This document shows, piece after piece, positions 1 to 64,000 of a DNA stretch of 64,000 bases. Where the stretch lies: assembly GCF_022808775.1 (NCBI RefSeq), contig NZ_JAKZLA010000001.1:1-64000 (forward strand). Reading direction: 5' to 3'. Made by a program: the position numbers and the translations under genes. The stretch is from Geothrix terrae. GTDB taxonomy: Bacteria; Acidobacteriota; Holophagae; Holophagales; Holophagaceae. Under the pieces are notes generated by a model that saw only the letters and a program-made list of their open reading frames with translations, was not told where the DNA came from and ran no database searches. Within the stretch, counting starts at the first letter, position 1; each line of letters starts with the position of its first letter.

Positions 1-3
1 CTT

Positions 4-119
4 CGTCGCGGCTTTTCCCCAGGGGTCACACCCGTTCCCATCCCGAACACGGCCGTTAAGACCTGGAGGGCCGATGATACTGCTCCCCACAGGAGTGGAA
101 AAGTAGGTCGCTGCGACGT
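4..119 (+). rRNA. rrf: 5S ribosomal RNA
   Basis: The block carries the conserved 5S core (CCCATCCCGAACACGG then GTTAAG, about positions 36-60). Its 5' end (CGTCGC) pairs with the 3' end (GCGACG), closing helix I, which fixes the ends near 4 and 118. It is presumably the last gene of an rRNA operon whose 16S/23S genes lie left of the window. A terminator follows directly. Confidence 0.95.
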
Positions 120-127
120 TAAATCCC

Positions 128-158
128 AAACGGGCCATCCTTCGAGGTGGCCCGTTTT
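128..158 (+). terminator. Rho-independent terminator of the rRNA operon
   Basis: A perfect 10-bp inverted repeat (AAACGGGCCA / TGGCCCGTTT) encloses a 10-nt loop and ends in a short T run. It lies about ten bases after the 5S rRNA, where an rRNA operon terminator is expected. Confidence 0.85.
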
Positions 159-234
159 CGCGTACGGATCTCCGCATCCGCAGGCCATTTATCTGTCGCG
201 GCGGATACACTGAAGGTTCCGCGTGGAGGATCTG

Positions 235-2949
235 ATGAGCAAAGGTGTTTACACCTTCGGGGGAAACCGTAACGAAGGGGGCGCGGCCATGCGCAACCTT
301 CTGGGGGGCAAGGGCTGCAACCTGGCCGAGATGGCGGGGCTGGGCATTCCAGTGCCCCCGGGATTCACGCTCACCACGGAGCAGTGCAACGCCTACTACA
401 CCCATGGCCGCAAGCTCGCCGAGGGCCTCAAGGCCGAAGTGGTCGATGCCTTGAAGTGGCTCGAGGGGGTGCGCGGCTGCGGTTTCGGCTCCCACGAGAA
501 CCCGCTCCTGCTCTCCGTGCGCTCGGGCGCCCGCGTGTCCATGCCCGGCATGATGGACACGGTGCTCAACCTGGGGCTCAACGACCAGACCGTGCTGGCC
601 CTGGAGAAGGCCAGCGGCAATCCCCGCTTCGCCTGGGATTCCTACCGCCGCTTCATCACGATGTACAGCAACGTGGTGCTGGGTGTGGAGCACGCGCTGT
701 TCGAGGCGGAGCTGGAGCGCGCGAAAGAGCGGCTCCACAAGCACCAGGACACGGAGCTCAGCGCGGATGATTGGAAGACCCTCGTCGCCGCCTTCAAGGA
801 GATCGTGCGGGAAGAGACCGGGCACGCCTTCCCTCAGGAGCCCATGGAGCAGCTCTGGGGCGCCATCCGCGCCGTCTTCGAAAGCTGGAACACCGCCCGC
901 GCCATCACCTACCGACGTCTCCACCGCATCCCCGATGACTGGGGCACGGGCGTCAACGTGCAGAGCATGGTCTTCGGCAACATGGGCGACGACTGCGGCA
1001 CCGGCGTGGCCTTCACGCGCGATCCTGCCACCGGCGAGAAGCTGTTCTACGGAGAGTACCTCATCAACGCCCAGGGCGAGGACGTGGTGGCCGGCATCCG
1101 CACGCCCCAGCCCATCACCCGGGCGCAGGCCGACGGTACCGGTCTGAAGAGCCTCGAAGAGGCCATGCCCGCGGCCTTCGCGGAGCTGGACGCCACCTGC
1201 AAGCGCCTCGAGACCCACTTCAAGGACATGCAGGACATCGAGTTCACCATCGAGCGCGGGAAGCTCTACCTGCTGCAGACGCGCAACGGCAAGCGCACCG
1301 CCATGGCCGGCATCCGCATCGCCATCGACCTGGTGGACGAAGGCCTCATCGACAGCCACACGGCCCTGAGGCGCATCGATGCCGACAGCCTCTCCCAGCT
1401 CCTGGCGCCCGTCTTCGATCCGAAGGAGAAGGATCGTCTTCGCAAGGAGGGCCAGCTGCTCACCAAGGGCCTGAACGCCGGTCCCGGCGCGGCCACGGGG
1501 CGCATCGCCCTCACGGCCGAGCAGGCCGAGAAGATGGCTCAGGAGGGTCCCGTGGTGCTGGTGCGCGTGGAGACCAGCCCCGAGGACATCTCCGGCATGG
1601 TGGCTTCCCAGGGCATCCTCACGGCCCGCGGCGGCATGACCAGCCACGCGGCCGTGGTGGCCCGCGGCATGGGCAAGCCCTGTGTCTGCGGTGCCTCGGC
1701 TGTGCAGATCGACGTGGCCAAGGGCCTGGTGAAGGTGGGCGACCATCAGCTGAAGGCCGGCCACGACTGGATCTCCATGGACGGCTCCACGGGCGAGGTG
1801 TTCGCCGGCAAGCTGAGCGCCCATCCCTCCGAAGTGAATCAGGTGCTGGTGGACGGCCGCCTGAAGGCCGAGGATAGCGAGCTCTACCAGCGCTTCGCCA
1901 AGATCATGGCCTGGAGCCACGAGGCCAAGCGGATGAAGGTCCGCACCAACGCCGACACGCCCCATGATGCGGCTGTGGCACGGGCCTTCGGTGCGCAGGG
2001 CATCGGCCTCTGCCGCACGGAGCACATGTTCTTCGAAGGCGACCGCATCATCGCCGTGCGCGAGATGATCCTCGCCACGGACACCGAGGGCCGCAAGAAG
2101 GCCCTGGCCAAGCTCCTGCCCATGCAGCGTGAGGATTTCGAAGGCATCTTCAAAGCCATGGACGGCCTGCCCGTGAACATCCGCCTGCTGGATCCGCCCC
2201 TGCATGAGTTCCTGCCCCAGGACGAGGCGGGCCAGCGGGAGATGGCGGAAGTGCTGGGCGTGGACCTCGGCACCGTGGAACGCCGCGTGACGCAGCTCCA
2301 CGAGTTCAACCCCATGATGGGCCACCGCGGCTGCCGTCTGGGCATCACCTTCCCCGAGATCATCCGCATGCAGGTCCGCGCCATCGCCGAGGCGGCGCTG
2401 AATGTGGCCGCCGAGGGCGTCAAGGCCATTCCCGAGATCATGGTGCCGCTCATCGGGACCGTGCGGGAGCTGACCTACACCAAGACCGAGATGCTGGACG
2501 AGATCGCCCTGGTGAACCAGGAGCGCGGCACCCAGTTCGCCTGCCCCATCGGCACCATGATCGAGATTCCCCGGGCCGCCATCACCTCCGACAAGATTGC
2601 CCAGGAGGCCGAGTTCTTCAGCTTCGGCACCAACGACCTCACCCAGATGGGCTTCGGCTTCAGCCGCGACGACGCGGGCAGCTTCCTGCCCGAGTACGTG
2701 GGCAAGAAGCTGCTGGAGGACGATCCCTTCCAGAGCCTGGATCAGGAGGGCATTGGCGAGCTGGTGCGCATCTCCTGCGAGAAGGGCCGAGCGGCGCGTC
2801 CCGGCATCAAGCTGGGCGTCTGTGGCGAGCATGGGGGCGATCCCCGCAGCGTGAATTTCTTCCACCGCGTGGGGCTCGACTACGTGAGCTGCAGTCCCTA
2901 TCGCGTGCCCATCGCCACCCTGGCGGCCGCCCAGGCCGCACTGGACTGA
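235..2949 (+). CDS. ppdK: Pyruvate, phosphate dikinase
   Basis: Cytosolic enzyme interconverting pyruvate + ATP + Pi and phosphoenolpyruvate + AMP + PPi; in anaerobes it serves glycolysis or gluconeogenesis. The 904-residue length fits the family. The order is an N-terminal ATP-grasp nucleotide domain, the swivelling phosphohistidine domain with GGMTSHAAVVARG (catalytic His near residue 470), and a C-terminal TIM-barrel PEP/pyruvate domain ending with the catalytic Cys in GVCGEHGGDP (near 862). A GTG at 223 is in frame, but GGAGGA at 225-230 precedes the ATG at 235 by four bases, so I chose 235. The gene stands alone after the rRNA operon and converges with the next gene. Identification is firm. 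Confidence 0.97.
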   Translation: MSKGVYTFGGNRNEGGAAMRNLLGGKGCNLAEMAGLGIPVPPGFTLTTEQCNAYYTHGRKLAEGLKAEVVDALKWLEGVRGCGFGSHENPLLLSVRSGARVSMPGMMDTVLNLGLNDQTVLALEKASGNPRFAWDSYRRFITMYSNVVLGVEHALFEAELERAKERLHKHQDTELSADDWKTLVAAFKEIVREETGHAFPQEPMEQLWGAIRAVFESWNTARAITYRRLHRIPDDWGTGVNVQSMVFGNMGDDCGTGVAFTRDPATGEKLFYGEYLINAQGEDVVAGIRTPQPITRAQADGTGLKSLEEAMPAAFAELDATCKRLETHFKDMQDIEFTIERGKLYLLQTRNGKRTAMAGIRIAIDLVDEGLIDSHTALRRIDADSLSQLLAPVFDPKEKDRLRKEGQLLTKGLNAGPGAATGRIALTAEQAEKMAQEGPVVLVRVETSPEDISGMVASQGILTARGGMTSHAAVVARGMGKPCVCGASAVQIDVAKGLVKVGDHQLKAGHDWISMDGSTGEVFAGKLSAHPSEVNQVLVDGRLKAEDSELYQRFAKIMAWSHEAKRMKVRTNADTPHDAAVARAFGAQGIGLCRTEHMFFEGDRIIAVREMILATDTEGRKKALAKLLPMQREDFEGIFKAMDGLPVNIRLLDPPLHEFLPQDEAGQREMAEVLGVDLGTVERRVTQLHEFNPMMGHRGCRLGITFPEIIRMQVRAIAEAALNVAAEGVKAIPEIMVPLIGTVRELTYTKTEMLDEIALVNQERGTQFACPIGTMIEIPRAAITSDKIAQEAEFFSFGTNDLTQMGFGFSRDDAGSFLPEYVGKKLLEDDPFQSLDQEGIGELVRISCEKGRAARPGIKLGVCGEHGGDPRSVNFFHRVGLDYVSCSPYRVPIATLAAAQAALD

Positions 2950-2956
2950 CCGAGCC

Positions 2957-3352
2957 TTAGACGAACGCCACGGACTGGGTGGCGGACGTCACGATGTAGC
3001 ACCGCTCATTGTTCGAGCGCGGGTCGGCCGGGAGCAGGAAGAACCCCGGCCGCCCCGGCTGGTACCCCTGCGTGGTGCCCACCAGCACCTCCCCGTCCTT
3101 GAAGGTGACCTTGACCTTCCGGCCGGGGGCCGGGGCGTTGGGCGGGAATTCGTTGGTCTTCTGATGCTCCGGATCGCCCTGGAGGCTCCGGACGAAGTAC
3201 AGGGCCTTGAGGTCCGGCACCTTCACCTCCAGTGGCTTGGCATCGATGCTTCCGTTCGAGGAGATGTGGAAGAGATCCTTCGCCGGAAGGAAGTCGTTGG
3301 TCTGGCCCTTCAGGGTCGTTCCGTCCAGGAATCGCGCCACCACTTGGTTCAT
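2957..3352 (-). CDS. Conserved hypothetical protein, DUF6982-like
   Basis: A 131-residue soluble protein with no signal peptide or membrane segment. It looks like two related small beta-rich halves: an N-terminal one beginning VARFLDGTTLKGQTNDF and a C-terminal one with VKVTFKDGEVLVGTTQGY followed by PGFFLLPADP. The DGxxLxGxTxxF pattern resembles DUF6982-type domains of Deltaproteobacteria and Acidobacteria, but I assign this from memory of the pattern only. It converges with ppdK, leaving 7 bp between the stop codons and no separate terminator. Function unknown. Confidence 0.75.
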   Translation of the reverse strand: MNQVVARFLDGTTLKGQTNDFLPAKDLFHISSNGSIDAKPLEVKVPDLKALYFVRSLQGDPEHQKTNEFPPNAPAPGRKVKVTFKDGEVLVGTTQGYQPGRPGFFLLPADPRSNNERCYIVTSATQSVAFV

Positions 3353-3535
3353 GGGAGTCTCCGGGCCATTCAGGCCGGCGGGCGTCGCATACGCCCGCGT
3401 ATGGGTTTTGGTGCCTTTAAATTACAAGCGCCTGGTTTCCCGCGCAAGCCCCTTGGCCTCGGGGAGCCACTGGGCGGGCAAACCGGGCCTGGGACTGCCC
3501 TGTGGGCACGATAGAATCGCCCTTTTGAGCGGATC
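3353..3535. other. Intergenic region upstream of ettA with GC-rich dyad
   Basis: This divergent spacer holds a GC-rich inverted repeat near 3378-3400 (GCGGGCG, 7-nt loop, CGCCCGC) followed by CGTATGGG. A related TACGCCCG/CGTAT motif occurs in inverse orientation around 16,022-16,050. No RNA gene is recognisable, and I cannot place promoters for either flanking gene with confidence. Confidence 0.3.
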
Positions 3536-5233
3536 ATGGCCAAGACTTCCACCAAGGCGACATCAGATCAGCCCGAGATCATCTATTCGATGATGCGGGT
3601 CGGCAAGATCTACAACAACAAGCCCGTCATCAAGGACATCTCGCTCAGCTATTTCTATGGCGCCAAGATCGGCGTCCTGGGCCTCAATGGATCCGGCAAG
3701 AGCACCGTGCTGCGGATCATGGCGGGCGTGGACCACGACTTCAACGGCGAGGCCGTGCTCAGCAAGGGCTACACCACCGGCATCCTGGACCAGGAGCCCC
3801 AGCTCGACGAAGCCAAGACTGTACGCGAGATCGTCGAGGAGGGTGCCGCCGAGAAAGTGAAGTGGCTGAAGGACTACAACGCCATCAGCGACCAGTTCGC
3901 CGATCCCGATGTGGACATGGACACGCTGCTGGCCAAGCAGGCCGAGCTGCAGGAGAAGATCGACGCCCACGACTGCTGGGACCTGGACTCCCGGCTGGAG
4001 CAGGCCATGGACGCCCTCCGCTGCCCGGACCCCGACACGAAGATCGCCGTGCTGTCCGGCGGCGAGCGCCGCCGCGTGGCCCTCTGCCGCCTGCTGCTCC
4101 AGGAGCCGGACATCCTGCTGCTGGACGAGCCCACCAACCACCTGGACGCCGAGACCGTGGCCTGGCTGGAGAAGCACCTCCAGGACTACAAGGGCACGGT
4201 CATCGCCGTCACCCACGACCGCTACTTCCTGGACCATGTGGCGGAATGGATCCTCGAGCTGGACCGGGGCGAGGGCATCCCCTGGAAGGGCAACTACTCC
4301 AGCTGGCTGGAGCAGAAGCAGGGCCGCCTGGCCAAAGAAGAGAAGTCCGACCAGAAGCGCCAGAAGACCCTGGAGCGCGAGCTGGAGTGGATCCGCATGT
4401 CTCCCAAGGGCCAGCACACCAAGAGCAAGGCCCGCATCGCCAACTACGAACGGCTGGCGGGCGAGGAGGGCCGCCAGAAAGAGCAGGAGCTGGAGATCTA
4501 CATCCCCAGCGGTCCCCGCCTGGGCGACCTGGTGGCGGAGCTGGAGGGCGTCACCAAGGCCTACGGCGACCGCGTGCTCTTCGAGAAGCTGAGCTTCGCC
4601 ATCCCCCGGGGCGGCATCCTGGGCGTCATCGGCCCCAACGGCGCCGGCAAGTCCACGCTGCTGCGCCTGCTCACGGGCCAGGAGCAGCCGGACGCCGGCA
4701 CCATCCGTCTCGGCGAGACCGTGCGCATGGCCTACGTGGACCAGCTCCGCGCTGGCCTCAACCCAGACAAGAGCGTGTTCGAGGCGGTGTCCGGCGGCTA
4801 CGAGCAGATCGAGCTGGGCGGCAAGCTCATCAACGCCCGCGCCTGGCTGAGCCGCTTCGGGTTCTCCGGCGACTCCCAGCAGAAGAAGGTCTCCGAGCTG
4901 AGCGGCGGCCAGCAGAACCGCCTCAATCTGGCCCTCACCCTCAAGAGCGAGTCCAACCTGCTCTTCTTCGACGAGCCCACCAACGACCTGGACGTGAACA
5001 CCATGCGGGCCCTGGAGGAGGCCATCGAGTCCTTCGCCGGCAGTGCCGTGGTCGTGAGCCACGACCGCTGGTTCCTGGACCGCCTGGCCACGCACATCCT
5101 GGCCTTCGAGGGCGACTCCCAGGTGCAGTTCTTCGACGGGAACTACACGGAGTACGAGCAGTACCGCAGGGACGTACTGGGCCTGAAGCCCTTCGATCCC
5201 CACCGCATCAAGTACCGGAAGCTCACGCGATGA
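3536..5233 (+). CDS. ettA: Energy-dependent translational throttle protein EttA (ABC-F ATPase)
   Basis: Soluble twin-ATPase ABC-F protein that binds the ribosomal E site and gates the first peptide bond according to ATP/ADP ratio. At 565 residues it is close to the E. coli protein. First cassette: Walker A GLNGSGKST (near residue 49), LSGGERRR, and LLLDEPTNHLD. Then comes the inter-domain P-site tRNA interaction region with the EttA-type stretch MSPKGQHTKSKARI. Second cassette: GPNGAGKST (near 365), LSGGQQNRL, and FFDEPTNDLD. Both catalytic glutamates are present. Its stop overlaps the next start as ATGA, so the two are probably translationally coupled. Confidence 0.96.
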   Translation: MAKTSTKATSDQPEIIYSMMRVGKIYNNKPVIKDISLSYFYGAKIGVLGLNGSGKSTVLRIMAGVDHDFNGEAVLSKGYTTGILDQEPQLDEAKTVREIVEEGAAEKVKWLKDYNAISDQFADPDVDMDTLLAKQAELQEKIDAHDCWDLDSRLEQAMDALRCPDPDTKIAVLSGGERRRVALCRLLLQEPDILLLDEPTNHLDAETVAWLEKHLQDYKGTVIAVTHDRYFLDHVAEWILELDRGEGIPWKGNYSSWLEQKQGRLAKEEKSDQKRQKTLERELEWIRMSPKGQHTKSKARIANYERLAGEEGRQKEQELEIYIPSGPRLGDLVAELEGVTKAYGDRVLFEKLSFAIPRGGILGVIGPNGAGKSTLLRLLTGQEQPDAGTIRLGETVRMAYVDQLRAGLNPDKSVFEAVSGGYEQIELGGKLINARAWLSRFGFSGDSQQKKVSELSGGQQNRLNLALTLKSESNLLFFDEPTNDLDVNTMRALEEAIESFAGSAVVVSHDRWFLDRLATHILAFEGDSQVQFFDGNYTEYEQYRRDVLGLKPFDPHRIKYRKLTR

Positions 5234-5847
5234 AGATGGACGCCTCTCCGGTCCTCGCCTTCACCACCGCCGCGGCGGGCCTGCTCCTGGGCGCGCCCGC
5301 CCTGTGGATCGGCCTGGACCAGGGTGCCATCGCCCTCTGGACCTTCGGTGCCGCTGGCCTCCTGCTGGGCCTGCCCTCCCTGGTGGTGGGGCAGCGCGTC
5401 CGGGAGGGCTTCGGGAACCGCAGCCTGGAGCGGGAGCGCCTGACCCTCCGCCTCGCCAGCCACCTTCTGCGCCTCCTGGCCCTGGGCGCCATCCTGACCG
5501 CCGCGGCGGCCCTCATGGGCGACCGCAGGCCCCAGGCGGGTTCCACCCCGCTCATTCTGGCGGGCGTGGCCCTGGCTCTCCTGGCGCCCCTCTGGTGGGC
5601 CAAGCGGGCCCAGGCGGGGATCCATCCCAGCCTCGCATCGGACGCTTCCCGAACCCGCGCCCTGATGGAGCTGGGCGGCCTGCTCTTGGCCGGGGCGCTG
5701 CTCGACCGCTGGTTCCCCTGGGCCGATGCGGCCGCCGGGCTGGTCATGGGCCTGCGCCTGTTCATCGAGGGGCAGGCACTGGCCCGGGGCACGACCCTGG
5801 CCGCGGCGGCCTCCTGCGGCGGCTGCGGAAGCTGCGGCTGCAGCTAG
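5230..5847 (+). CDS. Integral membrane protein, possible degenerate cation-diffusion-facilitator relative, Cys-rich tail
   Basis: A 205-residue protein with about five or six hydrophobic segments (near residues 8-27, 33-55, 75-98, 108-125, 142-160 and 160-180). The part around SDASRTRALMELGGLLLAGALLDR and WADAAAGLVMGLRLFIEG recalls the last helices of CDF metal transporters. The paired His/Asp residues that bind metal in that family are not evident. The C-terminus is SCGGCGSCGCS, four cysteines that could bind metal or be lipidated or crosslinked. The start overlaps the ettA stop (ATGA). The family assignment is tentative; transport is not demonstrated by any motif. Confidence 0.6.
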   Translation: MKMDASPVLAFTTAAAGLLLGAPALWIGLDQGAIALWTFGAAGLLLGLPSLVVGQRVREGFGNRSLERERLTLRLASHLLRLLALGAILTAAAALMGDRRPQAGSTPLILAGVALALLAPLWWAKRAQAGIHPSLASDASRTRALMELGGLLLAGALLDRWFPWADAAAGLVMGLRLFIEGQALARGTTLAAAASCGGCGSCGCS

Positions 5848-5851
5848 GCCG

Positions 5852-6709
5852 ATGCGCGTCCTCGAGCTGTTCTCGGGCCTGGGGGGCTGGCGCCTGGCCC
5901 TCGGGAACAAGGGCAGCGTGGCGGTGGCCTATGATGTGAGCGAGGCGGCCAACGCCACCTATGCCCTGAACCACGGTGAGGCCCCGAGGGCCCGTGAACT
6001 GGCCACGATCCCCCTCGTGGAACTGGCGGCCGCCGGGGCCGACACGTGGCTCATGAGCCCGCCCTGCCAGCCCTTCTGCCGCATGGGGAACAAACATGGC
6101 CTGGAGGACCGCCGCTGCCGGGCCTTCCGCCATCTCATGGATCTGTTCGACCAGGCGCCGCCGGAGCGCCTGGTGCTGGAAAACGTCGGCGGTTTCCTGG
6201 GCTCGGACGCCCATGCCCTGCTGGCGGAGCGCCTGCGCGCACACGGACTGTACCGCCTGGACCTGGAAGCCTGCCCCAGCCGCTTCGGCCTGCCCAACCA
6301 GCGGCCCCGCATCTTCATCGTGGCCTCGCGGAAGCCTCTGGCGGCGCAGCCCTTGCCGGACCTGCCCCCGTGCCCCCTGGAAGACTTCCTGGACGCGGAA
6401 GGGGACGAGAGTCTGTATCTGCGGCCCGAGGTCCTGGCCCGCCACCGTCACGGGATGGACTTCGTGGCGCCGGAGGACCGCCGCAGCACCTGCTTCATCG
6501 GCGGCTACGGCCAGCGCTTCGTGGGCAGCGGCTCTTTCCTGAAGACGCAGCGCGGCGTTCGCCGGTTCTCGCCCACTGAAGTGGCGCGGCTGCTGGGCCT
6601 GCCCGAACGCTTCCGCTTTCCCGCGGGGCTGTCGCTGGAGGCCCGCTACCGGCTGCTGGGCAACAGCCTCTCCATCCCCGTCGCGGCGTGGGCTCTGGAT
6701 CACTTGTAG
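5852..6709 (+). CDS. Dnmt2-family cytosine-C5 methyltransferase (probable tRNA C38 methyltransferase)
   Basis: A 285-residue SAM-dependent C5-cytosine methyltransferase. Motif I is LELFSGLGGWRLAL, the catalytic loop is MSPPCQPFCRMG (Cys near residue 72), and the ENV motif is VLENVGGF (near 110). The Dnmt2 hallmark CFTxGYG...GTGS appears as CFIGGYGQRFVGSGS (near 213), and the end RYRLLGNSLS also matches Dnmt2. Eukaryotic Dnmt2/TRDMT1 methylates C38 of tRNA-Asp, and a Geobacter homologue is reported to act on tRNA-Glu, so RNA is the likelier substrate. No restriction endonuclease adjoins it, which argues against a restriction-modification role. It starts four bases after the upstream membrane protein. 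Confidence 0.85.
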   Translation: MRVLELFSGLGGWRLALGNKGSVAVAYDVSEAANATYALNHGEAPRARELATIPLVELAAAGADTWLMSPPCQPFCRMGNKHGLEDRRCRAFRHLMDLFDQAPPERLVLENVGGFLGSDAHALLAERLRAHGLYRLDLEACPSRFGLPNQRPRIFIVASRKPLAAQPLPDLPPCPLEDFLDAEGDESLYLRPEVLARHRHGMDFVAPEDRRSTCFIGGYGQRFVGSGSFLKTQRGVRRFSPTEVARLLGLPERFRFPAGLSLEARYRLLGNSLSIPVAAWALDHL

Positions 6710-6719
6710 ACTGCTGCTC

Positions 6720-7301
6720 ATGCGCCTGCTGCTGTCCGCCTTCGCTCCGGAACTGGGTCCCTTGGCCGGAGATCCGCCGCCCGGCTGGGAAACCGCCACC
6801 GTGGGCATCGGCGCCGTGACGGCTGCGGTGGCCACGGCGCGGCTGCTGGCGGAGCGGCGGCCTGAGGCGGTGCTCTTCCTGGGCACCTGCGGGCGCTATG
6901 ACGAGCGTCTGGCCCTGTTCGAGTGCCTGTGGGCCTCCGTGGCCATCGCCACGTCCCAGGAGGAACGGCAGGGCGGCGCCTATCGGCCCGGCCTCGAACG
7001 CATCCGCTGGGCGTCCACGCTTGCCGGGCCCCTGCCGCCGCAGGCCGTGGCCGTGCCGCCCGCCATCACCAAGACTCTGGAAGGCGCGGCCCTGCTGGCC
7101 TCCGTGGCCCCGGCCGAGCATCTGGAGCTCACGGGTGTCTTCGCGGCCTGCCACGCCGCCGGCGTGCCTTGCGGCGGGGCGCTGGTCGTCGTGAACGACG
7201 TGGGACCCGAGGCGCCGATGCAGTGGAAGGCCAACCACCTCGAAGGCAGCCAGCGGCTGGTGGAGACGCTCAAGGCCTCGGGCTACTTCGAAGAGGCGTG
7301 A
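6720..7301 (+). CDS. Nucleoside phosphorylase superfamily protein (futalosine hydrolase/MTA nucleosidase-like)
   Basis: A 193-residue soluble protein with the nucleoside phosphorylase fold pattern: a short LLLSAFAPEL start, VGIGAVTAAVATARLL, EAVLFLGTCGRY, and a C-terminal GVPCGGALVVVNDVG in place of the usual gvP...vrvISD segment. It is shorter than typical MTA/SAH nucleosidases (about 230 residues). MqnB-type futalosine hydrolase of the alternative menaquinone pathway is a possible role, but no other mqn genes are in the window. Its 3' end overlaps the convergent comEC gene by 32 bp. Confidence 0.6.
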   Translation: MRLLLSAFAPELGPLAGDPPPGWETATVGIGAVTAAVATARLLAERRPEAVLFLGTCGRYDERLALFECLWASVAIATSQEERQGGAYRPGLERIRWASTLAGPLPPQAVAVPPAITKTLEGAALLASVAPAEHLELTGVFAACHAAGVPCGGALVVVNDVGPEAPMQWKANHLEGSQRLVETLKASGYFEEA

Positions 7302-9609
7302 GGGAAAGGGCGCCATCGCCGGTCTCGACGCGCCAGCCTGCCGGAACGGCGGACAGGCGCACGCCGGAGCAGGGCCCCGTGATCCAGGCGGCCACGTCCG
7401 CCTGATGCAGCGTGGCCAGGGTCTCCGGATGCGGATGCTCGAAGCGGTTACGCAGGCCCGCCGGGATCAGGGCCACCTCGGGTCGCAGGGCCGAGATCCA
7501 GGCCGGATCCGAGGCGTTGCGGCTGCCGTGGTGCCCCACCTTCAGGAGGCGGTGCGGCCCGGCCTCGTGGACGGCGCCGGGATCGCCCAGGTCCAGCAGG
7601 TCCCGCTCCTGGATGGCCAGGGCGTCGCCCATGAGCCAAAGCTCCCGGTCCCGCCAGGTCACGCGCAGCACCGTGGACACCATGTTGGCGTCCGGCAGGG
7701 CGTAGGCCCGGGCGGGCCAGCGCACGCTGAAGGCAGCCTCGCCGCGGGTCCATGCGTCGCCGCGCAGCAGACCTGCGGGATCGGCGCCGGCGGGGAGGAA
7801 GGCTTCCCATGGGTCCTCGTCTTCCGAGGTGACTGGCACTGAGGTCGAGGCCAGCGGCCAGATCCGCGCCAGGGTGGCCCAGCCGCCCGCGTGGTCGCCG
7901 TGCGCGTGGGTGAGCACCAGGTGCACGGGCTCCCGCACCCCGCGCCGGCTCAGCACCCGCGCCAGGCGACGGCCCGTCCACGGCCCGGGTCCCGTGTCGA
8001 TGAGGGTGGCGTCGCCCCCGGGGACGCGCAGCAGCAGGGCGTCGCCCTGACCGACGTCCACGGCCTCCAGCGAGAGCAGATCTGTCGCGCGGCCCACGCC
8101 GCGGAAGGCCAGCAGCCCCAGGGAGGCGGCGACGAGGCCCAGGGTCAGCGCCCGGGTGCGCCGCAGCGTCCCCTGCAGGTGCGCCAGGGCCAGCCAGCCC
8201 AGGGCCAGCAGGAGCCAGGGCCACAGCTGGCCCGTGGCCAGGGGCGCGATGCCCGTAAGCGCGGGCACCAGGCGGTCGCCCATCCAGGCGAGCAGGGCCG
8301 CCGCGCCCTGGGTGAGGCCGGGCAGGGGCACCAGGATCAGCAGGAGACAGAGGGGAGTCAGGAAGGCCACCAGGGGCAGCACCAGCAGGTTCGCGAGAAT
8401 GCCCCACCAGGGCGCGCCGCCATGCAGCAGGGCCAGCAGCGGCATGGTGGACAGCCAGGGCGCCGCCAGCCGCGCGAAGGGCAGGGCGAGGCGGCCCAGC
8501 AGCGGCGACAGCAGGCCGGCCAGGGGCTCCGCTCCCCACAGCAGGCCCAGCAGGGCCCACCAGGCCAGGAGGAAGCCCGGCTCCACGCCCGCCGCCGGGT
8601 GGCCCAGCAGCCAGAGCAGGAGGGCCAGGTGCAGGCCCGCCACCGGTGGCAGCTTCCAGCCGCTGCTGCGGCCCACGGCCCAGGCGATGCCCATGAAAAG
8701 CCCCCGCCACACCGGCGCCGAGAAGCCCACCAGGCCCGAGTAGAGCAGGCCCGCCGCGATGGCGCCGGCCGCGGCTCCCCGCAGGCGCAGGCGGCGCAGG
8801 AGGGCTTCCACCGCGGCCATCACGAGGGTCACCTGGAGGCCAGATACCACCAGGATGTGGATGGTGCCGCTCTCGGCGAAGACGCTGAAGTGCGTCTCGT
8901 CCGCCGGCGGGATACCCATGGCCAGGGCCCCCCACAGATCCTTTGCGGTGGCGCCCAGGGGCAGGGCCTCGAAGCGCCGCCGGGCGAAGGCCTGGAGGCG
9001 CAGCAGGGGGGAGGGCGCGGGGGGCCCGGCGGCCTCCATCAGCTGGGCCGAGGCCAGGTGGATGCGCCGGGGGGCCTCATCGCTGCGGGCCCGCCAGAGG
9101 GGGCGTTCCGCCAGAAAGACGGGGGCGGGCTGCACGGGCCGCAGCTCGGCGCGCAGGCGAACGGGCGCACCCGGAAGGGGCGGCGCCTGCTCGCCCTCGG
9201 CAGGGATGGTAAGGGGCAGGGAGAGGCCCCTCAGCGGCTCGGGGGCGGATACCTCCAGGCGGCTCCGCAGCCGCTCGCCCTGGAGGGTCCAGGGGGCATC
9301 GATGCGGCCCTCCAGGGCCTGGAAACCGGTGGGCAGGGCTGCCTCCCACCGGGCCTTCCGCGCCAGTCCCAGGAAGGTGAACCCCGCCAGCCCCAGGGCG
9401 AGCGGGACCACCGCCCAGCGGCGGATCCGGAACAGGGGGAGGGTGAACAGCCAGGCCAGGGCGCCGAGGGCCACCCACCGCGGGGCGAGGTGGCCGTCCC
9501 ACCGCTCCGGAAGCAGCCAGGGCACGGCGCAAGCGGCCGCGAGGGCCCAGGCCAGGGGCCAGAGCGAAGCCCCGGACAGGCGCTGCCACAGGCTGGATCT
9601 GGAGAGCAT
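7270..9609 (-). CDS. comEC: ComEC/Rec2-family DNA-uptake channel
   Basis: Inner-membrane channel that takes single-stranded DNA into the cytoplasm during natural transformation. The 779-residue protein has the family order: N-terminal hydrophobic helices (about 15-90), a soluble OB-like domain (about 100-190), the competence domain of many helices (about 225-490, beginning around AESGTIHILVVSGLQVTL), and a C-terminal metallo-beta-lactamase domain with VLTHAHGDHAGGW (metal-binding His/Asp near 565) and VGHHGSRNASDP. It is divergent from the sigma-54 regulator at 9675 with only 65 bp between starts. Presence of comEC is consistent with a lineage that also holds an integron cassette array. Confidence 0.93.
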   Translation of the reverse strand: MLSRSSLWQRLSGASLWPLAWALAAACAVPWLLPERWDGHLAPRWVALGALAWLFTLPLFRIRRWAVVPLALGLAGFTFLGLARKARWEAALPTGFQALEGRIDAPWTLQGERLRSRLEVSAPEPLRGLSLPLTIPAEGEQAPPLPGAPVRLRAELRPVQPAPVFLAERPLWRARSDEAPRRIHLASAQLMEAAGPPAPSPLLRLQAFARRRFEALPLGATAKDLWGALAMGIPPADETHFSVFAESGTIHILVVSGLQVTLVMAAVEALLRRLRLRGAAAGAIAAGLLYSGLVGFSAPVWRGLFMGIAWAVGRSSGWKLPPVAGLHLALLLWLLGHPAAGVEPGFLLAWWALLGLLWGAEPLAGLLSPLLGRLALPFARLAAPWLSTMPLLALLHGGAPWWGILANLLVLPLVAFLTPLCLLLILVPLPGLTQGAAALLAWMGDRLVPALTGIAPLATGQLWPWLLLALGWLALAHLQGTLRRTRALTLGLVAASLGLLAFRGVGRATDLLSLEAVDVGQGDALLLRVPGGDATLIDTGPGPWTGRRLARVLSRRGVREPVHLVLTHAHGDHAGGWATLARIWPLASTSVPVTSEDEDPWEAFLPAGADPAGLLRGDAWTRGEAAFSVRWPARAYALPDANMVSTVLRVTWRDRELWLMGDALAIQERDLLDLGDPGAVHEAGPHRLLKVGHHGSRNASDPAWISALRPEVALIPAGLRNRFEHPHPETLATLHQADVAAWITGPCSGVRLSAVPAGWRVETGDGALSLTPLRSSPRP

Positions 9610-9674
9610 GGGGGCAGTCTACCTGGGCTGTCCAAACCTTGACAGGGGGCCCCGGGCCAGGGACCCTGACAAAC

Positions 9675-11096
9675 ATGAATCCAGCCCGGGCCCTGCTGGT
9701 GGACGACGATCCCACCATCCTCGATGTGGTGGGCACGCTGTTGTCCCGGCACGGCCATGAGGTGGTGGGCACCGGGTCCGGCCGGCGGGGGGCCCAGTTC
9801 CTGAGGAACGAGCGGTTCGACCTGGCGGTGGTGGATCTCATGCTGCCGGACCTGAATGGCCTCGACCTGGCCCGGGAGGCCGTGGCCAAGCCCGACACGG
9901 TGGTGGTCGTGCTGTCCGGTTCGACCTCGGTGGAGACCGCCCTCCAGGCCATGCGCATGGGGATCTACGACTACGTGCCCAAGCCCTTCCGTACCGAGGA
10001 GCTGGAGCACACGCTGCTGCGGGCCATCGAGAAGGCGCAGCTGAACCAGGAGAACAAGCGGCTGCGGGAGCAGATCGAAGGACAGGCCGAAGGCCCGTCC
10101 ATGGTGGGCTGCTCCGACGCCTGGCAGAAGCTCCAGAGCCTGCTGCGGCGTGTGGCGCCATCGCCCTCCACCGTGCTGATCACCGGGCCCTCGGGCACCG
10201 GCAAGGAGCTGGCGGCCCGGGCCATCCACCAGTGGAGCCCGCGGTCCCAGGGGCCCTTCGTCCCCATCCACTGCGGCGCGATCCCGGAGACGCTGCTGGA
10301 GGACGAGCTCTTCGGCCACGTGCGGGGGGCGTACACGGACGCCCGCAGCGATCGGGCCGGGCGCTTCCAGCAGGCGGAGGGCGGCACCCTCTTCCTGGAC
10401 GAGATCGGCACCATGCCTCCGAGCCTGCAGGTGAAGCTCCTGCGCGTGATCCAGGAGCGCGAGTTCACCCCGCTGGGGTCCGCGCGCACGCTGAAAGCCG
10501 ACTTCCGCCTGGTGGCCGCCACCAACGAGGATCTGGCCAGCCTCGTGGAGCAGAAGCGCTTCCGGGAGGACCTGTTCTACCGGCTGAACGTGATCCCCGT
10601 GCAGATCCATCCCCTGCGCGAGCACCCTCAGGACATCCCCGTGCTCGTGGCCCACTTCCTCCGCAAGTTTGCTCGGGAGCTGAACCTGCCCCTCAAGCAG
10701 GTGGAGCCCGCCGCCCTGCAGGCCATGGAGGCCTACCCCTGGCCCGGCAACGTGCGCGAGCTGGAGAACGCCGTGGAGCGGGCCATGGCCCTGGGTTCCG
10801 ATCCCGAGCGGCTGCTCCACCAGGACCTTCCCGCGTCCGTGGCGGGACTCCTCCCCTCCCCGGCCTTTCCGCACCTGCCCCAGAACCAGGGTCTGGGCCG
10901 CTTCCTGGAAGACCTGGAGCGGCACCTGATCGAGGAGGCCCTCCAGGCCACCGGTTGGAACAAGAGCGAATCAGCCCGGCGCCTCGGCATGCGCCGCACC
11001 ACCCTGCTGCACCGCCTCCGGGCCCTGGGCATCCCTCTGGATCGCCAGGACGGGATGGCGGAACCGGCCGTCCCCGTGGAGACCTCTGATGCCTGA
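9675..11096 (+). CDS. NtrC-family sigma-54-dependent response regulator
   Basis: The 473-residue protein has three parts. The receiver domain (1-120) has LLVDDDPTI, the phospho-Asp in VVDLMLPD (near 54) and a PKPF lysine. The AAA+ domain (about 135-365) has Walker A GPSGTGKE and Walker B GGTLFLDEIG. A Fis-type helix-turn-helix closes it (FLEDLERHLIEEAL then NKSESARRLGMRRTTLLHR). The sigma-54 contact loop is GAYTDA instead of GAFTGA. The start at 9675 rather than an in-frame ATG at 9639 is chosen because the receiver domain begins there. No histidine kinase gene lies beside it, so it is an orphan. Its stop overlaps the next start (ATG at 11,089). Confidence 0.93.
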   Translation: MNPARALLVDDDPTILDVVGTLLSRHGHEVVGTGSGRRGAQFLRNERFDLAVVDLMLPDLNGLDLAREAVAKPDTVVVVLSGSTSVETALQAMRMGIYDYVPKPFRTEELEHTLLRAIEKAQLNQENKRLREQIEGQAEGPSMVGCSDAWQKLQSLLRRVAPSPSTVLITGPSGTGKELAARAIHQWSPRSQGPFVPIHCGAIPETLLEDELFGHVRGAYTDARSDRAGRFQQAEGGTLFLDEIGTMPPSLQVKLLRVIQEREFTPLGSARTLKADFRLVAATNEDLASLVEQKRFREDLFYRLNVIPVQIHPLREHPQDIPVLVAHFLRKFARELNLPLKQVEPAALQAMEAYPWPGNVRELENAVERAMALGSDPERLLHQDLPASVAGLLPSPAFPHLPQNQGLGRFLEDLERHLIEEALQATGWNKSESARRLGMRRTTLLHRLRALGIPLDRQDGMAEPAVPVETSDA

Positions 11097-11757
11097 ACCG
11101 AAAGGCGCCCTTCTGGCCCTGCTTTGGGCGTGTCTGCCGCTGGGGGCCTGGTCGCCCAAGGTCCACGAGGCCCAGACGGCCAAGGCCGTCCGCCTGCTGC
11201 CCAAGGGCATGGCCGCTTTGCTGAGGGCCCATCCCCGGGAACTGCTGGAGGGCGCGCGCGGCGTGGCCAACGACCAGCCGCCCACCGTGGAGCAGGTGGA
11301 GGCCCAGTTCCGCACGGTCCTCCGCCTCAGCGACGAGAATCGCCGGCCCGAGGACATCGTCCGCGACCTGGGCGTGCTGGCCCACATGGTCCAGCTGCTG
11401 GCGGATCCCTCCGTGACCGAAGGGCTGAGCCCGCTCCGGGAGAGCTTCGAGGCCTACGCCGACCAGAACCTGACGCACCTGCTGGTGACTCAGGAGCCCT
11501 ACTGGGCCGCCACGGGCAGCCTGGACCCGGGGCCGCCCCTGCGCCGCCTCCTGGCCACCAAGCTCGAACGGAACCGCCGCCTCCGGGATCACTTCGACGA
11601 GGATACGGGGCGCCGCATCGGCCCCTGGGACGATCTGTCCGTACCCTTCGCACAGCTTCAGCTGGCTTTTTCCAATGGGGTGCACGCCACGGCGAACCTT
11701 TGGATCCTGGCCTGGCGGGCGGCCGGCGACCAGTGGGAACTTCCGTCCGAACCGTGA
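11089..11757 (+). CDS. Exported hypothetical protein
   Basis: 222 residues with a probable signal peptide (KGALLALLWACLPLGAWS). The mature part is helical and has spaced histidines (SPKVHEAQ, DLGVLAHMVQLLADPS, FSNGVHATANLW). This pattern loosely recalls zinc-dependent phospholipase C/S1-P1 nuclease folds, but the full metal ligand set is not convincing and I do not assign that function. It overlaps the sigma-54 regulator gene, so the two are probably co-transcribed, and this protein may be a target or partner of that regulator. Confidence 0.7.
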   Translation: MPEPKGALLALLWACLPLGAWSPKVHEAQTAKAVRLLPKGMAALLRAHPRELLEGARGVANDQPPTVEQVEAQFRTVLRLSDENRRPEDIVRDLGVLAHMVQLLADPSVTEGLSPLRESFEAYADQNLTHLLVTQEPYWAATGSLDPGPPLRRLLATKLERNRRLRDHFDEDTGRRIGPWDDLSVPFAQLQLAFSNGVHATANLWILAWRAAGDQWELPSEP

Positions 11758-11832
11758 ATTCCCGCGCCTGACGGCGCTAGGCGAATGCGCGCACCTTAGG
11801 TTATCTTTCAGGACATCCCCTCTGGAGCAGTC

Positions 11833-13647
11833 ATGGGCACCTACACCCGCCTCGGGTCCTATCTCCTGGCCTCTGAACTGGCCAACGATCCCTTCGGTTC
11901 GATCCATCGGGCGGTGGTCATTGCCGGGAGCAATTTCGATCGCCACATGCTGGTGCGGACCTTCTCTGAGGAGATGTTCCAGGCCGGCATGAACGCGCAC
12001 CTGGCCGAGGCCGGCCGCGTGGTGTCCCTCCTGGGCGGCGCCCGCATCTACGGCATGGGCTATCGGCTGGAGACGGCCAAGACCCCCCACGTGGCCTGGG
12101 ACTACGTGCCCGGCCGGAGCCTCGCCCAGCTCATCGAGAAGGCCCGGCAGGAGCAGATCCCCTTCGGCGTGGATCACGCCCTGACCGTCATCCAGGGCGT
12201 GGCCCAGGGCATCGTCCAGATGCAGGCCAAGGGCGTCAGCCACGGCGTGCTGAGCCCCTACAGCGTGTGGGTGAGCTTCGAGGGGGCTACACAGCTCGTG
12301 GACGCGCCCTTCGCCGCCATCGCCAAGGGCATGCTGGCCAAGGCCCCCATGGCCAAACGCAAGCTGGCCCCCTACCTTCAGGGGCCCGAGAACAACGCCC
12401 TCCAGACGGACCTCTTCGCGCTGGGCGCCGTGCTCTACGAGCTGCTCACCTTCGAGAAGCTGCCCGTCGGCGGCGACCTCCAGGCCACCCTGGACCAGGC
12501 CACCCTCAAGGCCGCCCAGGAAGAAGCGCCGCTGCCCACGGAGATCCGCGCCTTCCTCGGCCGCCTGCTGCTGGGCCGCCAGCCGTTCGCCACGGTGGAG
12601 GACTTCAGCACCGAGCTCGAACGCGTGCTCTACGACGGCGAGTACAGCCCCACCACGTTCAACATGGCCTTCTTCATGCACACGCTCTTCCGGGAGGAGA
12701 ACGACCGGGATGCGGCGGCCATGAAGGCCGAGCAGGGCGACAACTTCCTCGGCTACACCGCCGCCGGCGAGAGCCTGCGCAGCGGCGCCACCCGCGCTGA
12801 GCACATCGACGGCCATGCGGACGAGCAGGTCAGCCAGAAGAACCGTACGGTCCTCATCGGCGGCGGCCTCGCCGCGGTGGTGATCCTGGGCCTGGGCTAC
12901 ATGTTCTTCGGGCGCCCCAAGGTGGATCCGGCCGTCCAGGCGCAGCTGGCGGAGTTCCAGCGGATCAAGGCGGAGATCGAGCAGCAGAAGGCCGACCTCG
13001 ACGCCAAGGCCCGGGCCGAGGCGGATAAGACCGCCCAGCTCCAGAAGCAGCTCGGCGAGACCAAGTCCTCCGAGGAGAAGGCCAAGCTGCAGAAGCAGCT
13101 CGAAGAGTCCCAGCAGCGCAAGCAGGAGGTCGAGCGGCAGCAGAAGGCCGCGGAGCAGCGGATGGCCGAGCAGAGGGCCGCCGAGCAACGGCTGGCCGAG
13201 CAGAAGAAGGCCGCCGAGACCAAGGTCGCCGCGGCGCCGCCGGTGCCCGAGGCGCCCAAGCCGCAGCCCATGCAGGAGGCCTCGCGCCCGGCGGCGGTGC
13301 CCACGCCCGTACCCACTCCCCAGACTGCCGCGTCCAGGCAGGTGGCTGCCGTCAATGACCAGCCCGCCCGCGTGGTGAACCAGGTGGTCCCGATCTTCCC
13401 CCTCCGGGCCGTCCAGATGCGGTGGGAGACGAACCTGGATCACATCGTGCGCCTGAAGGTGTTCGTGGGTGAGCAGGGCCAGCCGCTGAAGGTGTCTGTG
13501 ATCGAAGGGGTATCCGGGGCCTTCGGCTTCGACGAGGCGGCCATCGACGCCGCCAACAAATCGAGTTTCGCCCCCGCCATCCGCGACGGGAAGCCCGTGC
13601 GCGGCTGGACGCCCGAGATCGTCTACAAGTTCCCCAAGCGGAGGTAG
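11833..13647 (+). CDS. Protein-kinase-like (probable pseudokinase) / TonB C-terminal fusion membrane protein
   Basis: 604 residues. The N-terminal 270 or so follow a serine/threonine kinase layout: a glycine-loop-like start (GSYLLASELANDPFGSIHRAV), a hinge (VAWDYVPGRSLAQLI), and a C-lobe with DLFALGAVLYELLT. The catalytic HRD is replaced by HGVLSPYS and DFG by LVDAP, so it is probably inactive. One membrane segment (about 337-356, VLIGGGLAAVVILGLGYMFF) is followed by a coiled coil rich in EQQK/AEQR repeats (about 365-460), a Pro/Ala linker, and a TonB C-terminal domain (about 515-604, VNQVVPIFPLRAVQ to the end). The kinase-like part should be cytoplasmic and TonB periplasmic. A terminator follows. 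Confidence 0.85.
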   Translation: MGTYTRLGSYLLASELANDPFGSIHRAVVIAGSNFDRHMLVRTFSEEMFQAGMNAHLAEAGRVVSLLGGARIYGMGYRLETAKTPHVAWDYVPGRSLAQLIEKARQEQIPFGVDHALTVIQGVAQGIVQMQAKGVSHGVLSPYSVWVSFEGATQLVDAPFAAIAKGMLAKAPMAKRKLAPYLQGPENNALQTDLFALGAVLYELLTFEKLPVGGDLQATLDQATLKAAQEEAPLPTEIRAFLGRLLLGRQPFATVEDFSTELERVLYDGEYSPTTFNMAFFMHTLFREENDRDAAAMKAEQGDNFLGYTAAGESLRSGATRAEHIDGHADEQVSQKNRTVLIGGGLAAVVILGLGYMFFGRPKVDPAVQAQLAEFQRIKAEIEQQKADLDAKARAEADKTAQLQKQLGETKSSEEKAKLQKQLEESQQRKQEVERQQKAAEQRMAEQRAAEQRLAEQKKAAETKVAAAPPVPEAPKPQPMQEASRPAAVPTPVPTPQTAASRQVAAVNDQPARVVNQVVPIFPLRAVQMRWETNLDHIVRLKVFVGEQGQPLKVSVIEGVSGAFGFDEAAIDAANKSSFAPAIRDGKPVRGWTPEIVYKFPKRR

Positions 13648-13664
13648 TCGACGTTCCGCGTCGG

Positions 13665-13690
13665 GAAACGGGCCCTCCGGGGCCCGTTTC
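13665..13690. terminator. Bidirectional Rho-independent terminator
   Basis: A perfect 11-bp stem (GAAACGGGCCC / GGGCCCGTTTC) with a 4-nt loop lies between two convergent genes, the kinase-like/TonB gene and rnhA. The AAA/TTT ends allow use from either side. Confidence 0.8.
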
Positions 13691-14134
13691 TCATGCCACG
13701 GACTGCGCCGCTGCGTTGGCCAGTCGATCCACCCGCTCGTTCTCCGCGTGGCCGGCATGGCCCTTCACCCAGCGGGCCTCCACGTGGTGCCGCGCCAGCT
13801 GCGCGTCCAGGGCCTGCCAGAGGTCCGCATTGAGGACGGGCTTGCCGTCAGCCTTCTTCCAGCCGCGCCGCTTCCAGTCCTTCAGCCAGGTGGTGATGCC
13901 CTTCACCACGTACTGGCTGTCGCTCTGGAGCAGCACCTGGCAGGGCTTCGTGAGCGCCTCCAGTCCGCGGATGGCCGCCGTCAGCTCCATGCGGTTGTTG
14001 GTGGTCTCCGCCTCGGGGCCCGAGGCTTCCTTCTCCTGGATGCCGGACGCGAGGTGCACCCGCAGCAGGTACCCCCAGCCACCCGGACCGGGGTTCCCTA
14101 GACACGCGCCGTCGCAGTAGAGCTCGATCTTCAT
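13691..14134 (-). CDS. rnhA: Ribonuclease HI
   Basis: 147-residue nuclease that cleaves the RNA strand of RNA-DNA hybrids. The four catalytic acidic residues are visible in [34 protein letters not shown] and ENERVDRLA, along with the basic handle [15 protein letters not shown]. The true start is the ATG at 14,134, which overlaps the stop of the upstream lysine transaminase gene (ATGA); a longer in-frame reading upstream belongs to the antisense of that gene. The length is typical for the family. Confidence 0.96.
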
Positions 14135-15471
14135 CCCACCAGGGTAGGGGAAGTGGCGGCCACCTGTGCCACGGCCTTGCGGAGCAGCTCCACACCCAGG
14201 TCCAGGTCCTCCGGCCGGAGGTTCATGGCGGGGCGGAAGCGCAGGCCCTTGAAGCCCGTGGAGAGGATCATCATGCCCAGCTCGTGGCCCTTGGCCACCA
14301 CGGCGTTGCGCAGCTCCGGCGTGGCGATGTCCAGGGCACAGAAGAGACCGCGGCCGCGGGGGTTCGAGGTGAGCTCGGGGAAGTCGCGGTGGATCTCCTG
14401 CAGGCCCTTGAGCAGGCGCGCGCCCTGCGTCACGCCGTGCTCCAGCAGGTTCTCCTCGCGGATGACGTCGATGATGCGCGTGCCGCGCACCATGTCCACC
14501 AGGTTGCCGCCCCAGGTGCTGTTGATGCGGCTGGGCACCTTGAAGACGCTCTCCACCTCGTCCAGCCGCCGGCCCGCGGCGATGCCGCAGGTCTGGGCCT
14601 TCTTGCCGAAGGCGATGATGTCGGGCTGCACGTCGAACCACTGGTGGGCCCACCACTTGCCCGTGGCGCCGAAGCCTGTTTGCACTTCGTCGAAGATCAG
14701 CAGGAAATCGTGACGATCCGCCAGGACTCGGAGTTTCTTCAGGAATTCGCCGCGGAAGTGGTTGTCGCCGCCCTCGCCCTGGATGGGCTCGATGATGAGG
14801 CAGGCGATGTCATCCGGATTCTGGGCCACGGCGGCCTCGATGGCGGCGATGGATTCCGCCTCCGCGGCCTCGACCTTGGCGAGGTCCACGGGGAACTCCA
14901 GCTTGGGGTTCGGCACCCGGGGCCAGGGGAACTTGGGGAAATACTGATGCTTGCGGGGATCAGCGGTGTTCGTGAGGCTCAGGGTGTAGCCGCTGCGGCC
15001 GTGGAAGGCCTCGCGGAAATGGATGACCTGCGACCCCTTCTCGCCTTTGCCCGCCGCCAGGTTCTTGCGCACCTTCCAGTCGAAGGCGGCCTTCAGGGCG
15101 TTCTCCACCGCCAGGGCCCCGCCGTCGATCCAGAACAGGTGGGGCAGGTAGTCCGGCGCGGCATGGGTGCCGAAGGCCTCCACCCACTCCGCGAAGGCCG
15201 TGGTGTAGATGTCCGAGTTGGCCGGCTTGTTGACGGCGATCTCGCCCAGGTACTGGACGAACTCGGGCTCCCGCAGGCGCGGGTGGTTGTGTCCCAGGGG
15301 CGTCGTGGCGAAGAAGGTGTAGAAATCCAAATACTTGCGGCCGTCGCGGGCATCGACGATCCAGGAACCGTGGGATTTCTCCAGGTCCATCACCAGGTGG
15401 AAGCCGTCCACCAGCATGTGGCGGCCCAGGGTGTCGAAGACGGTGTTCGGATCAATGTGCAGGCTGGTCAT
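14131..15471 (-). CDS. lat: L-lysine 6-transaminase
   Basis: 446-residue PLP enzyme moving the epsilon-amino group of lysine to 2-oxoglutarate, giving allysine (2-aminoadipate semialdehyde). The N-terminal stretch [21 protein letters not shown] and the motifs [35 protein letters not shown] and [14 protein letters not shown] (with the PLP lysine) are characteristic. It is the first gene of a two-gene leftward unit with rnhA and is divergent from moaE. No aldehyde dehydrogenase for allysine lies beside it, so whether it feeds lysine catabolism or allysine-derived products cannot be told here. Confidence 0.93.
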
Positions 15472-15531
15472 GGCGGCCCTCAGAGATATCGGTTCAATGT
15501 ATGGTTGGGTCTGGAGCGGAGAGAGGCACGC

Positions 15532-15966
15532 ATGATTCCCTGGATATCGGTTCAGGAAGCCCCGTTGGACGCCATGGCTTTACGAAATGTCATGGAGGAC
15601 CCCCACGCCGGCGCCCTCGTCCTCTTCGAAGGCCGGGCCCGGGATCACCACGAAGGCCGCCCGGTGCTGGAGCTGGCCTACGAGGCCTACGTGCCCATGG
15701 CCGAGAAGGAGCTGGGCCTCCTGCGCGAGCGGGCCATCGAGCGCTACGGCCTCACCCGCTGCGGCATCCACCACCGCATCGGCGTGGTGCCCCTCACCGA
15801 GGCCGCCGTTCTAGTGGCCACCAGCAGCGCCCACCGTGCCGAGAGCTTCCAGGCCGCCGCCTGGATCATGGACGAGATCAAGCAGCGCGTCCCCATCTGG
15901 AAGCGCGAGAAGTATCGCGATGGCTCCGAGAGCTGGGTGGAGTGCACGCACCGGTTCCAGATGTAG
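15532..15966 (+). CDS. moaE: Molybdopterin synthase catalytic subunit MoaE
   Basis: The 144-residue subunit inserts sulfur into cyclic pyranopterin monophosphate to give molybdopterin, using MoaD thiocarboxylate. Family marks include the GALVLFEGRARDHHEG core, the YEAYVPMAEKEL segment, the RIGVVPLTEAAVLVATSSAHR segment, and the active-site lysine region KQRVPIWKREKYRDG. The ATG at 15,532 follows a GGAGCGGAGAGAGG purine stretch. No moaD or other moa gene is adjacent, so the rest of the pathway must be elsewhere. Confidence 0.94.
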   Translation: MIPWISVQEAPLDAMALRNVMEDPHAGALVLFEGRARDHHEGRPVLELAYEAYVPMAEKELGLLRERAIERYGLTRCGIHHRIGVVPLTEAAVLVATSSAHRAESFQAAAWIMDEIKQRVPIWKREKYRDGSESWVECTHRFQM

Positions 15967-16123
15967 TGAGGGTCTGAGGGCCTCATCTCCGCCCATCCAG
16001 GGCGCAAACCGCTGCGCGATTTGCGTATACGCACGGGCGTAGCCCGCGAGCCTCGATGGGCAGGATCTCCAGGATTGAATTTCGCTAAAAATTCGCCATA
16101 CTTGGATCCCCCAGGAGGATCCA
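15967..16123. promoter_or_regulatory. Upstream region of the imuB-dnaE2 unit with an 11-bp-period direct repeat
   Basis: Immediately upstream of imuB is a TTCGC direct repeat at 16,081-16,085 and 16,092-16,096, one helical turn apart and separated by TAAAAA. Mutasome genes are normally under LexA control, and some bacterial LexA boxes are direct repeats (GTTC-N7-GTTC in Alphaproteobacteria). This could therefore be an SOS operator, but its sequence matches no box I know. An AGGAGG ribosome binding site at 16,113-16,118 supports the GTG start at 16,124. Confidence 0.35.
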
Positions 16124-17254
16124 GTGCTGGCGATGTGGGTTCCCGAGCTGCCGTTCCAGCTGGCCTGCGGGCGGGACGGGGGCCTGCGGGACCGGCCCCT
16201 GGCCTTCCTGAGCCCCGAGAGCCCCCGCTCACCCGTGCTCTGGTTCGTGAACCGGCTGGGCCGGGCCGAAGGGCTGGCCCCGGGCCTGCCCCTGGACCAG
16301 GCGCTGCGACGGGCGCCGGGCCTGCGGGTGCTGGATCCCTCGCCCCAGATCTGGTGGGAGGCCCAGGCGGACCTGGGGACCTTCCTCCAGCACTGGACCC
16401 CCCAGGGCCAGCTCGGCCGCCTGGGGGAGGCGCTGGTGGAGCTCCAGGGCACCCAGCGGCTCTTCGGGCCCCTGGCGGACACCGCCGAGCGCATGCGCCG
16501 GGAGCTGGCCGAGCGCCGCGGCTGGGCCAGCCATGGCGGCCTGTCCCTCAGCGCCACCGCCGCCCAGCTCGCCGCCCGGGCCGAGCATGAGCTGGAGCGG
16601 GTGGGGGAGGGGGCCGAGGCCGCCTTCCTGGCCCCCCAGCCCCTGCGCCGCCTGCCGGATCTGCCCCCGCGTCTGCACGACCGCTTCCACCGCCTGGGCC
16701 TGCGGATCTTCGGCGACCTCCAGCCCGTGCCCCTGCCCGTGCTGGCGGAGCTGATCCACCCCAAGCTGGCGCCGGACCTGCGGGCCCGGGTGCGCGGCGA
16801 GGACCGGCCCCGCCTGCCCCTGCTCACCGAGCGCCCCGGCCACGCCCGCCACGGCTGGCGCCTCCAGCCCCCCCGCCTGCCCGAGGAGGTGGCCCTGGCC
16901 ACCCGCTGCCTGGACTGGCTCTGGTCCGATCCCCGCCATCCCCGGACGCTGACCCTGCGCTGGTGGGACGTGGATGGCGAGCCCCACACCTGGCGGGCCG
17001 CCCCCGAGGACCTCATGGCGCCCCCCCTGGTCCTGGCCCGTCGCCTCCAGCAGGCCTTCCTGGCGGGCGCCACCCGCCGTCTCCTCGTGCGCGAGGTGGA
17101 GCTGCGCCTGGCCTGGGGTCTGGGCCGCGAGCGGCCCCTCTTCGAGGATCCCCGGAACGCCAAGCTCGAGCGCCTCGAACCCGCCCTCGCCCGCCTCCGC
17201 CGCCGCTTCCCCGACCGCGCCGTCCTGCCGGGGTGGATGGCCCCGGGCGCCTGA
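16124..17254 (+). CDS. imuB: ImuB-like catalytically inactive Y-family polymerase
   Basis: 376 residues. ImuB is the beta-clamp-binding hub of the SOS mutasome that recruits DnaE2. The Y-family layout is kept, but the catalytic acids are gone: the DxDxFFA position reads LAMWVPELPF and the SxDE position reads VELQGTQRLFG. A HhH-like region follows (RLPDLPPRLHDRFHRLGLRIFGDL) and then a little-finger-like C-terminus. AGGAGG five bases before GTG 16,124 decides the start; an ATG at 16,133 is the alternative. The dnaE2 gene follows 7 bp later. No imuA is adjacent. Confidence 0.85.
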   Translation: MLAMWVPELPFQLACGRDGGLRDRPLAFLSPESPRSPVLWFVNRLGRAEGLAPGLPLDQALRRAPGLRVLDPSPQIWWEAQADLGTFLQHWTPQGQLGRLGEALVELQGTQRLFGPLADTAERMRRELAERRGWASHGGLSLSATAAQLAARAEHELERVGEGAEAAFLAPQPLRRLPDLPPRLHDRFHRLGLRIFGDLQPVPLPVLAELIHPKLAPDLRARVRGEDRPRLPLLTERPGHARHGWRLQPPRLPEEVALATRCLDWLWSDPRHPRTLTLRWWDVDGEPHTWRAAPEDLMAPPLVLARRLQQAFLAGATRRLLVREVELRLAWGLGRERPLFEDPRNAKLERLEPALARLRRRFPDRAVLPGWMAPGA

Positions 17255-17261
17255 GGCCCCC

Positions 17262-20198
17262 ATGTTCGCCCTCGGCATCTCCGATTTCAGCGTTGGTGAA
17301 GGCGTCTACCCGGCGAAACAGCTGCTGTCGCTGGCGCGGCGCCTGGGCTACCGCGACCTGGTCTGCTGGGACCGGGGGGTGGCGGGCTATCCGAAGCTGC
17401 GGGCGGAGCTGGAATGGATCCACGAGGCGCGGCGCCTGGAGGGCCTGCCGCCGGACCCGCGCTGGGCGGGCTTCCGCCTGCACCTGGGCAGCCGCTTCAC
17501 CTGGCGGGGCCACGGCTACGGCGCGCTGCCCTTCACGGACGCGGGCTACGCCACCCTGAACCGCCTGCTCTCGGCCCAGGCCCACGACGCGGCGCCGGGG
17601 CCCGACATCCCGGGCCTGGGCGCGCCAGAGCCACCCCGGGACTGCGTGCTGCTGGCCGAGGATCTCGCGGGCCTGGACGCGCTGCTGCGGGAGGGCCTCT
17701 ACGGCGCCCTGCTGGCCCACCCCCGCCGGGTCCAGGAGGCGCGGAAGGCGCTGGCGGCGGGCCTGGAGGTGGTGGCGCCCCAGGTGCTGCGCTTCCGCAC
17801 GGCCGAGGGCCTGGAGATGCACCGCCTCAAGCGGGCCATCGACCAGCAGGCCACGCTCATCCGCACGGAAGCCCTGTGGGATCCCGCCGAGGCGGCCGTT
17901 CCCCGCGCCGACTGGGAGGCGCGTTTCCCCTTCGGCGAGCCCGCCGTGGAACGGGCCACGGCCGCCGTCCTGGAGCGCATCTCCGGCTGGTCCATCCACT
18001 GGGGCGCGTGGGTGCTGGCCGAGCCCCTGGGCCGCGAAGGCGCGGACCTGGATGCCCTCCTGCGCGAGAAGGTGCGTGCGGGCGTGGCGCGGCGCTTCCC
18101 GGAGCTCCGCGGGGACATCCTCGCCCGCATGGAGCGGGAGCTGGACCTCATCTCCAGCATGAGGTTCGCCCGCTACTTCCTGCTGGTGGAGGACATCGTG
18201 CGGGCCGCCCAGGGCGCGAAACCCCGCATCTGCGGCCGGGGCAGCGGCGCGGCCTCCCTGGTGAGCTACGCCCTGGGCCTCAGCAACGTGGATCCCGTGG
18301 CCACGAACCTCATGTTCGAGCGCTTCCTCACGAAGGAGCGCAAGGACCCGCCGGACATGGACATCGACTTCGCCTGGGACGAGCGGGAGGACGTCATCCA
18401 GAAGGTGTTCGAGCGCTACGGCCGCGACCGCGTGGCCATGGTGGCCAACCACGCCTTCTTCAAGGCCAAGGGCGCCCTGCGGGCCGTGGCCCAGGCCCAC
18501 GGGCGGCCCGACAGCGAGCTGAAGCAGCTGGCCCGCTACGTCCGCGGCTGGGAAGGGGGCCTTGTCCGCGCCGCCGAGAACCCCGCCTGGGACACGATCC
18601 TGCGCCAGGCCCTGGCGCTGAAGGGCCACTTCCACCAGTTCTCCGTGCATCCCGGCGGCACGGTCATCACGCCCGGGCCCTTCTGGGAGCACGCCGCCTT
18701 CCAGCCCGCGCCGGCCAAGGACAAGGTGTCGACCACCACCTGGGACAAGGACGGCGTGGAGAACTACGGGCTGGTGAAGATCGACCTGCTGGGGAACCGC
18801 AGCCTCGCCGTCATCCGCGACGCCTACGCGGTGCTGGGCGACGCCGTGCCCGCCGAGCCGGGCGACCACTCCCGCAACGACCCCGACACCCAGGCCCTGC
18901 TGGCCCGGGGCGACAGCATCGGCGTCTTCTACGTGGAGAGCCCCGCCACGCGCCAGCTCCAGCAGCGGGTGCGTAAGGGCGACTTCGAGACGCTGGTGAT
19001 CCACAGCAGCCTCATCCGCCCCGCCGCCTACCGCTGGGTGGACCGCTACGTGAAGCGCAGCCGCGGCGAGGAGGCCTGGGAACCCAGCGACCCCGTGTTC
19101 AACGAGCTGCTGTCCGAGAGCCATGGCGTGCTGGTCTACCAGGAGGATGTCATCAAGGTCTGCGTGGCGCTGGCGGGCTGGAGCCACTTCGAGGCCGACC
19201 AGCTCCGCAAGCTGCTGGGCAAGCCTGACTGCGAGGAGAAGCTGCCCTACTTCGAGGCCCGGTTCCGCGCCGGCTGCGCGGTCCGCGGCGCGCGACAGGC
19301 GACCGTGGACGAGGCCTGGGACATGATCCGCACCTTCCAGGGCTACTCCTTCTGCAAGCCGCACTCCGCCAGCTACGCCCAGGTGAGCTTCGAGAGCGCC
19401 TGGATCAAGGCCCACCACCCGGCGGTGTTCTTCGCGTCGGTCATCACCAACCAGGGCGGCTACTACCCCGCCATCGCCTACCTGGGCGACGCCCGCCGCC
19501 ACCGCCTGGTGGTGCGGGGCCCCGATGCCAACGCCTCTGCCTGGGCCTTCAGCGCCGAGGGCGAGCAGGCCCTGCGCGTGGGCCTCATGCAGGTGCAGGG
19601 CGCCCTGGCGCCCGAGGTGCACCGGCTGCTGGAGAACCGGGAGCAGCAGGGCCCCTTCGCGGGTCTGGACGACCTGCTGGGCCGCGTGAAACCCTCCGTC
19701 ACCACCGCCGAGGCCCTCTGCGCCGCCGGGGCCTTCGACCGCTGGGCCCCCGACGGCGACCGCACGCGCCTCATGTGGGCCCGCCTGGGCGGCGTGCCCC
19801 CCGGCGTGCGCCCGCGCCCCACGGACGCCTTTGACCGCGCGGATCTGGAGCTGCAGACCATGGACCTCACCCTGGAGATCCACCCCGCCGCCCTCGCCCG
19901 CGTGCGGAAGGGCGGGGGGCCCGACCGCGCCGCCGACGTGGCCAAGATCCTGGCCGGGGAGAAACCGGGGCGCCATCTCCGCTTCTGGGCCCTGGTGGTG
20001 GCGGACAAGGAAGTCGCCACCGAGAAGGGCGAGCGCATGCAGTTCGTCACCTTCGAGGACGAGACCGGCCTCTGCGAAGCCGTCGCCTTCCCCCCCGTCC
20101 TCCGCCGCCGCCAGCGCCCCTTCCGCGTGGGCGAGGTCGTCTCCATCCGCGGGACGACGACGCTGCAGGACGGGCTGGCGGTGTTCGAGGTGGGGTGA
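17262..20198 (+). CDS. dnaE2: Error-prone DNA polymerase III alpha subunit (DnaE2/ImuC)
   Basis: 978-residue C-family translesion polymerase. The N-terminal PHP domain begins LGISDFSVGEG but lacks the HxH metal ligands, so proofreading is unlikely. The palm has RICGRGSGAASLVSYALG and the catalytic acids in PPDMDIDFAWDERE (near 363). HFHQFSVHPGGTVIT, SLIRPAAYRWVDRYVKR and CKPHSASYAQVSFESAW are typical of DnaE2. A C-terminal OB domain (about 890-978) ends at VFEVG. The start is the ATG at 17,262; the in-frame sequence further upstream is the shadow of imuB. It forms a unit with imuB for damage-induced mutagenesis. Confidence 0.93.
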   Translation: MFALGISDFSVGEGVYPAKQLLSLARRLGYRDLVCWDRGVAGYPKLRAELEWIHEARRLEGLPPDPRWAGFRLHLGSRFTWRGHGYGALPFTDAGYATLNRLLSAQAHDAAPGPDIPGLGAPEPPRDCVLLAEDLAGLDALLREGLYGALLAHPRRVQEARKALAAGLEVVAPQVLRFRTAEGLEMHRLKRAIDQQATLIRTEALWDPAEAAVPRADWEARFPFGEPAVERATAAVLERISGWSIHWGAWVLAEPLGREGADLDALLREKVRAGVARRFPELRGDILARMERELDLISSMRFARYFLLVEDIVRAAQGAKPRICGRGSGAASLVSYALGLSNVDPVATNLMFERFLTKERKDPPDMDIDFAWDEREDVIQKVFERYGRDRVAMVANHAFFKAKGALRAVAQAHGRPDSELKQLARYVRGWEGGLVRAAENPAWDTILRQALALKGHFHQFSVHPGGTVITPGPFWEHAAFQPAPAKDKVSTTTWDKDGVENYGLVKIDLLGNRSLAVIRDAYAVLGDAVPAEPGDHSRNDPDTQALLARGDSIGVFYVESPATRQLQQRVRKGDFETLVIHSSLIRPAAYRWVDRYVKRSRGEEAWEPSDPVFNELLSESHGVLVYQEDVIKVCVALAGWSHFEADQLRKLLGKPDCEEKLPYFEARFRAGCAVRGARQATVDEAWDMIRTFQGYSFCKPHSASYAQVSFESAWIKAHHPAVFFASVITNQGGYYPAIAYLGDARRHRLVVRGPDANASAWAFSAEGEQALRVGLMQVQGALAPEVHRLLENREQQGPFAGLDDLLGRVKPSVTTAEALCAAGAFDRWAPDGDRTRLMWARLGGVPPGVRPRPTDAFDRADLELQTMDLTLEIHPAALARVRKGGGPDRAADVAKILAGEKPGRHLRFWALVVADKEVATEKGERMQFVTFEDETGLCEAVAFPPVLRRRQRPFRVGEVVSIRGTTTLQDGLAVFEVG

Positions 20199-20291
20199 GA
20201 CCTCGCGCGCGGTGGAGGCTGGTCCGGTGGGAACCGCCGGGGGTTCAAGCCAATCCAGGCCGCTGGCCGGGCTTCAGCTCGATCGCAGGTT

Positions 20292-21215
20292 TCACGATTC
20301 CTCGACGATGGCGAAGGCCCGCACGGGGAAAGTCCCCATCCCTTCCACGCGAGGGGGCGCGGCGTGGAAGCGGAACCCTTGGACGGGCACCTGATCCAGC
20401 CCCGTCAGGTGCTCCACAATGGGGATGCCCGCCGCCAGCAGGACGGAGTGGACAGGCCGGGCGCCGTCGCGGGTGTCGTCGATGTTCAGCGAATCGATGC
20501 CGACGAGTGCGGCCTTCTGCGCCACGAGCCATTCGGCCGCGTCCGAGGTGAGGTAGGGATGCCCCTCCCCGTACTGCTCGGTGCCCCAATGGCGGTCCCA
20601 TCCAGTGTGGACCAGCACCGCCTTGCCCGCGACGTCGTAGGGGAGGAACGCAGCGCGGTCGATGGCCCGCTGGGCGCTTCCGGCGAGGCGGAGGACGAGG
20701 CCCTCAAGATTCGCCAGCGAGGCCAGGGGGATGCCGGCGAGGTCGGCACCGCCTTCATACCGGTGGAAGGGCGTGTCCAGGTAGGTGCCGGTGTTCGCGA
20801 CCATGCTGATGCGGCCGATGTGGAATTCGCAGCCTGGCGCGTAGATGGTGCGGGAGGATTCCCGGCTGAGGTGCCCGGTGATCTCCGGGCCTGGGAGGCC
20901 GGGATAGGTCACCATCCCGTGCCGGATGGTGTGGCTCAACTCGATCAAGCGCCGCGGGCCCGGCCGGACTGGGCCCGCCTCCGTTCCGTGCTCAGTTCCG
21001 CGCGACCCCTTGTGGGGTTCCCGGAGCAGCTGCCGGTTCGTGAAGCGGACCGACTCGACCATCAGGAGGCTGAGGCTCCGGATGAACATCCCGGCCAGCT
21101 CCTGGTCGGTGATGTCCGTGCCGGGGATGTCCAGGCGGAAGCCCTGAGCCTGGAGGCCGCCTCCGTTGAGGAAGGTCACCTCCGCATCGAACTGAACCCG
21201 CCATTCGTCCGTCAT
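20292..21215 (-). CDS. Cyclase family protein (kynurenine-formamidase-like fold) with N-terminal extension
   Basis: 307 residues. From about residue 85 it matches the cyclase family (PF04199): LIELSHTIRHGMVTYPGLPGPEI, NTGTYLDTPFHRYEGG, LVHTGWDRHWGT and LVGIDSLNIDD. The family metal motif HxGTHxDxPxH reads as NTGTYLDTPFH, so two histidines are replaced. The first 75 or so residues form an extra module (LNGGGLQAQGFRLDIPG). The ATG at 21,215 is preferred because GGAGG lies eight bases before it but only two before the ATG at 21,221. It is divergent from a LysR regulator. The substrate is unknown; amide or lactone hydrolysis is the family norm. Confidence 0.8.
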   Translation of the reverse strand: MTDEWRVQFDAEVTFLNGGGLQAQGFRLDIPGTDITDQELAGMFIRSLSLLMVESVRFTNRQLLREPHKGSRGTEHGTEAGPVRPGPRRLIELSHTIRHGMVTYPGLPGPEITGHLSRESSRTIYAPGCEFHIGRISMVANTGTYLDTPFHRYEGGADLAGIPLASLANLEGLVLRLAGSAQRAIDRAAFLPYDVAGKAVLVHTGWDRHWGTEQYGEGHPYLTSDAAEWLVAQKAALVGIDSLNIDDTRDGARPVHSVLLAAGIPIVEHLTGLDQVPVQGFRFHAAPPRVEGMGTFPVRAFAIVEES

Positions 21216-21255
21216 GACCATGTCCTCCAGGGTTCAATTTAGGCGAAGTTTTTCT

Positions 21256-21275
21256 AAAAATATTTCGATATTTTT
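21256..21275. promoter_or_regulatory. Candidate LysR operator between divergent genes
   Basis: The perfect dyad AAAAATAT-TTCG-ATATTTTT sits in the A/T-rich gap between the cyclase gene and the divergent LysR gene, about 25 bp before the LysR start. Position and symmetry fit a LysR autoregulatory/activation site. The A/T richness may also include the promoter elements. Confidence 0.5.
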
Positions 21276-21299
21276 TAAAGATAAAGTTAAGATTATCTA

Positions 21300-22235
21300 A
21301 TGGACCTCGACCCTCGCCGTCTCTTGATCTTGCGGGCCGTAGGGCTCCGGGGCGGCGTCTCCGATGCGGCCCAGCTGCTCCACCTGACGCCCTCGGCCGT
21401 GTCCCAGCAGATCGCCCTGCTCGAGCGCGAAGTCGGGGTCGACCTGCTGGACCGTTCGCAGCGCCCCGCGGGGTTGACAGCCGCCGGCCGGCTCCTGGCG
21501 GCGCGGGCGGAACGGATCCATGTGGAATTGACCGAGGGCCGGCGCGAGTTGACGGCGCTGAGCGGGCGGCTGAGCGGTCCGGTGGTGATCGCCTCGTTTT
21601 CGACCGTCATCCGGCACCTCGTCGTGCCGACGATCCGGACGCTCGCCAGGACCCACCCTGACCTCCAGCCCCGCGTGATCGAACTGGAGGGCCCGCCCGC
21701 CCTCAAGGAGCTGCGCAGCGGTGGCGTGGACCTGGTGATCGTGGAACACGACGGGGGGGTGGAGGAACCCTCGTACCAAGGTCTGGCGGCAAGGCCCTTG
21801 GCGGAGGACGGCTACCGGGTTGTCGTGCCGTCGGCGTGGCCGCTCGCCTCCCATCCGATGAAGGATCTGGCGACTCGCCGCTGGATCACGGGGCCGCCGG
21901 AAACCCCCATCGCCCAGGCCCTGGAGCGGCTCGCGGTGAGACACGCGTTCACCCCCGAGCGGGCGCACATCTGCGTCGAGTACCCGACGGTCCTCTCCCT
22001 CGTGGCGGCCGGTTTGGGCGCCGCAATCGTACCCGCGCTCGCCCTCGGTAGAGAGTTCGCCGATTGGGTCCATGTCACGGCAGTCCCCCACGTGGGGTTC
22101 CGACGGCTGAGCGCGCTGTACCGGGCTTCCGCCAAGGGCCCGGAACCCCTGGTGCCCGCCTTGATCGCCGCTCTGGATGAAGCCGTCCAGGCGCATGGCC
22201 TCCTCTCTGCGGGAGGGGTGGCCCGGGGACGCTGA
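21300..22235 (+). CDS. LysR-family transcriptional regulator
   Basis: 311 residues. The N-terminal winged helix-turn-helix (about 5-65) has VSDAAQLLHLTPSAVSQQIALLEREVGVDLLDR; the rest is a periplasmic-binding-protein-like effector domain (about 88-295). Divergent arrangement with the cyclase gene and the dyad between them suggest that this regulator controls the cyclase in response to a small molecule. The effector is not predictable from sequence. Confidence 0.93.
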   Translation: MDLDPRRLLILRAVGLRGGVSDAAQLLHLTPSAVSQQIALLEREVGVDLLDRSQRPAGLTAAGRLLAARAERIHVELTEGRRELTALSGRLSGPVVIASFSTVIRHLVVPTIRTLARTHPDLQPRVIELEGPPALKELRSGGVDLVIVEHDGGVEEPSYQGLAARPLAEDGYRVVVPSAWPLASHPMKDLATRRWITGPPETPIAQALERLAVRHAFTPERAHICVEYPTVLSLVAAGLGAAIVPALALGREFADWVHVTAVPHVGFRRLSALYRASAKGPEPLVPALIAALDEAVQAHGLLSAGGVARGR

Positions 22236-22396
22236 TCCCCCGATCCGACCTCTTCCCCCATCGAAGACATTCCACAGGGACCCCCCACGCGGCGGCGAAG
22301 GCTTCCCGAGCGGATTGAACTCACTCCGCGAGCCTCCTGCCACCAGGTTGTCAGGAGGGGGGGCGCAGACTCCTCGTTCACCTTGAGGAGGCCGTC

Positions 22397-22918
22397 ATGT
22401 TCAATCGCCTGGAAGACTTCAGAACCACGTGGAAGGAGGAGGTCGAGGACACCTTGAAGATCCTGAGGGCCATCCCCGATCAGGCCCTGGAGCAGTCCGT
22501 GGCGCCCGGCTACCGGGACCTGCGCCGCCTGGCGTGGCACCTGGTGGGCGGCATGGGAACCCTCGCCGCCCAGATCGGGCTCCGCATCGGCGGGCCGGCC
22601 CGCGATGAGCGGGGCGAACTCGCAGTGCCGCCTCCCCAGCACATGGCCGCGATCGTGGAGGCCTACACCCGCTCGGCCGAATCCCTGCTGCAGGCCCTGG
22701 CGACCTGGGAGGACGCCGACCTCGAGAAGGTGGAGGTCGTCTTCGGGCACATGCACTGGCGGCGGGGCCAGGTCCTCCTCGCCGTGCTGGTCCACCAGGT
22801 CCACCACCGGGGCCAGATGACGGTGCTCATGCGCCAGGCCGGCATCCTCGTCCCCGAGTTCTACGGCCCCACCCGGGAAGGCTGGGAGGCGATGGGCATG
22901 CCCGCGCCCGCCGTCTGA
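22397..22918 (+). CDS. DinB-like four-helix-bundle protein
   Basis: 173 residues of the DinB/YfiT metal-binding helical bundle superfamily. The likely metal-binding histidines are in LAWHLVGG and in HQVHHRGQMTVLMRQAG, the signature of the last helix. Members include thiol transferases and many uncharacterised proteins. A GAGG ribosome binding site precedes the ATG. It heads a group of small genes with a SnoaL-like protein and a second DinB-like protein. Confidence 0.85.
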   Translation: MFNRLEDFRTTWKEEVEDTLKILRAIPDQALEQSVAPGYRDLRRLAWHLVGGMGTLAAQIGLRIGGPARDERGELAVPPPQHMAAIVEAYTRSAESLLQALATWEDADLEKVEVVFGHMHWRRGQVLLAVLVHQVHHRGQMTVLMRQAGILVPEFYGPTREGWEAMGMPAPAV

Positions 22919-22989
22919 CGGGGCTTCCCGCTCCCCGGTTCCCCACCTGGCAGGGCCGACCCTGCCCTCACCTCGACAAGGAGTCGCCC

Positions 22990-23400
22990 ATGAGCCACGC
23001 ATCCCTCGCCCCGGCCGACATCGAGATCCTGGGGCCCTCCGACCGCGTTTCGCTGGCCACGAAGGAGACCATCCGCAGGTTCCACCAGGCCTTCGACGAC
23101 CACGACCCCCAGGCCATGGAGGCGCTCGTGGCGGACGACTGCGTCATCGAGAACACCCAGCCCGCCCCGGACGGTTCCCGGCACGTCGGGAAGGCCGCGT
23201 GCCTGGCGGTCTGGCAGGGCCTGGCGAGCGCCGCCGGCACCTGGTTCGAGCGGGAGGAGGTGCTGGTCGCGGGCGAGCGCGTCGTCATCCGGTGGCGGTA
23301 CCGGTGGGGCGCCGATGCCGCGCAATCCGTCCGCGGCCTCAACCTGATGCGGGTCCGGGAGGGACGCATCGTTGAGGCCATGGGGTACGTCAAGGCCTGA
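22990..23400 (+). CDS. SnoaL-like (NTF2 superfamily) protein
   Basis: 136-residue cone-shaped NTF2-fold protein: the segment TIRRFHQAFDDHDPQAMEALVADDCVIENTQP is the typical SnoaL opening, and RVREGRIVEAMGYV the typical end. The catalytic role is unknown. AAGGAG lies just before the ATG. It sits between two DinB-fold genes and is probably co-transcribed with them. Confidence 0.85.
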   Translation: MSHASLAPADIEILGPSDRVSLATKETIRRFHQAFDDHDPQAMEALVADDCVIENTQPAPDGSRHVGKAACLAVWQGLASAAGTWFEREEVLVAGERVVIRWRYRWGADAAQSVRGLNLMRVREGRIVEAMGYVKA

Positions 23401-23439
23401 CCGGGGCTCTCGCCGCCACCGCTTGATGGGGAATCATCC

Positions 23440-23970
23440 ATGCTCGACGTGATCAAGACCAGCTACGCCTACGACACCTGGGCTACGGCCCGGGTGCTCG
23501 ACGCCCTCGATGGGCTCAGCGACGAGGAATACAACGCCCCCGAGTGCAGCGGGAACGGGTCGATCCGGGACACCCTGGCCCACCTGCTGTCCTGCCAGTG
23601 GGGGTGGCTCTCCTGGCTCGACGGTTCCAAGAGCCTGGAGGAGGCCTACGGCCTGACCCTTCCCGGGGAGGCCATCGCCACGGTGGCCCAGGCCCGGGCC
23701 CACTGGGCCGCCATCGACCGGCAGACCCATGCCTACATCAACGCGCTGACCGACGCGGACCTGGTGGGATCGTGCGCCTGGACGGGCCTCGATGGCTTTT
23801 CCGATGCCGCCCCGCTCTGGAAACTGCTGCTCCACGTCGCGAACCACGGCACCCACACCCGCGCCCAGATCGTCGCTGGCATCCGGCGGGTGGGGGCGGA
23901 TCCTGGAGACATCGACCTTCTCTGCTGGGAGCTGAACCACATGGGGCGCCGGTACCATGCCACGGCCTAG
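23440..23970 (+). CDS. DinB-like protein, second copy
   Basis: 176 residues. The bundle's candidate metal ligands are in RDTLAHLLSCQWGW and in LLHVANHGTHTRAQIVAGIRR. It is only distantly similar to the first DinB-like protein at 22,397, so this is not a recent duplication. Its 3' end overlaps the next gene by 14 bp in a different frame. Confidence 0.85.
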   Translation: MLDVIKTSYAYDTWATARVLDALDGLSDEEYNAPECSGNGSIRDTLAHLLSCQWGWLSWLDGSKSLEEAYGLTLPGEAIATVAQARAHWAAIDRQTHAYINALTDADLVGSCAWTGLDGFSDAAPLWKLLLHVANHGTHTRAQIVAGIRRVGADPGDIDLLCWELNHMGRRYHATA

Positions 23971-24265
23971 ACGCGACCAACCCACCCGGCTGGAAGACTT
24001 GCCGAACATCGGCAAGTCCATCGCCGCCGACCTCCGCGGGATCGGCATCCTCGAGCCCGGCCAGCTTGCGGAGCGCGAGCCGCTGGCCGTGTTCCAGGAG
24101 CTGGCGGGAGCCATGGGCCCCCGCCACGACCCCTGCGTGCTCTACACGCTGCTCGCGGCGCAGCATTTCCTCCAGTGCGGCGAAGCCCTGCCGTGGTGGG
24201 CCTTCGCCACCGAAGGGAAGCGCCTGCTGGAAGGGCAGCCGACCCCGCCGGGAATGAGGCCTTGA
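23957..24265 (+). CDS. Helix-hairpin-helix protein, Cdd1/pathogenicity-locus type
   Basis: 102 residues. The segment TRLEDLPNIGKSIAADLRGIGI is a helix-hairpin-helix DNA-binding motif, followed by LAEREPLAVFQELAGAMG and a Cys-containing region (DPCVLYTLLAAQHFLQCGEALPWW) typical of the Cdd1 family. The function of the family is unclear. It is the last typical high-GC gene before the A/T-richer cassette array, and it overlaps the preceding gene. Confidence 0.8.
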   Translation: MPRPRRDQPTRLEDLPNIGKSIAADLRGIGILEPGQLAEREPLAVFQELAGAMGPRHDPCVLYTLLAAQHFLQCGEALPWWAFATEGKRLLEGQPTPPGMRP

Positions 24266-24305
24266 ACGGAGCTCAGTCTGCGAGGCATTGAAAGGATAGA
24301 AGGCC

Positions 24306-24335
24306 GTGCAGGCAGGACTCGAATTGATTTAGGGG
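24306..24335 (-). other. Decayed attC remnant at the distal end of the cassette array
   Basis: TGCAGGC at 24,307-24,313 and GGACTCGAATTGA at 24,315-24,327 match the conserved arm of the five intact attC sites (TGCAGGCGGGGTCCGAGTTGA). The expected GTTAGGC box reads TTTAGGG and several bases are missing. On the minus strand the ATCAATTCGAG stretch keeps the TCAA of the L'' box. The opposite arm is not recognisable, so the site is probably inactive and marks the old end of the array. Confidence 0.55.
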
Positions 24336-24577
24336 TCCGGCCGAGTCGTGGGTTCTTGTTCTTTTCTTGGCCTGCGGAACATGTCAATGCCCAAGAGAAG
24401 GTACGCCATTGCAGTGGTCCACTGCCAAACACCACGCCAGCCAGCTGTCTTGTCGACGATGGCGACCACGATTCCAATAGACCCGACGCCAATTAGAAAT
24501 AGTCCACCGCAGCGACTGAGGTTGGATTTAGATGCGACGTTCAACGTGGCCCCCATGGGCGAAGGGTTAGGTTGCAT
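24329..24577 (-). CDS. Putative small membrane protein (cassette ORF 7)
   Basis: 82 residues with two hydrophobic stretches, GGLFLIGVGSIGIVVAIVD and WQWTTAMAYLLLGIDMF, and a charged tail. The first residues (MQPNPSP) are encoded by attC-like sequence (CCTAACCCTTCGC on the minus strand matches the start of the intact sites), so a start at the second Met (MGATLN) is as likely. No clear ribosome binding site. It may be the last, partly decayed cassette. Confidence 0.4.
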   Translation of the reverse strand: MQPNPSPMGATLNVASKSNLSRCGGLFLIGVGSIGIVVAIVDKTAGWRGVWQWTTAMAYLLLGIDMFRRPRKEQEPTTRPDP

Positions 24578-24593
24578 CTTACTAAATCAATCG

Positions 24594-25244
24594 TTAGCGA
24601 GAAGAAACAGTTATTGAATGGATTTTAGCCTGCGGCTTGAACTGTGCTGTCTCTCGAGAACCCTCAGGAAAGACACCTGTATAATCAATCCTGAAGGTTA
24701 AGTGCTCGGGATTATTCTGAAATTCAATATATTCGCGAGATTCGATAGCGCTTCTGGTGATCGATTTTGTTTTTCCATAGATCTTTTCCGCATCTAGAAC
24801 CAAGGCCCCAATACGTAAGCCAGCCTCACTTACACAGGCCGGATTAAATGATTCAATGACAGTAATCTTCTTTGACCAGTCGATAGGTTTATCTGGATCC
24901 TCCTCGCCCGCATAAAGGGTCATCAAAGAATCTTTACCTAAGAGAACGTCAATCAAGGCGGCACCGTCTCCATCCGAAGTTCTTTCGAATGTTCCTTCTT
25001 GAAAGGCCTTTCTTGCTTCATCGAGAGACATTCCAAGCTTGATAGGCCCTATTCCTGTAGCTGTAATCAAAAAAGTTCGATGAGACAACATACTGGCATC
25101 CTGCTTTTCGATCTTTTGTGAAGCGGGTATCGCGGGTATCTTTGATCTATTAGGTATGGATTTGGAAAGGTCGCAAGAAGCCAAACCAATTATCATAACC
25201 AAGGTTAATGGCGGCACAAATTTTTGTATAATTTTTTCGATCAT
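24594..25244 (-). CDS. Hypothetical lipoprotein (cassette gene 6)
   Basis: 216 residues with a lipoprotein signal peptide (lipobox GLASC near residue 24). The motif GIGPIKLGMSLDEARKAF is shared by many small bacterial lipoproteins of unknown role. The sequence is clearly more A/T-rich than flanking chromosomal genes. It is oriented like the other cassette genes and is bounded upstream by the intact attC at 25,272. Downstream it has only a GTTAGC-like box (24,593) and a degenerate ACCTAAC (24,567) rather than a full attC. Confidence 0.7.
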   Translation of the reverse strand: MIEKIIQKFVPPLTLVMIIGLASCDLSKSIPNRSKIPAIPASQKIEKQDASMLSHRTFLITATGIGPIKLGMSLDEARKAFQEGTFERTSDGDGAALIDVLLGKDSLMTLYAGEEDPDKPIDWSKKITVIESFNPACVSEAGLRIGALVLDAEKIYGKTKSITRSAIESREYIEFQNNPEHLTFRIDYTGVFPEGSRETAQFKPQAKIHSITVSSR

Positions 25245-25271
25245 AACACCTCATATATTAAAACAAGTATA

Positions 25272-25395
25272 ACTTAACGAATGAAGCTAACCGGACCCGC
25301 CTGCACCGAGGCGCTGAACGAAGCCGAGGAAGCGAGACGTTGAGAGAGAGAGAAAGGTAATGCAGGCGGGGTCCGAGTTGAGCGGAGGGTTAGGC
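25272..25395 (-). repeat. attC site A (integron recombination site)
   Basis: 124 bp. On the plus strand it runs from the R box ACTTAAC (fits RYYYAAC) to GTTAGGC. The inner arms GGACCCGCCTGCA and TGCAGGCGGGGTCC pair. The minus-strand L'' arm has an extra C (GCTCAAC versus GCTAAC), which fixes orientation: the site belongs at the 3' end of the minus-strand gene at 25,390, whose TAA stop lies inside the box. Confidence 0.88.
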
Positions 25396-26334
25396 AGTTC
25401 CGGCCGCAAAGTAAGGCAATTTGAAAGTCCTTGTTACACCATCGCCAGCGAACGAACTAGTTACTTTTGTACCGTTCGGGAATGAATGATGCTCAGACGT
25501 ATTATCTGGGAAGCGGATCCTTACCTCTTCTCCAATGAAATTGATACCTGGAAATGGTTTCCGAACTTCGTCTGGGTAACAAACAGCCGCAAGGCTAGCA
25601 ATCCTCCGAAGCGTATCTGCCCAGGTACCCACCACTGCGGTGGGCAAGGCATCTGACGGCAATGCATCTGGATCGAGAAGAACCCCCAAATTCATCAGGT
25701 AATTGGCAAGAATCCTGGACACACCAAATACATTGGCCATGTGAAACCTGAGATCCCGAGCGTATGAAAACGCAGAATTTCCGCCTGGGTGAATCCCTGT
25801 TACAGGCCCCACGACACCTGCCTCTACCAACCCCTCGATGTAATAGCCAGGGAAAGTGTTCGCTGCGTCATAAAAGGTAATGAGGCGCAACCGGCCCTGT
25901 TGGTGCTTGATGAAGTTATCAAGCTTCCCAATGAAATCTCGATAGGGATCTACCCTCCTCTTGTACTGCTCGATTTTTTTCTTGTTGGCCCTTTGTGCAG
26001 GATCTTCGAAAAAAGAGCCGACAATTTTCTCGCAATCCTCCATGTGTTCCATCAGAGAATCAAGCAGGTGATCTGTGGCCTCAAGCAGGAAGCCGTCATC
26101 TCCCGCCTTGATCGGCGGTTGGGCGATATGGTCGAATTTGACCAATTCAAGGGCGTCCAAAACATTCCCAAATCTTTTCAATACCGCTGAAGTCGATACA
26201 TTGTAAGCCGCCAGTGGATGGCGTTTCATCTGCGATTCATGGAACAACTTGGATGGATCGCATCGATGCAGAATGCACATGGCGGCCGGTAGGGCAGCTG
26301 AGACTGGAAACTTTTCATTCACATCAATGATCAT
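25390..26334 (-). CDS. Hypothetical protein (cassette gene 5)
   Basis: 314 residues, soluble, no signal peptide. The middle contains RDFIGKLDNFIKHQQGRLR, a NxxKH-type helix seen in several HEPN-like helical proteins, and the C-terminus is beta-rich (EEVRIRFPDNTSEHHSF to the end). I cannot assign a family. The stop codon is embedded in the GCCTAAC box of attC A, and the start lies 17 bp after attC B, exactly the geometry of a mobile cassette with one gene. Confidence 0.7.
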   Translation of the reverse strand: MIIDVNEKFPVSAALPAAMCILHRCDPSKLFHESQMKRHPLAAYNVSTSAVLKRFGNVLDALELVKFDHIAQPPIKAGDDGFLLEATDHLLDSLMEHMEDCEKIVGSFFEDPAQRANKKKIEQYKRRVDPYRDFIGKLDNFIKHQQGRLRLITFYDAANTFPGYYIEGLVEAGVVGPVTGIHPGGNSAFSYARDLRFHMANVFGVSRILANYLMNLGVLLDPDALPSDALPTAVVGTWADTLRRIASLAAVCYPDEVRKPFPGINFIGEEVRIRFPDNTSEHHSFPNGTKVTSSFAGDGVTRTFKLPYFAAGTA

Positions 26335-26350
26335 TATGGTTCCAAGAAAT

Positions 26351-26474
26351 GCCTAACGATGGAAGCTGATCGGCCCCACCTGCACCGATGCGCTGAGCGG
26401 AGCCGAGGAAGCGGGAAGTTGAGAGAGAGTGGGAGACAACGCAGGCGGGGTCCGAGTTGAGCGGAAGGTTAGGC
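26351..26474 (-). repeat. attC site B
   Basis: 124 bp from GCCTAAC to GTTAGGC. It is the most diverged of the intact left arms (GATGGAAGCTGATCGGCCCCACC), while the right arm GCAGGCGGGGTCCGAGTTGAGC is kept. The extra-base asymmetry of the L'' box is preserved. It follows the gene at 26,469, whose stop lies in the box. Confidence 0.87.
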
Positions 26475-27305
26475 GTCAACCTCGATCAGCTCAAATTTGA
26501 ACTCTACGAGGGGGTAGTTCATGTCGTCTCCTTTATATGCAGGCTCATCGAGTTTCACTTTTCCCATAAACCAACTACCTTTGGGTATTGCTTCAATTAA
26601 TGTTGCAGATTTACCAATAATGTCTTTTCTATCTCTATAAAATCCATCTCTTTTTCCAATATCTGCAATTCGAATTTTTGCTCCGACTGGAGTTGATTTA
26701 GGTTTTGTACGCCGTGCGGGAACTCTCTCCTTACCGGCTTTGGTTCGGGTTTTGCTTTTAGAAGCGGCGAGCATCTTTCCAACGACCTCTGTCAAATGCG
26801 GCCGCAGAGCCGATGAAAATTGACTTGCATCCGAATATTCCCAAACTAATCCTCGGCTTTCGAGTTCTTCACGAAAGGCTACAATCTTGCCGAGTTGATT
26901 TATTTCATTTTGAGTTTTGGGTGGAGCAGAACTTGCTCTGTTGAAATAAAAAAGAATGTGTGGCTTGCCATGATTTTTCCAGTTCGTGTAGGCGAGTCTA
27001 AACTCTTCCTCGGTTCCTGAGTCAGCCTTTCCAGTCGGTGTTCCAAATCGCTTCCATAAAATGCCAACGAAGATATCATAAGGGCCAATTTGATCATTGA
27101 TAATTTGCTGTGGTCGGCCCATGGCCGGAAATGAATGGGATTCCCATCGAATCAACTCCAATCGGACCTTGGTGTTGGGAAGAAGGGCAGCGATGGTCCT
27201 ATTCAATTCATTAATAATTCCAGGCGTGCTTTCTCGTTCTGATGATACGTCACTGGGTGACGCAAGGAATACACGAATGGTCTCCAGAGTGTTGCTTGCG
27301 GCCAT
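26469..27305 (-). CDS. DUF4062 (TIR-like) domain protein (cassette gene 4)
   Basis: 278 residues. The N-terminal 120 or so match DUF4062, a TIR/flavodoxin-like sensor or effector fold: IRVFLASPSDVSSERE, ELIRWESHSFPAMGRPQQIINDQIG, YDIFVGILWKRFGTPTG and SGTEEEFRLA. A basic linker (about 185-205, KSKTRTKAGKERVPARRTK) leads to a C-terminal beta-rich domain of unknown family (IRIADIGKRDGFYRDRKDIIGKSA). DUF4062 modules are common in bacterial conflict proteins such as STAND NTPases, so a defence role is plausible but unproved. The stop lies in attC B and the gene starts 35 bp after attC C. Confidence 0.8.
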   Translation of the reverse strand: MAASNTLETIRVFLASPSDVSSERESTPGIINELNRTIAALLPNTKVRLELIRWESHSFPAMGRPQQIINDQIGPYDIFVGILWKRFGTPTGKADSGTEEEFRLAYTNWKNHGKPHILFYFNRASSAPPKTQNEINQLGKIVAFREELESRGLVWEYSDASQFSSALRPHLTEVVGKMLAASKSKTRTKAGKERVPARRTKPKSTPVGAKIRIADIGKRDGFYRDRKDIIGKSATLIEAIPKGSWFMGKVKLDEPAYKGDDMNYPLVEFKFELIEVDA

Positions 27306-27340
27306 GATTTCTCCTGAATTCTGGGGATTGGCAATTTGAC

Positions 27341-27464
27341 GCCTAACGAATGAAGCTAACCGGACCCGCCTGCACCGAGGCGATGAACGAAGCCGAGGAA
27401 GCGAGAAGTTGAGAGAGAGCGGCGGGCAATGCAGGCGGGGCCCGAGTTGAGCGGAGGGTTAGGC
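27341..27464 (-). repeat. attC site C
   Basis: 124 bp from GCCTAAC (27,341) to GTTAGGC (27,458-27,464). It is nearly identical to sites A and D across the arms and the central GAGGAAGCGAGAAGTTGAGA segment. The stop codon of the minus-strand gene at 27,459 lies within its box. Confidence 0.88.
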
Positions 27465-28262
27465 AGACCGGATTCGCTTAGCGAACGCACTGTCGATATT
27501 GGCGAGAAGCATATCGAAACCGAGTTTGAATTCACGCACCAATTCAAGCATATCGAGTCGGTTATGGATATAGAACTTGAGTTCTCGCGATGGCGATTCA
27601 ACGAGATGGAGATGAATAAAGCCGTGATGAGCGTGATAGTCCCGCACATCACGCATTCTTAGAAACCACTCAGAGTGTTCCCGAATGTAGGTATGAAGCT
27701 CGGCAGGGATTTCTGACGGCGTTGTGCTGTTTCGACATTTTTTGACAATATCTGCGAAGCTTTTGAACTGTTGAGCGTTTGGTGCCGTAAGGAATTGTAC
27801 AAGTGCGGCAAATTCATCAAGCAACGAGCGAATGAGAAACAAGAATGAAGCAAAGTTACTTCGCAGATTGTACAGTTCAAGAGAGAACGAGAGTTTCGGT
27901 TGATTTCTTTCACCAATAGTTTCTCGACGATTGGGATATTCCCTCATGAGATTGGCGGCAAGAGACTCCACAGATTGAAGGGCCAACTCTGCGCCGTGAT
28001 ATTTCTGGGACATCGAACGCCAAGCAATCTTGTAGTGTTCCGAAGCGGGCACTTCTTCCTGAATTAATCGATGGTTCGTGGAAAGCCTGTAATAGTACCC
28101 ATGAAATTGGAAGGGCCACTCAGTCTCCTGAAGCGCCCGCATGAGCTGAGGGAAAAGCTCGTAATGGAGGGGCTCCTCGTAGCAAATTGTTTCCCCCTCC
28201 GGTGGAGGCAATAGCCATTGGTCTTTTCGCTCGACCGGTTTCCGTGTGAGTAGGAATTCCAT
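27459..28262 (-). CDS. Hypothetical protein, possible HEPN-like (cassette gene 3)
   Basis: 267 residues, mostly helical, soluble. Near the C-terminus MRDVRDYHAHHGF contains an R-x4-H arrangement resembling the catalytic motif of HEPN RNases, preceded by the helical FLFLIRSLLDEFAALVQFLT segment. This is suggestive only. The gene is A/T-richer than the chromosome, lies between attC C and attC D, and its ATG is 12 bp after the attC D box. Confidence 0.7.
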   Translation of the reverse strand: MEFLLTRKPVERKDQWLLPPPEGETICYEEPLHYELFPQLMRALQETEWPFQFHGYYYRLSTNHRLIQEEVPASEHYKIAWRSMSQKYHGAELALQSVESLAANLMREYPNRRETIGERNQPKLSFSLELYNLRSNFASFLFLIRSLLDEFAALVQFLTAPNAQQFKSFADIVKKCRNSTTPSEIPAELHTYIREHSEWFLRMRDVRDYHAHHGFIHLHLVESPSRELKFYIHNRLDMLELVREFKLGFDMLLANIDSAFAKRIRSA

Positions 28263-28274
28263 AGGGTGAGGGCT

Positions 28275-28398
28275 GCCTAACGAATGAAGCTAACCGGACC
28301 CGCCTGCACCGAGGCGCTGAGCGGAGCCGAGGAACCGAGAAGTTGAGAGAGAGCGGAAGGCAATGCAGGCGGGGTCCGAGTTGAGCGGAGGGTTAGGC
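28275..28398 (-). repeat. attC site D
   Basis: 124 bp from GCCTAAC (28,275) to GTTAGGC (28,392-28,398), with the same paired arms, central segment and L'' extra base as the other sites. It follows the GNAT gene, whose stop falls 4 bp outside the box rather than inside it. Confidence 0.88.
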
Positions 28399-28401
28399 GA
28401 C

Positions 28402-28914
28402 TCATTGATGGAACTCCAGCCTCATGCTCTGGGCCTGAACAGATGAACCAGGCCGTAGAGGCCTCGGCATTTCGACCAGTTCGAAGCCTGCTGATGTATA
28501 TAGACGAACCGCAGAGGTGTCCCCGCAAGTTACGCCCAAGGATATCGACTTGGCACCCCGGGCCTTTGCCCATTGGATGGACGTAATCAATAATAAACGC
28601 CCCAAACCTTGACCACGATGCTCTGGCGCAACCCACATCTGGAATAGATGGATGGCCGAGGAATCAGCGCCATCGACTTTGGCCCAGGCCAGACCTGCCG
28701 GTTCATTCTCCGCGAAGGCAATCAAAGGCAAATCAAAGCCAGATTGACTAGCTGCCATCAGGCTCTCGGCCCATTGAGCGTCAGGGCGCTCAATTTCGTT
28801 TGCAAGGGTGCTTCCGAAGGCATCGGGGGAATCGGCGAGGGCTCGGAGTCGAAGGCCTTTATAGGTCTTCCACTCGGATGGTTGGAATTGACGAACTGAA
28901 GGGGATTGAGCCAT
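28402..28914 (-). CDS. GNAT-family N-acetyltransferase (cassette gene 2)
   Basis: 170 residues. The GNAT fold is clear: FQPSEWKTYKGLRLRALADSPDAFGS at the N-terminus, the acetyl-CoA loop VAPEHRGQGLGRLLL near residues 95-110, and the closing VRLYTSAGFELVE. Acetyltransferases are frequent integron cargo, including resistance enzymes, but nothing here identifies an antibiotic substrate. It is bounded by attC E upstream and attC D downstream. Confidence 0.88.
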   Translation of the reverse strand: MAQSPSVRQFQPSEWKTYKGLRLRALADSPDAFGSTLANEIERPDAQWAESLMAASQSGFDLPLIAFAENEPAGLAWAKVDGADSSAIHLFQMWVAPEHRGQGLGRLLLITSIQWAKARGAKSISLGVTCGDTSAVRLYTSAGFELVEMPRPLRPGSSVQAQSMRLEFHQ

Positions 28915-28929
28915 GGGTGCGACGCTGGC

Positions 28930-29053
28930 GCCTAACGAATGAAGCTAAGCGGCCACGCCTGCGCCGAGGCGATGAGCGGAGCCGAGATAGCGAAATGCTG
29001 AGAGAGAGCGGAAGGCAATGCAGGCGGGGTCCGACTTGAGCGGAGGGTTAGGT
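28930..29053 (-). repeat. attC site E
   Basis: 124 bp from GCCTAAC (28,930) to GTTAGGT (29,047-29,053; last base T instead of C). The arms carry more substitutions than in sites A, C and D (GCGGCCACGCCTGCG, GACTTGAGC), so this site belongs to a slightly different lineage. It follows the gene at 29,056. Confidence 0.87.
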
Positions 29054-29055
29054 TG

Positions 29056-29598
29056 TTAGTCGAAAAAATAGAAGAATTGGACCTTAGTGATGATGCCTTT
29101 TGCCGAATGGACCACCAAGGAATGGACGAAGCCGCTGAAGAGTTCCTGGGGGGCGATGAGAGGACGCTTTGAGAACCCAAAAATCGTTGGGACGACCGAA
29201 GCATCCGAGCCAACGACCAGGCCATCGAGTACAGGCCAAGCTGAGGATGTGATCGAAACCTCTTCGATGAGGAACGAACCCTTCGAGGGAAAGCCACCAA
29301 TGGTGAGCCCATCGAATTCCAGAGTGAGGTAATCCTGTAGAGAGTTTGAATCACCGTCGTAGAACGGTCTTTTGGATTTGGTTTCTCGTTTGAGCTTGGC
29401 TAATTTCCTAAGGTCAGCTAACGATTTGCCTTCGAACAATGCAGTAGCTTTAGTTACCCAATCATCTACCTGCTCCACGGAAGGCCCGGGTTTAGTGATC
29501 ATCGACTTAAGAGATTTGGCCTGTGGAACTGAGCAGGCATAGCTAAGGCTCGTGGCGCAGATCATCAAGACACAGGTTTTGGTTCTGAACGAAAGCAT
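29056..29598 (-). CDS. Hypothetical exported protein (cassette gene 1)
   Basis: 180 residues with an N-terminal signal-like segment (TCVLMICATSLSYACS); the Cys could be a lipoprotein site. No family recognised. It is the cassette nearest the attI-like site: the ATG lies 7 bp after the ACCTAAC box, with no obvious Shine-Dalgarno. As first cassette it would be the most strongly expressed gene of an active integron. Confidence 0.7.
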   Translation of the reverse strand: MLSFRTKTCVLMICATSLSYACSVPQAKSLKSMITKPGPSVEQVDDWVTKATALFEGKSLADLRKLAKLKRETKSKRPFYDGDSNSLQDYLTLEFDGLTIGGFPSKGSFLIEEVSITSSAWPVLDGLVVGSDASVVPTIFGFSKRPLIAPQELFSGFVHSLVVHSAKGIITKVQFFYFFD

Positions 29599-29605
29599 GG
29601 GAACA

Positions 29606-29625
29606 ACCTAACTTTGTATTAGGCG
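29606..29625 (-). other. attI-like integron insertion core
   Basis: The minus strand reads CGCCTAATACAAAGTTAGGT. The class 1 integron attI1 core, as I recall it, is CGCCCTAAAACAAAGTTAGGC, so nearly every base matches, including ACAAAGTTAGG. It lies directly upstream of the first cassette gene, in the orientation expected for attI, and lacks the long paired arms of an attC. No intI gene lies on either strand within the next kilobase. Confidence 0.65.
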
Positions 29626-30054
29626 AACTGAATGGCAGAAGCCAATGAACGCCTTTTGGGTGGAGGTCGAGGCTGGGCTATTTCGCGATCATGTTCCCAC
29701 TTGGCCGACTTGATCCTCATCACAACCGGCTGAAAGGTGCGAAATGGCCGCTGAACGGTCAGGAGGGTCTGGCCGGGGGTCTGGATGGCGCGTGAGGGGC
29801 GATGAACCCTTCCGCTCGGGGCTCTGCTGGGAAAAGCCTTTTTTAGCCGGTGATGAACGGTGATGGACGGTGATCAAGCAGGGCAGGTCCTCGGATAAGC
29901 CCATGCTGTGTGCGGCCAGGGCCTCATCCGTGAAATCACTGAAATCACCGGAATCAGTGGCTGATGTGCCTTTTGGCTTTTTCATCCATGTCCATCCGTG
30001 GCTCCGCCCTCGGATCGGAACCTGTGGAAGGTCACGGGTTGACAGTGTTGCCGA
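29626..30054. repeat. Gene-free stretch with dispersed repeat copy 1 (interrupted)
   Basis: Bases 29,691-29,758 and 29,910-30,004 align with 30,527-30,595 and 30,599-30,683. Shared blocks include CTCATCCGTGAAATCACT, GTGCCTTTTGGCTTTT and TCCATCCGTGGCTC. A 150-bp insertion in this copy contains a threefold 10-bp tandem (GGTGATGRAC, 29,849-29,878). I see no gene here; in particular no integron integrase. Confidence 0.7.
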
Positions 30055-30486
30055 TCAGGAACGTGATGATTGTGTCGGTATCGAAGTTTTTGAACTTATG
30101 TTTTTAACTCTATTTTCATAAGCAATGACAAAATCTGTTTCCCAGGGGCCCTTATCTTCCGGGTTGCAGGGCGCGAACTGAAGGCTGCGCACAAACTCGG
30201 AAAACGTGGGATCGACCCGGCAATCAGCCGAGATTTTGACGATCTTCGAGACTCTGCCTTCTTTTGAAATGATCAGGTGAAACAGGATTTCGCCAGACGA
30301 CCCCGGCCCGTTACGCAACGGGGTGTACATGAGGGGCGGGAGGATGGGTTTTTTCGAGAGCTTCAAGCGCGTGGAAACCACGAGGGGATGGCGTATCGTG
30401 ACGGTGAGGGGCCCGGGGGCATCCGTCAGAACCGGTGGGATTTGGGCCAGACATGCCAGAACCAGCCAAGAAGATCCAACCATCAT
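30055..30486 (-). CDS. Small TonB-C-terminal-like exported protein
   Basis: 143 residues. AGGAG six bases upstream selects the ATG at 30,486 over an in-frame one at 30,528. The N-terminus is a signal peptide (MMVGSSWLVLACLAQIPP). The C-terminal half (GEILFHLIISKEGRVSKIVKISADCRVDPTFSEFVRSLQFAPCN) follows the TonB_C pattern. No membrane anchor or Pro-rich span like true TonB, so it is a stand-alone TonB_C-like domain. It is flanked on both sides by copies of a dispersed repeat. Confidence 0.65.
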   Translation of the reverse strand: MMVGSSWLVLACLAQIPPVLTDAPGPLTVTIRHPLVVSTRLKLSKKPILPPLMYTPLRNGPGSSGEILFHLIISKEGRVSKIVKISADCRVDPTFSEFVRSLQFAPCNPEDKGPWETDFVIAYENRVKNISSKTSIPTQSSRS

Positions 30487-30526
30487 TGATGACTCCTGGG
30501 GATTGAAGGTAAATGACTTGGTCGCC

Positions 30527-30683
30527 ATGCTGCCACTGGCCGACCCTGATCCCCGTCACAACCAGCCGAAGGGTATGAATTCGCTGCCGAACGGTTGCGT
30601 GCGGCCAGAACCTCATCCGTGAAATCACTAAATCAGTGGCTGATTTGCCTTTTGGCTTTTCCATCCGTGTCCATCCGTGGCTC
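30527..30683. repeat. Dispersed repeat copy 2 (uninterrupted)
   Basis: Direct repeat of the sequence at 29,691-30,004 without its 150-bp insertion. The two copies bracket the TonB-like gene. The ATCCGTGTCCATCCGTGG type of motif is a frequent intergenic repeat in many bacterial genomes; its nature here is not known. Confidence 0.7.
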
Positions 30684-30786
30684 AAACCATCCTTTTCATC
30701 CCGATCACCCCCGGAATCCCACCGCTCGCCCCAGGTCCCTTCCGGTTCCGGGGGCTTCGGTCCAGGATGCTTCGCGGAGGTGTCCC

Positions 30787-31815
30787 ATGCGTCGGTTCGC
30801 TGTTGCCTTGCTCGCGGTTGCGCCCGTGCTCGTCGCCCAGGCACCGCCCCTCACGCTGCCCGAGGCCAGTCCCCGGGCCACGGTCAGCCAGACGGTGGGG
30901 CTGACGGACATCGACGTGAGCTACCATCGGCCGGCGGTGAACGGCCGAAAGATCTGGGGCGGGCTGGTGCCTTACGGCCAGGTCTGGCGGGCCGGGGCCA
31001 ACGAGAACACCGTGGTGACCTTCTCCAGCCCCGTCCGCGTGGGCGGGACGCCGCTGCCGGCGGGGCGCTACGGCCTCCACATGCTGCCCACGGCCACGGC
31101 CTGGACCGTGATCTTCAGCAGCCAGTCCCACGGCTGGGGCAGCTACAGCTACGACGCCAAGGAGGACGTGGCCCGGGTGCCGGTGACGCCTGTGCCTGCG
31201 GAGCCGATGGAGCGCCTGGCCTACACCTTCGACGATCCCAGCGACCAGGGGGTCACCCTGTCGCTGCGCTGGGAGAAGCTGCGGGTGCCCATTCCCGTGG
31301 CAGTGGACACCAAGGCAGTGGTGGTGCAGAGCCTGCGGGAGCAGCTGCGCGGCCTCCACCAGTTCTACCCGGAGGCCTGGAGCGGCGCCGCGGGCTGGTG
31401 CGTCCGCAACGACGTAAACCTGGACGAGGCCATGACCTGGGTGGACCGCTCCCTCACCATGCGGGAATCCTTCACGGCCCTGCGCACCAAGGCCGCGCTG
31501 CTGGACAAGAAGGGGGACGCCAAGGGCGCCGAGGCCCTGCGGGCGAAGGCCCTGGCGAAGGCCACGGAGGTGGAGGTCAACCAGCTGGGCTACACCCTGC
31601 TGGGCCAGAAGAAGGTGGACGAGGCCCTCGCCCTCTTCCAGCGGAACGTGAAGGACCACCCCGACTCCTGGAACGCCTACGACAGCCTCGCCGAGGCCTA
31701 CGCCCTCAAGGGCGACAAGGTCCAGGCCGCCGCGAACTACCGCAAGGCCCTCGACAAGGTGAAGCAGGAGGACCAGCGCACCCGCATCCAGGGGGAACTC
31801 GACAAGCTCAAGTAG
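30787..31815 (+). CDS. DUF2911 domain protein with C-terminal TPRs
   Basis: 342 residues with a signal peptide (FAVALLAVAPVLVAQA). Residues about 20-180 are the DUF2911 domain (SQTVGLTDIDVSYHRPAVNGRKIWGGLVPYGQVWRAG is its conserved opening, with GRYGLHMLP and WTVIFS further on). The C-terminal part has tetratricopeptide repeats (VDEALALFQRNVKDHPDSWNAYDSLAEAYALKGD). GGAGG six bases before the ATG at 30,787 defines the start. Periplasmic or secreted, function unknown; common in Bacteroidetes and Acidobacteria. Confidence 0.88.
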   Translation: MRRFAVALLAVAPVLVAQAPPLTLPEASPRATVSQTVGLTDIDVSYHRPAVNGRKIWGGLVPYGQVWRAGANENTVVTFSSPVRVGGTPLPAGRYGLHMLPTATAWTVIFSSQSHGWGSYSYDAKEDVARVPVTPVPAEPMERLAYTFDDPSDQGVTLSLRWEKLRVPIPVAVDTKAVVVQSLREQLRGLHQFYPEAWSGAAGWCVRNDVNLDEAMTWVDRSLTMRESFTALRTKAALLDKKGDAKGAEALRAKALAKATEVEVNQLGYTLLGQKKVDEALALFQRNVKDHPDSWNAYDSLAEAYALKGDKVQAAANYRKALDKVKQEDQRTRIQGELDKLK

Positions 31816-31953
31816 CCTGAATGGGCGCTTGGGTTACCGGACCGAGGCCTGGGTCGGTCCGTCTGGTCGGCTGTTGATGTCTGGAAGCATGGATGAAAAA
31901 AGATGCATGATTCAGCTTGGCCGGACGGTAAATTCCCCTTATCGTGAATCCCC

Positions 31954-32250
31954 ATGAGCCACCCCATGGAAAAGCGGTCCTGCCCCCGGATGGTCCTGAA
32001 CCAGATCGTGGAATTCGAATGCGTGGACACGGTGCTGGGCCCGCCGGCGGAGATCCGGGCCACGGGCATCGGCCGCGACATCAGCGACGCGGGCGTGAGC
32101 CTGCTCACCAACTGCCTCCTGCACCGGGGCGAGGTGCTCACCGTCCATGTGCCCGTGGAGGCGGAGGCCACGCGGTCGGTCCTCTCCGAGGTGAAGTGGA
32201 TCCAGCCCACACGGCATGGGATCCGGGTCGGCCTGAAGTTCATCGCCTGA
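31954..32250 (+). CDS. PilZ-domain protein
   Basis: 98-residue single-domain PilZ protein, probable c-di-GMP receptor. The RxxxR-type motif is represented by EKRSCPRMVLNQIV and the second motif by GIGRDISDAGVSLLTN (DxSxxG). The end, KWIQPTRHGIRVGLKFI, is typical. Stand-alone PilZ proteins usually act by binding partners in motility or surface polysaccharide control. The start codon could be 31,954 or the Met at 31,966; no strong ribosome binding site distinguishes them. Confidence 0.82.
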   Translation: MSHPMEKRSCPRMVLNQIVEFECVDTVLGPPAEIRATGIGRDISDAGVSLLTNCLLHRGEVLTVHVPVEAEATRSVLSEVKWIQPTRHGIRVGLKFIA

Positions 32251-32292
32251 CGGGCACCTGCTAGGATCCCTGCATCCTTCACGCGGGGTTCC

Positions 32293-33081
32293 ATGTTGGG
32301 ACCGAGGTACCACAGGACAGGTGTATCCGTGGCGGCGACGCTGCTGGCGCTCACGGCCTGCACGCGGGCGCCGCGCCGGTACGTGGAGCGGCCCTCCTCC
32401 AGTCCGGTGGTGGCGCGGGCCATCCCCCGGCTGGGCTACACCCTGCAGGCCGGCGCCTTCGCCAAGGTGGAGAACGCGGCGCGCTTCGCCCAGGCGCTGC
32501 AGGCGCAGGGGCTGGAGGCGGCCTATTACAGCTCGGAGGACGGCCTCTTCCGAGTGCGCTTCGGGGACTTCGCCACCAAGGAGAAGGCCCGGGCCCGCGG
32601 CGAGGCCCTGAAGGCCGCTGGGGTGATCGAGGCGTTCTGGGTGGTGGCCCCGGACGGATCGGCCCCGGGGGCCTATGGGCGCCCCCGGGTCCATCCGGAG
32701 GACGAGCGGGGCCTGCGGGTCGGCCTGGTGGATGCCGCCAGGGGCTACCTGGGCGTGCCCTACCTGTTCGGGGGCACCACGGAGAAGGGCTTCGATTGCA
32801 GCGGCCTCACCGGCGCCGTGTACCGGCTCAACGGTTTGAAGCTGCCGCGTTCCTCCCAGGCCCAGTTCGACGCGGGCCGCCCCGTGGACCTGGACGGAGC
32901 CCGGGCGGGGGATCTGCTCTTCTTCGCCACGAACGGGGGCGGCCGGGTGAGCCATGTGGCGCTGTACCTGGGGGATGGGGCCTTCATCCACGCGCCGCGC
33001 CCGGGGCAGGGCATCCGCCAGGACCGGCTCTCGGACCGCTACTACAGCCGGGCCTTCGTGGGGGCCCGGAGCTACCTCTAG
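32293..33081 (+). CDS. Lipoprotein with SPOR and NlpC/P60 endopeptidase domains
   Basis: 262 residues. A lipoprotein signal (LLALTACTR) is followed by a SPOR domain (about 48-125, LGYTLQAGAFAKVENAARFAQALQAQG), which binds denuded peptidoglycan at the septum. A C-terminal NlpC/P60 domain (about 140-262) has the catalytic Cys in GFDCSGLTGAVY (near 169) and His in RVSHVALYLGDG. It would cut peptide crosslinks or stems in the periplasm, probably at division sites. Confidence 0.92.
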   Translation: MLGPRYHRTGVSVAATLLALTACTRAPRRYVERPSSSPVVARAIPRLGYTLQAGAFAKVENAARFAQALQAQGLEAAYYSSEDGLFRVRFGDFATKEKARARGEALKAAGVIEAFWVVAPDGSAPGAYGRPRVHPEDERGLRVGLVDAARGYLGVPYLFGGTTEKGFDCSGLTGAVYRLNGLKLPRSSQAQFDAGRPVDLDGARAGDLLFFATNGGGRVSHVALYLGDGAFIHAPRPGQGIRQDRLSDRYYSRAFVGARSYL

Positions 33082-33241
33082 AATCGCCCTGGAAATAAAT
33101 TCGTCGATTTTTTGAAAATTGGATGCGGAATGGCCTTAGACTGGAAATCGCCCGCCGGTCGTGCGGGTATCAAAAAGCGTTGCTGCCTCGCCTGGAAGGA
33201 ACAATGCATCTACATCCAGGACGAAGAAAGCAGGTAGTTAC
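33082..33241 (+). promoter_or_regulatory. Long 5' leader of the cold-shock gene
   Basis: 160 bp without an ORF precede cspA-type gene 33,242. Cold-shock mRNAs commonly have long structured leaders controlling their stability and translation. I see the A/T-rich TTGAAAATTGG area near 33,111-33,121 as a possible promoter, but no defined boxes. No riboswitch consensus recognised. Confidence 0.35.
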
Positions 33242-33445
33242 ATGGCTCAAGGAACCGTGAAGTGGTTCAACGCCGAAAAGGGTTTCGGATTCATCACCCC
33301 CGATGACGGAGGTGCGGATCTGTTTGTTCATCACTCCGCCATCGAGACCACGGGTTTCCGCACCCTGGACGAGAACCAGCGCGTGAGCTTCAACGTGGGT
33401 CAGGGCCAGAAGGGCCCCCAGGCCACCAACGTCACCAAGATCTAA
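33242..33445 (+). CDS. Cold-shock protein (CspA family)
   Basis: 67-residue single-stranded nucleic acid chaperone with OB fold. RNP1 is KGFGFIT and RNP2 is DLFVHHSAI, following the opening [10 protein letters not shown]. The length matches CspA proteins. It has its own long leader and a strong terminator, so it is monocistronic. Confidence 0.97.
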
Positions 33446-33463
33446 CCGTACCGTTCACACTGG

Positions 33464-33493
33464 ATCGGCCTCCTTCGGGGGGCCGATTTCTTT
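33464..33493 (+). terminator. Rho-independent terminator of the cold-shock gene
   Basis: Ten-pair stem (ATCGGCCTCC with GGGGGCCGAT, one wobble) around a TTCG tetraloop, followed by TTCTTTTT. Confidence 0.9.
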
Positions 33494-33587
33494 TTCCGGG
33501 GCCCGCCACGGCCGGTCCCGTTCAGCTTATTTCCTTGGCCCGAAAGGCCTCCGACCGTATTCTGGTCCCTTGCGCAAGGAGGAGCCC

Positions 33588-33935
33588 ATGGCTCACGAAG
33601 GTCACGAACACGGACCGGACTGCAACCACGATCACGACGATTCCTTTGAAATCGAAGTCGTTGAACTCGAAGACGAGAATGGCGAGAAGGAAGAGTTCGC
33701 GATTCTGGAAGAGCTCGAGTTCGAGGGTCGCGACTTCGCGATTCTGGCCCCCCTGGCCGAGCTGCAGGCCCAGGAGGACGGCACTGCCGACCCCGAGGAG
33801 GGCCTGAGCCTGGAGATCTTCGAGGTGAAGGACGACATGTTCACCCCCCTCGAGGACGAGGAGCTGGCCGAGCGCCTCATGAAGCACCTCGACGAGCAGG
33901 AAGCCAAGCTCAAGGCCGAGGAAGAGAAGGACTGA
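33588..33935 (+). CDS. DUF1292 family acidic protein
   Basis: 115 residues, strongly acidic. A His-rich N-terminus (HEGHEHGPDCNHDHDD) could bind metal. The DUF1292 core is FEIEVVELEDENGEKEEFAILEELEFEGRDFAILAPL. AAGGAGG shortly before the ATG at 33,588 sets the start over an upstream TTG. Function of the family unknown. Confidence 0.85.
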   Translation: MAHEGHEHGPDCNHDHDDSFEIEVVELEDENGEKEEFAILEELEFEGRDFAILAPLAELQAQEDGTADPEEGLSLEIFEVKDDMFTPLEDEELAERLMKHLDEQEAKLKAEEEKD

Positions 33936-33956
33936 GCGCCACACCCATCATCCGTA

Positions 33957-33982
33957 CGAAGGCCCCCGGTCGGGGGCCTTCG
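33957..33982. terminator. GC-rich hairpin after the DUF1292 gene
   Basis: Perfect 11-bp stem CGAAGGCCCCC / GGGGGCCTTCG with a 4-nt loop. No T run follows, so termination may be partial; the next gene starts about 33 bp later on the same strand. Confidence 0.55.
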
Positions 33983-34014
33983 TGCGTAGCGGGAAGAGCC
34001 GGTACTCTGGAGGG

Positions 34015-35967
34015 ATGCTGTCTGATCCCGTCTTCTTCGATGGCCGAGTGCTTTTCCTCACGGAGGATCCGGAAGGGATCCGCCGCCAGCTCGCCGGCGA
34101 AGACCTGGCGCCGGACCAAGCGCTTCCCCTGCGGGACCAGATCAGCACGGACGAGATCACGCCGGCCTTCATCTGCTACCACTACGACGAGAAGCTGGGC
34201 GACTTCCCTTACCTGGGTCTGAAGTGCGGCGAGGCCTTCCCGGTGAAGGAGGGCTCCGTGCGAGCGGGTGGCTTCGCGGTGAGTGTGGCGGGCAAGCGCC
34301 GGGGCAAGGGCAGCAGCCGCGAGGCCAGCCCCTACGCCGAGTGGTGCGCGGGTATCCGCCTGGTGATCGCCGAGAGCTTCGAGCGCATCTACCGCCAGAA
34401 CTGCCAGAACCTGGGCCTGCTCGCCAGCACGGACTTCGGGCTGATCCCGCGGATCCGCCGAGGCGAGGCGATCCCCCTTTCCGAGTTCACGGCGGGCCTG
34501 GATCCCGTCACGGCGGAGATTGTCCGGCGGGGCGGCCTCTTCGCCTACAACGCCGCCCGGATGAAGGGCGAGGTGAAACCGCTGCTGCCCGCCCATGAGC
34601 CACGTCCCATGACCTACGCCGAGAAGCTGCTGGCGCGGCACGCCGTGGTGGACGCCGCTGCGGGGCAGGTGGGCCTGCCCGCCGTGGCGCCCGGCGACGG
34701 CCTCTTCGTGCAGGCTGACTGGCGCTTCAGTCATGAGTACGTGACGCCCATGGCGGCCAGCTTCTTGGAGAAGGCCCTGGGGCCGGATGCCGTGCTGCGC
34801 GATCCGGCCTCCATCCTCGCCTTCCGCGACCACCTCACCTTCCTGCGCCACAGCATGAAGGCCGAGCACCGGGCCCTGGGACTGCTCGCGGTCGCCGAGG
34901 GCCTGAAGCCCGCGCAGGAGGCCTTCTGCGCGAAGCACGGCATCCGGCTCCACGGGGAGCTGGCGGACGGCTCCGGCAGCGAGGGCATCTGCCACGCGCT
35001 CATGGCCGAGCGCTACGCCCTGCCGGGCCAGGTGGTGGTGGGCACGGACTCGCACACGCCCCACGCCGGGGCGCTGGGCTGCCTGGCCTTCGGTGTCGGC
35101 ACCACGGACATCGCCAACGCCTGGGTGACGGGTGATGTGCGGGTCACCGTGCCGCCCACGCTGCGGGTGCGCCTGGACGGGCGCCTGCGCCCTGGCGTCT
35201 CTGCCAAGGACCTGGTGCTGCACCTGCTGGCCCAGCCCCTCATCCGCGAAGGCGGCGCCATCGGCCACGTCATCGAGTACCAGGGTGAGGCCCTGCGGGA
35301 CTTGGACACGGACGAGCGGGCCACCCTCACCAACATGGCGGCGGAGATCGGCGGCTTCACGGGCCTCATCGCGCCGGACGCCGAGACCGTGCGCTTCGTG
35401 AAGGAGCGCCGGGGCGTGGAGATCACGCTGGAATCCTGGATGTGCGGTGACGAGGGCGCCGAGTACGCCCACACCCTGGAGGTGGATTGCGCGGCGCTGG
35501 GTCCCATGCTGGCCCGCCCGGGCGACCCGGGGAACGGCGTGGCCCTGGCGGATCTGGACGGGGCCGTGCCCATCCACATCGCCTACCTGGGCAGCTGCAC
35601 CGGCGGCAAGCGCGAGGACCTGCGCCGGGCCTATGAGGTGGTGCAGGCCGCGGCGGCGGAAGGGCGACGCGTGCCCGAGGGCGTGCGGTTCTTCGTGCAG
35701 TGCGGCAGCGAGGACGTGCGTCGCCACGCCGAGGAGCAGGGCTGGCTCGCGGCCTTCGAGGCCGTGGGGGCCGTGGTGCTGGGCAGCTCCTGCGGCGCCT
35801 GCATCAATGCGGGGCCCGGGGTGTCCACCCGGCCCGACGAGGTGACCATCAGCGCCATCAACCGCAACTTCCCCGGCCGCAGCGGCCCGGGCCAGATGTG
35901 GCTGGCCAGCCCCGCCACCGTCGCCGCCAGCGCCCTGGCCGGGTGCATCGCGGAGGCGGAGGCGTGA
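34015..35967 (+). CDS. Aconitase-family hydro-lyase with N-terminal swivel domain
   Basis: 650 residues. The first 200 or so form a LeuD/swivel-like domain (RDQISTDEITPAFI, KCGEAFPVKEGSVRAGGFAVSVAGKRRGKGSSREASPY). The catalytic aconitase region follows, with VGTDSHTPHAGALGCLAFGVGTTD and [4Fe-4S] cysteines in YLGSCTGGK (near 526) and SSCGACINAGP (near 592-595). Swivel-first order is the reverse of AcnA/LeuCD fusions and resembles AcnB without its HEAT domain. The substrate is undetermined: aconitate, isopropylmalate or another hydroxy acid. GGAGGG abuts the ATG at 34,015 with no spacer, an unusual arrangement. The stop overlaps the next start (GTGA). Confidence 0.82.
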   Translation: MLSDPVFFDGRVLFLTEDPEGIRRQLAGEDLAPDQALPLRDQISTDEITPAFICYHYDEKLGDFPYLGLKCGEAFPVKEGSVRAGGFAVSVAGKRRGKGSSREASPYAEWCAGIRLVIAESFERIYRQNCQNLGLLASTDFGLIPRIRRGEAIPLSEFTAGLDPVTAEIVRRGGLFAYNAARMKGEVKPLLPAHEPRPMTYAEKLLARHAVVDAAAGQVGLPAVAPGDGLFVQADWRFSHEYVTPMAASFLEKALGPDAVLRDPASILAFRDHLTFLRHSMKAEHRALGLLAVAEGLKPAQEAFCAKHGIRLHGELADGSGSEGICHALMAERYALPGQVVVGTDSHTPHAGALGCLAFGVGTTDIANAWVTGDVRVTVPPTLRVRLDGRLRPGVSAKDLVLHLLAQPLIREGGAIGHVIEYQGEALRDLDTDERATLTNMAAEIGGFTGLIAPDAETVRFVKERRGVEITLESWMCGDEGAEYAHTLEVDCAALGPMLARPGDPGNGVALADLDGAVPIHIAYLGSCTGGKREDLRRAYEVVQAAAAEGRRVPEGVRFFVQCGSEDVRRHAEEQGWLAAFEAVGAVVLGSSCGACINAGPGVSTRPDEVTISAINRNFPGRSGPGQMWLASPATVAASALAGCIAEAEA

Positions 35968-37898
35968 TCGATCCGGTGCTCGCCGCCCGCTACCGCGCCC
36001 TGGTGCTGGCGAACCTCGCCCGGCCGGGCGCGCCGGCCTGGGATCCGCAGGGGCCTGTGGCCGTGGTGGATGTGGCCCGCCAGCGCCTGGGCCTGCTGGA
36101 GGGCGGCCGCCTGGTCTTCGAGGCCGTCATCTCCACGGCGAGGAACGGCCTGGGCTGCGAGGAGAACTCCTACCGCACACCCACGGGCTGGCACCGCATC
36201 CTCGCGCGCATCGGCGAGGGGGCCGAGCCCGGCGCGGTGTTCAAGGCCCAGCAGCCCACCGGCGAGGTGTGGCGGGGCGAGGCCCGGGAGGAGGACCTCA
36301 TCCTCACCCGCGTGCTCACCCTGGACGGGCTGGAGGAGGGTTGGAACCGCGGGCCGGGGCGGGATTCGCGGCTGCGCTGGATCTACCTCCACGGCACCAA
36401 CCAGGAGCACGAGCTGGGCACGCCCGTGTCCCATGGCTGCGTGCGCCTCTCCAACGCCGATGTGGTGGATCTCTTCGGCCGCCTCGCGGAGGGTGATCCC
36501 GTGCTCATCGCCGAGGATCTGCCGGGCGACGAGTTCGGCCTGGGTCGCCTGCACTTCGCGGGTGTGGCGGGCAGCGGCATGAGCGCCCTGGCCCAGTTCG
36601 CGGCCATGAAGGGCGGCCGGGCCAGCGGCAGCGACCGCAGCTTCGACCGGGGCCAGCGGCCCGGAGCCCGGGCGCAGCTGGAGGCCCTGGGCGTGGTCAT
36701 CCACCCCCAGGACGGCTCGGGCCTCGAAGGCGACTGCGCGGCCCTGGTGGTCTCCACGGCCGTGGAGGACGAGGTGCCGGACGTGGCGGCGGCCCGGCGC
36801 CTGGGCGTGCCCGTGCTGCACCGCTCGGAGCTGCTGGCTCACGTGGTGGCGAAGTACCGCACGGTGGCGGTGACGGGCACCAGCGGCAAGTCCACCACCA
36901 CGGCCATGGTCTTCGAGATCCTGCGGGGCGCGGGGCGCGATCCCTCCGTCATCACCGGCGGCGAGCTGGTGGCCCTCCAGCGGGAGGGCCGCTGGGGTAA
37001 CGCCTGGGCCGGCGCGTCGGACCTGCTGGTGATCGAGGCCGACGAGAGCGACGGCTCCGTGGTGCGCTACCGCGCGGCCGTGGGCGTGATCCTCAACCTC
37101 CAGAAGGATCACAAGGAAATGGATGCCGTCGCGGAGATGTTCCGCGCCTTCCGGGCCCAGGTGCGCGAGGCCGCCGTGGTGGGCGAGGCGGAGAACCTGC
37201 GGGCGTTCGCCGTGGGCGCGATCACCTTCGGGTTCGGGGAGAAGGCCGGCTTGCGGGCCGAAGGCTTGTCGCTTGAGGCGGAAAGCTCCGCTTTCCGCGC
37301 AGGTGGAAAGGACTTTGTCCTTCCTGTGCCTGGGGTCCACAACGTGGAGGACGCCCTGGCGGCCCTCGCGGCTTGTCAGGCGCTGGGCGTTCCTCTGGAG
37401 GACATGGTCGTGCCCTTGGCGGCCTTCCAGGGGGTGGCGCGGCGCTTCCAGGTGCTGGGTGAGCGGCGCGGCGTGACGGTGGTGGACGACTTCGGTCACA
37501 ACCCCGCCAAGGTGACGGCCTCGATCCGTGCGGCCCACCTCCGCACGGTGGCCACCGGCGGCCGGGTGCTGGCGGTGTTCCAGCCTCATGGCTTCGGACC
37601 CCTGAAGTTCCTCCGGGCGGAGTTCGTGGAGACCTTCGCCACCGAGCTGGCGCCCCAGGACCGCCTCTGGTTCCTGGACGTGTTTTACGCCGGCGGCACG
37701 GCCGCGCGGGACATCACCAGCGCCGAAGTGGTGGCCGAGATCGCCGCGAGAGGCGCCGCCGCCCAAGCCGCGCCCTCGCGGGAATGGCTCGTGGAGCGTC
37801 TGGCCACCGAAGCAAAGGCGGGTGACCTCATCCTGGTGATGGGGGCGCGGGATCCGTCGCTCACGGACCTGGCGAGGGCCATCCTCGCCGCCCTCTGA
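35964..37898 (+). CDS. L,D-transpeptidase / Mur-ligase fusion protein
   Basis: 644 residues from a GTG overlapping the previous stop. Residues about 20-180 are a YkuD L,D-transpeptidase-type domain with HGTNQEHE and the catalytic VSHGCVRLSN (Cys near 158). From about 193 there is a complete MurC/Mpl-type ligase: Rossmann motif LHFAGVAGSGMSALA, ATP loop TGTSGKSTTT (near 303), EADESDGSVV, and the C-terminal VVDDFGHNPAKV. No signal peptide is present, so the transpeptidase half should sit in the cytoplasm. The ligase half could be Mpl (recycled tripeptide to UDP-MurNAc) or MurC. mazG follows closely. Confidence 0.85.
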   Translation: MIDPVLAARYRALVLANLARPGAPAWDPQGPVAVVDVARQRLGLLEGGRLVFEAVISTARNGLGCEENSYRTPTGWHRILARIGEGAEPGAVFKAQQPTGEVWRGEAREEDLILTRVLTLDGLEEGWNRGPGRDSRLRWIYLHGTNQEHELGTPVSHGCVRLSNADVVDLFGRLAEGDPVLIAEDLPGDEFGLGRLHFAGVAGSGMSALAQFAAMKGGRASGSDRSFDRGQRPGARAQLEALGVVIHPQDGSGLEGDCAALVVSTAVEDEVPDVAAARRLGVPVLHRSELLAHVVAKYRTVAVTGTSGKSTTTAMVFEILRGAGRDPSVITGGELVALQREGRWGNAWAGASDLLVIEADESDGSVVRYRAAVGVILNLQKDHKEMDAVAEMFRAFRAQVREAAVVGEAENLRAFAVGAITFGFGEKAGLRAEGLSLEAESSAFRAGGKDFVLPVPGVHNVEDALAALAACQALGVPLEDMVVPLAAFQGVARRFQVLGERRGVTVVDDFGHNPAKVTASIRAAHLRTVATGGRVLAVFQPHGFGPLKFLRAEFVETFATELAPQDRLWFLDVFYAGGTAARDITSAEVVAEIAARGAAAQAAPSREWLVERLATEAKAGDLILVMGARDPSLTDLARAILAAL

Positions 37899-37924
37899 AC
37901 CGGGCGCTCCGGGTACCCTGGGAC

Positions 37925-38713
37925 ATGGAACCCACGACCCTCCGCGCTGTCATGGCCGCGCTCCGCAAGCCGGAGACGGGCTGCCCCTGGGACCTGAAGC
38001 AGACCCACGCCTCGCTGGCCCGCTACCTGCGCGAGGAGGCGGCGGAGGTGCTGGACGCCCTGGCGGCCCATCAGGCCGGCGACCCCGCCACCGAGGCGCA
38101 CCTCTGCGAGGAGCTGGGCGACCTTTGGTTGCAGATCGCCTTCCACGCCCAACTGGCGTCGGATCGGGGCGCCTGGGACCTCCACGATGTGGAGCGCACA
38201 ATCGTGGAGAAGCTGGTGCGCCGCCATCCGCACGTGTTCGCGGAGGTCGAGGTGGATGGCGCAGAGGAGGTGCTCACCAACTGGGCCGCCATCAAGCGCG
38301 AGGAGAAGGGGCTCCACGGCGGGGATCCGCGCCTGCTGGAGGGCATTCCCGCCTCGCTGTCACCCATGGAGGAGGCCCTGGAGATCGGCCGCCGCTGCGC
38401 GAAGGTGGGCTTCGAGTGGCCCGATCTCGAGGGCGTGCTGGACAAGGTGAAGGAGGAAGTGGCCGAGCTCCAGGCCGAGTCCGAGCCGGGCCGCGTGGAG
38501 GAGGAGTTCGGTGATGTGCTGTTCAGCCTCATGCAGTGGGCCCGCAAGAAGGGCGTGGACCCGGACCGGGCCCTGCGGCGCCAGATGACGCGCTTCAAGG
38601 GCCGCTTCCAGTCTGTGGAAGACGACGCCCGCGCCGCCGGCGGCTGGGAGCACCGTACCCTCGATGAGATGGAAGCCGCCTGGCAGGCCGCCAAACGGAG
38701 GCAGAAGCCATGA
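37925..38713 (+). CDS. mazG: Nucleoside triphosphate pyrophosphohydrolase MazG
   Basis: 262-residue house-cleaning enzyme hydrolysing NTPs/dNTPs to NMP + PPi. It has the two tandem MazG domains of the classical form: N-terminal LRKPETGCPWDLKQTHASLARYLREEAAEVLDAL with EELGDLWLQIAFHAQLA, and C-terminal KVKEEVAELQAE with EEFGDVLFSLMQWARKKG (EExxE and ExxD metal motifs). The stop overlaps the next start (ATGA). Confidence 0.95.
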   Translation: MEPTTLRAVMAALRKPETGCPWDLKQTHASLARYLREEAAEVLDALAAHQAGDPATEAHLCEELGDLWLQIAFHAQLASDRGAWDLHDVERTIVEKLVRRHPHVFAEVEVDGAEEVLTNWAAIKREEKGLHGGDPRLLEGIPASLSPMEEALEIGRRCAKVGFEWPDLEGVLDKVKEEVAELQAESEPGRVEEEFGDVLFSLMQWARKKGVDPDRALRRQMTRFKGRFQSVEDDARAAGGWEHRTLDEMEAAWQAAKRRQKP

Positions 38714-39237
38714 TGGCCCTCGCGCTGCTCGCGTCACGCGGCGGATCCCCGCCCCCGCCTGTGGTCCTGCTGCTGATTCCAGCCGTCTTCCTGCTGGTCT
38801 CCTGGCTCACCAACCGGCTCATGGGCATTCCCGCGCTCTATGCGGCCTTCCCCGCCGATCCCACCGACCCCATCGAGAAGAACCTCGGCTGGCAGCAGGT
38901 GGAGTTCGGCGCCCTGCGCGGCCACTCGCCCGTGTCCCTGAAGGCCGGCCGGCGCTGCCTGCACCTGAAGCAGCCCTTCCCCTTCCAGCCCGCCTGGTGG
39001 CAGGGGCCGGCCAGCATCCCCTGGAACCAGATCCGGATCGAGAAGGAGGCCAGCGGCGACTGGTGGGCCTTCATGAGTGCCGCCGAGTTCCGCCTGGGCG
39101 CCGAGGGGCGGATGATCCGCCTGCGCGGCAAGGCCGCCCGGACCCTTCAGATTCTCGTGCTCGAGAAGCAGGGCACTGGAGGCCAGGCCTTCGCCGCAGG
39201 CCTGCCGCCGGGGCAGGGAGCGATCCGGCCCAGGTGA
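38710..39237 (+). CDS. Hypothetical membrane-anchored protein
   Basis: 175 residues with one N-terminal membrane segment (VVLLLIPAVFLLVSWLT). The rest is a soluble domain with a PH-like feel (ASIPWNQIRIEKEASGDWWAFMSAAEFRLGAEGRMIRLRG). No family assigned. It is translationally coupled to mazG by ATGA and is the last gene of the aconitase/LDT-Mur/mazG unit. Confidence 0.7.
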   Translation: MMALALLASRGGSPPPPVVLLLIPAVFLLVSWLTNRLMGIPALYAAFPADPTDPIEKNLGWQQVEFGALRGHSPVSLKAGRRCLHLKQPFPFQPAWWQGPASIPWNQIRIEKEASGDWWAFMSAAEFRLGAEGRMIRLRGKAARTLQILVLEKQGTGGQAFAAGLPPGQGAIRPR

Positions 39238-39255
39238 ACGGCGGGGGACCCGCGC

Positions 39256-40002
39256 CTATTTCCCGGTCACCTTGGCATCCTCGATGATCACCGCGTAGGT
39301 GTAGCCGGCTCCGAAGTCCTTGTCGGTCTGGACCACGCCGTGGATGGTCACGGTATCGCCCACCGCCACTTCGGCCTGGCTGGTGGCGGTGAGGTCGTTC
39401 GTGCCTTTCTTCGGGTCCCCGCTGCCGTCCTGGAGGTGCAGCCAGTTCTTGCCCATGATGCCCTTGGTGAATTTCACGACCTTGGCGCGCAGCGTGACGC
39501 TCTTCCCTTTGAGGTTCTGTTTCTGGGCCCAGATCTCGGCCACGGTGCGGGCGTCCGCGCCGGAGGCTTTGGCCACCTTCCCGACCTTCACGGGCTTGGC
39601 GGGGCGCCCAGCCTGGCCGTGGGGATTGGCACCAGCCGGAGTCGCGCCCGGGGTGGCGAGGGTGCCGAAGTAGACCTCGGCGAAGGTCCGCTTCAAGGTC
39701 TTGGATTCGAAATTCGTCATCAGCACGGCATTGGCGACGGTGACCTCGGAGCCCTTCTCGGCCTTGGCCTCGGGGACGGCGGTCCACACCTCACCCTTGG
39801 CCGTCTTCAGGCGGAGGTAGCAGTAGGGCGAGGCGTCGAGGCGCTCAAGCACCTTGCCCGTCAGGTCCTCGCCCTGGGGGATCTGGGCTCCCGTGGGATG
39901 AGGCGCGGGCGACGAAGCCTGAGGCGGGGTGGCCGCCGCGGCATCCGGGCTGAAACCTGCCATCACCGAAGCGGCGAGAAGAAGGGAGAGGGCGCTGGAC
40001 AT
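39256..40002 (-). CDS. Periplasmic OB-fold protein (NrfJ-like), two repeats
   Basis: 248 residues with a signal peptide (ALSLLLAASVMAGF). Two related domains: the first (about 45-120, GEDLTGKVLERLDASPYCYLRLKTAKGEVWTAVP ... NAVLMTNFESKTLKRTFAEVYFG) resembles NrfJ-type proteins found with nitrite reductase and other c-type cytochrome systems. The second (about 150-248, KNLKGKSVTLRAKVVKFTKGIMGKNWLHLQDGSG) is an OB-like domain. The DASPYCYLRL phrase with its single Cys is conserved in that group as far as I recall. Function unknown. Confidence 0.72.
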   Translation of the reverse strand: MSSALSLLLAASVMAGFSPDAAAATPPQASSPAPHPTGAQIPQGEDLTGKVLERLDASPYCYLRLKTAKGEVWTAVPEAKAEKGSEVTVANAVLMTNFESKTLKRTFAEVYFGTLATPGATPAGANPHGQAGRPAKPVKVGKVAKASGADARTVAEIWAQKQNLKGKSVTLRAKVVKFTKGIMGKNWLHLQDGSGDPKKGTNDLTATSQAEVAVGDTVTIHGVVQTDKDFGAGYTYAVIIEDAKVTGK

Positions 40003-40086
40003 GGGGGACCTTTCGAGTGATGAAGCGGAACATGGATCGGGCCGGGAGGTGGAATGATTCCGGTTGGCCCGTGGGGCCCGCCCTGA

Positions 40087-41547
40087 TCAGGCGGCCGGAT
40101 GGGGGTGCATCTTCGGCATCTTCGCCCCCAGGTGGCCGAAGTGCTTGCCGTAGGCGGCCATCATTTCCTTGCAGGCGCTCAGGAGGTAGCGGCGCTTGAA
40201 GCCGTCCGGCAGGGCCCGGATCTCGGGGATCTTCTGGGCGTAGAAGGTCATGTAGCAGCGCCCCAGGGCGATGGCGACCTCTTCGAGCGTCATGTCGTAG
40301 GGCTCGATGATCGGCGTGGACAGGTTGTACTTGGAATAATCGTGGACGCGCACCCGGTCCTGCATCTGGTCGTAGAGGGGTGTGAAGGGCATCGGCGTCA
40401 GGACCGGGAACACCGCGATATCGGGGTTCATCCGGATGGCGACCTCGATGGTGCGGTCGATGGAGGCCTGGGTCTCCGTGGGGTGTCCGATCATGAACGA
40501 GGCTTCGGTGACGATGTCGTGCTCGCGGGCGAGGCGGATGGCCTGGGCGATGGCGTTCACATCGTTGCCCTTGTTGAGGGAGGCCAGCAGCTCATCCGTG
40601 CCGGCCTCAGCCCCGATGTAGAGATGCACCACGCCCGCCTCCCGGTACTTGGGCAGCAGGTCGGCGTCGCGCACCACGTCCTCCGCGCGGGTCTCCATCA
40701 GCAGCCGGATGCCGAGCCTGGCGTCGATGATGAGGTCGAGGAGCCGTTCCCAGCGCTCCCGGTCATGGGTGGGGTACGGGTCGATCATCGTGATGGATTC
40801 GACGGCGTAGCGATCCACGAGCAGGCGGATCTCCTCGATGACATCCTCCGGTGTCCGGGCGCGCCAGTCGCCCCGCCAGAAGGCCCGGTGGCTGCAGAAC
40901 GAGCAACCCATCATGCAGCCGCGGGAGGTGAGGATGGAAGCCATGCGGCCCGGCGGATCGATCCGGTAGCGGTAGGCGTCCCAGCCCAGCAGGTGCCAGG
41001 CGGGCTTGAGGGCATCGAGGTCCGTGACGTGCGGGCGGGTCTCGGTGACGATGACCTCGTCATCGCGCAGGAAGGCCAGACCGCGGACGCCATCCAGCAC
41101 GCCGCCCTGAAGGGCCGCCAGCAGCTCGGGGAAAGTGGCTTCCGCTTCGCCGCGCAGGACGATGTCCACGGCCCCGGAGGGATCCCTCAGGAGCTCGGAA
41201 TATTTGAAGGTGGGGAAGGGGCCGCCGATGAGCGTGGTGATGGCGGGGTCCACCGCCTTGGCCAATCCCAGGGCCTTCATGGCCGCGGGCACCACCGCCG
41301 TGCTGATGGCGCCGGTGACAGGCAGGTAGTCGTAGGCCACGACGACATCCGGGCGGTACTGTTCCACCTCCGCACGGATGGTATCGAAGCTGGCGCCCTC
41401 CCGGTTCATGGCGTCGTAGATGCGGGCCTCGTGTCCCGCCCCCTCGACGGCTCCGGCCAGGTAGGCGATCTGGAGGGGCGGCCAGGTGCCGATGACCTCC
41501 ACCCCCCAGCTGGAGTAGGGCGGCACCACGAAGAGGATCTTGCTCAC
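40087..41547 (-). CDS. B12-binding radical SAM protein (BchE/class B-like)
   Basis: 486 residues. An N-terminal cobalamin-binding domain (about 5-140, ILFVVPPYSSWGVEVIGTWPPLQIAYLAGAVEGAGHEARIYDA) is followed by a radical SAM barrel with the iron-sulfur motif TSRGCMMGCSFCSHRAFW (CxxxCxxC near 215) and a C-terminal segment. Such enzymes methylate or rearrange unactivated carbons, as in hopanoid, porphyrin or phosphonate pathways. The substrate cannot be deduced. It lies downstream of the cytochrome maturation operon on the same strand, 70 bp after ccsA. Confidence 0.85.
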   Translation of the reverse strand: MSKILFVVPPYSSWGVEVIGTWPPLQIAYLAGAVEGAGHEARIYDAMNREGASFDTIRAEVEQYRPDVVVAYDYLPVTGAISTAVVPAAMKALGLAKAVDPAITTLIGGPFPTFKYSELLRDPSGAVDIVLRGEAEATFPELLAALQGGVLDGVRGLAFLRDDEVIVTETRPHVTDLDALKPAWHLLGWDAYRYRIDPPGRMASILTSRGCMMGCSFCSHRAFWRGDWRARTPEDVIEEIRLLVDRYAVESITMIDPYPTHDRERWERLLDLIIDARLGIRLLMETRAEDVVRDADLLPKYREAGVVHLYIGAEAGTDELLASLNKGNDVNAIAQAIRLAREHDIVTEASFMIGHPTETQASIDRTIEVAIRMNPDIAVFPVLTPMPFTPLYDQMQDRVRVHDYSKYNLSTPIIEPYDMTLEEVAIALGRCYMTFYAQKIPEIRALPDGFKRRYLLSACKEMMAAYGKHFGHLGAKMPKMHPHPAA

Positions 41548-41618
41548 GACGTCACCCTCATTGCCTTTCGCAACATCATTCTGGGGTCAAAGGTGGCGGA
41601 ATTAGTCACAATGCCCGG

Positions 41619-42446
41619 TCACTGGAAGTAGGCGGCGTGAAGCGAGGGCACCAGGAAGGGGAAGATGAAGGCCGTCAGGATGGAGACCCCGAAACAGCCG
41701 ATGGTGAGCCAGGCCGTGGTCCGCGAGCCCAGGCGGTAGAACAGCCGCAGGTGAAGCAGGGAGCCGAAGCAGAGCCAGGTCACGAGTGACCAGGTCTCGA
41801 TGGGATCCCAGCCCCAGTAGCGGCCCCAGGACTGATGGGCCCAGATGGCCCCCGCGATGATCGTGGTGGACCAGAACACGAAGCCGAAGCCCACGAAGCG
41901 GATCATCGAGGCATCCAGCAGGTCGGCCGTGGGGAACCGCTCCAGGAAGCGGCTCTGGGCGCCCTTGAGCTTCCTCAGGAGGAGGACCGCCGCAGCGAAG
42001 GCGAGCAGGAAGGCTCCCACCGCCAGCTTGGTGAAGAAGATGTGGAAGACGAGCCAGATGGACCGGAGTGTCGGAGGCAGGTCCTTGGCCTCAGGACTGG
42101 CCAGCAGACCCAGGCCCATCATCAGGATCGCGCCCGGGAGGGCCACCAGGGCCAGTCCCGCCCAGCTGGGCCGCCGCCACAGCACCACGAGCAGCATGAG
42201 GACGGCGATCCACGCATTGGAGGAGAGCACCTCGGACTTGGCCATGTAGGGCCCGTGCCCCACCGCGATCCAGCGCGCGAGGATGGCGCCGGCATGGGGC
42301 GCCAGGCCGAGGAGCGCGATCCGGGTGGCCCAGCGCACCCGGTCCGGGTGGTTCCACATCAGGGCGTGGGCGAAGAGCACGGCCGCCAGGATGTAGAGGG
42401 CCACTGAGGTCCAGTGCAGGATGGCTTCGAGGACGAATGGGCTCAT
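41619..42446 (-). CDS. ccsA: Cytochrome c biogenesis protein CcsA (System II)
   Basis: 275-residue polytopic protein with about eight membrane helices. It carries the tryptophan-rich heme-handling motif AIWAHQSWGRYWGWDPIETWSLVTWL. With ResB/Ccs1 it exports heme and ligates it to CXXCH motifs outside the membrane. It is the last gene of an operon that begins with an NHL protein and two 13-heme cytochromes, which suggests a dedicated maturation pair for those heme-heavy substrates. Confidence 0.93.
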   Translation of the reverse strand: MSPFVLEAILHWTSVALYILAAVLFAHALMWNHPDRVRWATRIALLGLAPHAGAILARWIAVGHGPYMAKSEVLSSNAWIAVLMLLVVLWRRPSWAGLALVALPGAILMMGLGLLASPEAKDLPPTLRSIWLVFHIFFTKLAVGAFLLAFAAAVLLLRKLKGAQSRFLERFPTADLLDASMIRFVGFGFVFWSTTIIAGAIWAHQSWGRYWGWDPIETWSLVTWLCFGSLLHLRLFYRLGSRTTAWLTIGCFGVSILTAFIFPFLVPSLHAAYFQ

Positions 42447-42461
42447 GGAACGCTCCGGGCT

Positions 42462-42995
42462 TCAGGGCTTGCCGGGGGGTGGCGTGACGATGCTGTGGGC
42501 ATCCTTGGCATCCATGGTCCAGGGCACCTCTTTGCGGCCCACCTGCGGCGGGGCGGCGAAGGCGATCTCCTCGACCATCCAGGCGCCTTTCAGCTTCCGG
42601 AAGTGGTAGGTCATCTCATAGCGGTCCACGGAGGCCTCGCCCACCTGCTCTCCCGTGCCGGTCCTCAGGTCCCGGTAGCGCCACTGCTCCCGGGTGCGCA
42701 CGCGCAGGTCGCCTCCGGCCTGTTCGACGCTGGTCACCTCCAAGGATTCCAGGTGGGCGTCCAGGGCGATGCCCATGTCGGCATGCACGCCGATGAGGCC
42801 GGTGAGCCGCCGGCCATCCGGCGCGTTGGGGCCCACCACGGCATCGATGAGGAGGATGTCGTTCTTCCGGTAGGCCTCGCTCACCACCTCGTTGTAGCGG
42901 GTCACCAGGGCGCGGGCCTGCCGGTCTGACACGCGGCCACAGCCCAGGGCGAGGGCCGCCAGGATCAGGGAATAGAACCAGGGGCGCAGGGTCAT
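42462..42995 (-). CDS. Hypothetical lipoprotein in the cytochrome maturation operon
   Basis: 177 residues with lipobox LALGC. The mature part looks like an NTF2/Tim44-like helical-beta fold (RQARALVTRYNEVVSEAYRKNDILLIDAVVG, EQWRYRDLRTGTGEQVGEASVDRYEMTYHFRKLKGAWMVEEI). The ATG at 42,995 overlaps the resB stop (ATGA), and ccsA starts 15 bp after its stop. Its fixed place between resB and ccsA suggests a role in heme attachment or cytochrome delivery, by context only. Confidence 0.75.
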   Translation of the reverse strand: MTLRPWFYSLILAALALGCGRVSDRQARALVTRYNEVVSEAYRKNDILLIDAVVGPNAPDGRRLTGLIGVHADMGIALDAHLESLEVTSVEQAGGDLRVRTREQWRYRDLRTGTGEQVGEASVDRYEMTYHFRKLKGAWMVEEIAFAAPPQVGRKEVPWTMDAKDAHSIVTPPPGKP

Positions 42996-44311
42996 GCCTC
43001 TCCTCCATGCTCGCGAACGAGCTGCGCGAAGCGTTCCTGGAACAGCGGCGCGAACCGGTGGGGCTTCAGCGCCACGACCACCCGCTCTCGGCCATCTTCC
43101 GGCGTCACGCTGACCAGCTCGTCCACCCGCGTCACCCCGTAGGTGAGGGCCGCTCCCGCCAACGCGACGATGAAACCGGCGTAGGCGAGTCCGATGGCGG
43201 GATCGTGGCTGCCGTGGAGCCGGGCCCAGTAGGGGAGCCCGTGCAGGCGGAACGTCCCGCCGCCGGGCAGGGCCAGGGCCTCGCCGGGCCGGAGGTCGGC
43301 CTCCGCGACGCGAAATTCTCCCTGGAGGATCCGCACCTCGGCATGGTTGGGGCGGCTTCCGCCCGCCGGCATCGGCACCCGGATGCGGGCCCGGAGGGAG
43401 CCGGGGCCCGGCGCGTAGGCTCCGAAGGCCTGCGGTTCCTTCCGCTCCAGGAGGACGGCCGTCCGGGAATCGGGGTTGGAGGCCCCGTCCCAGACCACCA
43501 GGGCGGCCGGTCCGAAGAGGCTGTCGGCATAGAGGCGCCCCCGGCTGACACGGAGATCCTGGTTGATGCTCAGGTCCCGGATCGGTCCGCCCTCCGCGGC
43601 GCCCTCGGCCACCTTCAGGCGGAGACCCATGAGGTCGCCGCCCTGGTAGCGCGTCGGCTCCACTGACACCAGCCTCAGAGAGCTGTCGAGCCGGAAGGGG
43701 GAGGCCAGGGGGCCCGGCTGCTGAAGGCCCCAGGCCTCCACGGTGGGGGGCAGGGTCTCGCCTTCGAAGAGGTCCACCACGGCCTGCACGCTGAAGAGGG
43801 CCCCCAGGGCCCCGGCGAGGATCACGGCCAGGAGGCCCGTGTGGAACAGGGGGGAGCCGGCGAGCCCAAGCCGCCCCCGGCTGCGGACGGATCGGGAGGC
43901 CGGCCCCTGCCCGGGGCGGGTGAACTCGAGCCGGAAGGGTGCGTTCCTGAAGTGGGCTTCGGTGGGAACCTGGCTCCAGGTCGCCCGGAGCCGCCGCGTC
44001 TGCTCGACGACCACGATGACGAGCGAGGCCGTGGCGAAGGCCAGCGCCCCGAGGAACCACCCGCTGGTGAAGACATGGTCCAGGGACAGGCGTTCCACCA
44101 GGACGGACGCGAAGGCGCCGTGCGACCGCAGGCTCGCGACCTGGGCCGCCGGGGATCGTCCGGCCTGGGGCAGGCTGGCTCCGAGGGCGCAGGCGGCGGT
44201 GATGACGAGGATCTCCGCGACGATGACGGCCGGCCGGCGAAGGAATCGCCTGACCGGGAGGAACGGGTTCCATCCCGGCATGGAGCGGAGGACCTCGTCG
44301 CGCGGGCTCAC
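42992..44311 (-). CDS. resB: ResB/Ccs1-family cytochrome c biogenesis protein
   Basis: 439 residues. Membrane helices lie near 27-45, 82-105 and 152-175 with a large extracytoplasmic domain (about 180-385) and a last helix (DPAIGLAYAGFIVALAGAALTYG), the ResB layout. PLFHTGLLAVILAGALGALF carries the helix histidine. It starts with GTG overlapping the stop of the 13-heme cytochrome gene (GTGA), so synthesis is coupled to that of its presumed substrate. It works with CcsA encoded two genes downstream. Confidence 0.9.
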   Translation of the reverse strand: MSPRDEVLRSMPGWNPFLPVRRFLRRPAVIVAEILVITAACALGASLPQAGRSPAAQVASLRSHGAFASVLVERLSLDHVFTSGWFLGALAFATASLVIVVVEQTRRLRATWSQVPTEAHFRNAPFRLEFTRPGQGPASRSVRSRGRLGLAGSPLFHTGLLAVILAGALGALFSVQAVVDLFEGETLPPTVEAWGLQQPGPLASPFRLDSSLRLVSVEPTRYQGGDLMGLRLKVAEGAAEGGPIRDLSINQDLRVSRGRLYADSLFGPAALVVWDGASNPDSRTAVLLERKEPQAFGAYAPGPGSLRARIRVPMPAGGSRPNHAEVRILQGEFRVAEADLRPGEALALPGGGTFRLHGLPYWARLHGSHDPAIGLAYAGFIVALAGAALTYGVTRVDELVSVTPEDGRERVVVALKPHRFAPLFQERFAQLVREHGGEA

Positions 44312-46887
44312 CAGGATTCCACCCCCGTTCCCGTGAGGGCGCTGTGGTGGACCGTCGTGTCGCAGTTGCTGGTTGCGTAGGTGCCCACGGCCGCCTTCTT
44401 GAACTGGAGGATCAGGGTGTTGGTGCGGTCACCCTGGTAGGCGTAGCGGGCGGGCATGTTGGTGTTGCAGGCCATGAGGCGCGACATCTTGCTGCCGTGG
44501 GGGATCACCACGTGGCAGGCGAAGCACTGGTGGCCTTCATGGGTGCTGTTCTTGGTGTGGACATCGTTGGTGAGCGCCGTGGTGAGCTGGTGGCAGTTGT
44601 TGCACCAGGACTGGCTTGCGACCGTGCTGCCCAGTGTCGCCGTGAGGGTGACGTTCGGCCAGTTCGCGGCCGGGGCGCCACCGGCGAATTCCCGCAGCAT
44701 GAACTGGTTCGCCGACCCGTGCGGACCCTGGGCCGCCGTGCCGTTGGTGTTGTGGCAGTCGGAGCACATCATGGTCTGCGTCCCCACGGCGGTCCACGGG
44801 GCCTTCATGAAGGACGCGCTGAGCGCCTTGGGAGCGACGTTTCCGGTGTAGTTGTTGAGGCCGGTCACCACGGGATGGCCCGAGGCGTTGCTGGGGCTGA
44901 ATTCCTGGGCGAGGTCGGTCTGTTCCCGGGTGATGACGTAGGCGGCGGCCGTCGCATCGGTGGTGCCCGTGTAGGGGGTGGCCAGGGTGATGGAGGTGGC
45001 GGTGGCGGCGGTGATCTTGTAGGCCGGCGAGGTGATGTTCTTCTGGATGTACATGCCCACCACAGTGCGGCCGGGCGTGGTCTCGGAATTGGTGGCGGTG
45101 GTGGTGACGACCCAGGTGGTGCCGGTGCCGGCCACGGTGGTGCTGCCGTTGGTGAACTTGGCGGTCCCGGTGTTGTAGAAGGTGGTGACGCCGCCGGGGC
45201 GGGTGGCGCCATAGCTGTCGTAGCTCGTATGGCACTTGAAGCAGACCTGGTACTCGTACGTGGCGCCGCTGGCGGCCACCGCGGGGGACCCGCTGGCGAC
45301 CTTGGTGAAGGTGGCCGCGGTGGGGGTTGGCCACAGCCCCAGGCCGGTGTAGTTGAACTGGACGCCGTCCACGCCACGGAGGGCGTACATGTTGTTCAGC
45401 ACCCCGCCGGCATCGGCGCGGAGGCGGTTCCGGTTGGCGTCGGCGGTGGTGGTGTAGGTGTGCACCCCGGGCGTGGCCATGTGGGGGTTGTGGCAGTCCG
45501 CGCAGCCGACGGTATGGCCGCTGGTGCGCTCCACGGGGTGGTGGTTGGTCTTGAGGATCTCGGTGCGGACATCCTTGGCAGGGGTGCCGTCGTGGCAGGT
45601 CTCGCAGAGGTTGTCCTGCCGGGCTCCGAGGGCGAAGGCGTACCGGCCGCCCGGGTTGTTGGCGTCGGGCCAGCCGTGGGGCGTGTGGCAGTTCTTGCAG
45701 GCGCCCCGCAGCGTGGTGTCCGTGATGGCGGGGTAGGTGCTGCCGCCGTACCCGTCACCTGGCCAGAGGATGCCGCTGGTGGGGTTGGTGTGCACATTGG
45801 CGGTGGTGGTGTCGGCCAGGGTGTGGCAGTCCGTGCAGAGGGCCAGGGAGTTGCTCACCCGGAGCAGCATGCCCGCGGGCGCAGTGGTGGTGGGTGCCTT
45901 GTGGACGTCATGGCAGGTCAGGCACTCCACGTTCCCGGCGGCGGAGAGGACCGTGCCCAGGGTCGGCGTCTTGGTGTTGGGGGCGGAGGCCAGGTTTACG
46001 TGGACCGGGTGCGAGGTGCCGCCCTTGCCGACGTTGCGGGCGGCATGGCAGTCCCCGCACATGGAACCGTCGTCGTTCCGCACCCTTTGGAAGTGGCGGT
46101 TGTTGGTGGTACCGGCGGTGTAGGTCTGGGAGGCGTTCGGGTCGAAGGGAGCCAGGGCCTGCAGGTGCTGGTCGTGGCAGGTGGAGCACATGAGCTTCCC
46201 GCCTTCCAGGTAGGTGGACATGCCTGAAGTGGGCTGGACCAGGTCGGGCCGGAGGTACAGGTAGAAGATGTCGTTGAGGACGAAGGTGCCCGTGCCGGAG
46301 AAGGCCAGGGAGACGCCCGAACTGCCCAGGGCCTGCGGCGTGGTGCTGGTGGTGATCGTCGTGGCGCCGCCGAAGGTGCTGGTGCCGTTGGTGGTCTGGG
46401 ACCAGGCGACCTTGGCCGTGCCGGTGGCGCCGCCGGTGGTGACCTGGATCATGATGGTGGCCGCGTAGGCGCCGGTGTAGTCGCCCGAGGAGGCGATCGT
46501 GGCGGTGGAGGTGTTGGGAGAGCCCTTGATGAGCCGGCCTGCCGCGCTGGAATCCCAGCGGTGGGAGGTGCCGCCAGCGGTGGCGCCCACCAGGCTGGCG
46601 TCCGCGGGCACGGCCTGGTCCGTGGCGGTGAAGGCCTGGTTGGTGGCCTTGCCGCCGCTCACGTGGCAACTCAGGCAGAGGTTCACGTTCCCGCTCACGG
46701 TCGTGAGGGTGGCCCCGCTGGCCCCACCCATGACCTTGTGGCAGGTGGAGCAGTAGTTCAGCGATCCGTACGAATTCGCCGTGGCGATGTTGTGCGGGGG
46801 ATCCGTGGCGTACAGGGCCGATGGCAGCCACCCACATCCGGCCAGCGCGAGCCAGAGGCACAAGCTCGAGGAGGGGCATCGGCTCAT
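44308..46887 (-). CDS. Multiheme c-type cytochrome, 13 CXXCH (cytochrome A)
   Basis: 859 residues with a signal peptide (SLCLWLALAGCGWLPSALYA). I count 13 CXXCH motifs, from YCSTCHKV to QCFACHVV, several as CXXCH-x-PH (CKNCHTPHG, CADCHNPHM). Two non-heme beta-rich insertions are present: one after the second heme (HRWDSSAAGRLI ... DIFYLYLRPDL) and one between hemes 10 and 11 with a GTGTTW...ITAATATSITL repeat. It is a close tandem paralogue of the gene at 46,955. Likely an outer-surface or extracellular electron carrier. The start is supported by GGAG nine bases upstream. Confidence 0.93.
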   Translation of the reverse strand: MSRCPSSSLCLWLALAGCGWLPSALYATDPPHNIATANSYGSLNYCSTCHKVMGGASGATLTTVSGNVNLCLSCHVSGGKATNQAFTATDQAVPADASLVGATAGGTSHRWDSSAAGRLIKGSPNTSTATIASSGDYTGAYAATIMIQVTTGGATGTAKVAWSQTTNGTSTFGGATTITTSTTPQALGSSGVSLAFSGTGTFVLNDIFYLYLRPDLVQPTSGMSTYLEGGKLMCSTCHDQHLQALAPFDPNASQTYTAGTTNNRHFQRVRNDDGSMCGDCHAARNVGKGGTSHPVHVNLASAPNTKTPTLGTVLSAAGNVECLTCHDVHKAPTTTAPAGMLLRVSNSLALCTDCHTLADTTTANVHTNPTSGILWPGDGYGGSTYPAITDTTLRGACKNCHTPHGWPDANNPGGRYAFALGARQDNLCETCHDGTPAKDVRTEILKTNHHPVERTSGHTVGCADCHNPHMATPGVHTYTTTADANRNRLRADAGGVLNNMYALRGVDGVQFNYTGLGLWPTPTAATFTKVASGSPAVAASGATYEYQVCFKCHTSYDSYGATRPGGVTTFYNTGTAKFTNGSTTVAGTGTTWVVTTTATNSETTPGRTVVGMYIQKNITSPAYKITAATATSITLATPYTGTTDATAAAYVITREQTDLAQEFSPSNASGHPVVTGLNNYTGNVAPKALSASFMKAPWTAVGTQTMMCSDCHNTNGTAAQGPHGSANQFMLREFAGGAPAANWPNVTLTATLGSTVASQSWCNNCHQLTTALTNDVHTKNSTHEGHQCFACHVVIPHGSKMSRLMACNTNMPARYAYQGDRTNTLILQFKKAAVGTYATSNCDTTVHHSALTGTGVESW

Positions 46888-46954
46888 GGTGCGGATCTCC
46901 GGGTGGAGGGGCAGAGGAGGAGGCGGCAGGACCCGCGGCGGGTGCTTCCGGGGA

Positions 46955-49933
46955 TCACCAGGTTTCGGACGAGGTCACCGCCACGCCGTGGTAACAGGAG
47001 GTCTGGCAGCTTCCGTCCTGGGAGTAGCCGGTGGCGGAAGTCGGCTTCTTGAATCCGGTGATCTTCATGTTGCTGACCGTGTTGTTGTAGGCGTACCGGG
47101 CCGGCATGGTGGTGCCACTCCCGCTGTAGCCGATGAGCCGGGACATCTTGCCCCCGTGGGGGATCACGATGTGGCAGTTCCAGCACTGGTAGCCGCTGTG
47201 GTTGCCGGTGTTGTGCGCTGTGTTGTTGCTCAGGGTCAGGGTGTGGCAGTTGGTGCACCAGCTGGTGCTGGCGCTGCTAAGCGTGATGTTGGGCCAGTTG
47301 GCGGGGTTGGTGCCGCGCAGCATGAACTGGGCGGCGGAGCCGTGGGGGCCCTGGGCGGCGGGCGTGGCGGCGTCCGTGTTGTGGCAGTCCGAGCACATCA
47401 TGGTCTGGGTGCCCAGGTTCGTGGCCCAGGGGGCCTTCATGGTGGCGGCGGCGAGGGCCTTGGGGGCGGTGTTGCCCGTGTAGTTGTTCAGCCCGGTCAC
47501 GACGGGGTGGCCGGACCGGTTGGCGGGATTGAACTCCTGCGCCACATCGGTCTCCTGGAGCAGGATCGGACCCGCCAAGAGGTAGCGGTAGACGCCCGTG
47601 GTGCCGGTGAAGTTGGCGCTCAAGGTCAACGAGGTGGGGCTGGAGACGGCCGTGATGGTGTAGGTGCCCGTCACGCCGCTGGCCTGGATGGTGTTGCCCA
47701 CCAGGGATGAGGTCCAGTTGGTGCCGTAGCCCGTGACCGCCGTGCTGCCGTTGGTGAAGCTGGCGCCCGGGTGGAGGTAGAAGTCCTGGGGCGTGGTGGA
47801 GGTGGTGGCCGTGGTGATGGTGAGGCTGGTGGCCGAGGGCACGGCGGTGATCCGGTAGGCCGTGGTGTTGCCGCTGGTCATGGCGAAGAACTGGTTCACC
47901 AGGGCGCTGGTCCAGGTCGTGCCGTAGCCGGTGACGGTGGTGGTGCCGGTGATGGCGGCGGCGTCACGGGTCTCGTAGGCCACCGAGGCCGTGGTGGTCT
48001 GGCCGAAGGTGGCGGAGATGGTGAGGGAGGTGGTGCTGGCCACCGCGGTGACCCGGTAGTTGGTGCTGGTGGACCCGGAGGGGCGGATGTACTGGCCCAC
48101 CATGTTCGCGGTGGTCCAGTTGGTGCCCGTGCCGGTGACCGTGGTGCTCGCATTGGTGAACTTCGCCGTGCCGGTTCCCGCCACCCAGGGCTGGGTGGTG
48201 CCGGAGACCAGGGTCAGGGCGCTGGTGCCGCCCGAGGTGATGCCGTTGGGCGCCGGGTTGGTTCCCCAGGCGTAGCTGGTGTGGCACTTGAAGCAGACCT
48301 GGTACTCGAACTCGGCGCCGGAAGCGGCGACGGTGGGCGAGCCGCCGGCGATCTTGGTGAAGTTGGCGGAGCCGGGAACGGCCCACATGCCCAGGCCGGT
48401 GTAGTTGAAGGCCACGCCGTCCACACCGCGGAGGGCGTACATGTTGTTCAGCACGCCCCCGGCGCTGGCGCGGAGACGGTTCCGGTTGGCGTCGGCGGTG
48501 GTGGTGTAGGCGTGGACGCCCGCCGTGGCCATGTGGGGGTTGTGGCAATCCGCGCAGCCCACGGTGCGTCCGCTGTTGCGCTCCACCGGGTGGTGGATGG
48601 TCTTGGTGATCTGGGTGCGGACATCCTTGATGGAGGGCCCGTCGGCGTCATGGCAGGTGAGGCAGAGGTTGTCCTGCTCGGCGCCCAGGGCGTTGGCGTA
48701 CTTTCCGCCGGGGTTGTTGGCGTCGGGCCAGCCGTGGGGCGTGTGGCAGTTCTTGCAGGCGCCGCGGAGGGTGGTGTCCGTGATGGCGGGATAGGTGCTG
48801 CCGCCGTACTGGTCCTTGGGCCAGAGGATGCCGCTGGTGGGATTGGTGTGGGTGTTGGCCGTGGTGGTGTCCGCCAGGGTGTGGCAGTCCGTGCAGAGGG
48901 CCGTGGAGTTGCTCACCCGGAGCAGCATGCCGGCGGGAATGGTCGTGCTGGGGGCCTTGTGGACGTCATGGCAGGTCAGGCAGTGGACGTTGCCGCTGAC
49001 GGTGAGGGGCACCGTGGTGGGGGTCTTGGTGTTGGTGTTGGCCAAACCCACAGGGAGGTTCACTGGATGGGAGGTCCCGCCCTTGCCCACGTTGCGCGGG
49101 GCGTGGCAGTCGCCACAGAGGGCGCCGCCATCATTGGCCACCCGCTGGAAGTGGCGGTTGTTGGTGGTGCCGGCGGTGTAGGTCTGGGAGGCGGCCGGGT
49201 CGAAGGGGGTGAGGGCTTGCAGGTGCTGGTCGTGGCAGGTGGAGCACATGAGCTGGCCGGACTCGAGGTGGGAGGCCATGGCGGAGGTGGGGCTCACGAG
49301 GTCGGGACGGACGTAGAGGTAGAAGACATCATTGGCCGCGAAGGTGCCCGTGCTGGAGAAGGCCAGGGAGACGCCGGAGCTGCCCAAGGGCTGGGCCGCG
49401 GTGCTGGTGGTGAAGGGGGTGCCGATGGCGGTCCAGGTGGTGCCATCGATGGTCTGCGTGCACGTGACCACCGCGGTGCCGGTGGCGCCGCCCGTGGTGA
49501 CCTGGATCTGGATGGTGGCGGCATAGGCGCCGGTGTAGTCGCCGGAAGGCGTGATGGTGGCGGTGGAGTTGGTGGAGGTCTTGGTGAGGCGCCCCTGGGC
49601 GCCGGAGTCCCAGCGGTGGGAGGTGCCACCTGCGGTGGATCCCACGAGGCTCGCGCTCGCGGGCACGGCCTGGTCCGTGGCGGCGAAAGGCTGGTTGGTG
49701 GCCTTGCCGCCGCTGACATGGCAGCTCAGGCACAGGTTCGTGTTGCCGCTCACGGTGGTGAGGGTGCCGCCCGCGGCGCCATGGAGCTTGTGGCAGGTGG
49801 AGCAGTAGTTCAGCGACCCGTACGAATTGGCCGTCGCGATGTTGTGCGGCGGGTCGGTGGCCCGCAGGATGGCGCAGGCGGTGAGGAGCAGGCCAATGGC
49901 GAGGGTGGGGACCCAGGGGCGGAGGCTGCTCAT
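46955..49933 (-). CDS. Multiheme c-type cytochrome, 13 CXXCH, with expanded beta repeats (cytochrome B)
   Basis: 992 residues with a signal peptide (LAIGLLLTACAILRA). The 13 CXXCH motifs align one-for-one with cytochrome A. The difference in length comes mostly from the region between hemes 10 and 11, where about three copies of a 60-residue beta repeat occur (motif TVTGTGTNW...GQYI...YRVTAVASTTSLTIS). The same repeat motif is present once in cytochrome A. Its ATG overlaps the stop of the upstream NHL gene (ATGA), and 67 bp separate it from cytochrome A. Probably secreted or surface-exposed. Confidence 0.93.
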   Translation of the reverse strand: MSSLRPWVPTLAIGLLLTACAILRATDPPHNIATANSYGSLNYCSTCHKLHGAAGGTLTTVSGNTNLCLSCHVSGGKATNQPFAATDQAVPASASLVGSTAGGTSHRWDSGAQGRLTKTSTNSTATITPSGDYTGAYAATIQIQVTTGGATGTAVVTCTQTIDGTTWTAIGTPFTTSTAAQPLGSSGVSLAFSSTGTFAANDVFYLYVRPDLVSPTSAMASHLESGQLMCSTCHDQHLQALTPFDPAASQTYTAGTTNNRHFQRVANDGGALCGDCHAPRNVGKGGTSHPVNLPVGLANTNTKTPTTVPLTVSGNVHCLTCHDVHKAPSTTIPAGMLLRVSNSTALCTDCHTLADTTTANTHTNPTSGILWPKDQYGGSTYPAITDTTLRGACKNCHTPHGWPDANNPGGKYANALGAEQDNLCLTCHDADGPSIKDVRTQITKTIHHPVERNSGRTVGCADCHNPHMATAGVHAYTTTADANRNRLRASAGGVLNNMYALRGVDGVAFNYTGLGMWAVPGSANFTKIAGGSPTVAASGAEFEYQVCFKCHTSYAWGTNPAPNGITSGGTSALTLVSGTTQPWVAGTGTAKFTNASTTVTGTGTNWTTANMVGQYIRPSGSTSTNYRVTAVASTTSLTISATFGQTTTASVAYETRDAAAITGTTTVTGYGTTWTSALVNQFFAMTSGNTTAYRITAVPSATSLTITTATTSTTPQDFYLHPGASFTNGSTAVTGYGTNWTSSLVGNTIQASGVTGTYTITAVSSPTSLTLSANFTGTTGVYRYLLAGPILLQETDVAQEFNPANRSGHPVVTGLNNYTGNTAPKALAAATMKAPWATNLGTQTMMCSDCHNTDAATPAAQGPHGSAAQFMLRGTNPANWPNITLSSASTSWCTNCHTLTLSNNTAHNTGNHSGYQCWNCHIVIPHGGKMSRLIGYSGSGTTMPARYAYNNTVSNMKITGFKKPTSATGYSQDGSCQTSCYHGVAVTSSETW

Positions 49934-51288
49934 TGGATACTCCCGGTCAAGTTGACCACGGTCACGTCGGCGATGCTTTCGAAGGCCCGTCCATCCGTCA
50001 GCCGGCCGGAGAGCACCAGGAAGGCGCTGCCGTCGGGCATGGTCGCCAGCAGGCGATCCTGGTCGAACCAGGCTTGGTACTCCACCCGGCCATCGAGGTC
50101 GAAGTCGCCGAGGAAGGCGCCGGGAACGCGGGTGGCTGGTACGCCGTTGGCGGTGAGGGATCCCCCTTGAATGGCGGAGGGATCCACGCCGGGGACCTTG
50201 ATCAGGACTGACACCAGGCGCCGGTGCTGGATCTCGGGGAGCTCCCCGGACCGGCGGGCCTGGGGACCGCGGGGTCGGGCTCCGAGGGCGGAGAAGCGGC
50301 GGTCATCGGGATCTTCGCGCACCCACTGGGTGGGCTTCACGGTGAGGCTGGCGGAGAGGATGTGGGGATCGGTGTAGGCGTCCAGGCCGTAGATCTCGAC
50401 GCGGGTGTTGCCCGGCGCGGCCACCAACAGCCGGTGGTTCCGGTCCACCACCAAGCTGGCGGGACCGCTGAGTTGGCCGGGATCTGAACCGAATGAGCCG
50501 AGGTTGCCGAGGATCGCGCCGGTGGCGGCATTCACCACCACCACCACGCCGCGATAGGAATCCGCCAGGAACAGGCGCCCCTGGGCATCCGCGAGCATGC
50601 CCTGGATGCGGCCGAAGGTGGTGTTGGAGCCGATCATGCCGATGGGGCCGCCGAACTTGCGCAGGTACGCGCCGTTGGCGTCGAAGACCTGGATCCGCTC
50701 GTTCCCCTGGTCGGAGACGAAGACCTCGCCCGTGGGCCCCACGGCCAGGCCCGTGGGGAAATTGAGCTGCCCCGCCTGGATGCCGGGGGTGCCGAACTGG
50801 CGCACCAGCTGGTTGTCGGGACCGTAGACCTTCACCAGGTTCGCCAGGCTGTCCACCACGTAGACCAGGCCGTCGGGGGTGATCTGGAGGTGGTTGGGCA
50901 TCAGGAACTCGCCATCGCCCTGGCCCAGGTAGCCGGCGGGAACCCAGCCCGAAGTGAAGATGGCCACCCGGCCCTTGCCCGCTTCGCAGACGAAGATGCG
51001 GCCCGAAGCGTCCACGGCCACGCCCAGGGGCCGGTCGAGGCCGCGCCGGATGGCGAGGAACTTCCCGGTCTCATCCCGGATGCTGATGGCGCCCAGACGG
51101 GGATCCGCCACGTAGAGGCGTCCTGCCGAGTCTGTGGCCAGGCGCACAGGTTCGCGGAAGCCTTTGTCATAGGATCGCAACGGCGTGGCTGTGGGGAGCA
51201 CAGCCTGAGCCACCAGGCCCGAGGCCGCCGGCGCCAGCAGAATGGCGGGCAATGCCCAGGAACGGAGGGAGATGAACCAGCCGTTCAT
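49930..51288 (-). CDS. NHL-repeat beta-propeller protein
   Basis: 452 residues with a signal-like N-terminus (SWALPAILLAPAASGLVAQA). Residues about 45-320 form NHL blades (VRLATDSAGRLYVADPRLGAISI, PTGLAVGPTGEVFVSDQGNERIQVFDANG and others). A C-terminal beta-rich domain has LTANGVPATRVPGAFLGDFDLDGRVEYQAWFD, a Hedgehog-like or Ca-binding-like DxDGR motif. It is the first gene of the leftward cytochrome operon, with GGAGG eight bases upstream. NHL proteins often accompany extracellular cytochrome genes in Geobacter. Confidence 0.87.
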   Translation of the reverse strand: MNGWFISLRSWALPAILLAPAASGLVAQAVLPTATPLRSYDKGFREPVRLATDSAGRLYVADPRLGAISIRDETGKFLAIRRGLDRPLGVAVDASGRIFVCEAGKGRVAIFTSGWVPAGYLGQGDGEFLMPNHLQITPDGLVYVVDSLANLVKVYGPDNQLVRQFGTPGIQAGQLNFPTGLAVGPTGEVFVSDQGNERIQVFDANGAYLRKFGGPIGMIGSNTTFGRIQGMLADAQGRLFLADSYRGVVVVVNAATGAILGNLGSFGSDPGQLSGPASLVVDRNHRLLVAAPGNTRVEIYGLDAYTDPHILSASLTVKPTQWVREDPDDRRFSALGARPRGPQARRSGELPEIQHRRLVSVLIKVPGVDPSAIQGGSLTANGVPATRVPGAFLGDFDLDGRVEYQAWFDQDRLLATMPDGSAFLVLSGRLTDGRAFESIADVTVVNLTGSIQ

Positions 51289-51599
51289 GATGACGACCTC
51301 CAGAGGATCGGGGCTGCGGTGGGGGGGGGGTGAACCAGATCTGTGGACCTGGATCCCTTGAGCGTAGAGAGATTTTGCTTTTCACGATAACGATGTGATC
51401 TATGTCGTGTAACGCGCCTTGGTTGTGGTTGCCAACAAGCACGATCGTGGTTGGCTTTGGCCAGGAAAAAACACCTAGATGACAGAAATCACAAAAATAG
51501 ATGACCTTTAGTTCGCTTATGGGCCCTATGGTTTCGGGGGTCGGCTGACAGGTTTCTGTGACGTTGTCCGATGCAAGACATCCACGAGGCAAAAAAGCC
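51289..51599. promoter_or_regulatory. Divergent promoter region of the two NHL/cytochrome operons
   Basis: 311 bp between the leftward operon start (51,288) and the rightward NHL gene (51,600). It contains a TCAC-N9-GTGA dyad at 51,382-51,398 and a CACGATCGTG palindrome at 51,440-51,449 flanked by CCAAC/GTTGG. Both are candidate operators for shared control. A run of nine or ten G lies near 51,320. No riboswitch of the GEMM class recognised. Confidence 0.4.
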
Positions 51600-52667
51600 A
51601 TGTTCAAGCGTTCCACCCTGCTGTCCGTCGCCCTCGCGTGCATCGCGAGCGCGACGGCGCCTCTGTCCGCGCAGAAGCCCGCCGCCCCTCCCGTGGCGCA
51701 GGACGAGGTCCTGGCCTGGCCGCCGCCGCCGTCTCCCACCCGCATCAAGTGGGTGGCCGAGTACCGCAACGCCTTCGACGTGGGCGCCAAGAAGAAACGC
51801 AGCTTCATCGACCGCCTGGCCGGCAAGGCCGAGGAGGTGGTCTGGCTCCAGCGTCCTTTGTCCGTGGCGGTGGACGACAAGGGTGTGATCTTCGTGGGCG
51901 ACTTCACGGCCGGCATCGTCGCCATGGATCCCGCCAGCAAGAAGATCTGGGCCTTCTCGACCGTCAGCGGGGCCATCCTGGCCACACCCACAGGCCTGGC
52001 AGTGGACTCAAAGGTGGTCTATGCGGCCAGCGCCAACACGAACCAGGTGGTGGTCTTCGACAAGGAGGGTCGCCAGCTCAGCGCCCTCAGCAAGAACGAC
52101 GGCATCAACCGCCCCGTGGGTCTGGCCGTGGACGAGGCCCGGGACCTCCTGATCGTGGTGAACGGTGGCGAGCACACCGTGCGCCTCTACAACCGGAGCC
52201 TCAAGCTCATCAAGACCATCGGTGGCCGGGGCAGCGAAGAAGGCCAGTTCAACTTCCCCTCCTACACCTGCATCGTGCCGGGCGTGGGCTTCGCGGTGGT
52301 GGACACCGGCAACTTCCGCGTCCAGATCTTCGATTTCAACGGCCGGTTCCTGCGGGCCTTCGGCAAGGCTGGCGACATGCCCGGCCAGCTCTCCCGCCCC
52401 AAGGGCATCGCCGTGGATCCCGAGGGCCACCTCTACGTGGTGGACGGCGCCTTCTGCAACTTCCAGATCTTCGACCAGGAAGGCCGGATCCTCCTGCCCG
52501 TGGGCACGGGCGGCGTACGGAAGGGCCAGTTCCAGATCCCCACCGGCATCGCCATCGGGGCCGACGGCGGCATCTACGTGGCCGATCAGATCAACGGACG
52601 CATCCAGAAATTCCAGTATTTGCGGGAGGAGAAGGGGGCGCCTGCCCCCGGACCGACCCCGCAATAA
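51600..52667 (+). CDS. NHL-repeat/6-bladed beta-propeller exported protein
   Basis: 355 residues with a signal peptide (LLSVALACIASATAPLSAQ). A short proline-rich lead (LAWPPPPSPTRIKWVAEY) is typical of this family. About six NHL blades follow (PLSVAVDDKGVIFVGDF, PTGLAVDSKVVYAASANTNQVVVFD, PKGIAVDPEGHLYVVDG, PTGIAIGADGGIYVADQINGRIQKF). The start at 51,600 removes a short unrelated in-frame lead. It heads the rightward set with tetraheme cytochrome, barrel, octaheme and isomerase genes. Confidence 0.88.
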   Translation: MFKRSTLLSVALACIASATAPLSAQKPAAPPVAQDEVLAWPPPPSPTRIKWVAEYRNAFDVGAKKKRSFIDRLAGKAEEVVWLQRPLSVAVDDKGVIFVGDFTAGIVAMDPASKKIWAFSTVSGAILATPTGLAVDSKVVYAASANTNQVVVFDKEGRQLSALSKNDGINRPVGLAVDEARDLLIVVNGGEHTVRLYNRSLKLIKTIGGRGSEEGQFNFPSYTCIVPGVGFAVVDTGNFRVQIFDFNGRFLRAFGKAGDMPGQLSRPKGIAVDPEGHLYVVDGAFCNFQIFDQEGRILLPVGTGGVRKGQFQIPTGIAIGADGGIYVADQINGRIQKFQYLREEKGAPAPGPTPQ

Positions 52668-52724
52668 GCAGCACCCTGCTGTTTCTCACCCCCCACCCCC
52701 CCCCAACCACCTACGAGGTGAACC

Positions 52725-53387
52725 ATGAAGTCCCTTCTCGTCGCCCTCCTGGCCGTCGGCTCCCTGAGCCTGAACGCGACCATCGTCGGCTCCAAGCACG
52801 ACCTGAGCAGCACGGGCCCTGGTGGCAAGACCAACACCACCCAGGTCTGCGTGTTCTGCCACACGCCCCACGGTTCCGCCACCGGCGCCGCCCAGATCGT
52901 GCCCCTGTGGAACAAGACCACCACGGTCACCACCGGTTTCTCGATGTACACCAGCGGCACGCTGAACGGCACCACGGACGCCACCCCCACCGGCGCCAGC
53001 ATGGCCTGCTTCACCTGCCATGACGGCACCCAGGCCGTGGGCAACATGATCAACCTGCCCAACGACATCGCGTCCGTCACCTACACGGCCGGCGGCCAGC
53101 TGCTCGGCACCGGCCTCGTGTCCGGCACCGCCCTGCTCGGCAAGGACCTCACCAACGACCACCCGATCTCCATCACCTACCAGCAGAACCTGGACGCCAC
53201 GCTGAAGGATCCCACCACCTTCGCCGCGGGCACCGTGCGCCTGTTCCCCACGAACGCCAACGGCTCCAAGGTCCAGTGCGCCTCCTGCCACGACGTCCAC
53301 AACTACGGCACCGCCGGTACCACCGCGCCCTTCCTGCGCGTGACGATGGTCGGTTCCGCCCTCTGCACCTCCTGCCACCTCAAGTAG
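52725..53387 (+). CDS. Tetraheme cytochrome c (paralogue 1)
   Basis: 220 residues with a signal peptide (SLLVALLAVGSLSLNA). Four CXXCH: CVFCHTPHG, CFTCHDG, CASCHDVHN and CTSCHLK, the last at the very C-terminus. The layout (HDLS start, LWNKTTTVTTGFSMY between hemes 1 and 2, LTNDHPISITYQ before heme 3) is shared with the gene at 61,548. Probably a periplasmic electron shuttle to the adjacent conduit. A good ribosome binding site is GAGGTGAACC before the ATG. A strong hairpin follows the gene. Confidence 0.92.
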   Translation: MKSLLVALLAVGSLSLNATIVGSKHDLSSTGPGGKTNTTQVCVFCHTPHGSATGAAQIVPLWNKTTTVTTGFSMYTSGTLNGTTDATPTGASMACFTCHDGTQAVGNMINLPNDIASVTYTAGGQLLGTGLVSGTALLGKDLTNDHPISITYQQNLDATLKDPTTFAAGTVRLFPTNANGSKVQCASCHDVHNYGTAGTTAPFLRVTMVGSALCTSCHLK

Positions 53388-53408
53388 CAGGAACGTCGGT
53401 CTAGACCC

Positions 53409-53445
53409 GCGGGGGGTGGGGTTCCACCCGCCCCCCGCTTTCTTC
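53409..53445 (+). terminator. Terminator or attenuator after the tetraheme cytochrome gene
   Basis: GCGGGGGG...CCCCCCGC stem around a GTTCC loop followed by TTTCTTCT. The barrel gene starts only 25 bp later, so this may cut expression of the downstream genes relative to the abundant small cytochrome. Confidence 0.6.
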
Positions 53446-53469
53446 TGGCCTCCTTCCCGAAGGTCTGTT

Positions 53470-55230
53470 GTGAAGCTATGCCTTCTCACCCTGGTGCTCG
53501 TGGGCGCGGTCGCGGCCCGGGCCGAGGACTGCCCGCTGATCCTCAACCAGCGGTTCCAGCTCCACTACAACCAGTGGCAGTCCAATCAGGCGCCAACCAT
53601 GGCGACCACGCAGGCCGTCTACGAAGTGGACGCGGGCGTCCCGATCTTCACCTACCGCCTGGGGGCCCTGGCCCTCAACGGCGCATTGGAATACAACCGG
53701 CTGGCCTACGGCGCCGCCACGGATTCCGATGCCGGTATCAGCCGCTATGGGGCGCGCCTCAGCCTCTTCCCCTACCGCCCCTTCCGCCTTTATCTGGATT
53801 ACCAGCACTCCCAGTCGCCGGACCTCTTCGATTCAGGCCGCGTGAAGGGCGATACCTGGGGCGCCGGCGCCACCTACCACAGCCGCATCCTCCAGGATGT
53901 CCGCCTCTCCTACCGGCACGGGGATTCGAAGCTGGGGGACGAGCGCGAGGATTGGTCCCAGTGGAAGCTGGAGGCGAACCAGCGGGTGGGCGGCACCCAG
54001 GTCACGTTCCAGTCTCTGCGGCAGGATTACGAAACCCGCATTCCGGGCCAGGGTTGGCGCTACTTCCAGGCGAACCTGGACACCGAATCCCATTCGGCCG
54101 CCGACTGGACCCTGCGGACGCGGTCCCAGTTCCAGGATTCCATCAGCAGCAGCTGGTTCGACGCCGGAGCCACCTTCTACGGACCCATCAGCGGGGCCTG
54201 GCATTCCCTCACGAATGCCTCCGCCGGAGCCAGCACCACCGGGGACACCCGCACGGGCCACACCTTCGCCTCCGAATCCCTGGTCTATGCCGCCGGGCGC
54301 TGGAACGCCTACGGCACCGGCGCGATGAGCCGGACGCTCACGGACGCCGCGGGCCAGGACACGCGGATGGATTCCGGCACCCTGGGAGGCACCTACACGC
54401 TGACGCAGGACTGGCGGATCCACGGCGACCTGGGTGTCTCGGCCTTCGAGCAGGGCCTGCCGGCTCTCGTCATCCGGCGCACCACCACGACCATGAACCT
54501 TGGCATCGCCCGCGGCGGCGATGTGCCTGAACTCATCCGGCACACCCTCTTCTTCCTCAGCGACTGGTCTTTCACCCGCCGGACCACGGAGGAATACCCG
54601 CCCGACTACGTGCCTTCGGAGCTGGCTCAGGAGCTGTTCCAGCGGCGCATGCGTCAGACGGGCAATTTCGGCTTCACGGCGGACCTCTGGCGCATCTCCG
54701 ACAACGCCAGCCAGGGCCGGGTGGACTGGGCCCGGTTGACGGGCCAGATCCAGACCCGGGGGCGCCTCACGCTCTACGTGGCGGGCGACTACAAGGACGA
54801 CCGCGGCCTCTCCATTCCCGGCGTCGAGGCGCGGAACACCGACCTGATGATGAATGGCTCCTACCAGCTGGGCATCACGTCGATCACGGCCTCCGCGGGC
54901 TATTCCAGCAACAGCCAGCGTCTCACCCCGGGGGCGGCGGCCCCCATGGCCACCTGGGCCGGCGCCCAGGATGAATCGAGCCGCCACTACGCGTTGGGGC
55001 TGTCCACCCGGCTGGGGAAGGTTCCCGTGGGCGCCCTGGTCCAGCGCTACGATGCGGCCCTCACTCCGGCGGCCACGACGCTCTACACCTGGGCGGACCT
55101 CAGCTTCCGGCAGGTCTCGCTCCGGGTGCGCTACGAGACCACCCGTATGGACAACGGGCTCCACAGCAGCCGCATCACGGTGGACCTGCTGCGCTGGTTC
55201 GATACCATCTGCTCGAGGGCCTGGCGATGA
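53470..55230 (+). CDS. Outer-membrane beta-barrel protein (porin-cytochrome conduit type)
   Basis: 586 residues. The signal peptide is LCLLTLVLVGAVAARA. The mature protein is a series of alternating amphipathic strands (FQLHYNQWQSNQ, ALEYNRLAYGAATD, RLYLDYQHSQSPD, LSYRHGDSKL, TLYVAGDYKDD, LRVRYETTRMDNG) with no other domain, as in MtrB/PioB-like barrels. GTG at 53,470 with GAAGG 6-7 bases upstream is the best start. Its stop overlaps the start of the next multiheme cytochrome gene (ATGA), supporting a barrel-cytochrome complex. Family identity is by architecture, not by a specific motif. Confidence 0.8.
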   Translation: MKLCLLTLVLVGAVAARAEDCPLILNQRFQLHYNQWQSNQAPTMATTQAVYEVDAGVPIFTYRLGALALNGALEYNRLAYGAATDSDAGISRYGARLSLFPYRPFRLYLDYQHSQSPDLFDSGRVKGDTWGAGATYHSRILQDVRLSYRHGDSKLGDEREDWSQWKLEANQRVGGTQVTFQSLRQDYETRIPGQGWRYFQANLDTESHSAADWTLRTRSQFQDSISSSWFDAGATFYGPISGAWHSLTNASAGASTTGDTRTGHTFASESLVYAAGRWNAYGTGAMSRTLTDAAGQDTRMDSGTLGGTYTLTQDWRIHGDLGVSAFEQGLPALVIRRTTTTMNLGIARGGDVPELIRHTLFFLSDWSFTRRTTEEYPPDYVPSELAQELFQRRMRQTGNFGFTADLWRISDNASQGRVDWARLTGQIQTRGRLTLYVAGDYKDDRGLSIPGVEARNTDLMMNGSYQLGITSITASAGYSSNSQRLTPGAAAPMATWAGAQDESSRHYALGLSTRLGKVPVGALVQRYDAALTPAATTLYTWADLSFRQVSLRVRYETTRMDNGLHSSRITVDLLRWFDTICSRAWR

Positions 55231-56417
55231 GGCGATTCCTCCTGGGTGCCGCGATCGTGTGGCTGGCGTTGATTCCGGTCGCGGGCCAGGCCATTCGGGC
55301 CCCGCAGCCCGTCCAGGTCCGGGGCGGCCCTTCCCTCGCCCATGCGGCCTGCGCCGCCTGCCACCAGGGGCACCGGGCCGTGACGCCCGCCCGGTCCAAG
55401 GCCGGGCGCGGGAACCCCGACCGGGTCTGCCTGGCCTGCCATGAGGGGACAAACCTCGCCACCACGGCGGATCACGCTCCCAAGCTGCCCCCCTGGAACG
55501 GCCAGGGCTCCGGCCACCTCAGGGATCGCCTCGGCGCCCGCCGGCCCACCGACTACCGACGGGCCGTCCGCCAGGGTGGCCGTGTGGTGACGCTCACCCA
55601 GGACTGCACGGGCTGCCACGACCCCCACGGCAAGGAGCGAGGCCGCCTGCGCCTCACCGCCTTCGACGTCCGCGGTCAGCTGCTGGACCGCCGGCCCCAG
55701 TCCGTGGCCGAGGTCTGCTTCGGGTGCCACGCCGGCCCCGAGGCGGCGCCCCTCCTTTCCGGACCCGCCGACCTGGGCGCCCTCTTCGCCAAGGGTGCCG
55801 CCTCCAGCCACGCCATCGGCGCCACGGCTGCCGGCCGCCCGGACCTGCCCAGCCTTCGGACCTCCACCTTCCGGGATCCCCTCGACTGCGGCTCCTGTCA
55901 CGACAATCCGGATTCGGCGGGCGCGAAGGGGCCCCACGTCTCTCCCCAGGCCTCCATCCTGAAGGCCGCCTTCGGGCGGGAGAAGGATCTGGCCCGGCTG
56001 GGGGAGCGCGCCAACGACCTCTGCTACCTCTGCCACGACCGGCAGTCCATCCGCGCCAACCAGTCCTTCCCCTTCCACGCCCAGCATCTGAGCGGGTTCA
56101 CCAGCAGCGGCTCCGTGGCGGCCCAGCGGCAGACTCCGGCCCTCTCCGAGGCCTCGGCGGTGCTGGGCCTGCGCTCCCCGCGGGACTTCCGGCCCGGGCG
56201 AGGCGGCGCCTTCCAGCCCGGCTACGGCGAGCCCACCACCTGTGCCACCTGCCACGCGTCCCACGGCTCCCTGCGGCAGGCCTCCCTCATCGAGTTTGAC
56301 CGCTCCGTGGTGGGCGCTTCCTCCGTGGGCGCCCCTTCCTTCCAGCGGTCGGGCCTCGGCCACGGCACCTGCACCCTCAGCTGCCACGGCTACGACCATG
56401 TGCAGACGCGCTATTGA
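55227..56417 (+). CDS. Multiheme c-type cytochrome, seven CXXCH plus one CX3CH
   Basis: 396 residues with a signal peptide (FLLGAAIVWLALIPVAGQA). Seven CXXCH motifs (CAACHQG, CLACHEG, CTGCHDP, CFGCHAG, CGSCHDN, CYLCHDR, CATCHAS) and a final CTLSCH, a CX3CH variant that may bind an eighth heme. Translationally coupled to the barrel gene. It is the best candidate for the heme wire inside the barrel. Confidence 0.9.
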   Translation: MRRFLLGAAIVWLALIPVAGQAIRAPQPVQVRGGPSLAHAACAACHQGHRAVTPARSKAGRGNPDRVCLACHEGTNLATTADHAPKLPPWNGQGSGHLRDRLGARRPTDYRRAVRQGGRVVTLTQDCTGCHDPHGKERGRLRLTAFDVRGQLLDRRPQSVAEVCFGCHAGPEAAPLLSGPADLGALFAKGAASSHAIGATAAGRPDLPSLRTSTFRDPLDCGSCHDNPDSAGAKGPHVSPQASILKAAFGREKDLARLGERANDLCYLCHDRQSIRANQSFPFHAQHLSGFTSSGSVAAQRQTPALSEASAVLGLRSPRDFRPGRGGAFQPGYGEPTTCATCHASHGSLRQASLIEFDRSVVGASSVGAPSFQRSGLGHGTCTLSCHGYDHVQTRY

Positions 56418-56453
56418 TCGCGGGCCGTCCAGGTGTTCTTCCAGGAGCTTTCC

Positions 56454-58010
56454 ATGCATGACGCCCCCTCGTTGCGGAACGGCTTCACCCGGGTCCAGAT
56501 GGCGATCCTGGTGGGCGCGCTCGGGCTGGGCCCTGCCATGACGGCGGCGCCCATCCGTCGTCAGGCCCGCATGGTCGATGCCGAGGCGGAACACCTGAAA
56601 GCGATCCGGGCGGCGGCGCCGGGCTTATCCGTCGAAGCGGCGAGAGTCAGGCTCGCCCGGCTGGAGAAGGCCTGGGCACTGGCCACGGCCAAGGGCCTTC
56701 TGAAGACCCCCGAGTGGCAGGAGCGGCGTCAGGAGGGGCGCCAAGCCGTGCTGGGGAGGGCCTACCTCGACTCCCGGCCAAGTCATTCCGGCATGACCGA
56801 GGAGCAGGTCAAGGCCGCCTTCCTGGCCCAAGGCGAGGAACGCCATGTGTCGCACCTCCTGTGCAAGACCCAGGCGGATGCCGAGGCGGCCTTGAAGCGC
56901 ATCCAGGCGGGAGAGCCTTTCGAGAAGGTGGCGGCGGAGGTCTCCGTGGATCCCAGCGCGGCCCAGAACCAGGGCGACCTGGGCTGGATCCGCCAGAAAC
57001 AGATGGTGACCGCCTTCGGTGATCCCGTCTTCGCGGCCCCCGTGGCCGCGCTGGTGGGTCCCCTGCAGAGCGAGTTCGGCTGGCATGTCGCCAAGGTCTG
57101 GGAAGCCCGGCACGAAACGGAGGCGGACTTCGCCGTGCACCGGGAAACCCTGCTGAAGGAGGCGGCGGCCACCCAGATGAAGATGAAGCGGGAGGCTGCC
57201 CTGGAGGCGCTCCGCCCCCGGTATCCCCTGGTTCCCGATCTGGCCGTGCTGGGCGCGGACCGCACCACGGAGACTCTGCCCGGCGATGAGAAGAAGGTCG
57301 CGGGCCGGGTGGCAGGGGCGGCCATCAGCCTGCGGACCCTCAAGCGCCACCTGGTGGATGTCCTCAAGACCATGGGCTCGAGCCACTCCCTGGGAGCGGC
57401 CACCAAGGCCCGATTCATGGAGGGCGTGGCGGACGACATCCGTCTGTCCGAGGCGGCCCGCAAGCAGGGGCTGGATCGCCGCCCCGGGATCCAGGCCGCT
57501 CTCTGGCTGGACGAGCGGGAACGTGCCTACACCCGGTACGCGGAGGCCTTCCTCGCCGAGGCGCAGGTGTCCGAGGCCGAGCTGGCGAAGCACCACGGGG
57601 CCTTCCCCGACCGCTTCCGGCAGGTGGGGGGCCTGCGCCTGCAGGTGCTGGTGGCCGATTCCAAGGACGAAGTGGACGCGGCCCTGAATGGCGTGCGGAC
57701 TGGCCTGCCCTGGCGGGAGGCCGTGGCGCGGTATGCCAGCGCTGAGGCCACGGGCAACCCCGAGCCCGGCTGGGTGGAGGTGGCCTCGCTCAAAACGCTG
57801 GTGCCCCCCACGCTCATGCAGGCTCTCCTGGCAGGGCCCCTGGGCCAGCCGGTGGGCCCCATGCTGGGCCCGGATGGCTACATGATCTTCAATGCCCTGG
57901 AGCGCCGCCCCGGCCCTGTGATGCCCCTGGAGGAGTGCCGGGAGGCCGTGCGGGCGGACTACCTCAAGGCGCATGGCCACGACCTGGTGGAGCGCAGTCT
58001 GGGCGACTGA
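56454..58010 (+). CDS. Parvulin-type peptidyl-prolyl isomerase, exported
   Basis: 518 residues. AGGAG six bases upstream selects ATG 56,454 over GTG 56,433. N-terminal signal or anchor (MAILVGALGLGPAMTA). A PPIC/rotamase domain lies at about 129-219 (RHVSHLLCKTQADAEAALKRIQAGEPFEKVAAEVS ... GDLGWIRQKQMVTAFGDPVF ... FGWHVAKV). A second, degenerate parvulin-like domain lies near 385-480 (LQVLVADSKDEVDAALNGVRTGLPWREAVARYA). Such SurA/PrsA-like chaperones fold exported proteins; next to barrel and cytochrome genes it may assist their assembly. Confidence 0.9.
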   Translation: MHDAPSLRNGFTRVQMAILVGALGLGPAMTAAPIRRQARMVDAEAEHLKAIRAAAPGLSVEAARVRLARLEKAWALATAKGLLKTPEWQERRQEGRQAVLGRAYLDSRPSHSGMTEEQVKAAFLAQGEERHVSHLLCKTQADAEAALKRIQAGEPFEKVAAEVSVDPSAAQNQGDLGWIRQKQMVTAFGDPVFAAPVAALVGPLQSEFGWHVAKVWEARHETEADFAVHRETLLKEAAATQMKMKREAALEALRPRYPLVPDLAVLGADRTTETLPGDEKKVAGRVAGAAISLRTLKRHLVDVLKTMGSSHSLGAATKARFMEGVADDIRLSEAARKQGLDRRPGIQAALWLDERERAYTRYAEAFLAEAQVSEAELAKHHGAFPDRFRQVGGLRLQVLVADSKDEVDAALNGVRTGLPWREAVARYASAEATGNPEPGWVEVASLKTLVPPTLMQALLAGPLGQPVGPMLGPDGYMIFNALERRPGPVMPLEECREAVRADYLKAHGHDLVERSLGD

Positions 58011-58029
58011 AAGCCGCCCAGAAGATGCC

Positions 58030-58057
58030 AAAGCCCCCCGGGTGACCGGGGGGCTTT
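58030..58057. terminator. Bidirectional Rho-independent terminator
   Basis: Perfect 10-bp stem AAAGCCCCCC / GGGGGGCTTT with an 8-nt loop between the convergent isomerase and 42-heme cytochrome genes. Confidence 0.85.
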
Positions 58058-58093
58058 GACGTGGGGGCGGACAGCTCTCCTGGGAATGCGATC

Positions 58094-61000
58094 CTACGAG
58101 TGGCAGGCGTCGCAGCCGGAGACGGCCAGGAGCTTCGGGCTCTTGGAGAAGTGGGGCTGATGGCAGGACAGGCAGGTCAGGGGCTTGCCTGTGGCCTTGA
58201 TGGTGCGGTCCGAGGTCGGATGGTTGGCCACGGGGTGGTCAGCCTTCTTGTCCTTGTGGCAGTTCAGGCAGAGGCTCTGCACGTTCCCGCGGGGGAAGCC
58301 CTTGGCGTCGCCGCCGTGGGCCGTGTGGCAGGTGGCGCAGAGTCCGTCCATCACGGGCTTGTGCCGGGAGGCCGCCTTGGTGGCCTCCTCCCGCAGCCCG
58401 TCATGGCACTGGAGGCAGAGATCCCGCGGATTGCCCGCCAGCAGCGAGGGCAGGGTGGATGCGTGGGGCGTGTGGCAGGCGGTGCACTCGCCGTTGGCCA
58501 CGGGGGGGTGGGGGAAGGCCTTCTTGGCGGCCGTGGCCACGCCGTCGTGGCAGTTGAAGCAGAGGCCGGGCATGGCTTCGCTGGTCGCGAAGGGCTTGGG
58601 CGCGGCGGGGTTCACATGGCAGGTGCTGCAGCCGCCCTCCGCCACCGGGGGGTGGGCCGTGGCCTTGAGCATGCCGCCGTTGTTCGAGCCATGGGGATCG
58701 TGGCAGGTGGCGCAGTCCTTGGCGGACACGGGATAGCCTTTGTGGGCCTTCTTCAGGTCCCCGGCGTCATGGCAGCCGATACAGAGCTCCTCCACGGGCT
58801 GCAGGAGGCCCTTGGCCAGCTTGCCCGTATGGGCCCCGTGGCAGCTGAGGCATTCGCCGGAGGCGGCGGGCTGGTGGGCGTGCTTGGACTTGATGGCCGT
58901 GGCGATGGCCGTATGACAAGTGAGGCAGAGATCGAGGGGCTTCTGGCGCAACAGGTGCGGAGCCTCGGTCTGATGGGGCGCATGGCAATCTCGACAGTCG
59001 CTGTCAAGGTAGGGCTTGTGTCCCCAGCCACCCTGGGGTGGCTCGGTCTTCTCGTGGCAGGTGAGGCAGACCTGGCTGCCGGGCTTGTCCAGCAGGCCTT
59101 CGTTTTTCGAGGCGTGGGGCCGGTGGCAGGACATGCACTCGCCGCCCTTGAAGGGCTGGTGCTGGGTGGCACCGGCCTTGGGCTCCAGGTCCGCGTGGCA
59201 GCCCTGGCAAAGCTGGGGCACGGGCTGGTCCAGGCGGGGCGTGCCCACCGGGAGCTTGGCGCCGGGGACCGGGGCCATGTGGCAGTTGGCGCAGCTCTCC
59301 AGGAAGGGGGGATGGGCGCCCTTGAGGATCAGGCCCTTCTTCGTCGAGGTGTGGGGCTCGTGGCACCCCAGGCAGTCCACCTTCGCGAGGGAGCCGGTGA
59401 GGTGCTTCCGGCCCAGGGCTTCGTCGGCCAGATCGTGGCAGGTGGCGCAGGTCTCCTGGATCCGGGGGGAGGCCAGCAGGGCCGGCCCGCTGCCGGAGTG
59501 GGGGCTGTGGCAGCTGCTGCACTGGCCGTCGTTCACCGGGGAATGCACGACCTGGAACCTGTCCTTGCGGGTGTGGCAGGCGTAGCAGCCTTCGGGTTGG
59601 TCACGCCTGAGGAACTTGGCCTGGTCGCCGCCGTGGGGATCGTGGCAGGCGAGGCAGCCGCGCTTGCCGGTGGCGGGCTGGTGCTTGGCGTCGCCCTTCA
59701 TCAGGTCGCCGTGGCAGGCGGTGCAGAGCTTCTCGGTATCGTCCTTCACGAGCTTCGCGAGCGCGCCGCCGTGAGGCGTGTGGCAGGCGCTGCACTGGCC
59801 GTTCTTCACGGGGGCGTGGAGCACCTTCCGCTTCACGATCTTCTCGTGGCAGGCACCGCAGGCGGCCAGCTCGCCGCCCTTGATGAGCTTGGCGGACGCT
59901 GAGGCGTGGGGCGTGTGGCAGGCGAGGCACTGCCCCTTCTTCGCCGGGGCATGGGCCACCTCGCCCTTCGCCACGCCCGTGTGGCAGGTGGCGCAGAGCG
60001 TCTCGCCGGGCTGCTTCAGGACGGGAGCCGTGGCGGTGGCGTGGGCCCCGTGGCAGGCGAGACAGTCGCCCTGGGCGGCCGGAGCGTGCTGGCTCCTGCC
60101 CTTGACGAGAGCCTCGTGGCAGGTGAGGCACAGCTGGTTCGCGGGCGCGGTGAGGAGGGCCTTCTCCTTCGAGTCGTGCGGCCGGTGGCAGTCCATGCAG
60201 GCGCCGTCCCGGAAGGGCGGATGCAGGGACTTCCCCTTGGCGAGGTCCGCGTGGCAGCCGGTGCACAGCTCCTGGGGCGGGGCCGTGAGGAGGCCCTTGG
60301 CATCCCCGGCATGGGGCCGGTGGCAGGTGAGACACTTCCCATCCTTCGCCGGCTGGTGCTGAACGCCGGGGCCGGGCAGGGGGCCGTGGCAGTCGAGGCA
60401 CAGCTCCGGCACGGGCTTCGCCAGTTTCACGGCGCCGCCGGCGGCGGGCGCGTGGCAGTCGGCGCAGTAACCAGGCGCGAAGGGGGCGTGCTGGCGGTCG
60501 CGCAGCAGGCCCTTGGCCGCGCCGCCGTGGGGGTTGTGGCAGGTGGCGCAGGCCTCCGCCTTCAGGGGGAAGCCGCCGTGGGTCTTCGAGAGGCCGGCCA
60601 CGTCATGGCAAGTGCCGCACTGGCCCGGAACGCCCGCCTTCAGGAGGTTGCGCGTGGCGGAGGGATGGGGCTGGTGGCAGGCCAGGCAGTCGTCCGTGGC
60701 CGGATGGGGATGGGCCGACGTGGTGCGGGCCTTGATGTCCGCGTGGCAGGAGAGGCACAGCTCCTGGACGTCCTTCCGGAGCAGGCGCCTCCGCCCGGTG
60801 TCGTGGGAGCCATGGCAGGCGCCGCACTCGCCCTTGGATTCGAAGCGGTGCGCCGGGCGCTCCTCGGCGGTCCGCTTGAAGCCCTTGTGGCAGATGGCGC
60901 AGAGGACTCGGCCGCCACCCTCGTGGAGCAGGTTGACGTTCGCTGTGCCGTGGGGCTTGTGGCACCACTGGCACTTCCCGTCGAGCAGGGGCTTGTGGGC

Positions 61001-61138
61001 CGTGGTGGGAGAGGCGGCCTGACGGACCTTGGGATGGCATTCCTGGCATGTTCGGGGCGCGTCTGCGGCCCGGCAGGGCACAAGGCCCGCCAGCAAAGCG
61101 AACAGAAGGAAGGCGAGGGTCCGGCGTGAAGGGGTCAT
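58094..61138 (-). CDS. Giant multiheme c-type cytochrome with 42 CXXCH motifs
   Basis: 1014 residues from the ATG at 61,138 (an in-frame ATG at 61,189 would add 17 residues before the signal peptide). Signal peptide TLAFLLFALLAGLVPCRA. I count 42 CXXCH motifs, about one per 24 residues, spread from residue 30 to the last residues (CDACHS). They alternate between CxxCHxPH (for example CHKPHG, CHRPHA) and LCxxCHxxL, a repeat unit of about 45-50 residues occurring some twenty times. Conserved distal His (for example KxxHxP) may be second axial ligands. Probably periplasmic or surface-located with very high heme capacity. No domain besides the repeats. Confidence 0.95.
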   Translation of the reverse strand: MTPSRRTLAFLLFALLAGLVPCRAADAPRTCQECHPKVRQAASPTTAHKPLLDGKCQWCHKPHGTANVNLLHEGGGRVLCAICHKGFKRTAEERPAHRFESKGECGACHGSHDTGRRRLLRKDVQELCLSCHADIKARTTSAHPHPATDDCLACHQPHPSATRNLLKAGVPGQCGTCHDVAGLSKTHGGFPLKAEACATCHNPHGGAAKGLLRDRQHAPFAPGYCADCHAPAAGGAVKLAKPVPELCLDCHGPLPGPGVQHQPAKDGKCLTCHRPHAGDAKGLLTAPPQELCTGCHADLAKGKSLHPPFRDGACMDCHRPHDSKEKALLTAPANQLCLTCHEALVKGRSQHAPAAQGDCLACHGAHATATAPVLKQPGETLCATCHTGVAKGEVAHAPAKKGQCLACHTPHASASAKLIKGGELAACGACHEKIVKRKVLHAPVKNGQCSACHTPHGGALAKLVKDDTEKLCTACHGDLMKGDAKHQPATGKRGCLACHDPHGGDQAKFLRRDQPEGCYACHTRKDRFQVVHSPVNDGQCSSCHSPHSGSGPALLASPRIQETCATCHDLADEALGRKHLTGSLAKVDCLGCHEPHTSTKKGLILKGAHPPFLESCANCHMAPVPGAKLPVGTPRLDQPVPQLCQGCHADLEPKAGATQHQPFKGGECMSCHRPHASKNEGLLDKPGSQVCLTCHEKTEPPQGGWGHKPYLDSDCRDCHAPHQTEAPHLLRQKPLDLCLTCHTAIATAIKSKHAHQPAASGECLSCHGAHTGKLAKGLLQPVEELCIGCHDAGDLKKAHKGYPVSAKDCATCHDPHGSNNGGMLKATAHPPVAEGGCSTCHVNPAAPKPFATSEAMPGLCFNCHDGVATAAKKAFPHPPVANGECTACHTPHASTLPSLLAGNPRDLCLQCHDGLREEATKAASRHKPVMDGLCATCHTAHGGDAKGFPRGNVQSLCLNCHKDKKADHPVANHPTSDRTIKATGKPLTCLSCHQPHFSKSPKLLAVSGCDACHS

Positions 61139-61189
61139 GGCGTCGGCGGTCTCAGAAAGGAGCCCAATGGGGGGGTGGGCATACCTCAT

Positions 61190-61547
61190 CTTAGTGTCAT
61201 CTTTGCTTTGACCAAGATCCCACGCAGGCTCTCTGCGAAGGCCTGACCCGCGAAAAGTCGTCTGGATTTGTTTATTTCCGGTATGTCGAATGGTGGCGGG
61301 ATGGACCGCTTGTCGCGGACTGTCATGGGAGGGTCACGGGATTGTCCGAGCCCCCGTCCATGCCATCAGGTTTCTGAAGACAACATTTCCGGAGGTGCAT
61401 CTGGGTCGACGGCCGGTGAGCGGTCTGGTCTTCCCCGTCCGACGATTCACGTTCTGCGGCGGGTGATGCCGGTCACGATTCGCCCGGCCTGACAGCGAAC
61501 CGTCCTTATGCACGCTTCAGGCCGTATGCGATCGGGGGACCCGGACC
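61190..61547. other. Gene-free region upstream of the 42-heme gene
   Basis: About 360 bp between the 42-heme gene and the tetraheme gene, both on the minus strand. It presumably carries the promoter of the 42-heme gene and the 3' end of the tetraheme transcript. I found no ORF with coding character, no riboswitch consensus and no clear hairpin terminator. Confidence 0.4.
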
Positions 61548-62246
61548 TCACTTCTTGTGGCAGCTCCGGCAGAGGAAGGAACCCTCCATGGTTGCCCGCA
61601 GGAACGGTGCCGTGGTTCCCGGTGTGCCGTAGTTGTGGACATCGTGGCAGGAGGAGCACTGCACCTTCGCGCCCGTGACGTTCTCCGGATAGAGGCGCAC
61701 GGCGACGAGGGAGGCTGCGGGCTGGAGACCGGTGTCCAGGTTGTCCTGGTAGGTGATGGAGATGGGGTGATCGTTGCTCAGGTCGGTCCCAACCAGAGCG
61801 CTGCCGCTGCTGATGCGGCCGGTGCCCGGGCTGACGCCTCCCTTCGCGCTGATGTAGGTGTCGTTGCCGCCGCCGAGCGGAGCGACCACCAGGGAACCCA
61901 CGGCCACCGAGCCGTCATGGCAGGAGAGGCAGGCCAGACTCGGCCCTGTGGGTTGCGAGTCCACGGTGCCCTTGAGGTTCGCGCCGGCGTGGTTCGTGTT
62001 GTTGTACATCGTGAACGCCGCGACGGTGGTGGTGTGGTTCCAGTCCGGGATGAGCTTTGAGCTGCTTCCGCCACCGGGGTTGTGGACTGTGTGGCAGAAC
62101 ACGCAGGACCTGGTCGCCAGGGTCACGGAGTTCAATCCCGTGATGCTCAGGTCATGGGCCGTTCCGTCCACTCCCATGGCGGGGGGAAGCGCCAGAAGAA
62201 GGGTCGGTGCGAGGGCGATGGCAAAGGCACGCAGGCAGATGCGCAT
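61548..62246 (-). CDS. Tetraheme cytochrome c (paralogue 2)
   Basis: 232 residues. AAGGAG seven bases upstream supports the ATG at 62,246. Signal peptide LRAFAIALAPTLLLALPPAMG. Four CXXCH: CVFCHTVHN, CLSCHDG, CSSCHDVHN and CRSCHKK at the C-terminus, in the same order and spacing as the gene at 52,725. Shared phrases include LSNDHPISITYQ and NYGTPGTTAPFLR. Likely periplasmic shuttle. Preceded by an A/T-rich stretch that may hold its promoter. Confidence 0.92.
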   Translation of the reverse strand: MRICLRAFAIALAPTLLLALPPAMGVDGTAHDLSITGLNSVTLATRSCVFCHTVHNPGGGSSSKLIPDWNHTTTVAAFTMYNNTNHAGANLKGTVDSQPTGPSLACLSCHDGSVAVGSLVVAPLGGGNDTYISAKGGVSPGTGRISSGSALVGTDLSNDHPISITYQDNLDTGLQPAASLVAVRLYPENVTGAKVQCSSCHDVHNYGTPGTTAPFLRATMEGSFLCRSCHKK

Positions 62247-62662
62247 GGCGGTCTCCTTCAACCCTGCTATCGGCTCCTATGGGAATTAAAATAATATGAA
62301 AACTCGTTCAATCAAAAAAATACAAGAATATCTGCTTTGGATGCAACGGGGCGCACACTGCGAAAGCCCCCTGGGATGGGTCCCCAGCGGGTCCTTCGAA
62401 CCTGCATCCGAAATGGATGAGCTTTCCGTGTCTGTGAGCGGCTTTTCGACCATCTGCGCCGGCTTCTTTAATCAGCCGGGGTGCACGAAGGTGGCCTCGG
62501 GGGGTGCCCCTGAGTCACACCGCGTCGGCGATGGCCTTGCGGCCCATGTCGGGGGTGCGGGGCCGTGGTCCAGACCCACGCCACGGGTCTGACGCCGAGA
62601 CAGGGAACCCTCCGGCCGCGCTGAATCTCCAGAACTCGGCTGTTGTGCGGGTGTCGGATGGA
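62247..62662. promoter_or_regulatory. Intergenic region upstream of tetraheme paralogue 2
   Basis: About 415 bp. The part near 62,285-62,335 is A/T-rich (minus strand TTGATTGAACGAG...CATATTATTTTAATT) and is the likely promoter zone of the tetraheme gene; I cannot fix -35/-10 spacing. The part near 62,568-62,592 has overlapping short dyads (CCGTGG/CCACGG, AGACCC/GGGTCT) after the NHL gene stop and could aid termination. No ORF with coding character. Confidence 0.35.
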
Positions 62663-64000
62663 TCAGTCGAGGTTCAGCTGCATGACACCCCAGGCGGAAG
62701 CCGTATAGAGGGTGCCTCCACGGAGGGTGATGCCCGAGCCGAGGAAGTTCAGGGTTTCGGGGGTGTTGAAGACCGGAACCCGGCAGGCCACGCCGATGGG
62801 TGAGATCTGCAATGGATCGTTCCTGCCGAAGTCCTGGACGTAGACGTTGCCGTTGCCGTCCACCGCGATGCCGCTCGGCGAGTGGATGAGCTGGCCCACA
62901 TCCGCCACGCTGGCGCTGCCCGCGCTTCCGAGTGTGAAGTGGAGGGTGGTCACCGCGCCATCGGGAGTCATCCGTCGAATGGCAGCGTTGTAGCAATCCG
63001 CCACGAAGATGGTTCCCGAAGGATCCACGGCGATGCCGTAGGGATGGTTGAATCTCGCCGAGGTGCCGGCGCCGTCCGTGAACCCAGCCTGCCCGGCTGT
63101 TCCCGCGAGGGTCGTGACCAGGCCATCGGGGCTCATGCGTCGAATGGCGTTGCCATCGGTCACATAAAGGTTGCCCGCGGCATCGGCGGTGATTCCCGAG
63201 GGTGCCGTGAGCCGGGCCTGGATGCCCAGTCCGTCCTGGGTTCCCTTCAGGCCGGCGGTTCCAGCCACCGTCGTGACCTCCCCGGCCGGGGTGATCTTCC
63301 GGAGGGTCGCATTCAGGCTATCCGTCACGAAGACGTTGCCGGACGCGTCGACAGCCGTGCTCACGACCGCGCCGAAGAGGGCCTGGGAAGCCGGGCCGTC
63401 GAGGGCTCCGCTCTGGTTGGGGACTCCGGCGTAGGTGCTGACGGTGCCCGTCGGTGTGATTTTCAGGATCGTGTTGTTGCTGGAGGGCACAAAGGCATTG
63501 CCGGCGGCGTCCATGCCGAAATTCACGGGGCCGAAACGGGCGGGTCTCTGCTGGCCCGCCAGGGTGGTCACCTCGCCATCCGGGCTGATGCAACGGATCG
63601 CACTGTTCTGGTAGTCGGCGACCAGCACCTGACCGGCGGCATCCACGGCCAATCCGGAGATGGTGGTGAACCTGGCCGTGGTTCCTGGACCGTCGATCCA
63701 GTCCAGGTGCCCCTCAGCGCCGGCAAGGATCGAAACCACGCCGGCCGGGGTGATCTTGGCGATGGCATTCTCCCCGCCCACGAACAGGCTGCCGTCGGAG
63801 CCGAGCGCCAAGGCGTTGGGGCCCCACAAGGGCAGGGTGGTCGGCCATGGCGCGCGGGTGGTGACGAGTCCTCCAGGGGTGATCGACCGGATGGCCCAGT
63901 TGCCGCTGTCCACCACCTGGAGGGTGCCTGAGGTGTCGACGACGAGCCCGCTCGGCCGGACGAATCGGGCCGAGGACCCGGACCCGTCGACGCGTCCAGC
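62663..64000 (-). CDS. NHL-repeat protein, partial (5' end beyond the window)
   Basis: At least 445 residues remain; the frame is open to base 64,000 and begins mid-blade (RVDGSGSSARFVRPSGLVVD), so the start and signal peptide lie outside. Repeated blades have the pattern PSGIAVDxxGNVYVxDxxNxxIRxITPxGxVTTLAG, for example DGPGTTARFTTISGLAVDAAGQVLVADYQ. The C-terminus (TPETLNFLGSGITLRGGTLYTASAWGVMQLNLD) differs. Third NHL protein of the cytochrome locus. Internal GTG/ATG codons near 63,916 are not the true start. Confidence 0.88.
   Translation of the reverse strand, partial: AGRVDGSGSSARFVRPSGLVVDTSGTLQVVDSGNWAIRSITPGGLVTTRAPWPTTLPLWGPNALALGSDGSLFVGGENAIAKITPAGVVSILAGAEGHLDWIDGPGTTARFTTISGLAVDAAGQVLVADYQNSAIRCISPDGEVTTLAGQQRPARFGPVNFGMDAAGNAFVPSSNNTILKITPTGTVSTYAGVPNQSGALDGPASQALFGAVVSTAVDASGNVFVTDSLNATLRKITPAGEVTTVAGTAGLKGTQDGLGIQARLTAPSGITADAAGNLYVTDGNAIRRMSPDGLVTTLAGTAGQAGFTDGAGTSARFNHPYGIAVDPSGTIFVADCYNAAIRRMTPDGAVTTLHFTLGSAGSASVADVGQLIHSPSGIAVDGNGNVYVQDFGRNDPLQISPIGVACRVPVFNTPETLNFLGSGITLRGGTLYTASAWGVMQLNLD

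Follow-up and report, generated by a model that had tools for sequence, protein, structure and literature searches.

The route by which electrons pass through the periplasm to cytochrome filaments outside the cell is not settled. A concrete candidate for it is the cytochrome pair of near-fixed 42 hemes described here, which Geothrix carries as one chain. It came to attention in a 64,000-nucleotide stretch of Geothrix terrae DNA (hereafter the window). Papers are cited here from the accessible portions of their text.

The 42-heme array and its neighbourhood

By direct count, and as claimed in the preliminary description, the 1014-residue open reading frame (ATG at 61138, or 17 aa longer from an in-frame ATG at 61189) has 42 CXXCH motifs; CX3-4CH motifs are absent. 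In 2,000 residue shuffles of the same protein the count averaged 0.61 and never exceeded 5. The motif density matched the earlier estimate of about one per 24 residues (24.1 over the whole protein, 23.4 between the first and last motif). One of the 85 cysteines falls outside the motifs, as do 46 histidines; G+C at the third position of the frame is 0.91, and an Rfam scan of the low-G+C stretch gave no match. The doubled-CXXCH family PF09699 matched 21 stretches (663 bits), placing the protein in this paired-module family, and TIGR01905 matched 20 (617 bits). The alternation of modules, previously described as some twenty repeats, is real but not strict, breaking phase at sites 9/10, 26/27 and 35/36.

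In an alignment of 13 fused sequences, the window protein included (A3), 41 of the 42 motif sites were intact in every row, the exception being site 26 (11/13 rows), and 42 of the 46 non-motif histidines of the window protein were invariant; as aligned, the fused forms carry invariant extra histidines in a ratio of one to each heme. For the 16-heme half, 44 sequences chosen for having 16 motifs had these motifs in common columns, and 14 non-motif histidines were invariant; across phyla, 2 of the 16 hemes of this half were without an invariant extra histidine.

Frames of the window with at least three motifs carry 4, 7, 42, 13, 13 and 4 (Table 1). Both tetraheme neighbours match the solved OmcE filament in sequence and are candidate filament subunits. 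The 604-aa protein had no Pfam match at 0.001, and its profile (hmmsearch, E 0.05) found no counterpart in other loci of the searched set.

Table 1. Positions of the 42-heme gene, its parts and neighbouring genes in the window.
Feature	Coordinates	Strand	Evidence or remark
Cytochrome c assembly protein (CcsA-like)	41619..42446	minus	PF01578
ResB-like protein (cytochrome c maturation)	42992..44311	minus	PF05140
13-heme cytochrome	44308..46887	minus	71.7% identical to adjoining 13-heme cytochrome; motif count, Pfam
13-heme cytochrome	46955..49933	minus	motif count, Pfam
NHL beta-propeller protein	49930..51288	minus	Pfam
NHL beta-propeller protein	51558..52667	plus	Pfam
Second tetraheme cytochrome like OmcE	52725..53387	plus	7tfs E 3.1e-33, 9yuq E 4.6e-31
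604-aa protein	53416..55230	plus	perhaps outer-membrane barrel, read from sequence
Seven-heme doubled-CXXCH cytochrome	55227..56417	plus	motif count, Pfam
PPIC-type prolyl isomerase	56433..58010	plus	likely periplasmic chaperone; PF13145, PF13616, PF00639
42-heme cytochrome gene	58094..61138	minus	1014 aa; signal peptide, then 42 CXXCH
C-terminal half, hemes 27-42, residues 626-1014	58094..59263	minus	counterpart of separate 16-heme gene; predicted fold like Mtr complex chain A
Fusion point, linker heme 26/heme 27, residues 621-643	59210..59278	minus	greatest length differences among homologues
Tetraheme cytochrome like OmcE (nanowire subunit)	61548..62261	minus	query 61548-62246: 7tfs E 6.1e-23, 9yuq E 5.1e-24
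NHL beta-propeller protein, cut by window end	62663..64000	minus	Pfam

Within the genus, the 42-heme gene was present in 9 of 47 genomes; the 604-aa gene occurred in the same nine, and the OmcE-like gene in those nine plus one other (G011), so that by gene content the 42-heme and OmcE-like genes co-occur in Geothrix. In the stretches surrounding four fused genes outside the genus (L160, L165, L161, L038/L167) a search for OmcE-like proteins found none, and at E 0.001 neither of two cytochromes next to split pairs matched a PDB entry. The link to filaments is limited to the Geothrix type and one genome of the same family (L039), together with Geobacter as reported in the literature.

Fusion of a 26-heme and a 16-heme cytochrome

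Sequence comparison identifies the Geothrix protein as a natural fusion of a 26-heme and a 16-heme cytochrome that are encoded by separate neighbouring genes in other bacteria; two adjacent genes are the form found outside one Acidobacteriota group. The 26-heme proteins were placed best on hemes 1-26 of the fused array in 4/4 cases and the 16-heme proteins on hemes 26-41 or 27-42 in 3/4 (L045 scored higher at 1-16), and offset 0 was the best diagonal in 11/11 comparisons of distant systems with the fused array. A single branch (support at least 94) of a 31-tip tree parts 14 fused from 17 split forms. The protein carries 26 and then 16 motifs in the set module order of the 26+16 pair (OscI/OscJ type): its module string equals that of seven split systems (L045, L046, L162, L163, L164, L169, L170) at all 42 places, and the remaining split systems compared differ at 2 or 3 places within hemes 40-42, with one more at heme 12 in L154. 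That the 26- and 16-heme proteins are fused in nature points to their working together as a single unit.

An alignment that mixed fused with split forms (A2) seemed to set the 16-heme proteins on hemes 1-16, with invariant columns ending at residue 386; we took this to be an artefact of global alignment.

For the 16-heme half AlphaFold gave a confident model (pLDDT 90), and its predicted fold pointed to chain A of the Mtr complex 6r2q, which we take to be MtrA (Foldseek E 3.1e-7; VIA Z 10.8 over 172 residues, next row Z 4.4). Profile A1 also found 6r2q_A by sequence (E 4.8e-19). The global TM-score was low (0.34 by model, 0.48 by target; rmsd 16.2), so that for the predicted model the local geometry agrees while the overall shape differs. 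OmcE (7tfs) reached only Z 2.5, and OmcS, HAO and other folds that ranked lower in the VIA list or were missing from it are less favoured candidates. The full-length prediction from 13 fused sequences carried no confidence (pLDDT 39, pTM 0.22), and nothing was concluded from that model. Together with the peptide-minimised doubled-CXXCH array, the likeness of the 16-heme half to Mtr chain A favours the earlier suggestion of a heme wire or charge store.

A near-constant heme total and the history of the repeats

The heme total was exactly 42 in 64 of the 66 complete systems of this architecture that we counted, the systems having been found by their similarity to it. A search of the Desulfuromonas order with a 26-heme query (genome G070; E 1e-60) gave 48 places, all inspected, of which 41 were complete pairs: 40 with 26+16 motifs and one with 26+14 (L102, the same as L203), whose gene ends 41 bases from the contig end. 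Of the other seven, six were cut by a contig end (L110, L111, L121, L124, L186, L200) and one had broken frames (L201). Among the 26 places in Acidobacteriota (E 1e-60) there were 13 complete fused genes (12 with 42 motifs, 1 with 43) and 5 complete 26+16 pairs (L162, L163, L164, L169, L170); incomplete were one fused gene cut at a contig end (L132) and five pairs cut in the stretch examined (L139, L140, L142, L143, L145). Of the last two places, one carried a 16-heme gene without a 26-heme frame upstream (L144/L166) and one a 21-heme protein with a different module order (L146/L202). The rest of the 66 came from further homologue searches, the genus genomes included; the fused genes L041 and L043 were cut. 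Left out were more distant relatives of other architectures, such as L047, L066 (20 motifs), L048, L056, L059 (14 motifs); L047 is a single gene with 25 motifs, and its genome also carries a 26+16 pair (L093). The near-constant total holds among homologues 56-92% identical and across phyla, and points to a molecular wire whose length is fixed and along which electrons would pass through the cell envelope. A near-constant heme number over several phyla also makes for a sharp claim that length matters, and the module-order string offers a sequence signature for spotting the 26+16 system in genomes.

The preliminary description had proposed growth by unequal recombination, and an array that is actively expanding and contracting would fit the likeness of its internal modules (best internal diheme identity 43-68%), the single 43-motif homologue, the existence of relatives with 25, 21 and 14 motifs, and an internal echo: in 10/11 comparisons with distant systems, the register shifted by 9 hemes was among the four best. 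The recurrence of this register makes an ancient internal duplication likely from the sequences. No sign of ongoing growth was found, however. The count is near constant as described, TRF on the gene DNA found no tandem array of long units but only arrays of 9-12 bases in about two copies, and within the genus the diheme windows best matched the same position of the homologue in 38-41 of 41 cases in nine homologues. Repeat number, whose comparison among strains had been advised, was constant at the species level apart from the 43-motif homologue. We therefore regard continuing expansion and contraction as contradicted for this architecture and extremely improbable. Between distant systems the positional best matches fell to 0-10/41; such counts fail there because modules inside one protein resemble each other, and distant systems were compared instead by diagonal means and module-order strings.

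Possible roles and comparison with known systems

The reading that we favour, at a probability of roughly 0.57, is that of a secreted, probably periplasmic, peptide-minimised 26+16 fusion wire that serves a cytochrome-nanowire system. Its 42 hemes would form an unbroken stack of MtrA-like geometry. Inner-membrane quinol oxidases or small periplasmic cytochromes would feed electrons into this stack, which would conduct them by hopping over some 300 angstrom to the outer membrane, where a filament of OmcE-like cytochromes made by the same gene cluster would take them up. The motifs, extra histidines, fusion, near-constant count and order, neighbourhood and OmcE-like co-occurrence are read directly from the DNA, and the fold of the 16-heme half from a predicted model; heme occupancy, location, the continuous chain, its length, the direction of electron flow and the filament link we infer. 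Of the preliminary interpretation as a whole, a wire or charge store is the part that we would keep, as against a count near the maximum and ongoing growth.

Cytochrome c maturation genes (ResB-like and CcsA-like) lie inside the window, an observation on the side of a wire. On the opposite side, PpcA-E can charge OmcS filaments directly (PMC10954620), and the Geobacter counterparts seem dispensable under some conditions, since a GSU2494 mutant is tabulated as phenotypically wild-type (PMC9248073, after Aklujkar 2013) and an oscJ frameshift appears in the mutation table of a 17-year anode culture study (PMC13194489). As for the diffusing triheme carriers, a mutant without them and PgcA still gave wild-type-like electrode current, from which unidentified periplasmic routes are taken to exist (PMC12307469).

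A stricter version of the wire, which we hold as tentative and rather doubtful, is that 26+16 = 42 is held constant because the wire must span from the inner membrane through the periplasm to the outer membrane and plug into the nanowire base. The 26 hemes would reach about 190 angstrom (published linear fit) through the periplasm, and the 16 hemes, with an MtrA-like fold, would add about 117 angstrom, taking the wire into the outer membrane or across it; about 27 hemes have been estimated to cross a 200-angstrom periplasm (PMC7096707). If this were true, one covalent chain in Geothrix would link respiratory chain and filament with no need of diffusing carriers.

With 42 candidate redox sites per molecule, the protein might instead be a periplasmic capacitor that holds electrons when acceptors are out of reach, path length being secondary, a role proposed for the large PCC3 cytochromes (PMC10734462). 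In a store the number of hemes should be free to vary, yet 64/66 systems total 42 with a nearly fixed module order, whereas the PCC3 periplasmic cytochromes vary (21, 24, 27; PMC10734462), and we consider a store unlikely. Less likely again is a scaffold role in the nanowire export machine, for assembly or charging and not as the main conduit, in which the protein would keep new OmcE/OmcS-type subunits reduced or positioned beside the prolyl isomerase while they fold and are exported. In 12/12 loci (L148-L159) a prolyl isomerase gene directly precedes the 26-heme gene and an NHL gene follows the 16-heme gene, and a part in folding, secretion and morphology has been proposed for the osc operon (PMC13194489); against this, the accessible text of that study proposes no function for OscI/OscJ, and the heme load would seem far above the needs of a scaffold. 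A cell-surface or extracellular terminal reductase or filament subunit is very unlikely: large many-heme extracellular cytochromes do exist (PMC5566968), but the Geobacter counterparts are listed as periplasmic (PMC13194489, PMC10599522, PMC9248073), with the Geobacter soli gene beside pccJ given as periplasmic or extracellular (PMC6013743), and the modelled half resembles Mtr chain A far better than OmcE.

Turning from these alternatives to the favoured fusion wire, the literature searched held no report of a 42-heme cytochrome or a 26/16 fusion, Shen et al. 2025 (osc operon) and Aklujkar 2013 being covered via citing papers. The 86-heme cytochromes of Desulfuromonas acetexigens and A. oligotrophica (PMC12133095, PMC7096707) are alike in having very many CXXCH motifs per polypeptide; likened by motif number alone, they have twice the hemes of the window protein, and 42 is accordingly not near the upper end for single-polypeptide cytochromes, as had been supposed. 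MtrA/DmsE shares the doubled-CXXCH chain, to which the 16-heme half aligns, and the whole protein scores 394.8 bits against TIGR03508 (cut-off 192.2 bits), summed over 9 stretches; that profile describes ten hemes in 258 positions, and the window protein, with 42 hemes in 1014 residues, departs from that description. No MtrB match was found among the 18 window proteins scanned against Pfam. The PCC3 porin-cytochrome clusters of iron oxidisers, likened by description, also have a very large cytochrome in the periplasm, which it is proposed to span (PMC7096707, PMC10734462, PMC5566968), but differ in their variable heme number, which in their extracellular cytochromes ranges from 10 to 63, and in having an inner-membrane protein with HX13H motifs and a large extracellular cytochrome. 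The Uet complex of Tenderia and Gallionella, again likened by description, combines a tetraheme cytochrome, prolyl isomerase, barrel and NHL proteins as one set (PMC10734462), and tetraheme, prolyl isomerase and NHL genes stand together in the window in a Uet-like manner; Uet has the undecaheme UetJ and trihemes (UetDEG), whereas in the window there are cytochromes with 42, 13 and 7 hemes, and undecaheme and triheme frames are absent.

The closest counterparts appear to be GSU2495 (26 hemes, oscI) and GSU2494 (oscJ, also PccJ) of the omcS-companion operon of Geobacter sulfurreducens, a match made by analogy from heme number, gene arrangement and the many matches in the order of the Desulfuromonas genome. 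GSU2495 has 26 motifs (PMC2996986), and the oscI/oscJ names and osc operon are from PMC13194489. gsu2495 was up in an omcB-deficient strain with Fe(III) oxide (PMC10599522); in Geobacter soli, transcripts of pccJ and the gene of neighbouring number rose about 30-fold, like omcS, the accessible text giving a protein value for neither (PMC6013743). OscI/OscJ and the window protein share a 26-heme peptide-minimised cytochrome (~70 kDa) with a second cytochrome adjoining, periplasmic by annotation and near a nanowire cytochrome; in the window, too, a prolyl isomerase and a nanowire-type cytochrome lie beside the 42-heme gene, as expected of an OscI/OscJ pair. They differ in that OscI/OscJ are two genes in Geobacter and one fused gene in Geothrix, and in that the nanowire subunit is OmcS in Geobacter and OmcE-like in Geothrix.

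A 42-motif cytochrome and its predicted fold

Direct counting confirmed the 42 CXXCH motifs that the preliminary description had reported for the minus-strand ORF, against a mean of 0.6 and a maximum of 5 in shuffled versions of the protein. The protein begins with a signal-peptide-like N-terminus and continues as serial doubled-CXXCH modules (21 stretches match PF09699), in which successive motifs lie 22–28 residues apart with exceptions of 32 and 20 at the end, and the alternation of modules is broken at three places (motifs 9/10, 26/27 and 35/36). Counted from residue 26, the apo-protein has a mass of 103.8 kDa, or 2.5 kDa per heme. The long antisense frames opposite the gene are expected from G+C-rich third positions. 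The protein had also been described as near the upper end for heme number, which does not hold, given that 86 motifs in a single polypeptide are already published (PMC12133095, PMC7096707).

Across 13 fused sequences, 42 of the 46 non-motif histidines of the window protein are invariant, a number equal to that of the hemes. The confident structural model covers the C-terminal 16-heme half (hemes 27–42; mean pLDDT 90.4, predicted from 44 sequences), with the first 26 hemes outside it. Foldseek returned one match only below E 0.001 for this model, chain A of 6r2q from the Mtr complex (E 3.1e-7), which we take to be MtrA; VIA-align gave Z 10.8 and an rmsd of 3.4 over 172 residues (next row, Z 4.4), and a sequence profile also retrieved the chain (E 4.8e-19), where its file label reads cystathionine beta-synthase.

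Features of the window and of loci with relatives (L numbers)
Sequence	Coordinates	Strand	Feature
Window	58094-61138	minus	42-heme gene, 1014 residues
Window	58061-59902; 59906-61129	plus	Long ORFs on the strand opposite the 42-heme gene; not taken as genes
Window	53416-55230	plus	604-aa ORF, perhaps barrel-forming
Window	44308-46887; 46955-49933		Adjacent 13-heme cytochromes, 71.7% identical, beside ResB/CcsA-like maturation genes
Window	24500-30500		G+C 42-57% (window 67%); few likely genes
L202 (another Acidobacteriota genome)	3154-4968		21-motif relative, module order different
L047	9206-11836		25-motif single-gene relative, long N-terminal part; same genome also has a 26+16 pair
L148	5952-8341		Small lipoprotein-like and LpoB-like ORFs between large barrel-like ORF and prolyl isomerase
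L152	5301-8051		Same arrangement as in L148

Occurrence, constancy and history of the array

The 42-heme gene was found in 9/47 genomes of the genus Geothrix at E 1e-50, the window's own included, with two copies each in G015 and G017; its homologues in G. paludis SG195 and G. fermentans DSM 14018 are 92% and 85% identical to the window protein. Other Acidobacteriota families also carry fused genes, complete in three genomes (G295, G454 and G241) and cut by a contig end in a fourth (G277). In other genomes, among them further Acidobacteriota and a single Eisenbacteria record, adjacent genes with 26 and 16 motifs form a split version of the array.

We counted uncut systems of the fused or 26+16 architecture, leaving out relatives with 25, 21, 20 or 14 motifs. 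Exactly 42 motifs were present in 64/66 complete systems, comprising 16 fused genes (15 with 42 motifs, one with 43) and 50 pairs (49 of 26+16, one of 26+14), a constancy that speaks against the ongoing growth of the repeat array proposed initially. Within the order to which the Desulfuromonas genome G070 belongs, the 26-heme protein occurs in 42/136 genomes at E 1e-60; we examined every place at that threshold (48 places, 41 complete pairs) and found that 40/41 pairs were 26+16, as were both places in all six genomes with two. Adjacent cytochromes with 10 and 13 motifs recur in other bacteria (L009, L012, L013, L029, L073 and L075, some frames being cut by the locus end) and are possibly a parallel system.

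Eleven genus sequences (the window and ten others 56–92% identical to it) all have 42 motifs except L005, whose 43 include motif 26 at its original place plus an added motif ten residues downstream; L006 and L007 have the motif solely at this second place. Judged from these sequences, heme site 26 seems to have shifted ten residues, with a 43-heme form as the intermediate, bringing the total back to 42.

The order of modules is likewise conserved. We wrote each system as a string of 42 places, with H wherever CXXCH is followed by xxH, setting L005 aside for its 43 motifs. Strings of 31 systems, the window included, agree at hemes 1–39 apart from a single additional H in L154, with partial differences at hemes 40–42; in a further comparison, L098 and L100 showed single departures in the 26-heme part. 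Within the genus, 38–41 of 41 diheme windows best match their own position (nine homologues), falling to 0–10 of 41 between phyla, where the test fails because modules inside one protein resemble each other. When whole registers from -12 to +12 were tried, the same-position register had the best mean score in 11/11 distant systems, and one shifted by 9 hemes ranked in the top four in 10/11 (at -9 in nine of them and at +9 in one). This recurring shift suggests an old unit of 9 hemes in the array.

In a tree of 31 systems, a single branch separates 14 fused from 17 split systems (support 100 or 94, by side after re-rooting). The tree being unrooted, one fusion or one fission accounts for this branch; we favour fusion, since the split form occurs in more lineages.

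Gene neighbourhood

Two tetraheme ORFs in the window match the OmcE filament 7tfs (E 3.1e-33 and 6.1e-23), and the stretch between them holds the 42-heme gene, the 604-aa ORF, a prolyl isomerase and a cytochrome with 7 hemes. On either side of this set are NHL propellers, with ResB- and CcsA-like cytochrome maturation genes farther along; judging by their sequences, the neighbouring 13-heme cytochromes are a tandem duplication. The low-G+C stretch, for which an Rfam scan of 24000-31000 gave no match, is probably a foreign island.

The 604-aa gene occurs in the identical 9/47 genus genomes as the 42-heme gene, and the OmcE-like gene in these nine plus G011 (a 72% complete genome); these counts are raw, uncorrected for common descent, and 30/47 genomes are at least 90% complete. 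At loci L148–L159, a prolyl isomerase (by profile, E 5.4e-4 or better) precedes the pair and an NHL protein follows it (12/12). The small ORFs of L148 and L152 are possible export parts. A lipobox-like signal is carried by 30/38 26-heme frames, 1/39 16-heme frames and 1/16 fused frames.

A candidate periplasmic wire

We reasoned that the 42-heme protein is best explained as a fused wire within the periplasm that likely belongs to a nanowire system, with its location, heme occupancy and electron flow all predicted; this reading follows from Geobacter parallels and a published length estimate. The idea of large cytochromes spanning the periplasm has been put forward before (PMC7096707, PMC10734462 and PMC5566968), and by the estimate of one review ~27 peptide-minimised hemes would bridge a 200-angstrom periplasm and 86 would extend to 630 angstrom (PMC7096707), a line on which 26 hemes would extend ~190, 16 ~117 and 42 ~308 angstrom. 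However, published sources list a mutant of GSU2494, the presumed counterpart of the 16-heme protein, as wild type (PMC9248073), record oscJ as frameshifted in a mutation table (PMC13194489) and describe OmcS as charged directly by PpcA-E (PMC10954620), and the surroundings of the L160, L165, L161 and L038/L167 fused genes showed no OmcE-like nanowire cytochrome.

The 42-heme protein appears to have its closest parallels in Geobacter. In Geobacter sulfurreducens, 26 motifs are given for GSU2495 (PMC2996986), which is also termed peptide-minimised (PMC12977616); it bears the name oscI and GSU2494 the name oscJ (PMC13194489), and both are located in the omcS region (PMC3495685). For Geobacter soli, pccJ transcripts are given as up 30-fold in FH vs FC and those of the gene numbered just before pccJ as up 31-fold, both like omcS and omcT (PMC6013743); we infer the gene before pccJ to be the 26-heme gene. 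Our literature search found no description of a 26+16 sum that stays nearly constant, of a fixed order of modules or of a fusion inside an OmcE-type cluster. The finding that stands is a 42-heme unit, conserved and strikingly constant.
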